A stretch of 64,000 nt of DNA from contig MARA01000070.1 of NCBI GenBank assembly GCA_001792895.1, forward strand, positions 1-64,000, read 5' to 3'. The notes beneath the pieces are model-generated. The model made no database searches. It was not told the origin of the DNA and saw only the letters and a program-made list of their open reading frames with translations. The DNA is from Lentinus brumalis (Eukaryota; Basidiomycota; Agaricomycetes; Polyporales; Polyporaceae). Made by a program: the position numbers and the translations under genes. Position 1 is the first letter of the stretch. The number at the start of each line of letters is the position of its first letter. Below, in pieces: positions 1 through 64,000 of this stretch.

Positions 1-1169
1 TGTCCGCCATGAAGTAACCAGGGCTGTCGGTCTCAGACAGACTGTTCATGCTGATCATGCAGGTATAAGCCCCGGCGGAGTCGTGCTCGTCAACATGTTT
101 GCCCGCGAATTGGCCGAGATCGCGCTGGAAGTGCTCCCCTAATGCAAGATCAGCACCAGCATGCATTGAATTTGGAACGTGGTATGAACGTACCGGCCAG
201 CGCATCGTGAGGCTTGGTGCACGCGATGTTGACTTGCATAGTCGGGAAAGCGATGTTGTCGGGGCACCCGACAGGAGGCAGGTTGTTCACTTCCGCATGC
301 TCCTGCACGACCTCGACGTATGCGCCCGGAGCGCGCTGGAGGCTGGCGATCGCAACAGGAGCGGTGGTCTATAACAATGCAATAAATTTGCGGTTTATTA
401 CAACGCGGACGCAGTAGTAGGTACCTCAACAAGCTCGCGACGCAGCTCATGGTGATCAGTCGGGTCGCCGTAAACTTTCGCCCCAACGGCAGGGGAAGTG
501 AGGTTCCGCTGGATCTGATACGACTGTGCAGCCGTGTAGCAACGCTCGGAGGCGGCAATGTTGACGGCATAGTCGCTCCGCTCCCAGAGAAGGCCTCCTT
601 CCCAAACACCGTCGACCTTGCGTGCCTTGTCGGCGTCGATGAGCTCCTCGGGACCCATGATGTGCGACTGCAAGGTCTCCAGCGACTTACCCAACCCGTC
701 GGGCAGAGAGTCGCTGTAAGACAATCAGGGAGAGGACGCTATGTGCGGACAATGCGACTCACCCTCCGGTCACCCAGACGACGGGATGATCATCCTCCTC
801 CGCGCCACTACCGTGAGCGTCCCGAGCAAAGACATAATCACCAGGACGGAGCTTGAGAAACCCTTGGATGACGCCTTTAGGCGGTCATACTGTGGTGTAG
901 AAAGTAACAGACATACCTGCTGCCGTCACAGCATCCTCGGTCCCGTCCGGGAAGGTCAACTCCTTCGCGAACCGGTAGTAGTCCAGGTTGCCCTCCTCAG
1001 ACGTATCGTGAACGTACACGAAGATCCTGCCGCGATCCTTGATGGTCGAAGGGGCGAGGACATGCTCCTCGAGCTCGTACATCCGCGGGAAGCCAGGGTG
1101 GCGACCTGGGAGGGAGACTTCGCAAAGCTCGGGCATGCTGAAGTGCTCGTAGTCGTGCGGCGAGGACAT
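1..1169 (-). CDS. 2-oxoglutarate/Fe(II) dioxygenase-like protein, 3' end off the window
   Basis: Five exons join in frame on the minus strand: 1169-917, 862-763, 713-425, 368-194 and 138-1, each bounded by GT-AG. The start is the ATG at 1169, opening with MSSPHDYEHF. The last visible exon contains HVDEHDSAGAY followed by SPGYFMAD, which matches the H-x-D metal-binding segment and following strand of double-stranded beta-helix 2OG-Fe(II) oxygenases. The second metal histidine and the 2OG-binding arginine would lie beyond position 1. Mushroom genomes hold many such proteins, often near KDZ elements; that is recollection, not something shown here. The frame is open throughout, so the gene looks intact as far as visible. 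Substrate unknown. The oxygenase assignment rests on one motif; the gene structure itself is firm. Confidence 0.55.
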
Positions 1170-1749
1170 GGTGCAATATCTGCAGCGGATGCGTAAGCAG
1201 AGGACTGCATCACAGCGGCCGTACAAAGCAACAAGCAAGGCTCGTTGCGGAGTCGGAAGCGGATGGATCCTTGCGCAAAGCGGGCTGGGAACTCACCTGG
1301 AACACAGACTCGCGGGCGACGAAGTAGCTTGCAGGTTACGAACGAACTGATGGCGGAGGATGTGGTATATGTGTTGACAGCAGGAGGGATTGGGGGGCGG
1401 ATTGGAGGAGAAAAGCGGAGGAGGGCTGGAGGACCCGCAACCCACAGACCTGCCCTGAATCTAAGAGCCAAGACTCCTGAATACAGCGAGGGGCCCCGTA
1501 TTTCCTGCAAAATATTGGGGCAAACCGAGGAGGATAGGCGACATTTCCGGCCCAATGCTTCGCGCGCAAAAACGAGACTGCATAGTCTGATAGTAAGCAG
1601 TGTTAACATACTTCAAAAAACATGAATTGAGACCCTTCAATTGCGGCCTCTGAAAGCTACCCAAAATTCCGAGAATATTGAGAGCCGCAGAGCCGGGGCA
1701 AAGTATTACTGAATTCGTCTCCAGCAAAGACGCCCGACAGACGCCCAAG
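1170..1749. other. intergenic, no gene seen
   Basis: Upstream region of the dioxygenase-like gene. I see no coding frame with plausible splicing here. Confidence 0.5.
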
Positions 1750-1820
1750 GAGAGGGTGATGGAAAATCGTTGCCAGACGTCATTTTCGAGCCAGCGGCAA
1801 CGATTTTCCATCACCCTCTC
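1750..1820. repeat. perfect 25-bp inverted repeat (hairpin)
   Basis: Positions 1750-1774 and 1796-1820 are exact reverse complements (arm begins GAGAGGGTGATGG) separated by a 21-base loop. It could be a hairpin MITE remnant or an RNA stem. Nothing coding overlaps convincingly. Confidence 0.9.
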
Positions 1821-2044
1821 GGCTATCCGGACCGCAGACGCGGCACGGAATCGAAACTCCAACTGAGACCGTGAGCTTACTTACAGCTGCATGAATGAGT
1901 CTGCCTGAATGAATCAGTATACCTCAGCTCAGGACAGATACGTTATGGATGTAGCTACATACCATCTATTCTCAGCGGATAGCAGCGGGTGTGTGTACGC
2001 CTGCATCTCCGATCTTCTGTGTCCGACCCGAGGCGTCTGAGCGC

Positions 2045-2358
2045 AAGTCCAAGCCTGGTATAGACATCCAAGCCTGTGCGCATCCGAGCAGGCTGCACCG
2101 GTCCAAGCCTGTGTGCGTCCGAGCGGGTGCGTGTCCAAGGTTGTGCATGTCTGTGCCGTGTGTGCGCGTCCGAGCCTGTGCATGTCAGAGCCGCACGTGT
2201 CCAAGCCTTTGCCCGTCCGAGTCTGCGCATGTCCGAGTCTGCGCAAGTCCGAGCCTGCGCGAATCCAAGCCTGCGCGTGTCCGAGCCTGCACGAGTCCGA
2301 GCCTGTGCATGTCCGAGCCTGTGCGCGTCCGAGCCTGCGCGAGTCCGAGCCTGTGCGC
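2045..2358. repeat. 16-bp minisatellite
   Basis: About twenty degenerate tandem copies of a 16-bp unit close to GAGCCTGYGCRNGTCC. Because 16 is not a multiple of 3, the array stays open in several frames on both strands and produces spurious Arg/Ala/Cys-rich open frames. No gene is called in it. Confidence 0.9.
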
Positions 2359-2959
2359 GGGTACCGGAGGAGGCTGTTTACCAACAGGCATGTAGCTCGT
2401 GCAGGAGCTACTCCGTGCTGAGGCGTACTCACCATCGTGACAGATTAGTCTTCTGGTGTCGCGGGCCAGGTCTTCAAGTACGCAATTCGCGAGCGGCGAT
2501 CCCTAGATACAAAGCCTACAGAATGCAAGAGCTACATTGATATGCACGACTTGTAGTCTACATCACCAGCGCATCACTCATTTTACCTTGCAGCGGGTCT
2601 CCCAGTCGTTGAAGAACCTCGCGGACTTCCGTAGGGCTTGTAACGCGTGTCAGCGGACTGTATATGTTACTCACAGGCCTGGCATCGTGCTGGACATACC
2701 TTGAGTCGCGCCGGCGGCCTGCATAGCCAGAGCATGTTGAGACGTCGTCCACCGAGCTTGAATTGTTGTCGAGGAGAGTCGCGGAGCTGCCCATCGTCCT
2801 TGCTGGGCCCTGGAAGGTCGAAACCGGTCGGATTGCGGATGACAGGACTTGAGGCAGCGGCGGCGAGCGTTCAGGCGTCGTTCAGGGGTGTTCGAGCGTC
2901 GACGAGGGGTCTTCGGACGTTTGTAGCGAGTCTTGAGATGTCTTCGAAAGGTCTTGACG
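2359..2959. other. no gene seen
   Basis: Unique-looking sequence with only short open frames. I cannot support a coding call. Confidence 0.4.
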
Positions 2960-3220
2960 AAGCGTCCGCTCGTAAAACGAGGCGGAGGCTGAGTTGCTGG
3001 TGGTTGAGAGGAAGAGAGGATGGGCCGAAGTCCCCGAGATATGCATAGACGCTGTGGCTGTGCCCAAATTCCCGCGCGAGACTTTAGACGCCGACGCGGG
3101 GGATTAGACGCCCAGTGGGCATATATAGGTCGGATCCCGGGCCGTCCTCTCTTGCTCCCAACCTCGGACGTCCTAGCCCTCCCTCCCCCCGCCTCCGCCT
3201 CGTTTTACGAGCGGACGCTT
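2960..3220. repeat. 29-bp perfect inverted repeat flanking a TATA box
   Basis: Positions 2960-2988 and 3192-3220 are exact reverse complements (arm starts AAGCGTCCGCTCG) about 200 bp apart. The spacer carries the TATA element at 3121-3128. The right arm runs into a GA/TC-rich stretch with repeated TCGACCTCGCC units (about 3222-3300). Confidence 0.85.
3121..3128 (+). promoter_or_regulatory. TATA box, candidate promoter of the gene at 4144
   Basis: The sequence ATATATAG is followed at the usual distance by a pyrimidine-rich stretch (about 3148-3165), a plausible fungal transcription start. The next substantial plus-strand gene is at 4144, after a leader rich in splice donors. Confidence 0.45.
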
Positions 3221-3407
3221 CCTCGACCTCGCCGACTTCGACTTCGACCTTCTCAACACCGCTCTCGACCTCGCCAACGCCATACTCGACCTCGCCGACG
3301 CTGCACACGACTTCGACACCGTCAACACCATCCAGCTACGACCATCTCCGGCACTTCTCGACTTCGATTCTCGTCGCACACACGCGTAAACCCAGACCCC
3401 GATCTGC

Positions 3408-4117
3408 GTAAGTCCCGGATAATAGTAGTACATACAATGTGTAAACGAATACAGCCGCAATTCAGAACGACAAGGTACCTGACCACGCTGAGGACGACAC
3501 TTCTCAGCAGGTAAAGAGCGTGAGCAACCCCGGAAAGGTAAGTTCAGATGAGGAGGCACAGAAAATAGGTAAGTAACCGCGCGTAATGATAGCATCCCAG
3601 CTTGGACAACGGAATCCCGCCCAAGCAATCCCGATCAGGTAAGTTCAGAAGAAGAGACCCCACACACAAAAGTACAGGAAGACCCTAATATGAGCAAGGC
3701 CAGGAGACTTTGCAACGAGAATACCACGTCAAGACAAGTCCCATCAGGTAAGTAACGCACATAGAAACACATGGTGTATTCGTGCTTGTCAAACACGATG
3801 TGGTGCGGCGGCTTGGTGTGTACGCGTATCATCTCGTTTGGAACATGTACATAGAATTGCAGAACGAGAATGTCGAGACTGATCATGCGCCAAAACAGTT
3901 CCGCCTGCACATTCGTTCAGCAGAACTACGATCAGCAGTAAGTACCCGTCGCATCAGGTAAGATTTTGCCTACGTCGTGGATTCTGAGACACATAACTAG
4001 AAAGCAAACAGACGCCTCGATAATCGTCCAAATCTGTACGTCTTATCAACATGAGAGCCGGTTTTCTGTTACTGACATTGTACAGCGAGAACAAAATGAG
4101 CAATGCTGAGGCCTGGT
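3408..4117 (+). other. leader or N-terminal region crowded with consensus 5' splice sites
   Basis: GTAAGT or GTAAGA occurs at about 3408, 3538, 3573, 3640, 3749, 3939, 3957 and 4115, most preceded by CAG or AG, and GTAAGTTCAG recurs exactly. This suggests several very short exons, or a multi-intron 5' leader, upstream of the open frame at 4144. No single spliced reading frame could be fixed by eye. Confidence 0.45.
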
Positions 4118-4143
4118 AAGTCAGAGCGTGACACCATCCTCAT

Positions 4144-6848
4144 ATGAAACAGTACACTGACCTAAGCAGGCGTACCGACGTTAACGCGTTCCTCACTGTC
4201 CCGAACCGGCAGGGCGAAAGCACCCTATACTCCGCCGTCAATGTACCTGACCAGTTCGAGCTCCCGCGGCAGGTGCATACCAACCCCGCGAACAACATGT
4301 CCGACAAAGCACTTCGGCACATGCAGTACGCGAACAGCGCCTGTCCTGAAATTCCGTACGTGCTACACAACATCCCGATGAACGACCCTCTGCTCGGACG
4401 GCTTGGCCCAGACTGCGGCTGGCTGTACCCCGTCAGCTACACCAACGGCTGGGGCATGCACGACGACATCCGACACTCCTGGTGGCAACTCGAACGGGGT
4501 CTTATGCTCATCAGCAACACACTGCTCGAATTGGACTCTTCGAACGCCGGCAAGGAGGTCTATCGCGCGGAGAAGTGGCCCGAGCCCTCCAGTTTTAGAT
4601 ACCGCGATGCTCACGGCCAGTTTCACGGAGCGGCGACAGCTATACGCCTCTCATGGACGGCGATGCTGGTGCTCGCGGCGCGCTGCTCCATGGCCATTGC
4701 ACTGTGGAACAAGAATCTGACAAGCGGAATCCCCCACTGGGTAGTCCGGTTGCAGCAGTCAGGCATTCCTTCGTCATGGATTGAGGCACTGCAATCTTCT
4801 GCCATCACAGACTTCTCTCTCGGTCTGCGCGTCGGTGTGGTCATCCAGCCCGCACACTGCCCTTGGATGTCACATGTCCCATTCTACCGCCTGGCGGGCT
4901 GCCCCACGTTTGTCGAGTGGGGCACCAAACCGAAGATGCTGTCCGAGTTCATCAAGGTGTACCCAGTCCTCGGGCCCTTCGTGCCGTACAAGATGGACGT
5001 CGAAATCTGCACAAAAACCTGCCTCGCAAGGGTGCACAGCATATTTTCTACTTGTCCTGCCGCGGCCGGGGCCGATGGCTCCCGGTCAACGAGCGCATTG
5101 AGGCTCAGCTTGCGACCAAGCCGTCGGGTCCATTCCAGCGTCCAGGAGAATCTTGGCCTGAGTTCCGGGACCGCATGGCGAAGCTCAAGTTGCACGCCTT
5201 GCAGAACGAGACTCCGGAACAGGCCGAGACCCGTCGCAGACGCGAAACGGCCGCGTCAAAGAAGACTCTGCCTCCCAAGTGGGTTCGCGTCTACGTCTGG
5301 ATGAAGGTACGGGACGTCTTTCCCGACATCAAGTTCTACGACTGGCGGGACCTTGACTACCGTGTTGAGCTGCCCGCTGCAGCGGTTGCTGGTCTGTGGT
5401 CAACATACCCCGCAGACGGTCGACACTACAACTCTGTGTTCAACGAATGGGACCTAACGATGCACGACGTGCTCCCGAACGTCACCGAGTACGAGCAGCA
5501 ACCGATGCAGATACTCCCGGACTACGACACCGACGTCCACAGTCTCTACTCAGTGGTTGAACGCGACATTTACCCCAGGCAGGATCCCGCGCGGCTCCGG
5601 GCAGCAGTACAGTTCAACTCGGAGGAATACATCTACCAGCACTACGGACTGCTCGCGTCTATGGCGATGTACCCCGAAGACCCCGACATCGACTATGATC
5701 AGTATAACACCCCGGACCTGTACAAGTACTTCGCATTCTCCGCCTCTACTGCAGAAAACTTCACGGACGACAACACCGTCCGCCGGGTCTGGGCCGCTTG
5801 GGTGAAGAATATGTTGAACAACAACAGCGAGACCGGTACCGCGACTCAAGATTGCTGGGACATGCATTTCCCATCCCCTCAGTTCCTCATCACCCCAGCA
5901 GTTACGTCAAAGGTCCGGGTGCAGAGCAGGACCAACGTGCTCAACCAGCAGGTCTACGAAGTCCGATACCTACGAGACCCCGACCCCGCTGACTGGGTCC
6001 TAGTCGTGACGCCACGAGTCCTGCTATTCCTGCTCCGCAACCATGCCCTCGACACCAGCGTTAGCGCTGTTGTTTGTTGCATTACCAATGGCGCACCCTT
6101 CCAAACTGTCCAAGCGATCGCCGCCAGTGCCATACCACTCCCTTCGGAAGCCCAAGAACGCCCCACTGTCCGGAACCCTGTTATGTACCGACATGGGAAA
6201 GAGGCGGAGAAGCTCGTACTGAAGAAATCGGACTACCTGGCATACCGTGTGCGATGCCTATCCATGCTCCGGGAGCCGCAGATTCGCGGGGCTCTGTCTT
6301 ACGGGGGCGTGATCTGGCGACTCACGTTAGAGCTGCTTCTAGCAGACGAAGGCTTGTACCACCGTGCTGTCGAGCTATGCGTGGCGGGACCAGTACTCGA
6401 CAGAGGCAAGGACAGCCTCGTGCTCGTCTTCCCCTCAGGAGCTGATGGGACTCTGTACGTTGACAACCGGATCAACGACCAGCAGGCGGACATCCTCTGC
6501 GGCATGTATTGGCGGTATTGCGGTAAGTTCGATGTTGTATGACATAACTTTGGTACTAACTGATACTTTTCAGAACGGGGCAAGGACGCTCTGACCGTGG
6601 AACACTTGTCCTGGTGGCCCAAGCCCGCTGTCTGGAAGAGCTCGGGGTTCAACACGGGCATATGGAACCCCTCGAACGAAGACTGGTTCCAGCAGCGCAT
6701 GCTGGCCATTCAGGATGGCACCGAGATGCCCAGGAATGGTGACAGGTGGCGGTCGTCAATGAAGTTCAACCAGTACACCAGTCGACTCGCAAACTCGGTG
6801 GAGAAGGCTGCGGTCCCTGTTCTGAACAAGCATTTTGGGTCTGCTTAG
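4144..6848 (+). pseudogene. large protein of unknown function, one frame break
   Basis: A long frame from ATG 4144 (MKQYTDLSRR) runs to about 5010. The sensible frame then shifts by one base near the AAAAA run at about 5013 and continues (HIFYLSCRGRGRW, then WVRVYVWMKVRDVFPDI) to 6522. A clean intron follows at 6523-6573, with a CTAAC branch-site match, and a last exon at 6574-6848 (WWPKPAVWKSSGFNTGIW). The protein would be about 890 residues and Trp/Tyr-rich, with no signal peptide or membrane segment that I can see. The C-terminal WWP...W...G.N.GYW-like block resembles a family common in mushroom genomes, function unknown. The break sits at a homopolymer, so either recent decay or a sequencing error is possible. 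Upstream exons in 3408-4117 are likely. Confidence 0.6.
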
Positions 6849-7004
6849 CAACATTCATGCATAACGGACCATTGTATTCCTACCTGTATGACTTTGTACT
6901 ATACCTACCATATCACAGTGCATGTATAGAATTGCAAACAGTTCAGAAGCAACCTGGGGAATGAGGACTCATGCCGTCCGCCAAACGAGCGCTTCGTGAG
7001 CGTT

Positions 7005-7215
7005 TACTGAACCCTAAGCTGTGCACTCCTAACCCCATGTCAGGGTCACCCAAGGTAACAAAGTTTCTTACCTTGGCTTATGTAAGCTCTTACTGCTCAC
7101 TATCGGAGATTGAAGTTTATTCCCACGATCATGGGTAGTCGTGACATGAGTTGGCTGGAATCGTCGCCCATAAAGGACGATCCTCTTCGTTCCTCATCGA
7201 TCGTAATTTGCGACC
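7005..7215 (+). repeat. dispersed block A (paralogous with 58320-58535)
   Basis: Shares CTGTGCACTCCTAACC, TTTCTTACCT, ACTATCGGAG and CTTCGTTCCTCATCGATCGT, in the same order and spacing, with 58320-58535. Overall identity is roughly 70 percent by eye. It ends where different coding sequence begins, so it may be a promoter/leader or the end of an old element. Confidence 0.75.
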
Positions 7216-7507
7216 CGTGACCGAGACCCAAGACCCACGACTCTGAGACCATCGACCAGGAAGCACACCACCGCCAAAGCTTCATATTTGAAGCTGCACC
7301 GAAGAAGCAGCTCTTGTCCGTTTGACTCCTCATTGTCGGCACACTGCTTTGTCCCTCCCCGCTCTACGATTGTTCCCAGTTTCAAGCTCATCCGTCCAGC
7401 CGTTATCACGTTCTACCATTTACGATACACCGCCCATCCCCCATCGTCATCATGTTCGTCCATCCACTCGCTGTAGCTTTCATTTATTATTCTTCAGCCC
7501 AGGCTGA

Positions 7508-8759
7508 GTGTTTCAGGTAGGAGGACGAGGCCCCGCACCAACCGCGTACAATTCAGTCTTCCGTTCATCCACGGAGAGATCTACGTCGGACATATCACCG
7601 CCGACTCTCACGCTTCCCACTATTGCAAACAATGCTTCTACTCCCCTGTCCCTCGTCTCAGCCACTGCATCCACTGTGACCTCCACTCCTCACGTCCCAG
7701 TCCCTGCCACAGTGTCTTCCAGTGTACCCCCTGCCCCTTCAGTTCACGACTTCCCATCTCCTTCAAACACGCTCCCAAACATGCTTCCTGTCCATCAGTC
7801 TCAATCAATGTCAAACCCTACCGGCTTTGGTGGAGAGCCCCATACGCCTCCTTCCTCGACGATAAGCCTTGCTCCGCCTTCTACTCCTGCACCCCGCGCT
7901 TAGTCGCCGGAGTGGGTGTTGAACCCAACCAAGCAGACTTACGATGAAAGAGTTCTTCCGTACATACCCTTGCATTTGTCACAAAGCATCCCAGACTGCT
8001 CATACTAAATGTACCACAGCAAAACCCACTCCAGATAGCGGACACAACTACTCATTCATTCAGTATCAGGAACCTCCCGCGCAACGTCTCAGGGGCCGTG
8101 CGAACCTCGGCCTTGACAATACAGTGTGTCTGGGTGCAGACCAGGTCATGCTTGTCTACACCGGTGAGATAGATAACCCCAACTTCGTCAACAAACAAGG
8201 ACATCCTGTCAAATTCGCGTCTATCTGCATCAAACCCATCAATCATGAGGATGGGACTCGCACTGTTGCACTCTTGGAGAAGCTAGCGACTGCAAAGGGT
8301 AGGCACCAGCGCTTCATATGTAGTTCAAGCTGTGCCTGACTTTTTGTATTGCCAGAGCCACGCAATGCTGGATACATCTCTGCTGGGAAGAAGTAGACGG
8401 TGTGTGTCCGAGGGGCGCAGAAATACAAGGTCCATGTTCAGAAATTCGCACACATGCACAGTACTCAGCTGTAAATCTGGTGTGTTTTCGTCCTACAGGC
8501 AGTGCTGTTCAAGCATGCTTATGATGCGCCTGAAGGGATCGCTCCGTCTGATACCCTGAAATCAGTTGACACTGCTGAATTAGCATACAGAGACATTGTG
8601 ATTATAGAGACCACCATGTGTCACTGGCGCGTCGACAAGGACAACAACACTATCTACATGCAGGTCTCGTGGGACCGCAACCCGTTCCGTGTAGCCTTCA
8701 GCCTTGTCATGGTGTTGTGCATCCAGGTTGGTGTCGATTTCGACGATGACGAGCTGTAG
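7508..8759 (+). pseudogene. unknown protein, decayed
   Basis: A Ser/Thr/Pro-rich stretch (7508-7900) has no ATG at its head. It is followed, out of frame, by a segment starting at ATG 7944 (CICHKASQTAHTKC, LGADQVMLVYTGEID). Two probable introns follow (about 8300-8354 and 8472-8498), then a final exon ending in VGVDFDDDEL at 8759. Between the introns the frame reads YISAGKK, stop, TVCVRGAQKYKVHVQKF, so an in-frame TAG at about 8393 interrupts otherwise protein-like sequence. No recognisable domain. Probably a broken gene; its boundaries are estimates. Confidence 0.4.
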
Positions 8760-9153
8760 ACCCACAGTTCATCGCCCCATGTTCGCTACCACATCATCAT
8801 CTCCCATTCCAGTTGATTGTCTTTGTTCACCCACACACTTAATGTTTTTGTTTTTGTTCTAGAATACCTTGTAGAGCCTTTGTATTGCTCCAGTACCATT
8901 ATCGAATGGCGTTACTACAGGTCACCATATTGTGCAACCGCTCGGTCCAGCATGCGTTCATCTCCAACCCAGCTCTGTCAAAAGTACTACCACTAAGTAT
9001 TCATTCCTGCAACAAGATGGTGTCAACTTCGTACATGACTGTCGCTTCAGGAGCCGGATTTGGAGTCCTTGTCAACATGCAACCAATCCTGCATGTAAGA
9101 AATGGCAAAATGCACACATTCCGCACTCGTATGCTGTGGTATACAAATCTACA
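8760..9153. other. intergenic, no gene seen
   Basis: Low-complexity T-rich patches around 8816-8860 and no supportable frame. Confidence 0.4.
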
Positions 9154-10163
9154 CTAGAAAGACCATGAACGTCTACGCAGGAACCCTATAGTATAGCTAG
9201 GATGCACTATGCTATAGCTAATGAACAAAGATGGAGGTGCGCCCTGACAAGAAGTACGTATCCCTCCAACGACAGCTGCATGGCTGGTCATGTCCTTGGG
9301 TAGATAGATGTCCTCATGTCCACAGAGACCATCGTACAACAGTCCGGTGCGGAACCTCCAAACACAGCCTACTCCGTACGGAGGAAGATGTGTCGAACAC
9401 ACGAACAGAGACAAATCTCCGAGCACGTCAAAGGTGTCCACAATGGAACCCATGTCCCCGAAGTATTGGCCTTGGTACAGGCAAGGTGTATGCCATGCAC
9501 CAGACACCACAAGAGGTAGTCTCCCGCCGTTGTACTCGGGCCACATGGCAGCAGTGCGAGCAAACTGGAAGCCAGCATGGCTGACCAGCCGCTGCTGCAC
9601 TTCGTCCTCGCCGATGTGTTCCGAAGGGGGGCAACCAAGGAGTGAACGACGCTGGAGGGTCAAGGCAGGAGGTCCGCATCCGGCATCATCTGTGCTGACC
9701 GGGCGATGGGAGAGAACAGACTGTGGTTGCTGGATATGTGGATGATGATGTATCAAGATGTCTCTTGGCAGTACAGATGAATGTCCCGTTGGACCTCCAT
9801 GCAGGACATGAGGAGACTGAACCGGGGTTGCGAGGAAACGAGCGAGAAGCCACAAAGGCCCCAAATTTCGTCGAGGTCCCTCAAGAGCACGGATCCTTCT
9901 CTAGAGCCCACATATATGGCGAGCTGGTTGGATAAGACAGTAGGGTCGCGAATCACAGTCCGTCTCTCGTTCAAGAGGGACATGATGAACAAGTGGCAAT
10001 CTGGGATACAAGACTGCACCATTGCCTTGAGGTCACAATTTATGCAGCGCACAGCCATGGAATAGTGGGCCTTGCATGTATGCCGCCACGCCACAAGGGA
10101 GAGCACGTCCATGTATTGGACAAACTCTTCATGGACTTCCAGTGGGACCCTGCAGTAAACCAA
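9154..10163 (-). CDS. F-box-like protein, probably disrupted
   Basis: Read on the minus strand from about 10151, just after a TTTACTGCAG acceptor, the frame gives VPLEVHEEFVQYMDVLSLV followed by WRHTCKAHY. This fits the P.E....I...L....L......C...  pattern of an F-box helix bundle as seen in many mushroom F-box proteins, which act as substrate receptors of SCF ubiquitin ligases. The remaining coding sequence to 9154 is split among frames, implying introns or decay. An upstream exon probably lies at 10286-10380 (FPITYKDSQF then LIDRPCQEWP, ending before a GTGAGG donor), and the LINE poly-A at 10385 cuts that exon. The gene is therefore likely inactivated by the LINE insertion. Confidence 0.45.
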
Positions 10164-10285
10164 TCAAATGCCAGCCTTTATGAACTTAGACGACCCAGTC
10201 TAACACACCTCTTGATGATAGGTCCCGTCCTATCAAGAGAATCCTCATAGAACTTCAACAGGTGACGTGAAGGTGAGTTCCTCAC

Positions 10286-10362
10286 TTGTTGGGAAGTAGG
10301 CCATTCCTGGCAGGGACGATCAATGAGGAATTGGGAGTCTTTGTATGTTATGGGGAATCTCT
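10286..10362 (-). repeat. duplicated exon-like segment (copy 1)
   Basis: About 75 bases are nearly identical to 63927-64000, in the same orientation. On the minus strand both encode PITYKD[S/T]QFLIDRPCQEW and end at CAACAA followed by a splice donor (GTGAGG here, GTATGT in the other copy). Similarity stops at the donor, as expected for a conserved exon with diverged introns. Confidence 0.8.
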
Positions 10363-10384
10363 GTACTCAATTATGGATGATATG

Positions 10385-10407
10385 TTTTTTTTTTGTTTTT
10401 CTTTTGG
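10385..10407 (-). other. LINE poly-A tail
   Basis: A T-run broken by single G/C bases on the plus strand is, on the minus strand, the A-rich tail that ends the LINE. The 240 bases between it and the stop at 10648 are 3' UTR. Confidence 0.75.
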
Positions 10408-10647
10408 AGGAGCGCATTTAGCCTCGGGCCACATTGGTCCCCAGAGGGGCTTGTTGTGTGGCTCATGGTCGAGAGTATTGTCCAGGCACGCTTGGCGACT
10501 CGCCCGAGGGGTTGGAACCTCGGATGGGTCATGCAATAAGAATAACACCGTCACCAGAAACTGCGGGGAAATGCATTACGCACTGAGTGTGGGACTCAAA
10601 GGTTAGGCAAATCGTTTGGGATTGGCTGACATAGTCAGCCTCCCCCA

Positions 10648-11413
10648 TCATCGCCCTCGCTTTATACCCACTAAAACCCCGCTCTGCACCACCCACTTGG
10701 GCGGGAGAGATTCGCGATCATTCACGACCGGTAGCCAGATTGGTTCGACGCCGTCCGGTTTAAGCGCTCTCTTGCTGCTTGCCATCGCTGCAACACATCT
10801 ATCAAGAGTCAGGTGGGAGTCAAGGGCAGCATAGAAACAGTTTGTAATCCCCCGCTTCGTGAATTCCACTCCACCGTGTTGGATAACCTGCTCACATCTC
10901 AGCTTCCAAATCAGATGTACTGCCTCTGTGCATAGTATGCACCAGAGGTTCTCTAGGTCCGCGTTCCTCGCACCCTCCGCCGTTTTGAGCACAACACACG
11001 CCGCCCCAAATGCCGTCCCCCAGCATGGGGCCTTCCAGTCTTGCTTGGTGAGTGTCCATATTCTTTTCAGAAGCTTCCAGATTGTTCTCTGGCCTTTAGC
11101 CGGGCAGTCGAAACATATGTGAGACATGCTTTCAAGGTCCCCGCATGAAGCACATTGCGCTCGTTGCTGTAGTTCGGCCGACATCTTAGGCCTCAGCCAG
11201 TGGGTTCCGATCATGAACCCATCGTGAATAGACATCCATATGAACTGGGCGGCTTCCCGCAATACATGCTTCGAGCGTAGGGAGTGCCAGATTGACGCTT
11301 CGTGCAGCTGGATGCCGTATCAGTCTTGTAGACCGCTTACAATCATGTTGAGACTTGCGACTGCGCGTGGTCTTGCTTTTGTCTTGGCGTCCTTCCGAGC
11401 TCTGATCACACGG
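10648..11413 (-). pseudogene. LINE C-terminal zinc-finger region
   Basis: The minus-strand frame 11262-10648 contains CASCGDLESMSHICFDCP, a CCHC-type zf-RVT-like motif typical of the C-terminus of RNase H-bearing LINE polyproteins, preceded by QFIWMSIHDGFMIGTHW. Upstream, 11413-11263 continues the RNase H-side frame (VIRARKDAKTKARPRA) with one in-frame TGA (GLQD, stop, YGIQLHEA). It joins directly to 42932-42952 once Gyp-L is removed. Confidence 0.8.
11410..11413. repeat. Gyp-L TSD (left)
   Basis: ACGG, matched by ACGG at 42928-42931. Collapsing the two restores the LINE reading frame, which confirms the element ends. Confidence 0.85.
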
Positions 11414-11993
11414 TGATAGGTACCGGACACGTCTATGCACGGAATTTGCGCCCTTTCGGAAGGTCCGTCGGAGCGAGCCCAGTACTCCCGACCGTCCTAC
11501 AGTGGCCAGTACGCTCGTCGCAGCACCGTACTCCTTCCCTATCGCTCCGTCACCTTTCCTACCGTCCGAACCCCCGCACAGGCCGGACAACGCGGTCTGC
11601 AGCTCGTCCGCACCGAGCGGTGGCCTGTCAGACAGTTCACGTCCTCGACGAGGCATCTAGCCGCAGTTCCGAGGTCTCGTACGCAGTCTCGGTCACGGAC
11701 GCATGGTCGGAGGGGTTCTGGAGCGTCCTCCACGCCAGTTGATTGGTCGAGGTGGTTATCGCCAGAGTTGGAGCTCCGCGCCACCATCTTGGGTAAACGT
11801 CGGTCGCCAGCGCCTCGAACCGGTTGGGGCTCGGCGCGCGCGCTGGTTGGTTAGCTGTGGTTAAAGGCTGACAGCAGGCCCGTGCGCAAGGAGCTCCGCC
11901 CGCCCCTATTGGCTCAGGACCGTTTGCGAGGGCTTTCCGAGGCTTGCGTGCTGTCGTTAGGGTAGCTTTGCTTTTGTACCTTCGGTAGCGTGG

Positions 11994-12361
11994 TGTTACG
12001 AACAGCCTCCCCGGTACTATTCATTTCCTTTCCCAGTCATCCTATTGTTCGATCACCATGATTCCCATGGTCCCTCTCACGCTATTGTCTTCATCCATGA
12101 TGTCTCTCACGCTATTGTCTTCTGACACTATTGTTCCCTCATGTATATAAGACCACCAGCGCTACCTGGGGACCCTCAGTTTCGACCTCTTGTCCCCAGG
12201 TAAGCCAAGCTGTACTTCGCTCTGTAGATACCTCTCTCAATACATCTTGTCCCCAGCCCTGATCGTCGAGCATTGCTCCGCTCTCGCTGCACAAGTGCTC
12301 GTCGACGCCCCTGCTCGTCTCGTGAGTCTTTCCCGATCCCCCTCGACGATCAGTCGTAACA
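11994..12361 (+). repeat. Chr-1 5' LTR (368 bp)
   Basis: Contains a TATA box (12144-12150) and a likely 5'-UTR intron: CTTGTCCCCAG is followed by GTAAGCC, and the same CTTGTCCCCAG recurs as the acceptor at about 12241-12251. It is nearly identical to the 3' LTR. Confidence 0.95.
12144..12150 (+). promoter_or_regulatory. LTR TATA box
   Basis: TATATAA stands 28-34 bases upstream of 12178, where the 11-nt self-priming sequence begins. This places the expected transcript start at or very near that sequence. Confidence 0.7.
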
Positions 12362-12363
12362 TT

Positions 12364-12374
12364 AGGTCGAAACT
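12364..12374 (+). promoter_or_regulatory. Self-priming primer-binding site
   Basis: AGGTCGAAACT lies 2 bases after the 5' LTR and is the exact reverse complement of AGTTTCGACCT at 12178-12188, the predicted start of the mRNA. No TGG typical of tRNA-primed sites follows the LTR. The arrangement is that of Tf1/sushi-type chromoviruses, which prime with the first 11 nt of their own transcript. Chr-2 conserves both parts (52570-52580 and 52384-52394). Confidence 0.75.
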
Positions 12375-13243
12375 TCAACACGAGCACTGGCGTACTCCCC
12401 CCCCCACCCTCCATCGGTTGATCGCCGGTTCTATAACTGCGCTCCTGGTGTTGAGCTGTATCTGTCGCTGTTGGTTCTACAACCTACGTGCGCGGTACTA
12501 CCCCCTGGACCCCCACCGCTGTCCAGTAAGACTCTGAGGTCCACTGACAGGCGAAGGTCAGGTGAACTCGTGTTCTACCTGACGTCGACCTCTACACACT
12601 GGATCAGCCCCGTCCCTCTTGTGCCCCCTACAACCACGCCTTTCATTCAAGCGCGGTAGAAGATCATCACTGGCGCGGCACTGATCAGCGGTGGTACATC
12701 TGTGATCAGCAACCTTGTCCAGAGCGACTACCTACCTGGGCGTCAGACGCGCAAGTCTGGACCGATCTCCATACCTACGTCTACCCCACACCGGAACAGG
12801 AGGAGCAGATCCGCCAGCGACTGACACAACCAGTTGCCACTACTACTGCTAGTGGACGCCCCCTACGTGAGGCAGTCCGCCTTTCGTCCAGCAGACCAGG
12901 TACCCGCCCGCCGAGCCGTCTCCCTAGCCGCACCAACACCCCTCCCACTGAGTCCCCACTCGGTGGATCCCGGATCCCTCTCCCCACTGCGCTCGTCCTT
13001 GCCAGCGAGCGTCTGCAACGTCGAGCATCAGGATCCTTCAGTCCAGTTGCCACCACCTCGGTACTGCCCCCTCAGTCCCAGCCGGAGGGACGACAACCTG
13101 ACATCGTCCTCAACTCCCCGCCTCGGACTTCCCCACCACCTCTTCCTCCACGGAATCCTTCACGGACGACTACCCCTAGTGCTCCGTCGCAAGGCTCCTC
13201 GCACCCCACCACACCACCACCCATCACCCCCACTCTCCCCACC

Positions 13244-14060
13244 ATGACGGCTCCTTTTGACGTCACCAAGCTCCTGCCGGTTCTACTGCCTCGAGAGTAC
13301 GATGGCAAGAATGCTCAGGAAGGCCTCACCTTCATCAGCAGCGCCACAGCCTATCACGGAGTTGCCACCAGGGCAGGAGTAACCGCGAACCTGATCTGGA
13401 TGGTCGTCTTGAACCGCCTCACAGGCGATGCTGCAAGCTGGGCCGGGCCGCATATCATCACGGCAGCCACAACTACTCCTTGGGCGGATGTCGCTGCATT
13501 CGAAGATGCGTTCAAGGCCCACTTCTGCGCCGTAGATGACAAGGAGGCAGCCACTGCTGAACTGGTCAAGCTTTGCAAGGCTTCGCACAGGCTTGGCACG
13601 GTCAAGGAGTACACTGCTGAGTTCAATGCGGTGGCTGCTCGGACTGGGTTCTCCGATGACGACAAGCGCGAGCGCTACCGTGAAGGACTCCCCTATCGCA
13701 TCAAGGACGAGTTCGCCACCACTGCTCACGACATCTCTACCCTTGTCAAGATGCAGACGGTTGCCTTGCAGATGGACCAGCACCTGGCACGACGGTCAGA
13801 GGAGCGACCTCGCACCGGGAAGTTCCCAAAACGCGGCGAGAAGGTAGCTGCGAATAAGGAACGTCCTCCTACCTCCGGTCCCACCGGTTGCTTCGTCTGC
13901 GGACGAAACGGTCACAGGGCCGCCCAATGCCCGGAGAGGAAAGGCGGTCAACGCGCCGCAGCGCCGCAGCCTCCTCATCATCCTCCACGACGTCGGATGA
14001 GGTGGTCGCCCTTCAGTTGCAGCTCAAGGCACTGGAGGAGCGCATTGCCACGCTGACGAC
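13244..14060 (+). CDS. gag: Chr-1 gag
   Basis: The ATG at 13244 lies in a strong CACCATGAC context and opens MTAPFDVTKLLPVLLPREY. The capsid-like region contains WAGPHIITAATTTPWADVAAF, and a CCHC zinc knuckle CFVCGRNGHRAAQC sits at about 13889-13930. The gag frame is lost shortly after the knuckle and protease begins in another frame at about 14082. The same frame stays open upstream, without any ATG, back to about 12560 (YVYPTPEQEEQIRQRL, then a Pro/Ser/Thr-rich stretch), so an N-terminal extension by splicing or non-AUG start is possible. Gag packages element RNA into virus-like particles. Confidence 0.85.
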
Positions 14061-14081
14061 GATGAAGGAGAAGGAGGGTTT

Positions 14082-17000
14082 TTGATTCGAGCTGCGCTAG
14101 ATGCCGCGCGCGCACGCTCATGTACCAATAGTCGTTATGCTGTACTGGGATCGTCGTTTATTTATGAACTCAATCATGATGGACAACACTTCCACATCCC
14201 AGTACGACTGAGCGGCAAGCGGCAAGAGAAGGATGTGGTGGCCATGGTTGACAGTGGGGCCACTACAAAGTTTTTGCATCGACGGTTTGTGGAGGAGAAC
14301 CGTGTTGCTACGCGGAAGCTAGCATCCCCCATCCGTTTATACAACATCGACGGTACAGAGAACCGCGATGGCACGATTGCAGAGGTAGCCGTGCTAGGGA
14401 TGACGATCGGGGACCACCAGGAGCAGGTGGTGTTTATGGTGACAGACGTAGGTGACGAGGATGTGATCATCGGCCTTGACTGGCTGCGCGAGCACAATCC
14501 GGAGATTGACTGGGAACGTGGCTCGCTGCGCCTATCCCGCTGCCCTTCAACATGCCATGCTAGTAAGAAGGCACCGGAACCTGCTGCAACTGTGACGCGT
14601 GATACGGAGGTCAGGCTCACGGCGCGTTCACGTTCAGATCGGGTCCGGAAGGCCAAGAAGATTGGCAGGGTGTGTGCAGCGGTGATGGTCGAAGAGGTGG
14701 AGGACATTAATGAGCCACCATTGCCGAATGAGGAGGAGTGGGATGGATTGAGCAAACCCTTCTGGATGCCTGGATGGAGGGGCGCAGCCTACAAGGCGCT
14801 CCTCAACTCTTTGTCTCTGCGAGCCATACCTATTCCCAGGAGCTCGCGGAACAGGAGTACCAGAAACGGGGGCCAGCTCGTCCTATCGAGCAACTGGTGC
14901 CGGAACACTACCATGAGTACCTTAGTGTGTTTTCAAAGGAGGCGTCAGAACGGTTGCCCAACCATCGCCCCTATGATCATGCTATCGAGCTGGTTCCCGA
15001 TGCCAAGATGTTCCACTCCAAGGTGTACCCTCTATCCCCGAACGAGCAAGTCGAGCTTGATAAATTTCTTGAAGAGAACCTGGCCAAGGGTTACATTCGT
15101 GAGTCGAAGTCACCGATGTCCTCCCCCTTCTTCTTCGTCAAAAAGAAGGATGGCAGTCTTCGCCCTGTGCAGGACTATCGGAGGCTGAACGACATCACCA
15201 TTAAGAACCGTTACCCGCTGCCGCTGGTTTCGGAACTGATGGATCGACTCAAGAAGGCCAAGTACTTCACGAAGCTCGACATTCGCTGGGGGTACAACAA
15301 CGTTCGCATAAAGACAGGCGACGAGTGGAAAGCGGCCTTCGTGACCAACCGGGGACTCTATGAGCCCACAGTCATGTTCTTTGGTCTGGCCAACTCCCCC
15401 AGCACCTTCTCTGCATTCATGAACGACATCTTCAAGGACCTCATCGTTCTTGGCAAGGTCACCGTCTATCTCGACGACATCCTCATCTTTACGAATGACC
15501 TTGCTGAACATCGCACCCTTGTCCGAGAGGTCCTGAAGCGTCTGAAGGAGCATGACCTGTTCTGTAAACCAGAGAAGTGCGAATTCGAGCAGACCAAAGT
15601 GGAGTACCTCGGGATGTTCGTGTCCGAGAACCAGGTCGAGATGGACCCGGTGAAGGTCAAGGGCATCGCAGACTGGCCAGTTCCCCGCAATGTGTCAGAC
15701 ATCAGGAAGTTTCGCGGCTTTGCGAACTTCTATCGTCGCTTCATCCGGAACTTCAGCGCCATCTGCAAGCCTCTAGACAGGCTGACCGGCAATGTCCCTT
15801 GGCAATGGGGAGAGGAGGAGCAGCGGGCATTTGAGGAGCTGAAGCAGTGCTTCCTGACAAGTCCCGTACTCCGCATCTACGACCCGGACCGTCCCACACG
15901 AGTGGAAGTCGACGCCTCTGGGTTTGCCACAGGAGCGGTGCTGTCGCAGGAGGGGGAGGATGGAAAGTGGCACCCGATTGCCTTCCACTCCGAATCCATG
16001 AATGATGCTGAGCGCAACTACGAGATCTATGACAAAGAGATGCTCGCAATCATTCGTGCCCTCCAGGCGTGGCGCCACTACCTCGAAGGACTGCCCAGTA
16101 CATTCGAGATTCAGTCAGATCACAAGAATCTTGAATACTGGCGTACGGCGCAGAACCTCACCAGACGGCAGGCTCGATGGGCTCTCTACCTCTCTCGTTT
16201 TGACTTCGTCATCACACACAAACCGGGCACATCTAACGGTCGAGCAGATGCACTATCCCGTCGCCCTGACCACCAGCGAGATGACGCAGATGACAACCAA
16301 GGTCGCACGGTGCTACAGCCTAGTCACTTCCGCTCTCTGGCTGCTAGACGTGGACATCTGGCCCTTGTACCGGAGAAGTCACTTCTGCGTCGGATCCGAG
16401 AGTGTGGAGACCGCGAGAAAGAGGTGGCAGAGGCACTGCGCAAGGTGGAACAACTCGGGCCAGCACGGCTGCAGAATGATCTGGTGGACTGGAACGTCGA
16501 GCAAGGTCTTCTCCTCTATCGAGGCAAGGTCTACGTCCCCAACGATCGCGCACTACGGGCAGATATTGTTCGCCTGCACCACGACCTACCACCCGCTGGG
16601 CACCCAGGCCAGTGGAAGACCATTGAGCTAGTAAGCCGCAACTACTGGTGGCCGGGTATGACACAGTTCATCAAAAACTATGTTGAGACCTGTGACACCT
16701 GTCGACGAGGCAAGCCAATCCATGGCAAACGGCACGGTCAGCTGCAGCCAAACGAGATCCCAGACGGCCCTGGTCAGGTTGTGACCTGTGACTTCATCAC
16801 CGGCCTACCAGAGGTTGATGGGTACAACGCGCTGCAGCTCATTGCGGACCGGCATGCGAAGCTAGTGCATCTCATTCCATGTCGAGACGAGATCGATGCC
16901 GAGGGTGCGGCGAACAACTTCATACGGGAGTATTTCCGCCTCCATGGACTACCGCGAAAGATCATCTCCGACCGTGGCCCCCAGTTCGCCAGCAAGCTCT

Positions 17001-17834
17001 TCCGTGCCATTCTTAAGGGTCTCGGCATTGAGAGTGCACTGTCCACTGCGTACCACCCCCAGACCGACGGACAGTCAGAGAGGTGGAACCAGGAGGTGGA
17101 AGCCTACTTGCGGATGTTCTGCTCACGCCGCCGAGACGACTGGGTGCAGTGGTTGCCCATTGCAGAGTTTGCGTTCAACTCTCATGTCCACTCCTCTACG
17201 GGGTATTCACCCTTCTACCTGCTCTATGGGTTCGAGCCACAGTTCCACATCCCAATGCTACCCACTGAGGTTCCTGCAGCGGACAGTCGTCGCGAGGAAC
17301 TCCGACGGGCCCGGGAGGATGCGACTGCAGCCTTGACGCTCACTGCGGAACGCATGAAGCACACTTCGACCAGCATGCTCGAGACGCTCCGGTCTTTGAG
17401 CCAGGTCAGAAGGTGTGGCTGGACACTCGCAACCTGCGAGTCACAGGAATGCCTCGGAAGTTGGTGGACAGGTATGCAGGTCCCTATCCAGTGGTACGCG
17501 AGTTGGCAACCTTGCCTATGAACTCCGTCTACCAAAAGACCTACCCATCCATCCAGTCTTCCATGTGTCGCTGCTGCTGCCGCACAAGCACAGCTCCCTG
17601 CCGGGCCGGCACCCACCAGAGCCTGCACCGATTGAAGTGGAAGGAGAAGAGGAGTACGAAGTTGAACGGGTGCTGGAGTCTCGCCGCTATGGACGAGGAA
17701 GGAAGCTCCAGTACCTCGTACGGTGGAAGGGATGGGGTCCCGAACACGACAGCTGGGAGCCTGCAGAAAACCTGACCCATGCTCCACAGCGGGTTATGGA
17801 ATTCTACGCGCAACACCCAACATCCCACCGTTAG
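14082..17834 (+). pseudogene. pol: Chr-1 pol: protease, RT, RNase H, integrase, chromodomain
   Basis: Protease MVDSGATTKF at about 14245-14275. RT at about 15090-15620 with PFFFVKKKDGSLRPVQDYRR and the catalytic YLDDILIF. RNase H follows (VEVDASGFATGAVLS). Integrase has the HHCC finger and the D-D-E core (ISDRGPQFASKLF). The chromodomain is at about 17645-17815 (YEVERVLESRRYGRG, YLVRWKGWGPEHDSWEP), which in other chromoviruses steers integration to chromatin. Comparison with Chr-2 shows extra bases near 14815 and 14862, a loss near 17357 and another near 17500, so no full-length protein can be made as written. Confidence 0.9.
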
Positions 17835-17867
17835 GTCGTGCGGACACGACCCTTGGGAGGGGGGTAC

Positions 17868-18234
17868 TGTTACGAACAGCCTCCCCGGTACTATTCATTT
17901 CCTTTCCCAGTCATCCTATTGTTCGATCACCATGATTCCCATGGTCCCTCTCACGCTATTGTCTTCATCCATGATGTCTCTCACGCTATTGTCTTCTGAC
18001 ACTATTGTTCCCTCATGTATATAAGACCACCAGCGCTACCTGGGGACCCTCAGTTTCGACCTCTTGTCCCCAGGTAAGCCAAGCTGTACTTCGCTCTGTA
18101 GATACCTCTCTCAATACATCTTGTCCCCAGCCCTGATCGTCGAGCATTGCTCCGCTCTCGCTGCACAAGTGCTCGTCGACGCCCCTGCTCGTCTCGTGAG
18201 TCTTTCCGATCCCCCTCGACGATCAGTCGTAACA
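17868..18234 (+). repeat. Chr-1 3' LTR (367 bp)
   Basis: Preceded by a purine tract GGGAGGGGGGTAC that serves as the polypurine tract for plus-strand priming. One base shorter than the 5' LTR. Confidence 0.95.
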
Positions 18235-18638
18235 CGTGGTGTGCAATTCAGATTCCGTTCTCCCCACAGTTCAGCTCTAAGTCTACCGCCGCCGCTCCGT
18301 GCTCACCGTTGAAAGTATCGCCGTCACCGTCAAGAAGTCCTACCGCCGTCGAGTCGATAAGTTCGAACCCGTTTCATCCGCTACTATCTCCGTGGTCTCC
18401 TCTCCGTGTCCTACGTGGTTCGCACCCGTCGCGTCCGTGCGTCGGAAGTCTCCTCGCCGTCCGGGCAGGCACCGTTGAGTCCTCCCTACCGTCCCGTCTC
18501 CGTGCCGTTCCCTCCATTCTTCTCCGTGGTTTCCGCGTCTCGTTCCGGACGCTCCTGTCGGTCGGGAGTCGTACGTAGCCCTCCTGGACATAGGTCTCCG
18601 TTCAGTTAGGGTTGGTTAGGAGCCTCTTCCCTCCTCGC

Positions 18639-18647
18639 ATATAAAAT
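18639..18647 (+). promoter_or_regulatory. Gyp-L LTR TATA box
   Basis: ATATAAAAT lies about 75 bases before the LTR end, in a position suited to driving the element transcript. The 3' LTR carries the same motif at about 42851. Confidence 0.6.
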
Positions 18648-18718
18648 ACGTGCATACAGTCCTTGGCTGGAGATTTGTGTGGTGTTATCCGCTCATTTCG
18701 CCCCTTGGCGTATCATAT

Positions 18719-18734
18719 TGGAGCCCACCGCGAG
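18719..18734 (+). promoter_or_regulatory. Gyp-L primer-binding site
   Basis: TGGAGCCCACCGCGAG starts 3 bases after the LTR. Its leading TGG complements a tRNA CCA end, and the remainder would pair with an acceptor stem and a T-stem ending CTCGC. The donor tRNA was not identified. Confidence 0.6.
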
Positions 18735-18743
18735 GGGTACTAG

Positions 18744-21700
18744 TGGCCATCTCTGATTTCAATCAAACTGTCGAGATCACCGTCCCCTTCCGAAACCGCT
18801 TCTCGTACCTCCGTCCGGACTTCGGACAGCCTTTCCTACACCGCTACCGCCCTCGAGGAACTCCGTCAACGTCTCCGCGCATTCCGCGAGGAACTAGACG
18901 AGGAACTCACACCCCTCCCCTCTCCTTCCGGATCCGCAAGCTTCGCTACCGCCCTGTCTTCCCCTTCGGAGCCGTCTTCCCTTACCCCGTTGCCGTCCTC
19001 CTCCGCTTTCCGTCCTCCCTCCCCTACAGGGAGCACTACCTCTCGAGCCCGTTCGGACACCTCGACGTCAAGGTCTCGGACTCGCCGAGCCCACCTCGAA
19101 CAGAACATCCCTCTCGCACCTCCTCTCGAGCTCCCACCCCGCCGACGCAGGAACCTCGTACCACCAACAATTCAGGAAGCAACCTCACAGGCCGCTCCTA
19201 CTACCCGTCCTATCTCTCCGCCCCTTCCGACTACCGAGATGGACGACCCTCTCCCGAACCCGAACCCGATCAACAACCCCGAACCGGCTAACCCGCAGCC
19301 AGCGCCGCCTCAGCAGTTTCAGGGCGGTGCACGCGACCTCGGACCACACACCATGCCTCTCCCGAACGAGCGCGGCGCCCCGATCTGGGACGAAGCCGGC
19401 CGCGAGACCGTCCAGCGGTTCTTCGACCAGTACGAGCTCCTCCTGCGCAGGAACAACGTCGTCGATGATCGGGACAAGAAGCGCGGTGCGACGATCTACG
19501 TTCCGCTTCCGGTCTCCCGTCGCTGGTCCTCGATGCCCGAGTTCCGCGACGAGCATACGACGTACGAGCAGTGGCGCGACACCGTAGTAGACTACTACGT
19601 CGGAGCCGACGAGAACCACCAGTACACTATGGCCGACTACCACGAGCTCATGGCCCGTCAGTATCCCAAGGGCTTCCAGAATCTAGCGGACTACTCGCAG
19701 TTCTACGTCGAATACCACCCGATAGCGTCGTACCTCATCAACCAGCAGCCTCCCGAGCTGACCCAGCGCGACGCCGCCTACAACCTTCTACGCCTCCTGA
19801 ACACCTCGCAGCGGAGCGCGGTCGACGGACGCCTCGCTCAGAAGGTCCCGGACAAGCCCCGAGCGGTGTCCTACACCCTGGCGCAAGTGCACGAGGCCAT
19901 CTCCTATACGATCGGGGACTCCGTTGACTTCGACGCGAATCCGGCGTTCGAGCGGTACGGAAGCCTGCGTCCGCCGCTGACAGGGGGACACTACGCCGCT
20001 CCGAGAGCGCCTGAGCCGTTCCGCGGAAGGAATCCCGCCCCGAGGCAGGAACCCTTGGCCGACGACAAGACCATCACGATCAAGACGGAGGACCTTCAGA
20101 CTCTCGTGCAGACGGCCGTTCAAACCGCTATGCGCGGTAGGAACGAGCCTCGCGACCGCGACCGCCGATTGGAACTCCAGCGGGGCCCGCCCCAAGTCCG
20201 CGAACCGCCGCCGCACCAGGAGCAGCAGCCGCGCTTCCCCCGCGACGTTCCGAGGTATCCGCAAGGGCAGCAGCCCGCTCCGGACGGCGGGAGGCTCTAC
20301 AATCCCCCTCGGAACGAGCCCCGCGAACGCGACCGAAACTGCTATTACTGCGGTCACACGGACTGTAGCATAGGCCGCTGCCCCGACGTCGAGACCGACA
20401 TCCGTGACGGACTGATCCAACGTTCTGCGCAGACGGGCCAGCTTGTCTTAGCCAACGGCCAGCCCATTCCGCGCGGCAGGGGTCCGATTCGAGAGCAAGT
20501 CCGCTTCTACTACGATCGGAACCAGCCCCAGCCGCCCGAGCCTCCGGCGGTCGCGCAGCTCATGTTCTCCGTCCTCACAGCCTCCGGCCAACGGTCCGTA
20601 CGTACGGCCGAAGAGGAGAACGAGATGCTCCGTCACAAGATCAACTTCCTCGAGGACCGCGAGAAGCGTAAGCGCGCAGTGTTCGACGGGGTCGAGCTTC
20701 CGGCGCGCCCTCCGAAGAAGGCTACCGCCCGCAAGCCTGCCCGTACTTCCGGACCTTCGACCAGGGCGACCCGAGTCGAGGAGGTACCGGACGAGGAGCC
20801 GCTGCGTTCCGCACACATCGAGGAGATACCGGAGGACCAGCCCGTTCCAGAGGGAGCGCCCGCGCCGAGAGCGGAGACGCCGGAGGTGGTTAACGACCCT
20901 TCCTACGTCGTACCGGTACACCCTTACGCGCAAGTCCGCGACGCCTCCACCGCCGGCGCGCCGAAGGCTAAGGATTTCGCGTACGGCCCTAACGCGCCCC
21001 GCGCCAAGTCATCCGAGGTGACCCCCGCGTCCGAGGCAGCCGGCCGACCTCAACCGGCATCCGAGCACGTCGTCGGACCAACTGGACAAGCCCCCGCGCA
21101 GCCCGCCGGTAGGGTTACTGCGTACCGGAACCTCCCGCCGGTAGCGGACAAGGATGCAGAGGAGCGTGTTTGGCAGCGCAACTTCGTCAACGAGCAGTCG
21201 GTCCACCTCTCCGTGTCCGAGCTCTTCAGTCTCGCTCCGGGAATCTGTAAGAAGGCGCACAAGATGACGGGCAGCAAACGCGTCGCCTTCGACGTGCCGG
21301 CCATCCCGCTGTCGGTCCTGTCCGTAATGATGGACGACCCCGAGACCTCCGAAGACGTCCTGGAGTCGGTGCAGTGCCTGGAGGACCTGTCCGGTCCGCC
21401 CGAGGAGGCAGGAAGCACCGGAGGCATCGTGTCCCTCCAGCTGCGGGGAGGCGACGCCGACAACGAAGAGGACGAGCCGGTTCCCCGCCAACGCAGCCGC
21501 TCCAACAGTCTCATAGTCGGCAAGCCCAGCGAGAAACTCCGGGCGCTCTTCGCCTGGGTCAACGAGGCGGAACTGGTAGAGTGCGTCTACGACCCCGGCT
21601 CCGAGGTCGTAGCGATCTCGGCGGACAAATGCTACGAGCTCGGCATCCCGTGCGACGAGAGGCAGAAGAATCCGATGACCTCCGCAAACGGAACCAAGGA

Positions 21701-21983
21701 CACCACCAAAGGCCTAGCTAACAACGTCCTACTGGAGCTGCAGGGCGGGATCGCCATCTACCTACAGATGCACGTCGTGGAGAACGCCGCCTACGACATC
21801 CTGCTCGGTCGTCCCTTCGAGACTCTGATGGGGGTCAGCAGCCGGAACCTCCCCGACGAGAAGCACGAGCTGGTGGTTACCTGCCCGAACACGGACCGCT
21901 GCCTGACCCTCCGCACTTACGCCCGCGGAGACTCGCCGAAGACGTCGGAACCGCCCATGGGTTTTCGGCCTTCGAGGATCTGA
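18744..21983 (+). CDS. gag-pro: Gyp-L gag-protease
   Basis: The frame is open from 18744, just after a TAG, with no in-frame ATG until 19240. It starts with a coiled-coil-like TALEELRQRLRAFREELDEEL and a Pro/Ser/Arg-rich linker. A capsid-like domain follows (about 19380-19930: VQRFFDQYELLLRRN, YPKGFQNLADYSQFYVEY). Next comes a variant zinc finger CYYCGHTDCSIGRC (about 20338), an acidic/proline linker, and a retropepsin-like domain (about 21560-21830) with DPGSEVVAISADKCYELGI and AYDILLGRPFE. The active-site triad is D-P-G-S rather than D-S/T-G. Near 21960 the frame appears shifted by one base: the alternative frame reads FSAFEDLTAGRGEVALLVEY and runs to the KDZ insertion. The start mechanism is unclear. 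Confidence 0.8.
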   Translation, partial: WPSLISIKLSRSPSPSETASRTSVRTSDSLSYTATALEELRQRLRAFREELDEELTPLPSPSGSASFATALSSPSEPSSLTPLPSSSAFRPPSPTGSTTSRARSDTSTSRSRTRRAHLEQNIPLAPPLELPPRRRRNLVPPTIQEATSQAAPTTRPISPPLPTTEMDDPLPNPNPINNPEPANPQPAPPQQFQGGARDLGPHTMPLPNERGAPIWDEAGRETVQRFFDQYELLLRRNNVVDDRDKKRGATIYVPLPVSRRWSSMPEFRDEHTTYEQWRDTVVDYYVGADENHQYTMADYHELMARQYPKGFQNLADYSQFYVEYHPIASYLINQQPPELTQRDAAYNLLRLLNTSQRSAVDGRLAQKVPDKPRAVSYTLAQVHEAISYTIGDSVDFDANPAFERYGSLRPPLTGGHYAAPRAPEPFRGRNPAPRQEPLADDKTITIKTEDLQTLVQTAVQTAMRGRNEPRDRDRRLELQRGPPQVREPPPHQEQQPRFPRDVPRYPQGQQPAPDGGRLYNPPRNEPRERDRNCYYCGHTDCSIGRCPDVETDIRDGLIQRSAQTGQLVLANGQPIPRGRGPIREQVRFYYDRNQPQPPEPPAVAQLMFSVLTASGQRSVRTAEEENEMLRHKINFLEDREKRKRAVFDGVELPARPPKKATARKPARTSGPSTRATRVEEVPDEEPLRSAHIEEIPEDQPVPEGAPAPRAETPEVVNDPSYVVPVHPYAQVRDASTAGAPKAKDFAYGPNAPRAKSSEVTPASEAAGRPQPASEHVVGPTGQAPAQPAGRVTAYRNLPPVADKDAEERVWQRNFVNEQSVHLSVSELFSLAPGICKKAHKMTGSKRVAFDVPAIPLSVLSVMMDDPETSEDVLESVQCLEDLSGPPEEAGSTGGIVSLQLRGGDADNEEDEPVPRQRSRSNSLIVGKPSEKLRALFAWVNEAELVECVYDPGSEVVAISADKCYELGIPCDERQKNPMTSANGTKDTTKGLANNVLLELQGGIAIYLQMHVVENAAYDILLGRPFETLMGVSSRNLPDEKHELVVTCPNTDRCLTLRTYARGDSPKTSEPPMGFRPSRI

Positions 21984-22052
21984 CCGCCGGTCGGGGAGAG
22001 GTCGCCCTTCTGGTAGAATACCAGCATACCACCCCAGCAGCTGTTGTAGATA

Positions 22053-22060
22053 TAATGTAT
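22053..22060. repeat. KDZ TSD (left)
   Basis: TAATGTAT is repeated directly at 34461-34468, immediately outside the inverted termini. Eight bases is the TSD length reported for Zisupton-type elements. Two further bases (TA here, CA on the right) may belong to it. Confidence 0.7.
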
Positions 22061-22203
22061 TACATGCCGTTAGATGGTCTGGACCGTATTACAAAACGGT
22101 CCGTACAAAGGTGTATTGTATTACGCCCTTCCGGGAGGTCCGTAGCCTCTTCCGGGGGTACCTGGTCGGCATCTCGGCGGTTTCCCAATGTGGTAGGGGC
22201 TCC
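22061..22203 (+). repeat. KDZ left terminal inverted repeat
   Basis: Begins TACATGCCGTT and contains ATGGTCTGGACCGTATTACA and CCCTTCCGGGAGGTCCGTA, all present inverted at the right end. Confidence 0.9.
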
Positions 22204-22589
22204 CGAATGGCTGATGGAAGACTCCCCAAAGAGGTATGTTCTCTATCATAGATGTATATCACCATTGCCGAGCTTTGTTTGGGTTCTACTCTAGCGTTTG
22301 TTCATGTCTAGAGCGCCTATCAGCCTTCACAGGTGGTATCTTTGAAGTTGATAACTACTATGTTGCTGCAAAGTTATACCATCTTGATGCGGTTGTGTCA
22401 TTAACTCATGTTTACTCATTTCAGTTAATAATACAGACTCGTTTCAATACAGTGAACCACACGATCATCATTCTATATATGGGAAGACAGCAACATCTAA
22501 GTATACTTGTTAAGGGTGCCGCGCCGCATTGGACACACGAGACAGTCTACCGACGACTGCGCTTAGGAGGAGGACCAAGCTGGGCTTCC
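22204..22589. other. KDZ subterminal region, no gene seen
   Basis: AT-richer sequence between the left TIR and the first cargo gene. No supportable frame. Confidence 0.45.
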
Positions 22590-25500
22590 TCAAGAAGCAG
22601 GTGTTTCCTGTGCATATATTAGACACTGCATATCGTCATGCGTCAGTTGAAGGCGGACGTACCGAGAACTCCGTCCCATTTGGGACACCACCCATGCGAC
22701 ATCGTAGGCAGCAGCATCCCAGTCGTTGGATGTAGCCGCTGTGGCAATCTCCTTCCACCAGACCAGGGTGAGAAGCACCATGAGGAGGCCATTCTTGCCT
22801 GGCCGACAGAGACTCTTGCCCCAGTCGCTGCCGACGCTGTTGCCAAGTACTGGACGTCCATCTGAGCTGCGCGTCCGCCACTCAGGCTGTAGATGGGACC
22901 ACCACGCCCACCAGGCTTCAGCAAAGGATGCCTCCTTCTTGATGGGCGGACTCTTCTGCATGTCGCGCCCGTTGCGTATCCAGACGGCGACTTCGCCAGG
23001 CCGCCCAACGGTGCCAAGGCCAATTTTCTGGAAACACAATCAGTACAGAGCAGAAGGAAGAGAGATGTGTCAGAGCTTACGCCTGTCTGCCATTCATAGA
23101 CTCGCTCGAGCGCCGTCCACCATCCCACCGCTCGTTCAAAGGACTCGCCATAGTTCCGCCCAGACAAGAACTCGTACCCCTCCTGCACCCAGTCAGGCCA
23201 GTCAGCACGGTCGATGATGGCCGCCGGAATGAGACCTTCTGCGGCAGGTGTGGATGTCGTGTGCACTTCGTCCACAGACATCGGGGTTACGTCTGCATTG
23301 TGACTGAAGATCGCGGTGCCGTTGGTGAGCGTCGCAGTCGTGTTGTCGCCGCTACCGGGTGTCGCGGTCGTGCTCGGCGTCGCGGTCGTGTTCTCGCCGC
23401 TGCCGGGTGTCGCGGTCGCGTTCAGCGTCGCGGTCATGCTCGGCGTCGCAGTCGTGTTGTCGCCGCTACCGGGTGTCGCGGTCGTGCTCGGCGTCGCGGT
23501 CGTGTTCTCGCCGCTGCCGGGTGTCGCGGTCGCGTTCAGCGTCGCGGTCGTGCTCGGCGTCGCGGTCGTGCTCGGCGTCGCGGTCGTGTTCTCGCCGCTG
23601 CCGGGCGTCGCGGTCGTGTTCTCGCCGCTGCCGGGCGTCGCGGTCGTGTTCTCGCCGCTGCCGGGTGTCGCGGTCGCGTTCAGCGTCGCGGTCGTGCTCG
23701 GCGTCGCGGTCGTGTTCTCGCCGCTGCCGGGTGTCGCGGTCGCGTTCAGCGTCGCGGTCGTGCTCGGCGTCGCGGTCGTATTCTCGCCGCTGCCGGGCGT
23801 CGCGGTCGTATTCTCGCCACTGCCGGGCGTCGCCGTCGTGTCGCCATCGCTGCCATCTATGGCGTTGGGGGTATTGTTGACGTTCCTGCTTGAGGCGCTG
23901 AGATTTTGCATCTCCATCTCAGGATTGAGACGTGAAGAGCGACGTTGAGGCTCAGCGGGCTCGCCGTCGCGACGAACTGGCCGAGGGGTTGGCTTCGTGG
24001 TCTTTGTGCGGATACCGTGAGTGGGGTCGATCGCCCGCATGACGGCTTGATTGTGCGCCCGCATGCAGACACCGCGTCGGTCGTAGTCCGACATGCGAGA
24101 GAGGCCAAAGAGACGATGGCGGCGAGCTTGGGGGGTGAGCGCAGCGAGCTCCTCCTTGATTGCGTTGTTGAGTCCCAAGTCGTCAGCGTCTGGTGTGGAC
24201 CCCCTCTCAAGCCCCTCATACTCCGCGTCCTCGTCCTCGTCCTCGTCCTCATCCTCGTCCTCGTCCTCCTGGCCCTGTACGTCACCATCAAGCCCCCAAT
24301 CCGACCGTAGCTGGTCTTCTTCTTCATCCTCCTCCTCGTCGTCCCCTCAAACTCATCCTCCTCGTCAGTCTCCTCCATTGCTTCCCAATCACCGCCAGAG
24401 CGGCGTCTTTTCTTCTTCGTGCCGCGCTTGTCCTTCTTTGACGCAGCGGCCTTGTTGCTGCTCTCAGGGCGACCATCAAGCTCGACCTCAACCTCCAGCC
24501 CCAGGGAGGATAGAGGCGGCGTAGATGCCGACGAGGCAGGTGCTGGAGTAGCACTACCTGTAGGCGTGGGCCGCATGGTCAGGAGGGACGGACAGGACAT
24601 GCCCAGATTGACCATCCGATCCTTGTACTCTGGAAACTGATGTTAGCATGGGCGGGGTCAGGAATGCGCGTGTCATGCATACCCTTCGTGTGCGCGAGAT
24701 AGCGAGAATACGATCCCATGACGTCGTTGTGAAATCTGTCGCCCTCGTGCTGGTGCCAAGTCATAGGGAGCGGACCATCGGTCTTGCCTGCGTTGATGCT
24801 GAGGAGGAAGTGGTCAGCATGGATCTTGAATGCGGGATATCGTGAACTGACACTTTGACTTGGAACTCCTGAGGGCCGTTGATCAGCGCTCTGCCGCAAA
24901 TCATCGTGACATGAAATCCTGTTAAGTCCCTGATGACTTGGAGGAGAGGTTGCGTGTAGACAGCGAGGTCTTCGCGCGCGCTGGGGGAGGGTGAACTTCG
25001 AGATGATCAGAGGCAGCGCGACGGACTCACTGTGCGCGAGACTCCTCAACCCTCATGGCCTCAGGCACTGCGGCCATGTTCTCGTACTTCTCCATATCCT
25101 CCTTGTGTAGCCGCTTGCATTCCTCCTGCAGCCAGGCGCGGTACTCATCGGTCTCCTCCTTCAAGAGGTCGCGCGCAATTTGTCCGCGGTAGGAGATACT
25201 GAACTCGGGATCCAGCCCAGAAGCGGGCCATCTCACGGCGAAGGTTTCCTGAATGTGGTCTGGCTTCTCGCTCATGTAGAGCTGCCAGACTGCAAGCTGG
25301 CGGGGCGCGGTGGTCGTCGCGTGCCTCTTCAAAGCTCCAAGGATGATAGCCCAAGCGTTATGCTCGCTGCGCATCCTGGCAGTCACCATGTACCGCATAG
25401 AGGACTTCAGTTGCTGGCCTGCAGGTCAGACAACGTGCCCAACAACAACCAGGTAGAGAAACGTACCTGCTGCGTCCTCTTGATCACCCTCTTCTTCTCC

Positions 25501-25874
25501 TCCTGCTCCTCAGCGGTCAACTCCTTGTCGGTTTTCCAGACGTCTCCAGGTTGAGGCTCGCGATCGAGAGGCAGCTGCCAATTGAACTTGTCCCAATACA
25601 GCGCGAAGAAGTTGTGCCAGAATCTTGTGTGTTCCTTCTGCGCGCCTCTGGGGAGTAGGGACAGCGCGTCCACATGGTCTTGTAGCAGCTCCAAGCGAGC
25701 CCCGGTAAATGTAGACTTCGCACCGGGTTTCGCAGGGGGCTCGTCAGGGGACCGTGCTTGGGCCTTCTTCGCTTGCCGACGAGCTTGTCGGCGGTCGCGC
25801 GTCGGACCAGAGGTCTGATAGTGCTGAGGCTCGAGCTCAGGAGCTTCAAAGTCGACGTTACCCAGAGCAGGCAT
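22590..25874 (-). pseudogene. KDZ cargo gene of unknown function, one frame break
   Basis: The minus-strand start is MPALGNVDFEAPELEP at ATG 25874. Exon 1 is 25874-25467, exon 2 is 25413-about 25031 (RYMVTARMRSEHNAWAII; FSISYRGQIARDLLKEE), and further short exons encode QPLLQVIRDLTGFHVTMICG and MTWHQHEGDRFHNDVMGSY. An acidic, Ser/Lys-rich linker follows. The frame slips by one base near the GGGG run at about 24345, then continues with LNNAIKEELAALTP, the TATPGSGEN repeat, EGYEFLSGRNYGESFERA, and a Trp-rich C-terminus (EAWWAWWSHLQPEW; WDAAAYDVAWVVSQM). The Trp-rich end and the N-terminal HNFFALYWDKFNWQLPL block match a family widespread in mushrooms, function unknown to me. Exon limits in the middle are approximate. 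Confidence 0.65.
23326..23845 (-). repeat. coding minisatellite (TATPGSGENT / TATPST units)
   Basis: Tandem 27-bp units encoding TATPGSGEN (or GDN) mix with 18-bp units encoding TATPST or TATLNA on the minus strand. Unit lengths are multiples of 3, so copy-number change keeps the frame. It forms a Thr-rich linker of about 170 residues. Plus-strand open frames across it are by-products. Confidence 0.9.
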
Positions 25875-26116
25875 TGAGAGACGAGAGACGAGCAACGCGC
25901 AGAGGATAGACAGTGCAGCAAACCACGGGCAGGAAGGTACTTAGAAGAATGAGTCTGTACGCGCACCTTGAACTTCAGGATTAGCGCGGGTCACAAATCA
26001 CGTGACCGTGGCCAGCGTCTCGTGCTGGCAGCACCGATCATCAAGACATTGCACATTGCACCTTCGCATCCTCTACGCTCAACTGCAATCCGCTCCTCGC
26101 AAGTTCTCCCTGGACA

Positions 26117-27169
26117 ATGATAATCAAGAGTGTACGTGAAGGCTACGATCGGGCTGCTCTCCGGGTGGGGACGACACCAGTATACGAGGAGGACGGTCAG
26201 ATTATGGTGTTTGGGGATATAGATGATGGGCTCGCACACACGGTATGGATCGGGCGATGTGTCGGGGTGTTCATGGGCTGGTGCGTGGTACGCTGTCGTA
26301 CTGATCTCATTTACTTACCTTGCACAGGGGTCTCGCAGGTCCCATGGTCATAGGCTTCGGCGGTGCGCTGCACAAGAGATTCAAGTCCATCGAAGCCGCC
26401 CGCAGGGCCTGGGTCAATGGTCCCTCCACTGACCCCGACTGGCATGCTCCGGAGCCCCGCGCACCTATCCTCACCGACCTCATATTACCCCCGATCCCCT
26501 CTCGGCTTCGTCAGTCGCGACTGCCCCCTCAAGCACGGCCTCGGACACCTATGTCAGTGCTCGCGCTGAACATGCAACGCCGACCCTCGTCGAGCAGTCC
26601 CCACAGAAGCCGCATCGTGCAAAGTCAACGGGCGAGGCAGTCAGCGCGAAGTCTCAAGGCGTCCCTCCCTGTGCGAGGTCCCCAGTAATGCCGGCCATCG
26701 TGAAGTCTTCGGAGAGACCGCATGTCACGCGCGCGCACGGCCAGGCAGCCGATAGTCCCCGCAATTACCCCCTCCCAACGCCACCGACACCATCGAGACC
26801 CAAGTCTCCCGGTCACCGCCCGCCATTGCCCGTCCTGCCGTCCTCCGTTCTTGATACGCCTCGGACATCCACGAGCTCAATCCCCACGACGACAACATCG
26901 ACGATCATCGTCTCGGAGGGCCGTGCGTACGTCGTTGTGCGCGGGGACGCGCCAGGAGTGTACACCGATAAGTGAGTGGCAACCTATTCATGACTCCCAA
27001 CCCGCTCTGACTCCGGTGCAGGCATACTGCCGCGCTCATGGCAGGCAAGCATGCTGGGCGGAAGGTCAGGGCGTTCCGCACCGTCGAGGAGGCGGACAGG
27101 TACTATGCTCAGAAGGAGATCCTTGGGGAGGTCGGCGTACCGGCTTTCAGGCACGAGGTCGTTCAGTAG
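26117..27169 (+). pseudogene. KDZ cargo: protein with two RNase H1 N-terminal-like domains, one frame break
   Basis: Exons 26117-26280, 26328-26971 and 27022-27169. The first domain reads AHTVWIGRCVGVFMGW, spliced to GGALHKRFKSIEAARRAWV. The second reads RAYVVVRGDAPGVYTDK, spliced to HTAALMAG and VRAFRTVEEADRYYAQ. Both match the small RNase H1 N-terminal/caulimovirus viroplasmin fold, which binds RNA-DNA hybrids or dsRNA. No RNase H catalytic domain follows. A Pro/Ser-rich linker joins the domains; the sensible frame there shifts by one base at a CCCCC run near 26489. It might bind nucleic acid during transposition (inference). Confidence 0.65.
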
Positions 27170-27282
27170 CTGTAGGAGTAGGTATAAGTACTGTACTCGC
27201 GCGGACTTATGTCGTCCTGGTCTCAATCGATGCTATGGTTGCTCGCATATGCATTAGCGGCGTGAACTACACAAGTACAGTG

Positions 27283-27947
27283 CTACATGCGCCCTTCAAC
27301 CTCGTCAAGCTTGACAGTGGTCATCACGATCAACCACTGAGCATTAAAAACCGTTGAGCACACCGTTCCCCAGAGCTTCTTCGCCTGGATGGGATGAAGC
27401 TCGTGCATAACCTCGCTGCCCATGAAACCTTCCAGCGAGAGTATGATGCTGTCCCCCTCCTCCAGCCAGTCCAGTGTCTCCTTGACCCACTCATCCAGCC
27501 CTCCAGGGCGACGACGAGCCTTCTTGATCCTGGACTGGAGGGTGTAGATATAGTCCCGCGGTTCGTCGAGGTAACCCCACGCCTGGAGGCGACTGTTCAG
27601 GATGGTCACCTCCGCGACTCGGAGAGGGGAAAGCGTAGTCGGCAGGGTGAGCGGATATTGAGCCCTGACATGCACCTAGGTTGGTGCACTGGATGTGTAC
27701 AGATGGACGGAGCACTCACTGATTAGAAGAGGCATCTGAGTTCGTGCTGGTGCCAGAACGCGATTTTGCAGCTTTAAGTTTGAGTCGAGATCGGATCTCT
27801 TTCATACTACATTTCATGTGTAAGTGTCTGAAGTGAGAACGGACAAGAGGCTTACTATTTTTTCTTCTCATAGGCTCGCCTGTTTCGAGCCTGTCGCATG
27901 AGTTGCGACTTGGTCAGTTCTTCTGCTGGTCTCGCGCGGCGTGGCAT
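27283..27947 (-). CDS. KDZ cargo: small protein with a basic region
   Basis: Three exons (27947-27856, 27806-27720, 27664-27283) join in frame to 186 codons plus stop. The N-terminus is MPRRARPAEELTKSQLMRQ followed by ARNRRAYEKKYMKEIRSRLK, a strongly basic helix-like segment reminiscent of a bZIP basic region but without a leucine zipper. The C-terminal part (WGYLDEPRDYIYTLQSRI; DEWVKETLDWLEEGDSIIL) is acidic and helical, with no domain I recognise. Similar basic small proteins are common in mushrooms. DNA binding is inference. It lies head-to-tail behind the TET/JBP gene. Confidence 0.6.
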
Positions 27948-28369
27948 GACGGTTAGACCGAGTTGTGACAAGCGGGGCCTGTACAATATTATGAGCGCTG
28001 TCCGAGGATGAGGAGGTGAGGTGAGGAGGAAGCACCTCGCAGCGTAGTGTATGTGTTCGGAGAGCCAGGGAGGAACAAGTGTGCGGGGGTACCCGGTCTT
28101 TTTGCGCCCGCGCGCACATTTGCCTGCAGCGCTAAGACGCGTCTTAAACAGTAAGACGCGTCTTAAATTCCTTTGCAGAGGGACAGCTTCTGTAGTGTGT
28201 GGAATCTCACTAGTAGTCTGAGACGTCCAACCAATATACGCTATAGGTAGTATACTTGCCATCGATGGTTTCAGTCGCATGTTGTCTCTCCTAGAATCGA
28301 GTTGGCAGGCGCAGTGAAACGACCGTGACCGCGTCAAGATATTCATTCTCCCAAGTGGAAAGTACAAGT

Positions 28370-29963
28370 CTACATAGGTGCAGGGGTATCGCGAAGCTCA
28401 GACACCGTGCTAAATAACCGCCAGCCCTCCCTCCATTCCTCGTACTCGCTCTCTAAGTTGTATCCAGCTGCCCTGTACGCCTTCAAGGTACGGAACCCAC
28501 ACTTCACCCAGCGGAATAGCCCGCCTGCTGAGTACTGAGTGAGTGAGTAGCGGGTCTCGCCATCTGCAACAGCGACGTTGGAGTGGCAGAGGATCGCGGA
28601 GGGGATGAGGATGGTGGAACCCGGCGGAAACTCGATTATGAGCTTCGCGTCCCACAGAATAATGTGTCCGCCCTTCCGGTAGTCGTAATTCCCCAGCGCC
28701 GTGATGGCGCACATTCCGAACGCAAAGTTGAGGTGGTCTAGGTGCGGGAACGTGGCCACGCGCGGACCAAGGTTGAACGTTGCCGCGCCGAAGACGTTGT
28801 TGGGGAAGTTGCGTTTGAGGCGTGGGTCTGACTGCTCCAGCGCGTCGAGGGTTTGCCCATACAACCGGTGAACCTTCGGGACGTAGTTCTCGAGCCCGCC
28901 TTCAGCCGGGTCCAAACTCAGTGTCGTGATGCACGGCGGGAGTGATGAGGGGAGCACGCACCGCTGCCGAAGTTGGCGATCCGGAAAATGTTGGGGTCTG
29001 ACTTCAGATCGTCTATGATCTTCTGGCGCCGCACGGAAGTCTTCAGGTTCCCAACGCGCTGCGCCTGAATGAGCACCAGTTGCTGTTTGAAGGAATTGGG
29101 CGTACCTGTTGACCTGAGCCAATCGAAATACCGGTGTGAAGCGCATAGTGCCCGCCGCGGCGATGCTGAACCGCGGCCTCGAACGTCGCTAGCTTCTCCT
29201 GGGCTTGCTTGAACTTCTCCGTAGCTCGCGCGACGAGGAGCGGCCACTCGACATCCTTGGGCTCCCCAACGAGGGTTGTGAAGCTCCGTCCGGTCGGGTC
29301 GACGACCAGGCAGGGATTCCTGCGTAGTGATTGGAGCCATGCACCAGACGGCAGGCGGGGAGGGGTGGCGCACCTTCCAGACCAGCTAATGTACTGAAAC
29401 CCCAGCTTCTTCGCTCCCTCAAGCGGCATCTCCTTGCGCTGGAGGCGGTGAACTTTGAGGGCGCGCCCGATGACGCCAGTACTTGCCACATGTAGGTTAT
29501 CGGGGGTGAGGGCGAAGTTTGTCGTAAAAACTTCACCCCCACTGCGATGCTTCAGACACGCCGCCTTGAGTGAGACCCCTGCGGCCTCCTGCTTCTTCTC
29601 GCGAAGGACGCGCCTGTTGTCGCGCTTGCGCTTGCACTTCAGCTTCTTGTGGAACTGCGCCTTGCTCAACCCATCGCGGGGAGGGTTACGCGCGCCGACC
29701 GAGTCACTGCTGCGGGGTGAGGGTGGCGGCAGAGGAGAAACGGGGGACGGCGCAAGACGCGGAGAGGGCGGGGGAGTGCTGAGCGGCGATGATGGCGGTG
29801 TCGAGAGGGGTGAGGAGAATGGAGAGAACATAGACGCCGCGACCATGGGGACGTCGCCCGCGTTGAATGCTGTGGCGCCCGCGTCGTCGCACGCGCGCAC
29901 CGGCTCCTCCAAGTCATCGAGCACCGGCTCATCCTCATGGACGACTGTCCCGTTGCCACTCAT
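28370..29963 (-). CDS. TET/JBP-family 2OG-Fe(II) dioxygenase
   Basis: Exons 29963-29106, 29064-28958 and 28916-28370 join in frame to 503 codons. Both introns are 41 bp by this reading. The start is ATG 29963 (MSGNGTVVHEDEP). A low-complexity Ser/Pro and Lys-rich N-terminus (residues 1-130) precedes the catalytic domain. FPHLDHLNF gives the H-x-D metal ligands, ITALGNYDYRKGGHIILWD and LIIEFPPGSTILIPSA are family-typical strands, CHSNV gives the distal histidine and GETRYSLTQYSAGGLF the 2OG-binding arginine. TET/JBP enzymes oxidise 5-methylcytosine or thymine in DNA, and mushroom members are expanded and associated with KDZ transposons. All key residues are present and the gene looks functional. 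It is divergent from the transposase gene at 30500, leaving a 0.54-kb shared upstream region. Confidence 0.9.
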
Positions 29964-30499
29964 GCGCAACTTCTCCGCCAAAGCTCGCCGAAGAAGAGCG
30001 TCGTAGTCGAGCTTGACGGGCGCGTGTACAGGAACCCCGGAGTCCGCGTTCCAGGGAGAGAACGTGCTTCCTGCACGCGTCTGTTGGCTTCAGGAGTAAG
30101 CAAGAATCCAGCTGGTCAGTTGTGCAACTCACTTTGTGAAATCCGAAGACGGGGGGAGCGGAGGCTGCAAAAGCTCGTGGTTAGCACGAAACCATGCGTG
30201 GATAGGAGCCGGGTAACCACCGTGCGCCGACCTGCCGTTTGTCTCCGAGTCCCAAAGGCGGGCCCCGCTTATAGACGCGTCCAGGTCGCACGGGGCATGC
30301 TGAGACTACTCACCGAGTGTACTGTACAAGGGCATGCCGTGTTGCGGGTGGGTTGAAGGTGGGAGGAGGAGCGCGCCAACATAGACGCACTGCGGGCCCA
30401 TATCCGCGACGCGTCACGATCACATGATCTGTGTGACACTCCCTGCTGAGGAAGTTTGACTTCCAAGTTCTCACTCGGTATTGACAGGCTTCGAGAAGC

Positions 30500-33400
30500 A
30501 TGTCAAGTCGGGCGCGCACCTCAAAGCGTCGCCGTGCGAACGCCGACCTCGACTCCTGCATCGACCTCTCTCTCTCTGCTCCTGACGAATACCGCGCTGC
30601 TTCGGCCACTTCGTCAACCACCGTTGAGACAGCATCCGCCGACCTGCGGCGCGTCAAACGCGACACATTCCCTCTCCCTTCTCCCAGCCCAGTTGCCGAC
30701 TCGCCCGGACAAGCCTTTTCGACACCACTTTCAGGGGATTTAGGGGACCACGAGGATGTAGAGGGAGGAGGATCATTGGGTGCAGTAGGAGGGGGAGAGG
30801 GCGAGTCTCGGGCGCGAGCTAAGAGGTATCTCAACTCGGTGAGTAATGTTTTCAGTTCCTCTGCGCGCTCCGACCTGAGAATGTGCCAGGACGAGCCAAT
30901 GAAGACATGGCTGCCCATGGTCGACAGCGTGCTCGATGAGCTTGTGCGGCGCGACGGCCGGGCGGACTTTCGTCCGTTCGATCGATGTCTCTCATGTACC
31001 GACCAGCCCAATGCGCGCGCGGCGGTCATCCGTTGCACCAGCTGCGATCCTGGGCATCTGGAGTGCGAGGAGTGCTCGAAGGTCCGGCATAGGCGGCAGG
31101 CCTGCCATAGGTTACAGGTGCGCTATATTTCTTTCTAGCGGCTGTTGCTTTACTGAATTTCGCGCAGCGATGGAATGGGCGGTACTTCGAGGTCACATCG
31201 CTCAAGGATATCGGCTTCGTCGTGCAGCTTGGCCACCCTGATAACTCGGAATGCGCAAACCCTCGCCCCGCGCCAGACGACTTCTGTGTAATCGATATCA
31301 ATGGGCATCACAATGTCGCGCTCAACTTCTGCGCCTGCGACCACGCCGGTGCCGCTGGGACCATGTACGAGCAACTACTTCGTCGCGATCTCTTCCCCTC
31401 CACGGTTGTCGACCCGCGCACTGCCTACACATTCCGCTTACTCGAGCATTATCACATCCAAAGTCTACAGGGCAAGCTGTCCATGTACGACTACTACGAG
31501 TCCCTCGAGCGTCTGACCGACAATACTGGCACGAAGACTCTCCAGGACCGCTACAAGTCATTCATGAGGGTGGTCGCCCAATGGCGATACCTGAAGCGTC
31601 TCAAGAGAGCTGGTCGCGCGCATGATCCATCAGGTGTCGCGGGCACTAAGCCCGGCGAGCTCGCAGTCCCTTGCCCAGCGTGTCCCCTTCCCGGCATCAA
31701 TCTTCCGCCCAACTGGGAGGATGTATCCGACGATCTCCAGTAAGCACGCCCTCCTCCTACCCGTGAGGTGCATTGACCGACGATGTCGGCGCAGGTACCT
31801 GTATGTCATGTGCGTCGCAATCGATGCTTGCTTCCGTTTGAAGAGGAGGGATGTTTCGAGCACGGAGAAGGACCCTATCCTAGGGAGCGGATGGGGTTAC
31901 TTCGTGGAGGACACAGGGTACCAGCAGATCCTCGCTGGATATGGCGCGCAGAAGGAGGTGAGCACACATACGATCAATTGTCCAGGGCGTAGTGCCGACG
32001 CGTACATGCAGATTTCAACATGTGCCGGGTTCGCCGCAATAAGCCAAGCCAATGCACGGTTTTCTAAGGGTTATGCCGCCTCTGGTGTGGGTGCATGTAT
32101 CTGCGCGAGGCACCAGTTTATGCTGGCAAACGGTGTAGGCGACACCCAAGTGGGCGAGAAGTATGTACTCAATCTCACTCTCATTGTGAATGGGCGGTCT
32201 CTGACCGCGTGATAGATACATTAATATGGATTACATATTCATCTCCGCCATGCTGCACAACCTACGCATCCGAAAACTGGTGTCGTACGACATTGCGTGC
32301 CAGTGGTCGAAGGGCCTGCTCGAGCGCATCAGTAAGTTCCCGACGCACATGCAGATCCCCCTCCCATCTGGCAGCATCAAGTACTCCATCCCGAAGCTGC
32401 ATTGGCACGGTCACGAGCGCAAGGACCACTCAAAGTTCTCCTTGAACTACATCCCTGGCGCGGCGCGCAATGATGGCGAGGGTATCGAGAGGAACTGGTG
32501 GGAGGCGCAGCCCCATGCCAATAGCACCAAAACCATGGGGCCTGGAGGGCGGCAGGGCACGCTGGAGGATTCATGGGGCTACTCGAACTGGCGCAGAGTC
32601 GTCCAACTGGGTATGTAATTTGCGAGCATCATATTCCTTCCACTAGCTAAGATAATCACTCAGCTGAATACATGCGCCGGCGGTACATGCTCGCAAGATC
32701 GATGGCTGCATCGCAGACCAAGGAGTACGCGAACTTGACGAACAGCCTTGAGAAGACGAACGTCGTGAAGTGGGAGGCTGAGGTCGCGGCCTGGGAGGCC
32801 GACATGACGCTGCCTGATCCCTACCATGTTGTGAAGACAGGTGCATACCGCCGCAGCCTACATGTTGTCGATCTCTGCTGACTTACGCTTAAATTAGGGC
32901 CGTCCGAGGCGCAGACGAAGCAGGCAATCGCGAAGGAGGTTCAAGCGAAGTCTGCGGCCACAGGCCATGTCGCGCAGGGCCAAGTGAGCGCGCTCGGCTT
33001 TATTACAATGGCCTTAGATCTCGAGGACTCCCAGTAAGTCATTCTGCATGATCGTTCCATATACATGTGCTCATGCTACTTAGAGTACGGCTGAAGGAAG
33101 AGGCCGAAAAAGCAGAAGCCGACGACACCAAACTGCCACAGGTCCTCGAGCAGCGCACCTCATTTCGCCACCGTGTGCAGAAGCTGCGAACACTGCAGGC
33201 TATCTATACGCCCGCCGCTCTGCCGCTGCTGCTCAAGAACCCAGCGGCGCACACAGAGACTGAGGCCATTGAGAACATCCTCCTGGGTCTCCCCTCAGAG
33301 ATTGCACCAGGAGATCGAGCAACCGCCTGCCCCTCCGACATACTCTCGATAGAAGCGCGTCTGCGCGACGCACAGTGCCGCGACTCACTTCAAGACTTGC

Positions 33401-34227
33401 GGAACCACCTCCATGCTCGGCACCGCCTCTACACCATCAAACGATTGCACGTACGTTATCAGGGCCCTAGCACGCGCGCTCGAACCGAGATTGGCGGGGA
33501 GGATGACCGCGTCCAGCGCGCGGCTGCGAAGTATCGTCGTGCTCGCCGTGCGAAGCTCGCGCTCATTGGTCCTGGTCCCTGGGAGGCCGAATTCCGAGTC
33601 CTCACCGACAACGACATTCGTGGGGTGCAGGATGATGACCCGGACGCTGTGGCAGAACGCGCGCGCAAACGGAAGAAGCCCGGTCCTGCTGAGGGATACA
33701 AGACCGTCTCCTGGATTTGGCGGGGCGCTGACAGCGACGAGGCTGGCTATGCCGACTCCTTGCGAAGGGAATGGCTGCAGCTTCGTGCCCGCTTGAAGCG
33801 TTGGTTGGAGGAGAAGCGGCTGCTGCCCGAGGAGATGCGTCGTGTCCTCGCCTTCCTGGGCTTTGCCGAGGCAGCATGGCTTGCTAGGATCGGACAGCGG
33901 CCTGCTGTCGACGACACCCTGCAAGAGGGTCTCACGGCCTACGCACACAGACAGGCTGCTATCCGGCACGAGCTGCGCGGATCGTGCCGACAGGTGTGGC
34001 TGAAGCTGGCCCGGGATGCAGGCGTCGCGCTGGGTGTAGAGTGGGAGCCTGTGGAGGGCTATGTTGCTCGGACGATTCGGCGGCGGGTTAACAATCGAGT
34101 AGTGGTGGAGGATGAGGATGGGGAGATTCTGGACGGTGCCCAGGACCTGGGGGAGGAGGACGAGGAGGGGACCCTAGCCGAGTACAAGCGCTTTGTAGAG
34201 CGAGAGCTTGCTAATGGAGAACCCTAA
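30500..34227 (+). CDS. KDZ transposase with CxC2-type cysteine cluster
   Basis: Eight exons join in frame: 30500-31117, 31168-31739, 31795-31957, 32012-32160, 32216-32610, 32664-32840, 32898-33033 and 33084-34227. They total 1117 codons plus stop with every intron GT-AG, so the gene appears intact. The N-terminus is Ser-rich. A cysteine cluster (residues about 165-260) reads CLSC, RCTSC, LECEECSKVRH, then QLGHPDNSEC and ALNFCACDHAG. The RNase H-fold catalytic core has the first Asp in CVAIDACFRLKRR, the second in SYDIACQWSKGL and the Glu in DGEGIERNWWEA. GVGACICARHQF and the C-terminal GEKYINMDYIF block are family hallmarks. The tail is Glu/Arg-rich coiled coil. It should cut and join the element at its TIRs. 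An older name family is Kyakuja-Dileera-Zisupton. Confidence 0.93.
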
Positions 34228-34318
34228 ACTGTGGGTAATATGCATCAATTGTCGGCTCCAAGCTTGTGTAGCGCTAGGGAACTGTTTAAGTGCAGATTTG
34301 ATCGCTGTAGACACCCTC

Positions 34319-34460
34319 CGGGAGCTCCTACCATACAGGGAAGCAGCCGAGAAGCCGACAGACACCTCCGGGAGAGGTTACGGACCTCCCGGAAGGGTCT
34401 AATACAATACACTTTTGTACGGACTGTTTTGTAATACGGTCCAGACCATTGAACGGCGTG
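34319..34460 (-). repeat. KDZ right terminal inverted repeat
   Basis: Reverse complement of 22061-22203 with scattered substitutions. Ends CGGCGTG before the TSD at 34461-34468. Confidence 0.9.
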
Positions 34461-34464
34461 TAAT

Positions 34465-37400
34465 GTATCATGGGTACACCAGTTGGTGACCACCCAGCAC
34501 GCCCGGGCTACCGCCTACGCCCCCATGCCCGACGGTGCCCCTATATCTATTCTCCTTTCCTATCTGTCCGCTTGCGAGGAGGTCACGTCTAAACCGTCGC
34601 TCCAGTCCCTCTTCTTTTCCACTGTTCCGTCAGCTCTCTCGTCCTCTGTCTCTCCGATGCGTTCCTCTGCTTCCGGCTCTCTATCTCCTACGTCGGTGCC
34701 GGTGGGTCCGGGCCGTCCGGTGGCTACATACCCAGTCTCCAAGACGAAAAGCCAACCGCAGCGACCGGTCCCCCCGAACCGCGATACCCCTCGTCTCTCC
34801 GCTACTGGTTCCAAGCCTCCGTTCACGGTTCTACTAAAAAGCAAAAAGAAATACAAGCCGGTCGCTCTCAAGGTCCGTCCTGTGATCGGCGAGCTGCCCG
34901 CAGAATACCGCATCGTCCGCAACCGGATCGGCGACCCTCTAGCCGACCTCCCGCTCCTAGACCCGAACCCTCCGCCGTATGTTCCGACGGGACGCTACAC
35001 CGCGGAGCGCAGGGAGCGTTTTCGAGCGCATCACGCGCAATGGTTACTGCCCGCCAAGCTGGACGTCCTAGACGACTTCATGTGCAAACAACAGGGAGCA
35101 TTTGCGTGGGACGACTCCGAGCGGGGCAGCTTCCGGCGTGACATGTTTCCCCCAGTGCGGTTCCCGGTCATTCCGCATGTTCCGTGGGTAGAGAAGAACT
35201 TCCCTATCCCGCCCGGTATTTACGCTCAAGCCGCGGCCCTCATCCAACGGAAGATCGCCGCCGGAGTCTACGAGCCTTCCAACGCGTCCTACCGGTCCCG
35301 GTGGTTCTGCGTACTCAAGAAGGACGGCAACATCCGGATCGTCCACAGCCTCGAGCCTCTCAACAAGGTCACCATCCAGCACTCCGGAGTCCCGCCGGTC
35401 CTGGACCACCTCGCGGAACAGTTCGCCGGTCGCGCGTGTGGCACGACGTTGGACCTCTACGTGGGGTACGACGAACGGGAGATCGACGAGCGCTCGCGCG
35501 ACTTAACCACCTTCCAGACGCCGTTCGGAGCTATGCGCCTTACGACGCTTCCGATGGGTTGGTCGAACTCAGTTCCGATCTTCCACGATGACGTCACGTT
35601 CATCCTGCAGCCGGAGATACCGCATGTAACCCTTCCCTATATCGACGATGTTACGGTCAAGGGCCCCGCGGACCAGTACAAGGTTGCCGTAGGAGGGTGG
35701 GAGATGATCCCGGCGAATCCGGGAGTCCGAAGGTACTTCTGGGAACACCTACCGGACGTCAACCGTTGCGTTCAGCGGGTCAAGCATGCCGGCGGGACGT
35801 TCTCCGGGACTAAGGCGAACATAGGACCACCGGAGTTCGTAGCCATCGGGCACTTCTGTACTCCGGAGGGGCGTAAGCCCGACGTCAAGCGCACCGAAGC
35901 CATCGCCAACTGGGGACCGTGCAAGGACCTCTCGGAGGTCCGGGCCTTCCTCGGAACGGTCGGGGTGGCCCGCATCTTCATCAAGGACTTCGCCAAGCGA
36001 GCTAACCCCCTGGTCAAGCTAACTCGGAAGGATGTTCCTTTCGAGTTCGGGGCGGAGCAGCTACAGGCGATGGCGGACCTCAAGCAGGCTCTCCTGGACT
36101 CCCCCGCCCTCCGTCCGCTCGACTACGAGTCCGACGCTCCTGTCATCCTGGCCGTCGACACCTCCTACATCGCCGTGGGCTACCATCTCGCCCAACAAGA
36201 CATCAACGACCCGAAAATCCGCTACTACAATCGCTTCGGCTCTATAACCCTCAACGAGCGCGAAGCCCGTTTCTCGCAGGCCAAGCTCGAGCTTTACGGA
36301 CTCTACCGGACACTTCGCGCACTCCGGTTCCACCTGATCGGGGTCCGCAACCTTGTCGTCGAAGTCGACGCCCGCTACATCGAGGGTATGCTCCGGCACC
36401 CCGACTACGCCCCGTCCGCTTCGATGAACCGCTGGATAGTCTCCATCACAACCTTCCACTTCACCCTAGTCCACGTACCCGGAGTACACCACGGCCCCGA
36501 CGGCCTGTCGAGGCGTCCACCTCAGCCGGGAGACACGCCCGAGCCGGACGATGACTTCGACGACTGGATCGACCGGCTCTATAGCATGATGCACTTGGTC
36601 AACCCTCCTCCGACGCTCCGTTTGTCCGACGCCCCGCTACGCGCACCGGCCGCACCGGACGCGCCCTCCTTCACCATCCTCATGCAGCAAACCAGCGGAA
36701 CGTCTGCGAAGCTACCGGAGGTCCCGCCGATACCGTACGATCGGTTTCCGCGGACATCCGCTGCAGCGAAGATGGACCGACGCCTCGAGCTAGCGCGCGA
36801 GTGGTTAAGATCTCGCGAGCGCCCGTCAGAGCTCGACGACCGGGAGTTCACCCGACTCTCGAAGTGGGCCAAGGATTTCTTCGTCGACAAGGAGGGCCGC
36901 CTTTGGCGCACCTCAGAAGACGGGGCCCACAAGAGGGTACTCGCACCGGACATCCGCTCGCAGGTCCTAGTCGAAATGCACGATTACATCGGACACCGCG
37001 GAATCTACGCGACCCGAGCCTTCGTCGCGGAACGTTTCTGGTGGCCGGAAATGAAGTCCGACGTTGCCTGGTACGTCCGTAGCTGTCACCTGTGCCAGAT
37101 CCGCCAGACTACTCGTATCCACATCCCTCCGACCATTCCGTACCCTGCTCCGCCGATGGTCCACGTTCACGTTGACTCTATGGATATGCCAGGGACCTAC
37201 AAGCACTTCTTCCACGCTCGGTGCGCTACTACGTCCTGGGTCGAAGGCCGAGCGTCCAAGTCGCAGACCGCGCAAGTCATCGGCGACTGGCTCTACCAAG
37301 ATCTCCTGTGCCGGTGGGGCGCGGTCTCCGAGATCGTGTCCGACAACGGGTCCCCCTGGATAGCCGCCCTCGAGTACCTCTCGAAGAAGTACCACGTCTT

Positions 37401-38123
37401 TCATATCCGTATCTCCGGCTACAATTCGCAGGCAAACGGAATAGTCGAAAGACCGCACTTCCACGTCCGGGACGGCCTCTTCAAGGCCTGCGACGGGGAT
37501 GCCTCCCTATGGGTCTCCCGAGTATACACCACCCTCTGGGCGGACAGAGTCACCGTCCGACGACGCCTAGGCTGCTCTCCGTACTTCGCGGTCACCGGGA
37601 CGAACCCAATCATGCCATTCGACATCGCTGAGGCGACCTACCTGATGCCGGTACCCACCAAGATGCTATCGACCGCCGAGCTCATCGTCCGACGCGCCAT
37701 CGCACTCCAGAAGCGTCCGGAGCAGCTCAGCCTCCTGCGCTCTACGGTCTTCAAGCAGCGGGTCGAGGCAGCGCAGAAGTTCGAGCAGGACCACGCTCGG
37801 ACAATCAAGTCCTTCAACTTCGAGCGCGGACGCCTCGTCTCATGCGCAATACCGCTATCGAAAAGTCCCTCAACCGCAAGATGCGCCCCCGTTGCCTCGG
37901 CCCCTACGTGGTCATCAAGCGGAACCGCGGCGGAGCATATGTCATCGCCGAACTCAACGGCGCCGTCTTCGACCGCCCCGTCGCCGCCTTCCGACTCATC
38001 CCGTACCTCGCCCGAGAAGCTATCTACGTGCCCGACGGTGCGCTCGACGTCTCCGACGACAAGCTCCGCATCATCGAAGCAACGGAGGTAGATGAGCAGG
38101 AGGACTTCGAGGACGTGGATTAA
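34465..38123 (+). pseudogene. pol: Gyp-L pol: RT, RNase H, integrase
   Basis: The frame opens at 34465 within the KDZ junction; the first ATG is at 34524 (MPDGAPISILLSYL). The RT has WFCVLKKDGNIRIVHSLEP and the catalytic LPYIDDVTVK (about 35630-35655). RNase H begins PVILAVDTSYIAVGYHLAQ. The integrase has an HHCC finger (HDYIGHRG; CHLCQ), then VHVDSMDMP, SEIVSDNGSPW and NGIVERPHF as the D-D-E triad. A GPY/F-like C-terminal module (RPRCLGPYVVIKRNRGGAY) lies one frame away: a base is missing near 37836, so the first frame ends at 38091 and the true C-terminus at 38123. No chromodomain seen. Apart from that break the polyprotein is complete. Confidence 0.9.
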
Positions 38124-38151
38124 CCACCCCGGGTTTAGCGCCCACGGAAGC

Positions 38152-38194
38152 GTCGACTGAGGACAGTCGACATTTCAGTGGGGAGGGGAGGGAT
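38152..38194 (+). promoter_or_regulatory. Gyp-L hairpin plus polypurine tract, inner copy
   Basis: A 7-bp stem GTCGACT/AGTCGAC with a six-base loop GAGGAC is followed by ATTTCAGTGGGGAGGGGA. The same hairpin-plus-purine layout recurs at 41838-41873 against the 3' LTR. The inner copy stands 30 bases after the end of pol. Confidence 0.75.
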
Positions 38195-38270
38195 ATCCCG
38201 CGCCAAGCACTACATTACGAGAAACTATACCTACCGTTGCCCTTTACTTACGTCCCCCGTTCCCTTCCCT

Positions 38271-38633
38271 ATGACAATCTATTCTCCTTCCGCACTACCG
38301 TCCGAATTTTCTCCGAGTCTCACAGTAGACCCTAAGGGTCGTCTCACATTCCTTTACCTCTCCGGACCTTCCTATCAGGTTTCCTACGTGGCCAACTACC
38401 GGGCATATCGCGCCTCCGAGGCGTCCGAGCCCCGTCCGATGCGTTACAACATTCCTTTACATCTAGACACTAGTACTTACAATTCTGCCCCTACGGCGCA
38501 CCACACTATCCTTACCACTCAGTCCAATTCAAAACAAGACAGCATTCATTTTCTTGCATATACAAAGCATTCGAGACTACAAGGACAGGCCAAGAAAATT
38601 ATTACTGTACAAAGCGCGACCGAAGCCCACTAA
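38271..38633 (+). CDS. possible small ORF, unknown
   Basis: A 120-codon frame starting MTIYSPSALPSEFSPSLTV, rich in Ser/Thr/Tyr, without recognisable domain. It lies in Gyp-L between the inner polypurine tract and the antisense genes. It may be chance. Confidence 0.25.
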   Translation: MTIYSPSALPSEFSPSLTVDPKGRLTFLYLSGPSYQVSYVANYRAYRASEASEPRPMRYNIPLHLDTSTYNSAPTAHHTILTTQSNSKQDSIHFLAYTKHSRLQGQAKKIITVQSATEAH

Positions 38634-38683
38634 CGCTCCTGTTACTGACACAGGAGGACCGTCCGAGGCGTCCGAAGCAGCAA

Positions 38684-40690
38684 TCAGGAGTCCCCACCCC
38701 CAGGAGCACGGAACCGGAGGAGCTTCGCGACGAGGTCCTGTCCGGGGTCCGTCGCCGCGAGCCGCGAAAAGCTGATCTTGGGAGGCAGCTCCACCCCCTC
38801 CTCCTCCGACCGATACTTCCCGAAGGTCTCTCCGGTGAGCTCCTTCTCCCGCGTCATCCGAGCGACGAGCTCGTGGGCCTTCCCCCAGATGTCGTACACC
38901 AGCCGGTTGGCCTCCAGCCGGTTCTCCGCGACCAGCCGGTCGAACGGCGAGAGTCCGGACAAGTCCCCCTGGTAGGGGACCAAGAAGGGAGCGGAGAACG
39001 AGACCCCCGCAGGCAAGGAGGTCCCCGCAGTCCCGGCAGGAGTCGTCGGAGGCGCAGTAGGAGCGGGCGCGTTCCAGGGAAGGACCTTGAAGACCGCCCA
39101 GCCCTTGTGCTTGTCGCGGAAGGCCGCGACCTCCGCGGGCTCGACGGTCGGAGCGAAGTCCGCAGGGATCGCAGTGGGCGCGATGGCGTCGGGCAGACCG
39201 AGAGCTCGCAGCCGCTCAGCGAGTGCGTCCTGGTCGACGACCCGGAAACGCGGCCGGTCCCGCTCGAAGATCGCGATGAACCGGACGGCCATGTAGCGAA
39301 TGTCGGGGGTGCCGGGGATAGGGACCCAGCCCTCGCCGTTGAAGAGGGCGATGGTCTTGCGGTTCCCTGTCGAACGCCAAGGGTCAGCCACCGCAGAAGG
39401 CAGACGAGAGGACGGACTTACAGGACATCTCGCCGAAGACGTTGGAGCCGGCCCACCGGCACCCTTGCGAGTCCTTCAGGCACTTCTGGCAGAGGCCGAC
39501 CTTCCCCGACAGAGAGCAGCGGCCCCCCTTCGAGCGACAGAGGTCGCACTAAGGTCCTACAGGTTAGCGAAGCGATCGCCGCGGCAGGAACGGGCGGAGA
39601 CTTACCGGTCCCTCGAAGGAGAGCAGCACTCCCTCCTCCGAGCTGCCGTGGGGTCGATCTTGGGCTTCTTCCTGCCGCTGCGCCGGCCAGAGCCACTGGC
39701 GGGCTTGCGCTTCTTGCTGCCACTGGGCTGGGGTTCCTGCATCGTGCTGGCGAGCTCGTCGTCCTCGCTGGAACCTTCAGCGTCCTCATCGCCGCCGTCG
39801 TCCTGCGGAGGTTTCTGTCCCTGCGGAGTCTTCGGGCCCGGCGGAGCCTTCGAACCCTGCGGAGTCTTCGGCCCTTGCGGAGCCTTGCGCCCTTGCGGGG
39901 TCTTGGGGCCTTGAGAAGTCGTGCGTGCGGGCGGCGGGCTAGGAAGCGGCGAGATCCTGAAGAGTTTCGCCACGACGTCCGGGGCGAACGGGAGGTACTT
40001 GTCCTTGTCTGTGAAGTCGAGAGCGCGAGGCTCGGAGGGGTCCGCGTTCGCGAGCAAGTTCACTACACACAGGAGGTTAGCGCAAAAAGGGACGCCTCGG
40101 AGGCGTAGGAACGTACCGTAGTCCGAGACGGCGGTCTCCGCCTTCTGGTAGACCTCAAGCCGGCTCCGCGCCAGCTTCAGCTCGTGCTCCAAGTCCCGAG
40201 CCTCCGCGACGTCCGCGGGAGCGTTCCGCCGACCAGGTTTGACGCGGCGCGACACTCCTGGAAGCGGGCCTCGGCGTTCTTGATGCCTTCCTGGTGGAGC
40301 TGGACTTGCGCGTGAAGGAAGTCCGCGTCCCGGGCCAGGACCGCCTGGCTGCACTTGCGGAAGAACTCGCGCTGGAGCTCCGCGGGGGCGTGCTCGCTGA
40401 AGGTCCCCCAGAACGCGGGAAAGCGGGACCGGTATTCCCCGCTGGGTTCGGAAGGCGCGGCCTCCTAGAGGATTCAGTCGACCGCCCGGTTGGCCCCCGA
40501 TGGCTCCGACAAGCAGGACGAAACTCACCAGGTAGCGGAGGAAGTGCTCCGCGGCCTCCCCGTAGTAGCGGCCCGAGTAGGGGTGCAGCTCGTCCAGGAC
40601 GAAGCTCTCGACGAAGGAGGCGAAGTTCGAGGCGTTGGTGAAGTCCTCGGGGTCGCTGAGGTCGACGTTAGGAGAGAGAGGGGCTGCCAT
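38684..40690 (-). pseudogene. Gyp-L antisense gene 1 (cysteine-rich, unknown), one frame break
   Basis: Spliced minus-strand gene starting MAAPLSPNVDLSDPEDFTN at ATG 40690. GT-AG introns lie near 40466-40529, 40065-40117, 39547-39604 and 39367-39421. The second exon contains SGEYRSRFPAFWGTFSEHA. The frame slips near 40235, then continues LARSRLEVYQKAETAVSDY. A Pro/Gln/Gly/Lys repeat region (GPKTPQGRKAPQ) and a nuclear-localisation-like KKRKPASGSGRRSGRKKPK stretch follow. A cysteine motif CDLCRSKGGRCSLSGKVGLC continues to CQKCLKDSQGC, a zinc-binding pattern seen in many mushroom proteins. The C-terminal domain reads IALFNGEGWVPIPGTPDI, FERDRPRFRVVDQDALAERL. Function unknown. Confidence 0.6.
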
Positions 40691-40919
40691 GTTGAAGCGT
40701 CGAGGAGGGAGGAAGAGGTCAAGGAGCACGAGCGACCGAACGCGCCCGACGGTAGGTCTTTAAGGGAGCCTCGGAGGCAAAAAATTTCGCGTCCTCAATC
40801 ACGAACGAAGGTCAAACAATCAGGAAGCACCGGGATTCGCGACGTCACCGCGCCCTTCGCCGTCAACGGAGTTCATCCGCTGTCATGCCGAAACGAGTAA
40901 CTTTATTTCCGCTTTAGGA

Positions 40920-41727
40920 CTATTCTACGGGCGCTCCGTCGACGCAGCGCGCCCTCCGCGCTATCCGCACGCCCTCCTGAGGAGTTCCCCGTCTCCGATC
41001 CTTCCTAGGCGTCCGAGCCCTCGACGATGTCTCCCCCGCGTCGACGTCGTACACCACTCGCACCGGCGAGTCCGCTCCTAGCAGAGCAAGGTCAGACCGT
41101 GCGGCACGCGTAGGAAGGGAGCGCTTACGAGCAACTGCGCGAGTTTCGCTTCGGAGCCGGCCATCCTCGAGTGCGATGCGCTCGCGGCGGAGCTCTTCCT
41201 GTCGCTCCGCGAGTCGATGGATCTCCGCAGTAACACGGAAGGCCAGGGCCAGGTCCGGCCGTCGGGAACGATTCAGCACTAGGAGGCACTCTCGGGCGAC
41301 CTGAAGCTCGCGAGAGACGTCCAGTTCCTCGGCAGACACCGCGGCCAAGCGCAACGTCCGGCGGGAGCTGTCTATCCGGCCCAGGAAGTCTCGCACGACA
41401 GCGTTCCGGAGGTCAGCCTCGATAGGCCACTCCGATAAGGTCGTCCGAGTACGCTCACATAGTCCGAACACCTGTCCGGGGGTGCATCCGAGGATCATCA
41501 GCCCGTCCTGGGCAGCAATCAGCACCGAAGGCGGTCCGGAGAGGATAGGGACGTACCAGGAGATCAGCTATCGTCGACATGTCGCGTTGCAGCTCGGCCT
41601 CGTCGTCGCCGAAATTTCCAGACTCAAGGTCCGCTTCAAGGAGAGACACCGCACCATCGGCGTACCGAAGGGCATCCTCCCTCACGGTGAGACGGAGCTC
41701 AGGCCAAGTCGTAGGTCCGTTCGGCAT
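40920..41727 (-). CDS. Gyp-L antisense gene 2 (unknown, coiled coil)
   Basis: Two exons, 41727-41557 and 41507-40920, join in phase 0 to 252 codons plus stop. The start ATG 41727 gives MPNGPTTWPELRLTVREDAL. The middle is helical and Arg/Glu-rich (AEIHRLAERQEELRRERIAL), consistent with a coiled coil, and the C-terminus is basic (RTPRKDRRRGTP). No known domain. It stands tail-to-head with antisense gene 1, inside the element and facing the pol genes. The frame is intact. Confidence 0.6.
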
Positions 41728-41837
41728 GGCGTTCGACACTACCGGACAGTTCTGGATGGTACGGCGACCTTAAATACTCGCGGGAGTCAGGCTATCGATG
41801 GTACCGTTCCCCCTCAGGCCCCACCCGCCAATCGGAT

Positions 41838-41873
41838 GGACCGAGGACGGTCCAGATTTCAGTGGGGAGGGGA
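41838..41873 (+). promoter_or_regulatory. Gyp-L hairpin plus polypurine tract, LTR-adjacent copy
   Basis: A 6-bp stem GGACCG/CGGTCC with AGGA loop is followed by ATTTCAGTGGGGAGGGGA directly against the 3' LTR. This is the expected plus-strand primer site. Confidence 0.85.
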
Positions 41874-42927
41874 TGATAGGTACGGACACGTCTATGCACG
41901 GAATTTGCGCCCTTTCGGAAGGTCCGTCGGAGCGAGCCCAGTACTCCCGACCGTCCTACAGTGGCCAGTACGCTCGTCGCAGCACCGTACTCCTTCCCTA
42001 TCGCTCCGTCACCTTTCCTACCGTCCGAACCCCGCACAGGCCGGACAACGCGGTCTGCAGCTCGTCCGCACCGAGCGGTGGCCTGTCAGACAGTTCACGT
42101 CCTCGACGAGGCATCTAGCCGCAGTTCCGAGGTCTCGTACGCAGTCTCGGTCACGGACGCATGGTCGGAGGGGTTCTGGAGCGTCCTCCACGCCAGTTGA
42201 TTGGTCGAGGTGGTTATCGCCGGAGTTGGAGCTCCGCGCCACCATCTTGGGTAAACGTCGGTCGCCAGCGCCTCGAACCGGTTGGGGCTCGGCACGCGCG
42301 CTGGTTGGTTAGCTGTGGTTAAAGGCTGACAGCAGGCCCGTGCGCAAGGAGCTCCGCCCGCCCCTATTGGCTCAGGACCGTTTGCGAGGGCTTTCCGAGG
42401 CTTGCGTGCTGTCGTTAGGGTAGCTTTGCTTTTGTACCTTCGGTAGCGTGGTGTGCAATTCAGATTCCGTTCTCCCCACAGTTCAGCTCTAAGTCTACCG
42501 CCGCCGCTCCGTGCTCACCGTTGAAAGTATCGCCGTCACCGTCAAGAAGTCCTACCGCCGTCGAGTCGATAAGTTCGAACCCGTTTCATCCGCTACTATC
42601 TCCGTGGTCTCCTCTCCGTGTCCTACGTGGTTCGCACCCGTCGCGTCCGTGCGTCGGAAGTCTCCTCGCCGTCCGGGCAGGCACCGTTGAGTCCTCCCTA
42701 CCGTCCCGTCTCCGTGCCGTTCCCTCCATTCTTCTCCGTGGTTTCCGCGTCTCGTTCCGGACGCTCCTGTCGGTCGGGAGTCGTACGTAGCCCTCCTGGA
42801 CATAGGTCTCCGTTCAGTTAGGGTTGGTTAGGAGCCTCTTCCCTCCTCGCATATAAAATACGTGCATACAGTCCTTGGCTGGAGATTTGTGTGGTGTTAT
42901 CCGCTCATTTCGCCCCTTGGCGTATCA
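41874..42927 (+). repeat. Gyp-L 3' LTR (1054 bp)
   Basis: Begins TGATAGG and ends GTATCA, matching the two pieces of the 5' LTR almost base for base. Followed by TSD ACGG. Confidence 0.97.
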
Positions 42928-42952
42928 ACGGTAGGCGAGCTTCTGTGTGATG

Positions 42953-43140
42953 TGTTGTAACAGGAAAACGGGCACACGAGCGAGCGACGGCGAGCGACGG
43001 ATGGATTCAACAACTAGGGAAACTACAGGCTGTCGAGCGTACTGTAGATGGCGCCGAAACTTTAAGGTTTCGGCGAACTCCGAGCTGTACAGTACGAAGC
43101 GCTGCGCCGGGCCGTATGGGCGCGCGGCTTACTTACAACA
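42953..43140 (-). repeat. TR-GAG 3' LTR
   Basis: 188 bp, identical by eye to 44198-44385. Contains an inner palindrome (CCGAAACTTTAAGGTTTCGG) at about 43055. Confidence 0.95.
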
Positions 43141-43175
43141 CGCCCCTTAAGCCTGCGACCATACCAAAGAATACA

Positions 43176-44015
43176 TCAGTAGAGACGGATCACCTCAGGG
43201 GGCTCCTCGTCTGAATCGACCTCCAGTCGTGCCATGCGCGTTGACAGGCGCCCCTCCACCTCGCCTCCATCCCCTTCAGCTCCTCGAGTCTTCTTCGGCT
43301 TGGAGAGTGACTTGGGAGTCGGGCACTCACGAATATAGTGGCCAACACCACCGCACTGGTGGCACGTGACGTCTGAGCGGGCCACGAGGGCAGACAGGTC
43401 GGAGAAATCCGAGATGCTGGCCTGGCTGCGGCTGAGCTGAGCCTCGAAGCCGGTGATGCGGGTGGTGACAGCGGCAATGGTGAGCGAGTCGAATGGAAGC
43501 GACTCAAGCTGGGTCAGCACGGGGGCATACTGAGGGGGGAGGCCTTCGGTGATGACAAGTATGATGTCGACGGTAGTGGCGGGGCATGGGGTATGGGAGA
43601 GCTCGAGCGCTCGAGCGCGAACTCGACCAATCCAGCGAATGGCAGACTCGTCCTCGGACTTGACCATGCGGAGGAAGGAGCGACGGAGAGAGAGAGCGGA
43701 ATTGACTGAAGAAGAACGATGCACCTGCTCCAACGCTTCCCACATCTCGCGAGGGTTTTCCATGCCCATCACGAAAGGCACCTGGGAAGGATCGATACTG
43801 AGGATGATCTTCGACCTGGCCATCTCCCGCTTCTTCTGCTGCACCTGCAACCCCTTCGGACCCTTCGGCATCTCCTCGGACGGGACCTCGAACGCAGGAC
43901 GGACGACATCCCAGAGGTCCAACGCGACGAGGACTGCGACCATCTGAATGCGCCATACCTCGTAGTTGCCCTCGACGAGCAGCGCAACACGGAGTTGACT
44001 GGGCTTTTCGTCCAT
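43176..44015 (-). CDS. gag: TR-GAG gag (UBN2/Copia type)
   Basis: From ATG 44015 the frame gives MDEKPSQLRVALLVEGNYE and 279 codons without a break. NYEVWRIQMVAVLVALDLWDV and MWEALEQVHRSSS are hallmarks of Copia-type gag (UBN2/DUF4219-like), and LSHTPCPATTVDIILVITEG continues it. A CCHC zinc knuckle CHQCGGVGHYIREC sits near the C-terminus (about 43340-43380), followed by a basic linker and an acidic end. Gag alone could be packaged and reverse-transcribed by proteins of an autonomous Copia element. Confidence 0.9.
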   Translation of the reverse strand: MDEKPSQLRVALLVEGNYEVWRIQMVAVLVALDLWDVVRPAFEVPSEEMPKGPKGLQVQQKKREMARSKIILSIDPSQVPFVMGMENPREMWEALEQVHRSSSVNSALSLRRSFLRMVKSEDESAIRWIGRVRARALELSHTPCPATTVDIILVITEGLPPQYAPVLTQLESLPFDSLTIAAVTTRITGFEAQLSRSQASISDFSDLSALVARSDVTCHQCGGVGHYIRECPTPKSLSKPKKTRGAEGDGGEVEGRLSTRMARLEVDSDEEPPEVIRLY

Positions 44016-44185
44016 CTTGAATGGTAGGGACCAGGGGGACAAAAAGAAAAAGGGTAGGGACAGTAGTGCTCGGTGTCGAAAGAGGCGTAGTCGAACTGCG
44101 GTGGCTCGGGAGGTTACCGACCGTTTGCGAGCGGTTGAGAACGAGTTGGCGACGAAGACAGCAAGAACGAGCGGATTAAGCTGCA

Positions 44186-44197
44186 GGGCTCATAACC
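44186..44197 (-). promoter_or_regulatory. Half-tRNA primer-binding site (initiator Met)
   Basis: Directly after the 5' LTR, on the minus strand, stands GGTTATGAGCCC. Its complement GGGCTCATAACC is the anticodon stem-loop of initiator tRNA-Met (anticodon CAT). Priming from a cleaved half tRNA, as in Drosophila copia, fits. Pairing may extend a few bases into CTGCAG. Confidence 0.8.
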
Positions 44198-44385
44198 TGT
44201 TGTAACAGGAAAACGGGCACACGAGCGAGCGACGGCGAGCGACGGATGGATTCAACAACTAGGGAAACTACAGGCTGTCGAGCGTACTGTAGATGGCGCC
44301 GAAACTTTAAGGTTTCGGCGAACTCCGAGCTGTACAGTACGAAGCGCTGCGCCGGGCCGTATGGGCGCGCGGCTTACTTACAACA
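44198..44385 (-). repeat. TR-GAG 5' LTR
   Basis: 188 bp, identical by eye to the copy at 42953-43140. The PBS follows it on the minus strand. Confidence 0.95.
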
Positions 44386-44390
44386 TGATG

Positions 44391-46512
44391 CAGTTCAGTT
44401 TTGCGCCCGAGAGTGTATACTCCGATGGAATTGCTAGCAAGACTTCGTCGTTATCATTTTTCTCTGCCCCTTCCGCAGCTAACCTATTGGCCGCCTCATT
44501 TCCAGGGTGGCCATCATGGCCTTTAACCCACTTGTAAACCGAGTGAGCTTTCCTCATTCTCAACTGCGCCATGATAGCCTTGGTAATCTGGGCATTCCTC
44601 TGCAAGATATACCCTGTATCTTCATGCCTCCGATGCCATTTGGTGAGCGAGTCCATGACCGTCTTTGAGTCTGTGATGTGTCTGACCCGAGTGAAGTCAC
44701 CAGGCAGACGCACCGCCATCAGCGTGGCCACCGCCTCTTCAGTCTGATTCAACTGTTCTAACGTTTCCAGGAGCCGCAGACTTTTGTTCAATGCTTGGTT
44801 CCCGCCGACGAAGACCCCTGCACCGACACGTGCATTTGCCTCGCCATTATTGGTACACACTCCAGCCCTGCAGGAACATATTGATACGCAGGTCAGACTG
44901 CTGTGGTCTGCACGTCTTAGGGACGTGGTTAGCCAGGAGATCGTCTGCTAGGTACACCCACAGTGGACGCTCTGTGCTGAAGTCGAGATATGATTTAAAC
45001 CACATAATGTCTATTGCCTCATTCCTGGCGTGCAGATCCAGAACACTTAGGCCTCCTCACTCTACAGGCAGGCAGACATGGCTCATCCCTACTGGGGAGT
45101 TGTGCTTGTCATCCCAGAGATAGCTGCACATGACCTTCGTGAGCCATTTAACAATAGGCTCAGGCATACGCTGAACATTCATCAGATACTGAGTCATACC
45201 CCCCACTATCATTTGTAGAACATGTTTCTTACCGATGACTGTAGAATGGCCATTCCGCCATCGCGCCATCGCTTTCATCAACGGCTGTCGCATCGCGACC
45301 ATCTTTGTGAGTACAGTTGACCATAGGTCAATCTGGTTAACCTCATTTCCAAAGAAGGCACCCAAAATTCGTACCGGTTCGCCGTCTCTGGCCACATGTA
45401 CGTTAGTTGGGAAGTTCTCCCAATTCCCTGTCGGGTGGTATGTATCCGCTACTCTCTGTCTGTACTCGGAGGAGCCTATTGGGATAATCTCTGTTTTCTG
45501 CAGGTTGAATCACGCTTTTGCGGCCGAACACCAGGTGTCGAGGATCGACTGGAGCACGGCGAAGTTGTCGTCCGACGAGACATACACGGTCATGTCGTCC
45601 GTGAACAGGGTAGCCTTGAGCACTTCTCCGGTGCATGGAATACTGAGGCATGTCAGGTCTGAATGTCAAATCATCGCCGAGAGAGGTTCAATGGCAAGGT
45701 CGAACAATAAGGAGGAGAGGGGGACGCCCTGGCGTACTCCCGATAAACCTGATACGGTCTACTCAGAATGCCATTGATCATGACTGACGTGTTTGCGTTT
45801 GCATATAGGGATTCTACTAGGTTCACAAATTCGTCAGGAATGCCAAATTGGCGAAGAACTCGCCAGAGATAGTCGTGCGCGACTTTGTTGTATGCTTTTT
45901 CCTGGTCCAGTGCGACTATTGCACCATCAGCCCCATTTTTCTCAGCCCATAGGGTCATCATCCGGGCTAATTGAGTATGATTATGGATTTTACGGCCAGG
46001 TACGAAGCCTGCTTGCAACTTGTGTATCAAGTCCGGAGCAATGTCCGCTAACCGGACTGCCAGGGTTTTGCTAAGCAATTTATAGTCTGTATTCAGGAGT
46101 GTTATTGGGCAGTAATTGACAATCTTAGACTGCTCTCCCTTCTCCTTATAGATGGGAGCAATCCAGCCCTCTGCAAAGGAAGTAGTTGCGCTCACCCCGT
46201 GGGTCCACATATCCTCAAAGGCAGCTCGCAGCAGCACCAACATGTCAAAATCCTGACAGTCAGGGAAGCGGGAGTCCTCTGAGTGCCTCGCGTGCAACAT
46301 CTTCCAAAGTTCAAAGCAAATTCCGTCCATACCTGGAGCAGACCCATTCTTTGAGAATCATAAGGAAAGTTCGCACTCCTCGTATGTTATTTCGCCATGC
46401 AGCTCCTGGCGTTGTTCATCTGATACTGACACATTGAGGCTGTTCAAGGCTGTCCGAATATCCTGCTCACGCTCATCCGCTGGTTTCATACTCAGCTCAT
46501 TGCGCTGAACAT
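44391..46512 (-). pseudogene. LINE reverse transcriptase and RNase H
   Basis: The RT starts about 46360 (APGMDGICFELWKML), with FVPGRKIHNHTQLARMM, ALDQEKAYNKVAHDYLW, then in another frame RQGVPLSSLLFDLAIEPLSA and the catalytic FTDDMTVYVSS. RNase H is 44860-44391 with ITDSKTVMDSLTKWHRRH and WVKGHDGHPGNEAANRLA. The last catalytic Asp of the usual NE-A-D motif is Asn here. An in-frame TGA at about 46359 and at least two frame slips (about 45735, 45660) show decay. The RNase H frame continues in 42952-42932. Confidence 0.9.
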
Positions 46513-46890
46513 TGTTACGACTGATCGTCGAGGGGGATCAGGGAAGACTCACGAGACGAGCAGGGGCGTCGACGAGCACTTGTGCAGCGAGAGCGGAGCA
46601 AGGCTCGACGATCAGGGCTGGGGACAAGATGTATTGAGAGAGGTATCTACAGAGCGAAGTACAGCTTGGCTTACCTGGGGACAAGAGGTCGAAACTGAGG
46701 GTCCCCAGGTAGCGCTGGTGGTCTTATATACATGAGGGAAACAACAGCGTCAAAGACAATAGCGTGAGAGACATCATGGATGAAGACAATAACGTGAGAG
46801 ACTCAGAGAGAGACCATGGGAATCGTGATGATCGAACAATAGGATGACTGGGAAAGGAAATGAATAGTACCGGGGAGGCTGTTCGTAACA
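46513..46890 (-). repeat. Chr-2 3' LTR
   Basis: 378 bp. Adjoins a purine tract on the minus strand (GGGAGGGGGGTAC). Confidence 0.95.
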
Positions 46891-46923
46891 GTACCCCCCT
46901 CCCAAGGGTCGTGTCCGCACGAC

Positions 46924-49900
46924 CTAACGGTGAGATGTTGGGTGTTGCGCGTAGAATTCCATAACCCGCTGTGGAGCATGGGTCAGGTTTTCTGCAGGCT
47001 CCCAGCTGTCGTGTTCGGGACCCCATCCCTTCCACCGTACGAGGTACTGGAGCTTCCTTCCTCGTCCGTAGCGGCGAGACTCCAGCACCCGCTCAACTTC
47101 GTACTCCTCTTCTCCTTCCACTTCAATCGGTGCAGGCTCTGGTGGGTGCCGGCCCGGTAAAGAGCTGTGCTTGTGCGGCAGCAGCAGCGACACATGGAAG
47201 ACTGGATGGATGGGTAGGTCTTTTGGTAGACGGAGTTCATAGGCAAGGTTGCCAACTCGGCGTACCACTGGATAGGGACCTGCATACCTGTCCACCAACT
47301 TCCGAGGCATCCCTGTGACTCGCAGGTTGCGAGTGTCCAGCCACACCTTCTGACCTGGCTCAAAGACCGGAGCGTCTCGAGCATGCTGGTCAAAGTGCGC
47401 CTTCATGCGTTCCGCAGTGAGTGTCAAAGCTGCAGTCGCATCCTCCCGGGCCCGTCGTAGTTCCTCGCGACGACTGTCTGCCGCAGGAACCTCAGTGGGT
47501 AGCATGGGGATGTGGAACTGTGGCTCGAACCCGTAGAGCAGGTAGAAGGGTGAATACCCTGTGGAGGAGTGGACATGAGAGTTGAACGCAAACTCTGCAA
47601 TGGGCAACCACTGCACCCAGTCGTCTCGGCGGCGTGAGCAGAACATCCGCAAGTAGGCTTCCACCTCCTGGTTCCACCTCTCTGACTGTCCGTCGGTCTG
47701 GGGGTGGTACGCAGTGGACAGTGCACTCTCAATGCCGAGACCCTTAAGAATGGCACGGAAGAGCTTGCTGGCAAACTGGGGGCCACGGTCGGAGATGATC
47801 TTTCGTGGTAGTCCATGGAGGCGGAAATACTCCCGTATGAAGTTGTTCGCCGCACCCTCGGCATCGATCTCGTCTCGACATGGATGAGATGCACTAGCTT
47901 CGCATGCCGGTCCGCAATGAGCTGCAGCGCGTTGTACCCATCAACCTCTGGTAGGCCGGTGATGAAGTCACAGGTCACAACCTGACCAGGGCCGTCTGGG
48001 ATCTCGTTTGGCTGCAGCTGACCGTGCCGTTTGCCATGGATTGGCTTGCCTCGTCGACAGGTGTCACAGGTTCAACATAGTTTTTGATGAACTGTGTCAT
48101 ACCCGGCCACCAGTAGTTGCGGCTTACTAGCTCAATGGTCTTCCACTGGCCTGGGTGCCCAGCGGGTGGTAGGTCGTGGTGCAGGCGAACAATATCTGCC
48201 CGTAGTGCGCGATCGTTGGGGACGTAGACCTTGCCTCGATAGAGGAGAAGACCTTGCTCGACGTTCCAGTCCACCAGATCATTCTGCAGCCGTGCTGGCC
48301 CGAGTTGTTCCACCTTGCGCAGTGCCTCTGCCACCTCTTTCTCGCGGTCTCCACACTCTCGGATCCGACGCAGAAGTGACTTCTCCGGTACAAGGGCCAG
48401 ATGTCCACGTCTAGCAGCCAGAGAGCGGAAGTGACTAGGCTGTAGCACCGTGCGACCTTGGTTGTCATCTGCGTCGTCTCGCTGGTGGTCAGGGCGACGG
48501 GATAGTGCATCTGCTCGACCGTTAGATGTGCCCGGTTTGTGTGTGATGACGAAGTCAAAACGAGAGAGGTAGAGAGCCCATCGAGCCTGCCGTCTGGTGA
48601 GGTTCTGCGCCGTACGCCAGTATTCAAGATTCTTGTGATCTGACTGAATCTCAAATGTACTGGGCAGTCCTTCGAGGTAGTGGCGCCACGCCTGGAGGGC
48701 ACGAATGATTGCGAGCATCTCTTTGTCATAGATCTCGTAGTTGCGCTCGCATCATTCATGGATTCGGAGTGGAAGGCGATCGGGTGCCACTTTCCATCCT
48801 CCCCCTCCTGCGACAGCACCGCTCCTGTGGCAAACCCAGAGGCGTCGACTTCCACACGTGTGGGACGGTCCGGGTCATAGATGCGGAGTACGGGACTTGT
48901 CAGGAAGCACTGCTTCAGCTCCTCAAATGCCCGCTGCTCCTCCTCTCCCCATTGCCAAGGGACATTGCCAGTCAGCCTGTCTAGAGGCTTGCAGATGGCG
49001 CTGAAGTTCCGGATGAAGCGACGATAGAAGTTCGCAAAGCCGCGAAACTTCCTGATGTCTGACACATTGCGGGGAACTGGCCAGTCTGCGATGCCCTTGA
49101 CCTTCACCGGGTCCATCTCACCTGGTTCTCGGACACGAACATCCCGAGGTACTCCACTTTGGTCTGCTCGAATTCGCACTTCTCTGGTTTACAGAACAGG
49201 TCATGCTCCTTCAGACGCTTCAGGACCTCTCGGACAAGGGTGCGATGTTCATCAAGGTCATTCGTAAAGATGAGGATGTCGTCGAGATAGACGGTGACCT
49301 TGCCGAGAATGATGAGGTCCTTGAAGATGTCATTCATGAATGCAGAGAAGGTGCTGGGGGAGTTGGCCAGACCAAAGAACATGACTGTGGGTTCGTAGAG
49401 TCCCCGGTTGGTCACGAAGGCCGCTTTCCACTCGTCGCCTGTCTTTATGCGAACATTGTTGTACCCCCAGCGAATGTCGAGCTTCGTGAAGTACTTGGCC
49501 TTCTTGAGTCGATCCATCAGTTCCGAAACCAGCGGCAGCGGGTAACGGTTCTTAATGGTGATGTCGTTTAGTCTCCGATAGTCCTGCACAGGGCGAAGAC
49601 TGCCATCCTTCTTTTTGACGAAGAAGAAGGGAGAGGACATCGGTGACTTCGACTCGCGAATGTAACCCTTGGCCAGGTTTTCTTCAAGAAACTTATCAAG
49701 CTCGACCTGCTCGTTCGGGGATAGAGGGTACACCTTGGAGTGGAACATCTTGGCATCAGGAACCAGCTCAATAGCGTGATCATAGGGGCGATGGTTGGGC
49801 AACCGTTCTGACGCCTCCTTTGAAAACACACTAAGGTACTCATGGTAGTGTTCCGGCACCAGTTGTTCGACAGGACGAGCTGGCCCCCGTTTCTGGTACT

Positions 49901-50671
49901 CCTGTTCCGCAGCTCCTGGGAATAGGTATGGCTCGCAGAACAAAGAGTTGAGGAGCACCTTGTAGGCTGCGCCCCTCCATCCAGGCATCCAGAAGGGTTG
50001 CTCAGATCCATCCCACTCCTCCTCGTTCGGCACTGGTGGCTCATCAACTTCATCCACCTCTTCGACCATCACCGCTGCGCACACCCTGCCAATCTTCTTG
50101 GCCTTCCGGACCCGATCTGAACGTGAACGCGCCGTGAGCCTGACCTCCGTATCACGCGTCACAGTTGCAGCAGGTTCCGGTGCCTTCTTACTAGCATGGC
50201 ATGTTGAAGGGCAGCGGGATAGGCGCAGCGAGCCACGCTCCCAGTCAATCTCCGGATTGTGTTCGCGCAGCCAGTCAAGGCCGATGATCACATCCTCGTC
50301 ACCTACGTCTGTCACCATAAACACCACCTGCTCCTGGTGGTCCCCGATCGTCATCCCTAGCACGGCTACCTCTGCAATCGTGCCATCGCGGTTCTCTGTA
50401 CCGTCGATGTTGTATAAACGGATGGGGGATGCTAGCTTCCGCGTAGCAACACGGTTCTCCTCCACAAACCGTCGATGTAAAACTTTGTAGTGGCCCCACT
50501 GTCAACCATGGCCACCACGTCCTTCTCTCGCCGCTTGCCGCTCAGTCGTACTGGGATGTGGAAGTGTTGTCCATCATGATTGAGTTCATAAATAAACGAC
50601 GATCCCAGTACAGCGTAGCGACTATTGGTACATGAGCGTGCGCGCGCGGCATCTAGCGCAGCTCGAATCAA
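46924..50671 (-). pseudogene. pol: Chr-2 pol: protease to chromodomain
   Basis: The protease (MVDSGATTKF at about 50500) shifts frame once just after, then protease tail and RT read through in one frame to about 49104 (QPFWMPGWRGAAYKVLLNS; YLDDILIFTNDLDEH). After further slips come RNase H and the integrase zinc finger (48718-47975), the integrase core (47978-47424), and an intact C-terminal frame 47664-46924. That frame holds HARDAPVFEPGQKVWLDTR, the GPYPVV module and the chromodomain (YEVERVLESRRYGRG; YLVRWKGWGPEHDSWEP). Each frame break is a single base compared with Chr-1. Confidence 0.9.
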
Positions 50672-50752
50672 AAACCCTCCTTCTCCTTCATCGTCGTCAG
50701 CGTGGCAATGCGCTCCTCCAGTGCCTTGAGCTGCAACTGAAGGGCGACCACC

Positions 50753-51497
50753 TCATCCGACGTCGTGGAGGATGACGAGGAGGCTGCGCGCGTTGACCGC
50801 CTTTCCTCTCGGGCATTGGGCAGCCCTGTGACCGTTTCGTCCGCAGACGAAGCAACCGGTGGGACCGGAGGTAGGAGGACGTTCCTTATTCGCAGCTACC
50901 TTCTCGCCGCGTTTTGGGAACTTCCCGGTGCGAGGTCGCTCCTCTGACCGTCGTGCCAGGTGCTGGTCCATCTGCAAGGCAACCGTCTGCATCTTGACAA
51001 GGGTAGAGATGTCGTGAGCAGTGGTGGCGAACTCGTCCTTGATGCGATAGGGGAGTCCTTCACGGTAGCGCTCGCGCTTGTCGTCATCGGAGAACCCAGT
51101 CCGAGCAGCCACCGCATTGAACTCAGCAGTGTACTCCTTGACCGTGCCAAGCCTGTGCGAAGCCTTGCAAAGCTTGACCAGCTCAGCAGTGGCTGCCTCC
51201 TTGTCATCTACGGCGCAGAAGTGGGCCTTGAACGCATCTTCGAACGCAGCGACATCCGCCCAAGGAGTTGTTGTGGCTGCCGTGATGATATGCGGCCCGG
51301 CCCAGCTTGCAGCATCGCCTGTGAGGCGGTTCAAGACGACCATCCAGATCAGGTTTGCGTCTACTCCTGCCGGTGGCAACTCCGTGATAGGCTTTGGCGC
51401 TGCTGATGAAGGTGAGGCCTTCCTGAGCATTCTTGCCATCGTACTCTCGAGGCAGTAGAACTGGCAGAAGCTTGGTGACGTCAAAAGTAGCCGTCAT
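50753..51497 (-). pseudogene. gag: Chr-2 gag
   Basis: Starts MTATFDVTKLLPVLLPREY at ATG 51497. It slips frame near 51370 and continues ANLIWMVVLNRLTGDAASWA to the knuckle CFVCGRNGHRAAQC. The region upstream to 52396 matches the Chr-1 leader. Confidence 0.88.
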
Positions 51498-52396
51498 GGT
51501 AGGGAGAGTGGGGGTGATGGGTGGCGGTGTGGTGGGGTGCGAGGAGCCTTGCGACGGAGCACTAGGGGTAGTCGTCCGCGAAGGATTCCGTGGAGGAAGA
51601 GGTGGTGGAAGAGTCCGAGGCGGGGAATTGAGGACGATGTCAGGTTGTCGTCCCTCCGGCTGGGACTCAGGGGGTAATGCCGAGGTGGTGGCAACTGGAC
51701 TGAAGGATCCTGATGCTCGACGTTGCAGGCGTTCGCTGGCAAGGACAAGCGCAGTGGGGAGAGGGATCCGGGATCCACTAAGTGGAGACTCAGTGGGAGG
51801 AGTATTGGTGCGGCTAGGGAGACGGCTCGGTGGGCGGGTACCCGGTCTACTGGATGAGAGGCGGACTGCTTCACGCAGGGGACGTCCACTAGCAGTAGTA
51901 GTGGCAACTGGTTGTGTCAGTCGCTGGCGGATCTGCTCCTCCTGTTCCGGTGTGGGGTAGACGTAGGTATGGAGATCGGTCCAGACTTGCGCGTCTGATG
52001 CCCAGGTAGGTAGTCGCTCTGGACAAGGTTGCTGATCGCAGATGTACCACCGCTGATCAGTGCCGCGCCAGTGATGATCTTCTACCGCACTTGAATGAAA
52101 GGCGTGGTTGTAGGGGGCACAAGAGGGACGGGGCTGATCCGGTGGGGGCTGATCCAGTGTGTAGAGGTCGACGTCAGGTAGAACACGAGTTCACCTGACC
52201 TTCGCCTGTCAGTGGACCTCAGAGTCTTACTGGACAGCGGTGGGGGTCCAGGAGGGTAGTACCGCGCACGTAGGTTGTAGAACCAACAGCGACAGATACA
52301 GCTCAACACCAGGAGCGCGGTTATAGAACCGGCGATCAACCGATGGAGGGTGGGGAGGGGGAATACGCCGGTGCTCGTGTTGAAGTTTCGACCTAA

Positions 52397-52775
52397 TGTT
52401 ACGACTGATCGTCGAGGGGGATCAGGGAAGACTCACGAGACGAGCAGGGGCGTCGACGAGCACTTGTGCAGCGAGAGCGGAGCAAGGCTCGACGATCAGG
52501 GCTGGGGACAAGATGTATTGAGAGAGGTATCTACAGAGCGAAGTACAGCTTGGCTTACCTGGGGACAAGAGGTCGAAACTGAGGGTCCCCAGGTAGCGCT
52601 GGTGGTCTTATATACATGAGGGAAACAACAGCGTCAAAAGACAATAGCGTGAGAGACATCATGGATGAAGACAATAACGTGAGAGACTCAGAGAGAGACC
52701 ATGGGAATCGTGATGATCGAACAATAGGATGACTGGGAAAGGAAATGAATAGTACCGGGGAGGCTGTTCGTAACA
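52397..52775 (-). repeat. Chr-2 5' LTR
   Basis: 379 bp. The self-priming pair is conserved: AGTTTCGACCT (plus strand) at 52384-52394 outside the LTR and its complement at 52570-52580 inside. Confidence 0.95.
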
Positions 52776-52780
52776 AACAT

Positions 52781-54620
52781 GGTTGTGGTGCCGTCTCGCC
52801 ATCTCCGCCATTTTGGCCAAGTCCGTCTCGTACCGTGCTTCCTCCGACGGTCCCCTCTCAGGGTTCTTCTCGAAGGCAGGAATGACATCTCTAGGTGCGC
52901 TCTCTTTGTGCAACTGCGACCAGTACTTCGTAGGGTGTCCCCATATAGTCTATGGGTTGCCCTCGAATTTGCTGCTGCTGTTTGAATCTCTTCATCTTTA
53001 GCTCTCGGATCTGTGTTGTTAGCGCAGCCGCCGCCTCAAGTGTCGCTTGTTCCGACATCGTGCGGTCTGCCTTGACCTTCCGCAGCTCCGACTCGAGTTC
53101 TCGGATCTCATGGAGCAGCTTTGGTACAACCGCTCTCTCCCGGTCTCTTGCCATCAGCATGGTGTCGACCTTGAATTTATGCAGTACAGTTTGTGGGTTC
53201 GCGCCCTCTGTCCGCACCCCGGAGGTTTCAAGGCAGGTGAGTTCATGCAGAGCTTCCATGCCTCTCTGCTTAATGCTCTTCGCTAGTTTGTTGTCTTTCA
53301 GCAGCCCGAGTGGGAAGATCGGTCGCCTGGACGAACTATCGGGGCTGTATCCAAGGTGAGCTGGACGCTGACCATACTATGGTCAGTCTTTACCCCGGGC
53401 TCGCATATTCGCCAGTCTTGGGCATTATTGAAGAGATCAGTACTGACGTAAATGCGATTTAGCCTCGAGAAGACAGTGTTCTGTCCGGACCCACGGTGGA
53501 AAGTGTAGTCGCGCGCCGTTGGGTTTGTCGTACGCCAGCCATCAGCAATCATGAGGCCAAGACTTAGTTTCAGCCTGTCGAGGGCGATAATTGATGTATC
53601 GGGGCCATTTGGACAGGCAGCCGGTCGATAATGTCTTCGACATTGTTGAAGTCGCCTGCCATGAGTTGTGGCTTGGGGCTCGCTGGGTGCGTTTCATAAT
53701 ATTCTTCCAGCTCGTTGAAGAACCTCTTATGTCCTTCTACACCATCAGATGTTGGAGCATAGACACACAGTATGTGCCGCTTGTCTCCGCCCTGACATTC
53801 AATTGACAGCTGCAGAGCTCTTCCAGGTATAATCTCAGTAGCTTCGGCCTTGGACTCATCGAGATAGTGCATATTAATTACAATCGCTACTCCCTCCCGT
53901 TAGGTTGGGGCATCCGGGTGTGCTGAATGGAAGATCTTAATGCGCCTTGCAAACATCTTGTGAAGGCCAGCCTTCCTCTCGTCGGTAAGGTGCGTCTCCT
54001 GGAGCCGGAGAATGCCTATATGTTGGTCAGACAGTACTTTGTATATGCGGCCCCATTTATTGTTTTCGTGATCTCTGACAAGATTCCCATAGCCGTTCAT
54101 GTTGAGTGTTGCAATTCGCGTGCTTCTTTACGGTGAGGGTGTCCTCGCGCCATTGTACGCGTCTCGTGGGTGAGGGCGGTGGGCCTTGCATTGGGTCATC
54201 CACATCCATCTCCAGAGCAGGAGCTGCAGAGCCATCGCTCTGTGTTGCTGGGCCATCTCTGAGGTCGTTCGTCTCCTCAGACTGTTGGCCGGCAGAACCC
54301 ACGTGCGATGTGGGGACAGGCCTCCCGTCAAGCTCGGGACTCCGCGAGCGAGGACGTAGTTTAATCCCAGGATCTGGGATGTCTGCTGGGATCCAGCATG
54401 GGTCTTGGATTGAGGCCCTGTACACGTCTCCATCTGATGTGCCGTGATGGAGGACTCCGCCTCGTCCACCTCGTGCCCCATGGCAGCAGAGTCCTCCGTC
54501 GTGCAAGGCGGCTGGCCGCGCCTCCGCTTCCTTCATCGAGGTCCTCGTACACACTCGCACTGGTGGCCCCTCTGTCGAAGGAGGCCGGCCACACCGCTTC
54601 GTCCGTTGACTGTTGTGATA
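52781..54620 (-). pseudogene. LINE N-terminal region and AP endonuclease-like domain
   Basis: The first part (54620-54110) is Pro/Arg/Ser-rich, ORF1-like. The endonuclease begins LNMNGYGNLVRDH (about 54105), then LRLQETHLTDER (catalytic Glu), VAIVINMHYLDE, CVYAPTSDGVEGHKRFF, LMAGDFNNVEDIIDRLP and, after a frame slip, SRLNRIYVSTDLF and GVKTDHSMVSVQL (Asp-His pair). This is the exonuclease III/APE fold used by LINEs to nick the target. The linker (53259-52781) is charged coiled coil (LLHEIRELESELRKVKADR). Confidence 0.88.
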
Positions 54621-54630
54621 GATAATATGT

Positions 54631-55170
54631 TAGTTGCAACCTAGCATGCAACTTTCTCTGCTGTTCATGAATAGTGTAAGTATCACAGTGTATAATTATT
54701 ATAACACCTGCATAGAGATACAGGTATTATAGGAGCCCTGGTATAAGAATTCACTGGTAGAGGGCAATTGGTGCCAATGATACATATCTTTATGCCATAA
54801 ACACATAAACAAACATCAATTGACATGGCTGCAAACACAGCCCATGTTGTAGAGCTCCTCTGTAGCTTTCAAATGGTATAACATTCGTCCGGATTGGATA
54901 AGTATTGAGAGAGATGTGATACAAACAGTTCTTATTGGCGCCGTCCATTGGTACTTACATCCAGAAGACATAGATGCAATCCATCCCATTAACATGTACT
55001 TATCTTTACATAAACAACCTCAATTACTCAGAGGACGGATAGAGTCCCTGCTTACAACATTTGCACATCACTTATAAAGCTTACTTGGCATAGAACTGCG
55101 TTAATAGGGCACTCTATTGCAGTTTGAATCGATTGTAATTGGAATGATGCCAAGCCTTGCTTACAAATTA
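54631..55170. other. intergenic, no gene seen
   Basis: AT-rich sequence after the LINE 5' end. Only short chance frames. A partial tandem of GATGCCAAGC...TTACAAAT leads into the MITE. Confidence 0.5.
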
Positions 55171-55299
55171 TGATGCCAAGCCCATGCTTACAAATCACGG
55201 CGGCAAAAACATGGCGGAAAAGTGTCGTCGTACGTCATAATAACAATCACGACACACTTTTCCGCCATGTTTTTGCCGCCCGTGATTTGTAAGCATGGG
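55171..55299. mobile_element. fold-back MITE
   Basis: Two arms of about 59 bp (55171-55230 and 55250-55299 extended) are reverse complements with only a few differences around a 19-base centre. The left arm runs TGATGCCAAGCCCATGC to AAAGTGTCGTCG. No coding capacity. Confidence 0.85.
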
Positions 55300-55733
55300 C
55301 ATGGCATCATCTGGTATTAATGAGTGCAATCCATCCTATTCCCGGCACTTGATCAGGATAACAAAGTCTCTATTGTGTGCTACAATACCTACAGACTGAG
55401 TTATAGTCTCCCTATCAACATTTATTATCAGTCTTTCAATCTATTGGCCAAACAAAGTCAACAAGGTGCAGTTTCGAGCTCAGCGCTTCCGGCGCTTAAT
55501 TGCCCGATTGGGACGGACAATCTGAAACTGTAAGCTGTTAGGATTGTTTTGGCAATGGCTCTACAAACTGATAAGTAACTTCAATATGGGGACTTCTAAC
55601 AGAGGCTCTAGTTTGTCTATCACAAATAACATGCATCAGTATCATCAGTAGGGTTTAATAACTGGATGGATTGCATTCAGTAGTTTTGGATGACACCGGC
55701 AATCAGGCAAGCTGTGGCTTTGTTCTCAATAGA
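55300..55733. other. intergenic, no gene seen
   Basis: A short plus-strand frame (55324-55533) has no recognisable content. Confidence 0.4.
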
Positions 55734-56150
55734 GTAAGTGGGCGTTATGAGGGCAACTATGATGGGTAACAAAGTGGATAACAAAGTGATATAAGGCGGA
55801 CTATGGCAGATAATAATGCAGTAGGTAAGTGGACGTTATGTGAGCAACTATGACAGATACTAGAGCGATACAAGAAGGACTATGGCAGATTATAATGCAG
55901 CAGGTAAGTGGGCATAACAAGGGCAACTATGAGGGATAACAAAGCAGATAGCAAAGCAATACAAGAAGGACTATGGCAGATCATAATGCGGTGGGTAAGC
56001 GAGTGTTTTGAGGGCAACTTTGCCAGATACTAGAGCAATATGAGGAGGACTATGGCAGATAATAATGCAGTGGGTAAGTGGGTGTTATGGGGGCAACTGT
56101 GACAGATACTAGAGCGGTACAAGGAAACTATAGCAGATAACAATGCCGTG
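55734..56150. repeat. 80-90-bp tandem repeat, five copies
   Basis: Units begin near 55734, 55823, 55904, 55994 and 56073 with GTAAGTGGGCGTTATG-like sequence, then GGGCAACTATG, AGGACTATGGCAGAT and AATAATGCAGT. The copies are diverged. Confidence 0.85.
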
Positions 56151-58319
56151 GGTGATCATTGACTCCAACAAAAGACCCATAGCTGAGGCTAATGTCAGTC
56201 CACCACCCATTAGATCTGTTACTATGCTGTTTATGTGTCAACAATATGATGAATTGCACTCATCAGTTATGGATGTCATTGCTTGGTACTGGCAATCAAA
56301 TAGGGCAACAGTGATGACACTATTTGCTGGTGTAGTTGATCAGTAAGTAGTTTAGTAAGATGGTGACTAACAGTACAGAGTAATAATATATTGCTGATGC
56401 TGTTGAGTAAGTTGGCTGGATGATGTGAGCTCAAGATAATTATGAGTGTCTTATAAGTGGTTGCAATTGATCAATTCAGAGACTGACATGCAGCATTTGT
56501 CCTAACAGATCACACTAGAACCATTGATATTCAATTAGATCACAAGCTTACCCATTACTTGTGATGCTTCTGGTTACTTTTATGCTACTATCACCCTTTC
56601 TTACCTTTGTTATTGCCCAGACTACTGCCTTTGTTACTCTACTTCTGGACTGCTATATAGTACCTTGCCTGTACATATATTTGCTTGATACCTGCTTGAT
56701 GCAAGTCCAGCTTTATATATGTCTATGTCACTGCATGAGGAGGTTCTCTCGTGAGGGGCATCCGGGACAACTGGAGATCATCTCGGAATTTGTCTCATGG
56801 GTGATCCCAAGGGTCTCGTCAGGGGACTTGCGAGATTATCTCTGGTCATCTCAGGCCCTGGGGCAGAGACAAACTCAATACAGCTAGCAATAAATACACG
56901 GTGAAGGGAGAGTCGAGACATTCTCAAAGGGCCCCCGAGCCAGCAGAAGCTTGATTCCAAATACTTAGCACTATGGTCGGGTGACACTCTCTGTTCATGC
57001 ATATCATGGTAGGAAGCACCTGAGCTGTCATTGCAATTATATAGACCATGTTCAATACAGAGTGGACTACAGATGTACGCCTCATTGCGACAACTCCAGC
57101 GAGGAGAATATTACAAGTTACACAAAGCCAACAAGTGGGCACCTGGATTCAAGATGTATGCACATTGCAGACACCTTGCAAAGTGGGCTGGCAAGCCAAC
57201 CCCTTCAATACATACCTAAGCCAAGAGCTAGACCATGATGCACCCCTCAGCATGTGCAGCAGGCCACAGGACAAAGAGCATGACCTAGGATCAGACCAGT
57301 AGGCTGCCGAGATACAATGAAGTGTGGGCTGAGTTAGCCATATAGTACGAGCCGGAGAGTAAGCGCAAGTCATGGTTGTTGCAGTGTCACCGGAGACACA
57401 GAGTGCCAGAGAAGTATGGATCCATGCAATTTATGTACCTCGGAAAGCCTGACAGAGAGCCTGCCGCCAGCAATGCAGATGACAGTTAGAGGATGATGCA
57501 GAGCCAACATTGAACAGGCGCAACCACCAGCGACCACCCCAGCACTGGCAGTACTGGTGGCAATCTGAGCGGCTGCCTCTGTTCCCACCTATGAGACTAT
57601 CAGAGATGACCTCTATTTGCTTTAGTGCTTGGGATAATCTACATGCTGACACACAGCCATACAAGTTATTCTGATGTACTCCTCTAACAGCCCTGGACGT
57701 ACATCAGACCTTGGATACCCCTTCTGAGACCACTCAAGCTCTTCTCAGGTCATCTCTGCTTGTCTCCGATGGACCTCCCAAGGACCACCCTCAGGCAGTG
57801 TGCGTGTTTGCTGCCTGAGCTCCTCAAACTGCAACTGCTTTTTGATACCTATTCATCCTTGACCTTGACCCCATCTATACCATAAGAACTATCTTGGAAG
57901 CAGTTGAATGGCATTCACAATTGGACCCATATGAAAGATTGTTGCGCTCTGGGCTGAGTCTGTCATAAACCATAATAATTAAGACCTTGGTGGTCATAGG
58001 CATCAGACGCAGTACTGAAGAAGCATCTCTGAATGATAGACATAGCGGCCCAGCTCAGCTTAAAGATGACCAGCTTGAGAGCCTACAAACCAGCTTCCAG
58101 CCGGGCTCAGCACATCACTAAGCTGCAGCATAATCATGTGTACTGGGTAGATAGAGAGACAGAGAGTGCAGTGCAGCATAGTTCAACTACAAGTCTGCCT
58201 TACAGCATCTTAGAAGTCTATATTGCATTCTATATCTACTACAAAAATGAAGCAACACTCAGAGTTGTTGGATGAGCAGGACCATGCTGGACTTGCGCTA
58301 CAGAGCTGCATGAGCGTCT
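56151..58319. other. gene-poor intergenic stretch
   Basis: AT-rich with T-runs and no frame that splices into a convincing protein. Nothing recognised. Confidence 0.45.
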
Positions 58320-58535
58320 GCCAACCCTAAAGCTGTGCACTCCTAACCTCAATCTGGGGTTCCAGGACATAAAAAATTTCTTACCTGGTTCTTACATGCG
58401 CTTATGTAATCACTTACTACTGACTATCGGAGTTCCAACAACTTTCCCACGGACATCAGTTGTCGTTACCTTCGCTGGCAGGAATCGTCGTACCTAAAAG
58501 ACGATTCTCTTCGTTCCTCATCGATCGTAATTGTG
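58320..58535 (+). repeat. dispersed block B (paralogous with 7005-7215)
   Basis: Same ordered motifs as block A, from CTGTGCACTCCTAACC to CATCGATCGTAATT. It also precedes a plus-strand gene. Confidence 0.75.
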
Positions 58536-58828
58536 AGTCGCAGTCCAAGGACGAGTCGGAGCATCTGAGCAGAGTTGCAAAACAGACCATATACTTAACA
58601 GTCATCACGCAACCCGACACAAGACCACTGCTATCACAGATGGACACCATGCTCATCCGAGTCCTTGGACCGAGCGCTGAACATAATACCACAAATGAGC
58701 GCAAACAAAGTGGGTGTAACCTGCACGCCTACTCACTTGCTCCCAACACTTCACCGCAACTTCAACAACCAGCTCCCCAAAATGACTAGCACGGTGAGAG
58801 TCCGGTTCAGTTCTGCAGTGGGATTCAT

Positions 58829-59343
58829 TTGCTGACACACTACACACTACTGCACGGCAAACCTGTAATATTTGAGCAGACCAGATCTGTACATGTGTAC
58901 CGCTTCCCGCACTGGAGAAAGCCCGAGACGTTCTACATGACTGTACGCCACTACAACATCGGTGATGGCATCGAGGTCCCCCTCTTCGACAATGTCTTCA
59001 CAATAATTGGACACATCGAGAAAGGAGTGCTCAACTACGCTGACCCCGTCACATTCCATGTCTATGACACGACAACCTGCAGCACTGGCAGCCCAAATGA
59101 AGCTCTCTTTCACCTCTCAGATGGACCCACGTACCGAGGTGAACTGGTCATTATGCACCGTGCGATCCTCCACAACGGGTTTGTCCATCTCCGCCAAGGT
59201 GATGTTGCTCGTGCGACACGTGCAGCCCTCGAGTAACTACACCCTGCTCCTTCTCCCGTGCTCACAAAACTCACACTCCTTGCCGTTTCAGTCTCATTAC
59301 TGCCTACAAGCTTCGGAACGAGATTCTGTGGAACGACTACTAG
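58829..59343 (+). CDS. small gene, unknown function
   Basis: A frame open from 58829 or earlier gives FEQTRSVHVYRFPHWRKPE, FYMTVRHYNIGDGIEVPLF, VIMHRAILHNGFVHLRQGD. An intron at 59233-59291 (GTAACT to TTTCAG) leads to a final exon LITAYKLRNEILWNDY ending at 59343. There is no ATG at the head of the frame, so an upstream exon between 58536 and 58828 is expected. The beta-rich sequence has no family I can name. Confidence 0.45.
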
Positions 59344-60148
59344 GCTTGGGAGACTCGGAGATTGAAGAATGTCATTATACACTCCCTCAGTAAATCATTG
59401 AATTGAAAACGGCATTGCTGCATGCTCCACCGTTCGACGCAATGCATGCATACATGGTACCATGACTCTTGAATCTGAACCTGATCACGCTGTCTCTCCG
59501 CATTAGATCCTGCACTCAGATCAGATGGTCTTGTCAGCCTGGATATAGGTGACGTCCCAATTTTTCTCACTTTACAAGACCGTCCGCAGCCCACGATGCA
59601 TCTGCCTTGTGCAACGCCACACAATAGACCAATAAGCAGCATACTTATTGTGCACACTTCTCACAACTCAAACAAGGTGCAGATGCCTGCAACACCAATG
59701 CTCATCAACCTCCCATCCTTCACCCTTTCAGCCGATGTCATAAAGACAAGACACTGATGGTCTCACTTCTCGCCAGGCTGCTGTATCAAGCTCCCCAGAG
59801 TGAACTCATGCTCACAGACCTCAATCGGTCAGACGAGTGGGTATAGCAGTGAATGCAATCCACCCACCAAGTTGCAACGCAGAGGCGCAGAGACTTGCCA
59901 TATCAGGGTGATGCATCTCAGGGCCGTTACCTCGGGCATCACGGCGCTTCCCTGAGTCATGTGGGTGCACACTTTTCGTGACGTCTGAGGACGCGACACG
60001 ACGTGTCGCAAGCTTCTGTGCGCTGCAGATGCAACATGACTAAAGCATGGACAATATGCATATCAAGGCCATGGGGAGGACATAAGATAGAGCAGTGGCA
60101 ACCTGGTAGAGACATTGTACAATACAAAATAGACAGAAATGGAGTTAC
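59344..60148. other. intergenic, no gene seen
   Basis: Short chance frames only. Confidence 0.4.
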
Positions 60149-63106
60149 TTAGACGTCCGAAGAGGCCTCCCGGAGCACGGCACTGTCCGATGCTGCAGTA
60201 GCCGGTTCCCCCAACCTTGCCACCTGGGGCTGATATCCCATCATGTTCTTCGACCTCCGCTGACCCTCACGGTGTCCGGCGCATGCCCAAGTCGTACCTC
60301 GACGTCTCCCCTTCTCCACAAGATGTTTGATATCTTGCAATGCCTTGCTCACATCCCCACCCCCATTCCTGTCGGCCATATGCTCAATATCCAGATCTGA
60401 TTTCCGAGTGGCAGCTGCTCTTCAATTATGTCAGCAAACTCTTGCAGCTCTTGAGCCCAGTGTGCAAGACATTCGATTTTCCTCTTAAGCTGAACATAGT
60501 TGATGTGAGTGGTGGTAGGACGAGGAGAAGGCTCGGATGGTCCGGACACCAAAGGTAAGCATTACTCACCTCTTCCTCCTCATCTTTGCTGTCGTCTGGG
60601 GTGTAAACATTTGGAGAGGATGAGCAGTCGTTCCGGTCATGCACAACAGATCGGCGTGCCGGTGGTGCCCATGGCCGCTTCTTGCTCAGAAGACCACCTT
60701 TGAGAGCCTCCCATCCCGCACGATAGGTCTTTAGCTGTCCACAATCACCCAGCTAAACGTGATCATCACCTTCTGTGATCGAGCCGTCGTCCGCATCCAG
60801 GAATGGTCGTGGCGGGGTGGTGTCTTCAACTGCCTTGAGGGCCGGATGACAGTAGAGCGGGACAGTGTGGCGGCAGTAGATGTCACGCCAGAACTTGATG
60901 TCCAGCTCGCGAACCGCCTGAACGAGGTGCTTGCACAGGTGGTGCGGATTGTACTTCTGGGCGCCGCAATTACATGTCCACTGAGAGATGTTTGTCATGT
61001 ACTGTCGTCCGCTGAGCTTAGCCTGCTGGAGCTTCTTTCATGCGCGATTGAAGTATTTCTGGTGCGACTGCACTGCATTGGATTGACTCCACTGTCTGCT
61101 CTGCCAAAGCCGTGTCTTGTTCTGGGAAAAGCGGGTGCTGACAAAAGTGTTTAGTAAATATAGTGAGGATCTGTTTGCGGTGAGCAGCGGGGCAGAAGTC
61201 ATATTCCGGACCTGCAGAGCGCTTCTCGCCCTCTTCGAACATCCAGTCGGCACCATCCTCAGCGTCAGCTGCATCCTTCTGGAACTCCTTCTTGATCTGC
61301 TCGCGTATGTCCTCGTTGATGAGAGCGTCCAAGTCATTGTCATCTCCAGGTGTATTTGGTACAGTCTTGGGTTGGGGATGGAGTGGGATGAATTCACCAT
61401 TGAAGGAAAGTCGAATGGTCGGAATGGCAGTAGTGACTGGTACAATAGTGGGGGCGGACTACCGTGGGTACAGGGCCAGACTTGTGATGTAGGGAGGTTT
61501 ATGAAAGCAAATCTGAGCTGCTCACCAGATTGTCCCGCTGCTGCACTGGCACAAAGTTGTCTATCCACGAGAACTCAGCATGCGCTTCAGTGACATTGTA
61601 GAAGGCAGGGGTGCAGCAAAGAATTCAGAGGCATGTCTTGATAGCTCGCAAGCAATGCCAATAACATAGCTGGTGTTTTGCATTGGGATAGGATGCATGG
61701 CAAGCGTTGATCTCCGACCAGTCTTTGTCAGTGAGCGTAAAGTGCACCTAAAGGTTCCACCTGTCCCAGATCGCCCCAAGGAAGTGAGTAATAAAATGTT
61801 CCTTCCCTCCCTTCTCCCCGTCATTGGAACGGAGAAGTAAATATCCAAGTGGGATGCCTGAGCCATATACCTTGCCTAGAAGAGCATAAAGCTCGAATCG
61901 CGAGCCGTTTGTGTTCCTTGAGCTCCCAGCTGTAGTGAGCTTCGAGTGCATACTTAATCATTAAGGCAGGGGAAATATACAGGCAGAGTCCAGCGCAACC
62001 TCATGGATGCGGCCACTCCACTCGCATAGAATATTCGGCAGTGCAAATCTGAGTGCAGTGTAGCCTTCTATCACAGGGAGCTCTATAGGTTCAACTGTAT
62101 AGTACCCTGCGTCCGGGGCACCGTCCTTCACTTCATCCAAGAGCATGCGAGCAGACTTGAGCTCGTCATCGTCATGCTTCCAGCGGAGCTGATCTTGCTG
62201 TGCCCACTTGGCATACACGGACTTGCGGCCGAATTGAGGCTTCGGATGCTGCTTGAGAATTTCAGTCCAAAGCTGAGACAGTTGTCGTCATGAGTTCATG
62301 ACCAAAAATGTGAGTCAAACTCGAAAGTGCGCACCTGATTGACTGTCATATTAGGATTGTCCCCAATTAGCTCAATGACGTCCCCAGGAAGGTTAATTGG
62401 GCAGTAGTAGACGTGAGCCAGGTGGTGCGAGAGCTTAACAGTTGCGACATCAGACATCTCTGAGATGGTAATGGCTAGCCAGCTGTGGCAGTCAAAAGTC
62501 TCCATACAGTCCTTGTTCCCAGTGCTTGGACTTGTCAGCGACTTTCTCAGCCACTTTCTGATGCTTCTCGTACTGCGCGCAGTGGTACTTGAAGGTGACT
62601 TTTCCAGAGGTATGCTGCTCCAAGACACTCGCATACTTGCTGTGATATCTATAACATAATTGCCACAATTTGCGTGAGCAGAACTCTACCACTCAGTCGA
62701 ACGGTGACGGACGCACATGAAGAGGTACTGTAATTTGTCCGAGATGCAAGCTGCAAGCTCATTCGCACGGTCTTTAGCTTCTCCGCAGATCTCCGTGATA
62801 GAAATGTGTGCTTCGAGGTCGAAGACACGCTCCTGATTGGAAAGAAATTGGAGGAATGAAGTGACCGTAAGGGCTTCTGGAAGTACGTCCCACGGTACGC
62901 GTCCAGTCTTCCACACAGTCCCATCCCCTTCGTGCGCCATCCTCGCGCCCTTATTCTCCTTATCCACCTGACTATCTTTCTTCTTCTCAGCCCTCCAGTT
63001 CTTCTTCCGTGCAGCGCAGTCCTCACATGTCTTCCTCCGGACTTTGTGAGCACCTTCACCCTTGACCTTCAGAGGAAAGCTTGACAGCGGGAGCATTTGG
63101 CAGCAT
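60149..63106 (-). pseudogene. Mutator-like (MULE) transposase with SWIM zinc finger, broken
   Basis: Minus-strand order: N-terminal zinc-binding segment KCSRCQAFLPLSSFP and KTCEDCAARKKNWRAEKKK (63105-62980), a helical region (LEQHTSGKVTFKYHCAQYEKH), EGYTALRFALPNILCEWSG, then the MULE DDE core with NTNGSRFELYALLGKVYGSG, LTDKDWSEINACHASYP and KHQLCYWHCLRAIKTC (61950-61630). A SWIM finger WTCNCGAQKYNPHHLCKH lies at about 60930-60985. The C-terminus has LKRKIECLAHWAQELQEF and DVSKALQDIKHLVEKGRRR (60550-60200). Stops after LRAIKTC and frame slips, one near 60390, show decay. MULE transposases move DNA by cut-and-paste; no long TIRs were found. Confidence 0.8.
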
Positions 63107-63130
63107 CCCCCTCGGTGATCAGTCGTAACA
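63104..63130 (-). repeat. 26-bp match to the chromovirus LTR end
   Basis: On the minus strand it begins TGTTACGACTGATC and continues CGAGGGGGAT after two mismatches. This is the terminal sequence of the Chr-1/Chr-2 LTR. It abuts the first codons of the MULE zinc-binding region. Confidence 0.6.
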
Positions 63131-63296
63131 ATGGTGAGGACACATACAGACAGGCAAGACAATAAGCATTAAAGGAGGGAATGATCAACAAGGACCGGAG
63201 GTGTATATACAGACAAGAAAGGGGAAAATTGCAGATAGAGAACATATTGGGGCAATCAGGGAGATGCAAGAAGAATGATACGGTACAAGTTCAGAC

Positions 63297-63497
63297 TAAG
63301 AGCCTGAACAGTGCTGGTAAAGTTTCTCTTCTTAGCTCCAATGGGATAGGTAGATGCACTATAGTACAGCATGGTGATCTCACTGAATTCCAAATTGTGC
63401 TGAAGACGCTCAAGCCAGGTGACCTTGTCGTGCTTGGAGACCTCCTTGATGCCTTGAGCAGCAAACAGATGACAAGCATCCCAGATGGCAACTGAAT
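63297..63497 (-). CDS. possible exon of an unknown gene
   Basis: After a TTCATTCAG acceptor the minus strand reads VAIWDACHLFAAQGIKEVS, WLERLQHNLEFSEITMLYY and STYPIGAKKRNF. It looks protein-like but belongs to no family I recognise, and no partner exon was fixed. Confidence 0.3.
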
Positions 63498-63926
63498 GAA
63501 GTCAAATGAACATTGCATACTATCCTCGTTGGATCCCCAGGCAGTCTTGTCACACATGTCCAAAAGCAATTGGGATAGGTGAGAGTCGCTGCTGCCCGAC
63601 TAGGATTTCTCCTAGTCTCCTTCTTGCAGGGTCTTTCTATGGAAGTACTGCCAAGGTTGCTGCTTTTCAGACTCCTAGTGGCCCTCAGCAGGCAATTTGC
63701 TACTCAGTTGGAGCTGTTTTTACATGCAGCATCTACCAACCAACCTTGTTTGCTAGAGGGGATCGCGAGATCAAGCAAATTTTCTTAGGCCTGCTGTGGG
63801 GTGAGAATGAACGGGTGTTGGGGCTGCTTGGTTATGTCTTTGACTGCAGTTCACTCAGAATCAACACCTTTGGGGTGACCGCTGGCAATGGCAACAGAAT
63901 CCAAGGACTCTCAATTCATACATACT

Positions 63927-64000
63927 TGTTGGGAAGTAGGCCATTCCTGGCAGGGACGATCGATGAGGAATTGGGTGTCTTTGTATGTTATGGGGAATCT
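63927..64000 (-). repeat. duplicated exon-like segment (copy 2)
   Basis: Nearly identical to 10286-10362 and cut by the right edge. The uninterrupted relative of the exon that the LINE disrupts. Confidence 0.8.

What the first reader, a model, noticed from the sequence alone, without database searches (positions are those of the whole stretch)
22061..34460. Apparently complete KDZ transposon carrying an intact TET/JBP dioxygenase and three more cargo genes
Seen: inverted termini, an 8-bp TSD, a transposase whose eight exons sum to an unbroken 1117-codon frame with D-D-E residues, and a 503-codon TET/JBP gene with all metal and 2OG ligands. Known: KDZ elements in mushrooms associate with TET/JBP genes. 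Inference: an autonomous, recently mobile element that carries its own DNA-modifying enzyme, perhaps to alter methylation at its ends or at target sites. The double RNase H1-N-like protein and the basic-region protein would be further accessory factors.
Basis: partly seen in the sequence, partly recalled or inferred. Interest (0 to 1): 0.9.

Follow-up and report, generated by a model that had tools for sequence, protein, structure and literature searches.

The report
Mushroom jumping gene with TET enzyme
This is a recently inserted fungal DNA transposon of an already described kind that carries its own TET-like DNA-modifying enzyme; the enzyme differs from the type described for such transposons, and it travels with three accessory genes kept in the same order in related elements of the same genome.

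Summary
Comparison with five uninterrupted copies of the retroelement it sits in puts it at 22035-34488 (12,454 bp), with 7-bp duplications ACCACCC (22028-22034, 34489-34495), CA..TG termini and 130-171-nt inverted repeats. The claimed 8-bp repeat lies inside the inverted repeats. The 1117-aa KDZ/CxC2 transposase is confirmed. TET-carrying Kyakuja elements with 7-bp duplications and CA..TG ends were published in 2025 (PMC12730594), so the kind is known.

The parts
22035..34488 (.). whole transposon, 12,454 bp, 5'-CA..TG-3' termini
   Evidence: empty-site comparison with retroelement copies L004-L008; TIR arms end at exactly these bases
22028..22034 (.). left target-site duplication ACCACCC (7 bp)
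34489..34495 (.). right target-site duplication ACCACCC (7 bp)
22035..22164 (+). left terminal inverted repeat (130 nt ungapped; to 22205 with gaps)
34359..34488 (-). right terminal inverted repeat (130 nt ungapped; from 34319 with gaps)
30500..34227 (+). KDZ transposase, 8 exons (30500-31117, 31168-31739, 31795-31957, 32012-32160, 32216-32610, 32664-32840, 32898-33033, 33084-34227), 1117 aa
   Evidence: gene model; Pfam KDZ 4e-53, CxC2 8.7e-41
28370..30335 (-). TET/JBP-like dioxygenase, 6 exons (30335-30314, 30164-30133, 30080-29374, 29319-29106, 29064-28958, 28916-28370), 542 aa model; start uncertain
   Evidence: gene model; homologues; fold of the family; catalytic residues
27283..27947 (-). 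small protein with basic N-terminal region and conserved C-terminal domain, 3 exons, 186 aa model
   Evidence: relatives; no Pfam or NCBIfam match
26117..27169 (+). double RNase H1 N-terminal (Cauli_VI) domain protein, 4 exons, 286 aa model (second intron, 95 nt, weakly supported)
   Evidence: Pfam PF01693 3.8e-13, two stretches; relatives
24345..25874 (-). N-terminal part of large accessory gene, with HMG-box-like region; reading frame breaks near the low coordinate
   Evidence: fold; relatives
22547..24345 (-). C-terminal part of the same gene in another frame, with Thr-rich repeats about 23300-23850 and a conserved Trp-rich domain (low coordinate by eye)
11414..42927 (+). young LTR retroelement that was interrupted by the transposon (LTRs 11414-11996 plus 18235-18715, split by a nested element, and 41874-42927)
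   Evidence: reading frame with RT/integrase-like sequence 34453-38091, judged by eye

Best explanation
A cut-and-paste DNA transposon of the KDZ group, Kyakuja-like, that inserted recently into a young retroelement. Its transposase recognises the long TIRs with CA..TG tips and makes a 7-bp staggered cut (TSD shown; biochemistry inferred from the family). Four further genes travel with it as a lineage-typical set, not as chance cargo: a TET-type Fe(II)/2OG dioxygenase, a double RNase-H1-N protein, a small basic protein and a large HMG-box-like protein. The TET most likely oxidises 5-methylcytosine on the element, lifting host silencing so the transposase can be expressed; the DNA- or hybrid-binding accessory proteins would help target it or assist transposition. 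Shown: ends, TSD, gene order in relatives, TET fold of the family and catalytic residues, constraint on all five genes. Inferred: 5mC as substrate, anti-silencing role, targeting.
Confidence: 0.65

Rival explanations
1. The TET and accessory proteins act in transposition itself (marking ends or targets, or helping excision and integration) instead of lifting silencing; this is the reader's suggestion.
For: Co-inheritance of DNA- or hybrid-binding partners with the transposase; HMG boxes bend DNA (general knowledge), as a transposition cofactor might.
Against: KDZ1-3 of Cryptococcus insert into a reporter gene, and the passages seen name only the KDZ core and a CxC1 domain for KDZ1 (PMC12810828, passages); 50 clusters hold a KDZ hit alone, though their completeness was not examined. 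Kojima proposes anti-silencing (PMC12730594).
Confidence: 0.2
2. A decaying or dead copy: the broken HMG-like frame and single-copy state mean the element no longer moves.
For: Frame break near 24345 relative to P0123; no second close copy found apart from a telomeric fragment.
Against: Transposase frame open over 1117 codons, perfect TSD, insertion into a retroelement whose LTRs differ by 2 substitutions.
Confidence: 0.13
3. Zisupton-type element with the 8-bp TSD TAATGTAT at 22053-22060/34461-34468, as first read.
For: The two 8-mers are identical and adjoin similar sequence; Zisupton makes 8-bp TSDs (PMC12730594).
Against: Retroelement copies lack also 18 bp outside the left 8-mer and 20 bp outside the right one, and TIR similarity runs to the outer ends.
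Confidence: 0.01
4. Chance clustering: unrelated repeats and host genes between two diverged inverted repeats.
For: The region is repeat-rich.
Against: Same five genes, order and orientation in C86 and C109 between TIRs with their own TSDs.
Confidence: 0.01

Closest known systems
TET+ Kyakuja DNA transposons (Kojima 2025, PMC12730594)
   Same: KDZ transposase plus TET/JBP gene within one element; 7-bp TSD; 5'-CA..TG-3' termini; Agaricomycete hosts
   Different: Here TIRs of 130-171 nt (about 145-320 nt in the relatives examined), while the two Laccaria type families are described as without TIRs; TET has Asn/Cys instead of Gly-or-Ser/Asp; HMG-like, RNase-H1-N and basic genes, which the text parts read do not mention (a word search of the main text gave 0 for HMG and RNase)
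AG-type TET, CcTET of Coprinopsis cinerea (PDB 7vpn, 7w5p, 8jkk)
   Different: About 14% identity; lacks the Gly331/Asp337 pair; has the Asn of human TET2. AG-type copies exist separately in this genome
Human TET2 / Naegleria NgTET1
   Same: Fold; Asn at the TET2 N1387 place
   Different: 11-16% identity; Cys at the TET2 Thr1393 place
Cryptococcus KDZ1 (PMC12810828, passages)
   Same: KDZ transposase with a CxC-type cysteine cluster, about 11 kb, long TIRs (241 bp); shown to move
   Different: 8-bp TSD, CxC1; no TET mentioned in the passages seen

Membership tests
KDZ DNA transposon | KDZ transposase domain with DDE-type residues | tested here: met
   Pfam PF18758 4e-53; candidate residues in IDACFRLKRR, SYDIACQWSKG, GIERNWW, with counterparts in C86 and C109; their assignment as catalytic is by eye
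Kyakuja | 7-bp TSD (Zisupton and Dileera 8 bp) | tested here: met
   window, C86, C122, C1 7/7; C109 6/7
Kyakuja | 5'-CA..TG-3' termini | tested here: met
   five of five elements examined (C1 and C122 are the same family)
Kyakuja | no TIRs (stated for Kyakuja-1_LB and -2_LB; descriptive, not shown to hold for all) | tested here: not met
   TIRs present; hence called Kyakuja-like
Kyakuja | transposase groups with Kyakuja in a KDZ tree | not tested
   no named reference sequences on hand
TET/JBP dioxygenase | Pfam Tet_JBP match above cut-off | tested here: not met
   window protein none; 27 of 101 family members weak, best 1.2e-6 and 28.3 bits against 34.9
TET/JBP dioxygenase | TET-like double-stranded beta-helix fold | tested here: met
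   for homologue P0024:
TET/JBP dioxygenase | HxD, distal H and 2OG-binding R | tested here: met
AG-type TET of Kyakuja | Gly/Ser at 331 and Asp at 337 (CcTET numbering) | tested here: not met
   Asn 100/101 and Cys 101/101; positions counted without gap from the HxD motif
PE-type TET | HxE motif | tested here: not met
   HxD in the window protein; D in 99/101, N in 2
PU-type TET | residue pattern of Pucciniomycete TETs (Kojima Fig. 7) | not testable with these tools
   figure and supplement not held
HMG-box protein | HMG-box fold | tested here: inconclusive
RNase H1 N-terminal domain | Pfam PF01693 | tested here: met
   3.8e-13, two stretches

The most novel reading that the evidence does not exclude
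Agaricomycete Kyakuja-like transposons carry a fourth, undescribed type of transposon-borne TET (Asn at the N1387 position, invariant Cys at the Asp337 position), predicted to be 5mC-selective, within a conserved five-gene anti-silencing and transposition kit; it coexists in one genome with AG-type TET elements predicted to act on both 5mC and 6mA, and the two types were not found together in any one cluster.
Probability: 0.5. Interest if true: 0.72.

Novelty: new variant of a known kind. Interest (0 to 1): 0.55.

Why it matters
Whether transposons use TET enzymes to undo host DNA methylation is an open, testable question. This genome offers a natural comparison: related KDZ transposons with no detected TET, with the AG-type TET, and with the window-type TET, including sister copies identical over the compared stretches, in one assembly. 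If the Asn/Cys type is 5mC-selective, substrate choice by transposon-borne TETs becomes testable residue by residue. The conserved partner genes give concrete candidates for how such an enzyme would be aimed at the element.

Tried and rejected
Chance cargo: rejected. CpG composition as a test of anti-silencing: uninformative. Structure prediction of the HMG-like protein: poor overall; Foldseek gave no match at E <= 0.001, only the VIA second look shows HMG boxes. Homologue searches: RNase-H1-N protein 2 hits, best Polyporus arcularius; HMG-like part 3 hits; TET 185 hits among the 7997 candidates scored, a lower bound. Literature searches for KDZ and TET, KDZ with HMG, an RNase-H1-N transposon protein and anti-silencing in fungi listed no description of this gene set; only the listings were seen, apart from three papers opened. 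Iyer et al. 2014 (PNAS; recalled as the first TET/KDZ report) is not held, so it may already describe some of these genes or this TET type. Of Kojima's paper, text parts 1-4 of 7, the figure legends and word-search passages were seen; parts 5-7 were not read through, and the figures and the supplement were not seen.

The pN/pS values come from tblastn-aligned codons, which favours conserved stretches, and silent changes are near saturation in most comparisons (pS 0.44-0.78); they show constraint but are not exact.

Rows dropped before the cluster count: KDZ hits were typed one per locus from the printed list (further matches were not listed); Tet_JBP hits, the 19 above 40 bits of 29, called AG type in the count although only nine of them were read at the motif (eight with Gly, one with Thr; nine with Asp; one further locus was printed on the wrong strand); window-type TET, 38 rows of 75 (extra exons, and loci under about 30 bits, left out); RNase-H1-N, HMG, basic and HMG C-part hits, one row per locus. 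Clusters joined hits less than 6 kb apart, so neighbouring elements could be merged (as at C115, two KDZ hits) or one element split; on C62 a window-type cluster and an AG-type cluster lie about 8 kb apart.
Full report
1. Where the element ends. The window lies in contig C105 of a 53.4-Mb, 136-contig genome. The match runs to 22034 on the left and resumes at 34489 on the right, with ACCACCC on both sides and once in each of the five uninterrupted copies. The element is therefore 22035-34488, 12,454 bp, with a 7-bp target-site duplication. The inverted-repeat search had independently placed its arms at 22035-22164 and 34359-34488.

2. Age. The flanks differ from the five uninterrupted copies at 5-8 of about 1138 aligned positions. 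The host retroelement's own LTRs, 11414-11996 plus 18235-18715 (split by a nested element) and 41874-42927, begin TGATAGG, end GTATCA and differ by 2 substitutions and 3 gap openings over 1061 columns. The insertion is younger than that retroelement. No close second copy of the element was found; a fragment at C72:1-487 lies against telomere repeats. One search scored 35 of 36 candidates and does not list the window itself, so it is not exhaustive; the protein searches agree, with best non-self identities of at most 76%.

3. Transposase. Eight exons, 1117 aa, open throughout. Pfam finds KDZ (4e-53) and CxC2 (8.7e-41).

4. The TET gene. My model has six exons and 542 aa. Pfam finds only a chance-level match in it (ArgJ, 0.14), and it has no sequence match to a solved structure at E <= 1. 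It has 185 relatives at E <= 0.001 (of 7997 candidates scored; best 120 listed); those named are fungi, among them Trametes, Athelia, Mycena and Schizophyllum. I aligned 99 others and P0024 (100 of the 120 listed) with one window exon; 27 of these 101 give weak Tet_JBP matches and 31 weak 2OG-FeII_Oxy_3 matches. A model of one of them (P0024, Lenzites) is confident (pLDDT 92.5). Its best structural matches are CcTET, NgTET1, TET2 and CMD1, ahead of FTO and AlkB, though CMD1 and FTO are close. The metal and 2OG ligands are all but invariant (H 101/101, D 99/101, H 101/101, R 101/101).

5. A different TET type. In CcTET, Gly331 and Asp337 give activity on both 5mC and 6mA; conventional TETs have Asn1387 (TET2), Asp234 (NgTET1) or Asp350 (CMD1) at the first place, which binds 5mC and excludes 6mA (PMC11040006, abstract and passages). 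Kojima reports Gly or Ser and conserved Asp at these places for Kyakuja-borne AG-type TETs, and HxE for the PE type (PMC12730594, text parts 1-4 and figure legends read). The window type has Asn in 100 of 101 and Cys in 101 of 101, counting from the HxD motif without a gap. The same genome also has AG-type genes: of nine read at the motif, eight have Gly (one Thr) and nine have Asp, and one of them matches CcTET at 1.6e-13. The two types were not in the same cluster. From this I infer, without test, that the window type prefers 5mC; the role of its Cys is unknown.

7. The set is conserved. Two relatives at about 68% nucleotide identity in the transposase region were read from end to end. C86:29410-41964 has TSD CTTCGTC on both sides; C109:45502-58203 has CTGGTGT/CCGGTGT (6 of 7). 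Both carry all five genes in the same order and orientation. By hit coordinates, C35:649-660 kb does too, and C1, C60, C122 and C115 lack only a detected RNase-H1-N gene. The C1 and C122 elements both span 13,064 bp by coordinates, are identical over the two ends compared (2684 and 2281 bp), have TSDs TTCTGCG and GATGAGC and TIRs about 94% identical over some 320 nt; C60 matches the 2684-bp stretch at 100%. All nine RNase-H1-N loci found lie by a KDZ hit; four of them are in AG-type TET loci (C59 read), so this gene partners both TET types. Nine other clusters hold only KDZ plus window-type TET, and 14 window-type TET loci stand alone, so the full set is not universal. Replacement changes are far fewer than silent ones in every gene (pN/pS 0.25-0.54).

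8. How it most likely works. The transposase moves the element (family knowledge). Host C5-methyltransferase matches exist (2 places), so cytosine methylation is plausible. The TET would oxidise 5mC on the element and relieve silencing, as Kojima proposes for such elements; the binding proteins could aim it or assist transposition. No enzyme, methylation or expression data were available. CpG content does not discriminate.

9. What is known. TET-carrying Kyakuja elements with 7-bp TSDs and CA..TG tips are published (PMC12730594). KDZ elements are known to move in Cryptococcus; KDZ1 there has 241-bp TIRs and 8-bp TSDs (PMC12810828, passages). New here, as far as the searches of the held library show: the Asn/Cys TET type on such an element, long TIRs on a 7-bp-TSD KDZ element, and the conserved five-gene set. 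Iyer et al. 2014 could not be read, so part of this may already be in print.

Noticed in passing
G000:C72:1-487 (L003): A truncated right end of a relative lies directly against telomere repeats (CCCTAA)n; its last 50 transposase residues are 80% identical to the window's.
   Followed up: partly
G000, Tet_JBP loci: 13 of the 19 loci above 40 bits lie within 20 kb of a contig end: subtelomeric preference, or assembly breaks at repeats. Two loci that reach a contig end (L012, L077) show no telomere array.
   Followed up: partly
G000: L028-L031: Weak Tet_JBP matches (28-35 bits) that share another motif (FNRFS..H[WF]D..DP.WAW), a further 2OG-oxygenase group that is neither the AG nor the window type.
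   Followed up: no
C86 and C109 elements, HMG gene C-terminal part: dS between the two is 0.66 there against 1.67 in the transposase, as if pieces were exchanged between elements.
   Followed up: no
window 11994-18234 and 46513-52775: Two 6.2-kb inverted copies, 97% identical, each with 368-379-nt terminal direct repeats 99.7% identical: young LTR-type elements; the first sits inside the left LTR of the host retroelement.
   Followed up: partly
P0046 (Trametes sanguinea, 942 aa): A predicted protein joins a window-type TET relative and a partial Plavaka transposase match: this TET type may also ride on Plavaka elements, or the gene model merges neighbours.
   Followed up: no
window 23300-23850: Thr-rich coding minisatellite inside the HMG-like gene; relative P0123 has a similar but diverged repeat region.
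   Followed up: no
G000:C105:87268-87624: A second, different KDZ transposase hit lies on the same contig outside the window.
   Followed up: no
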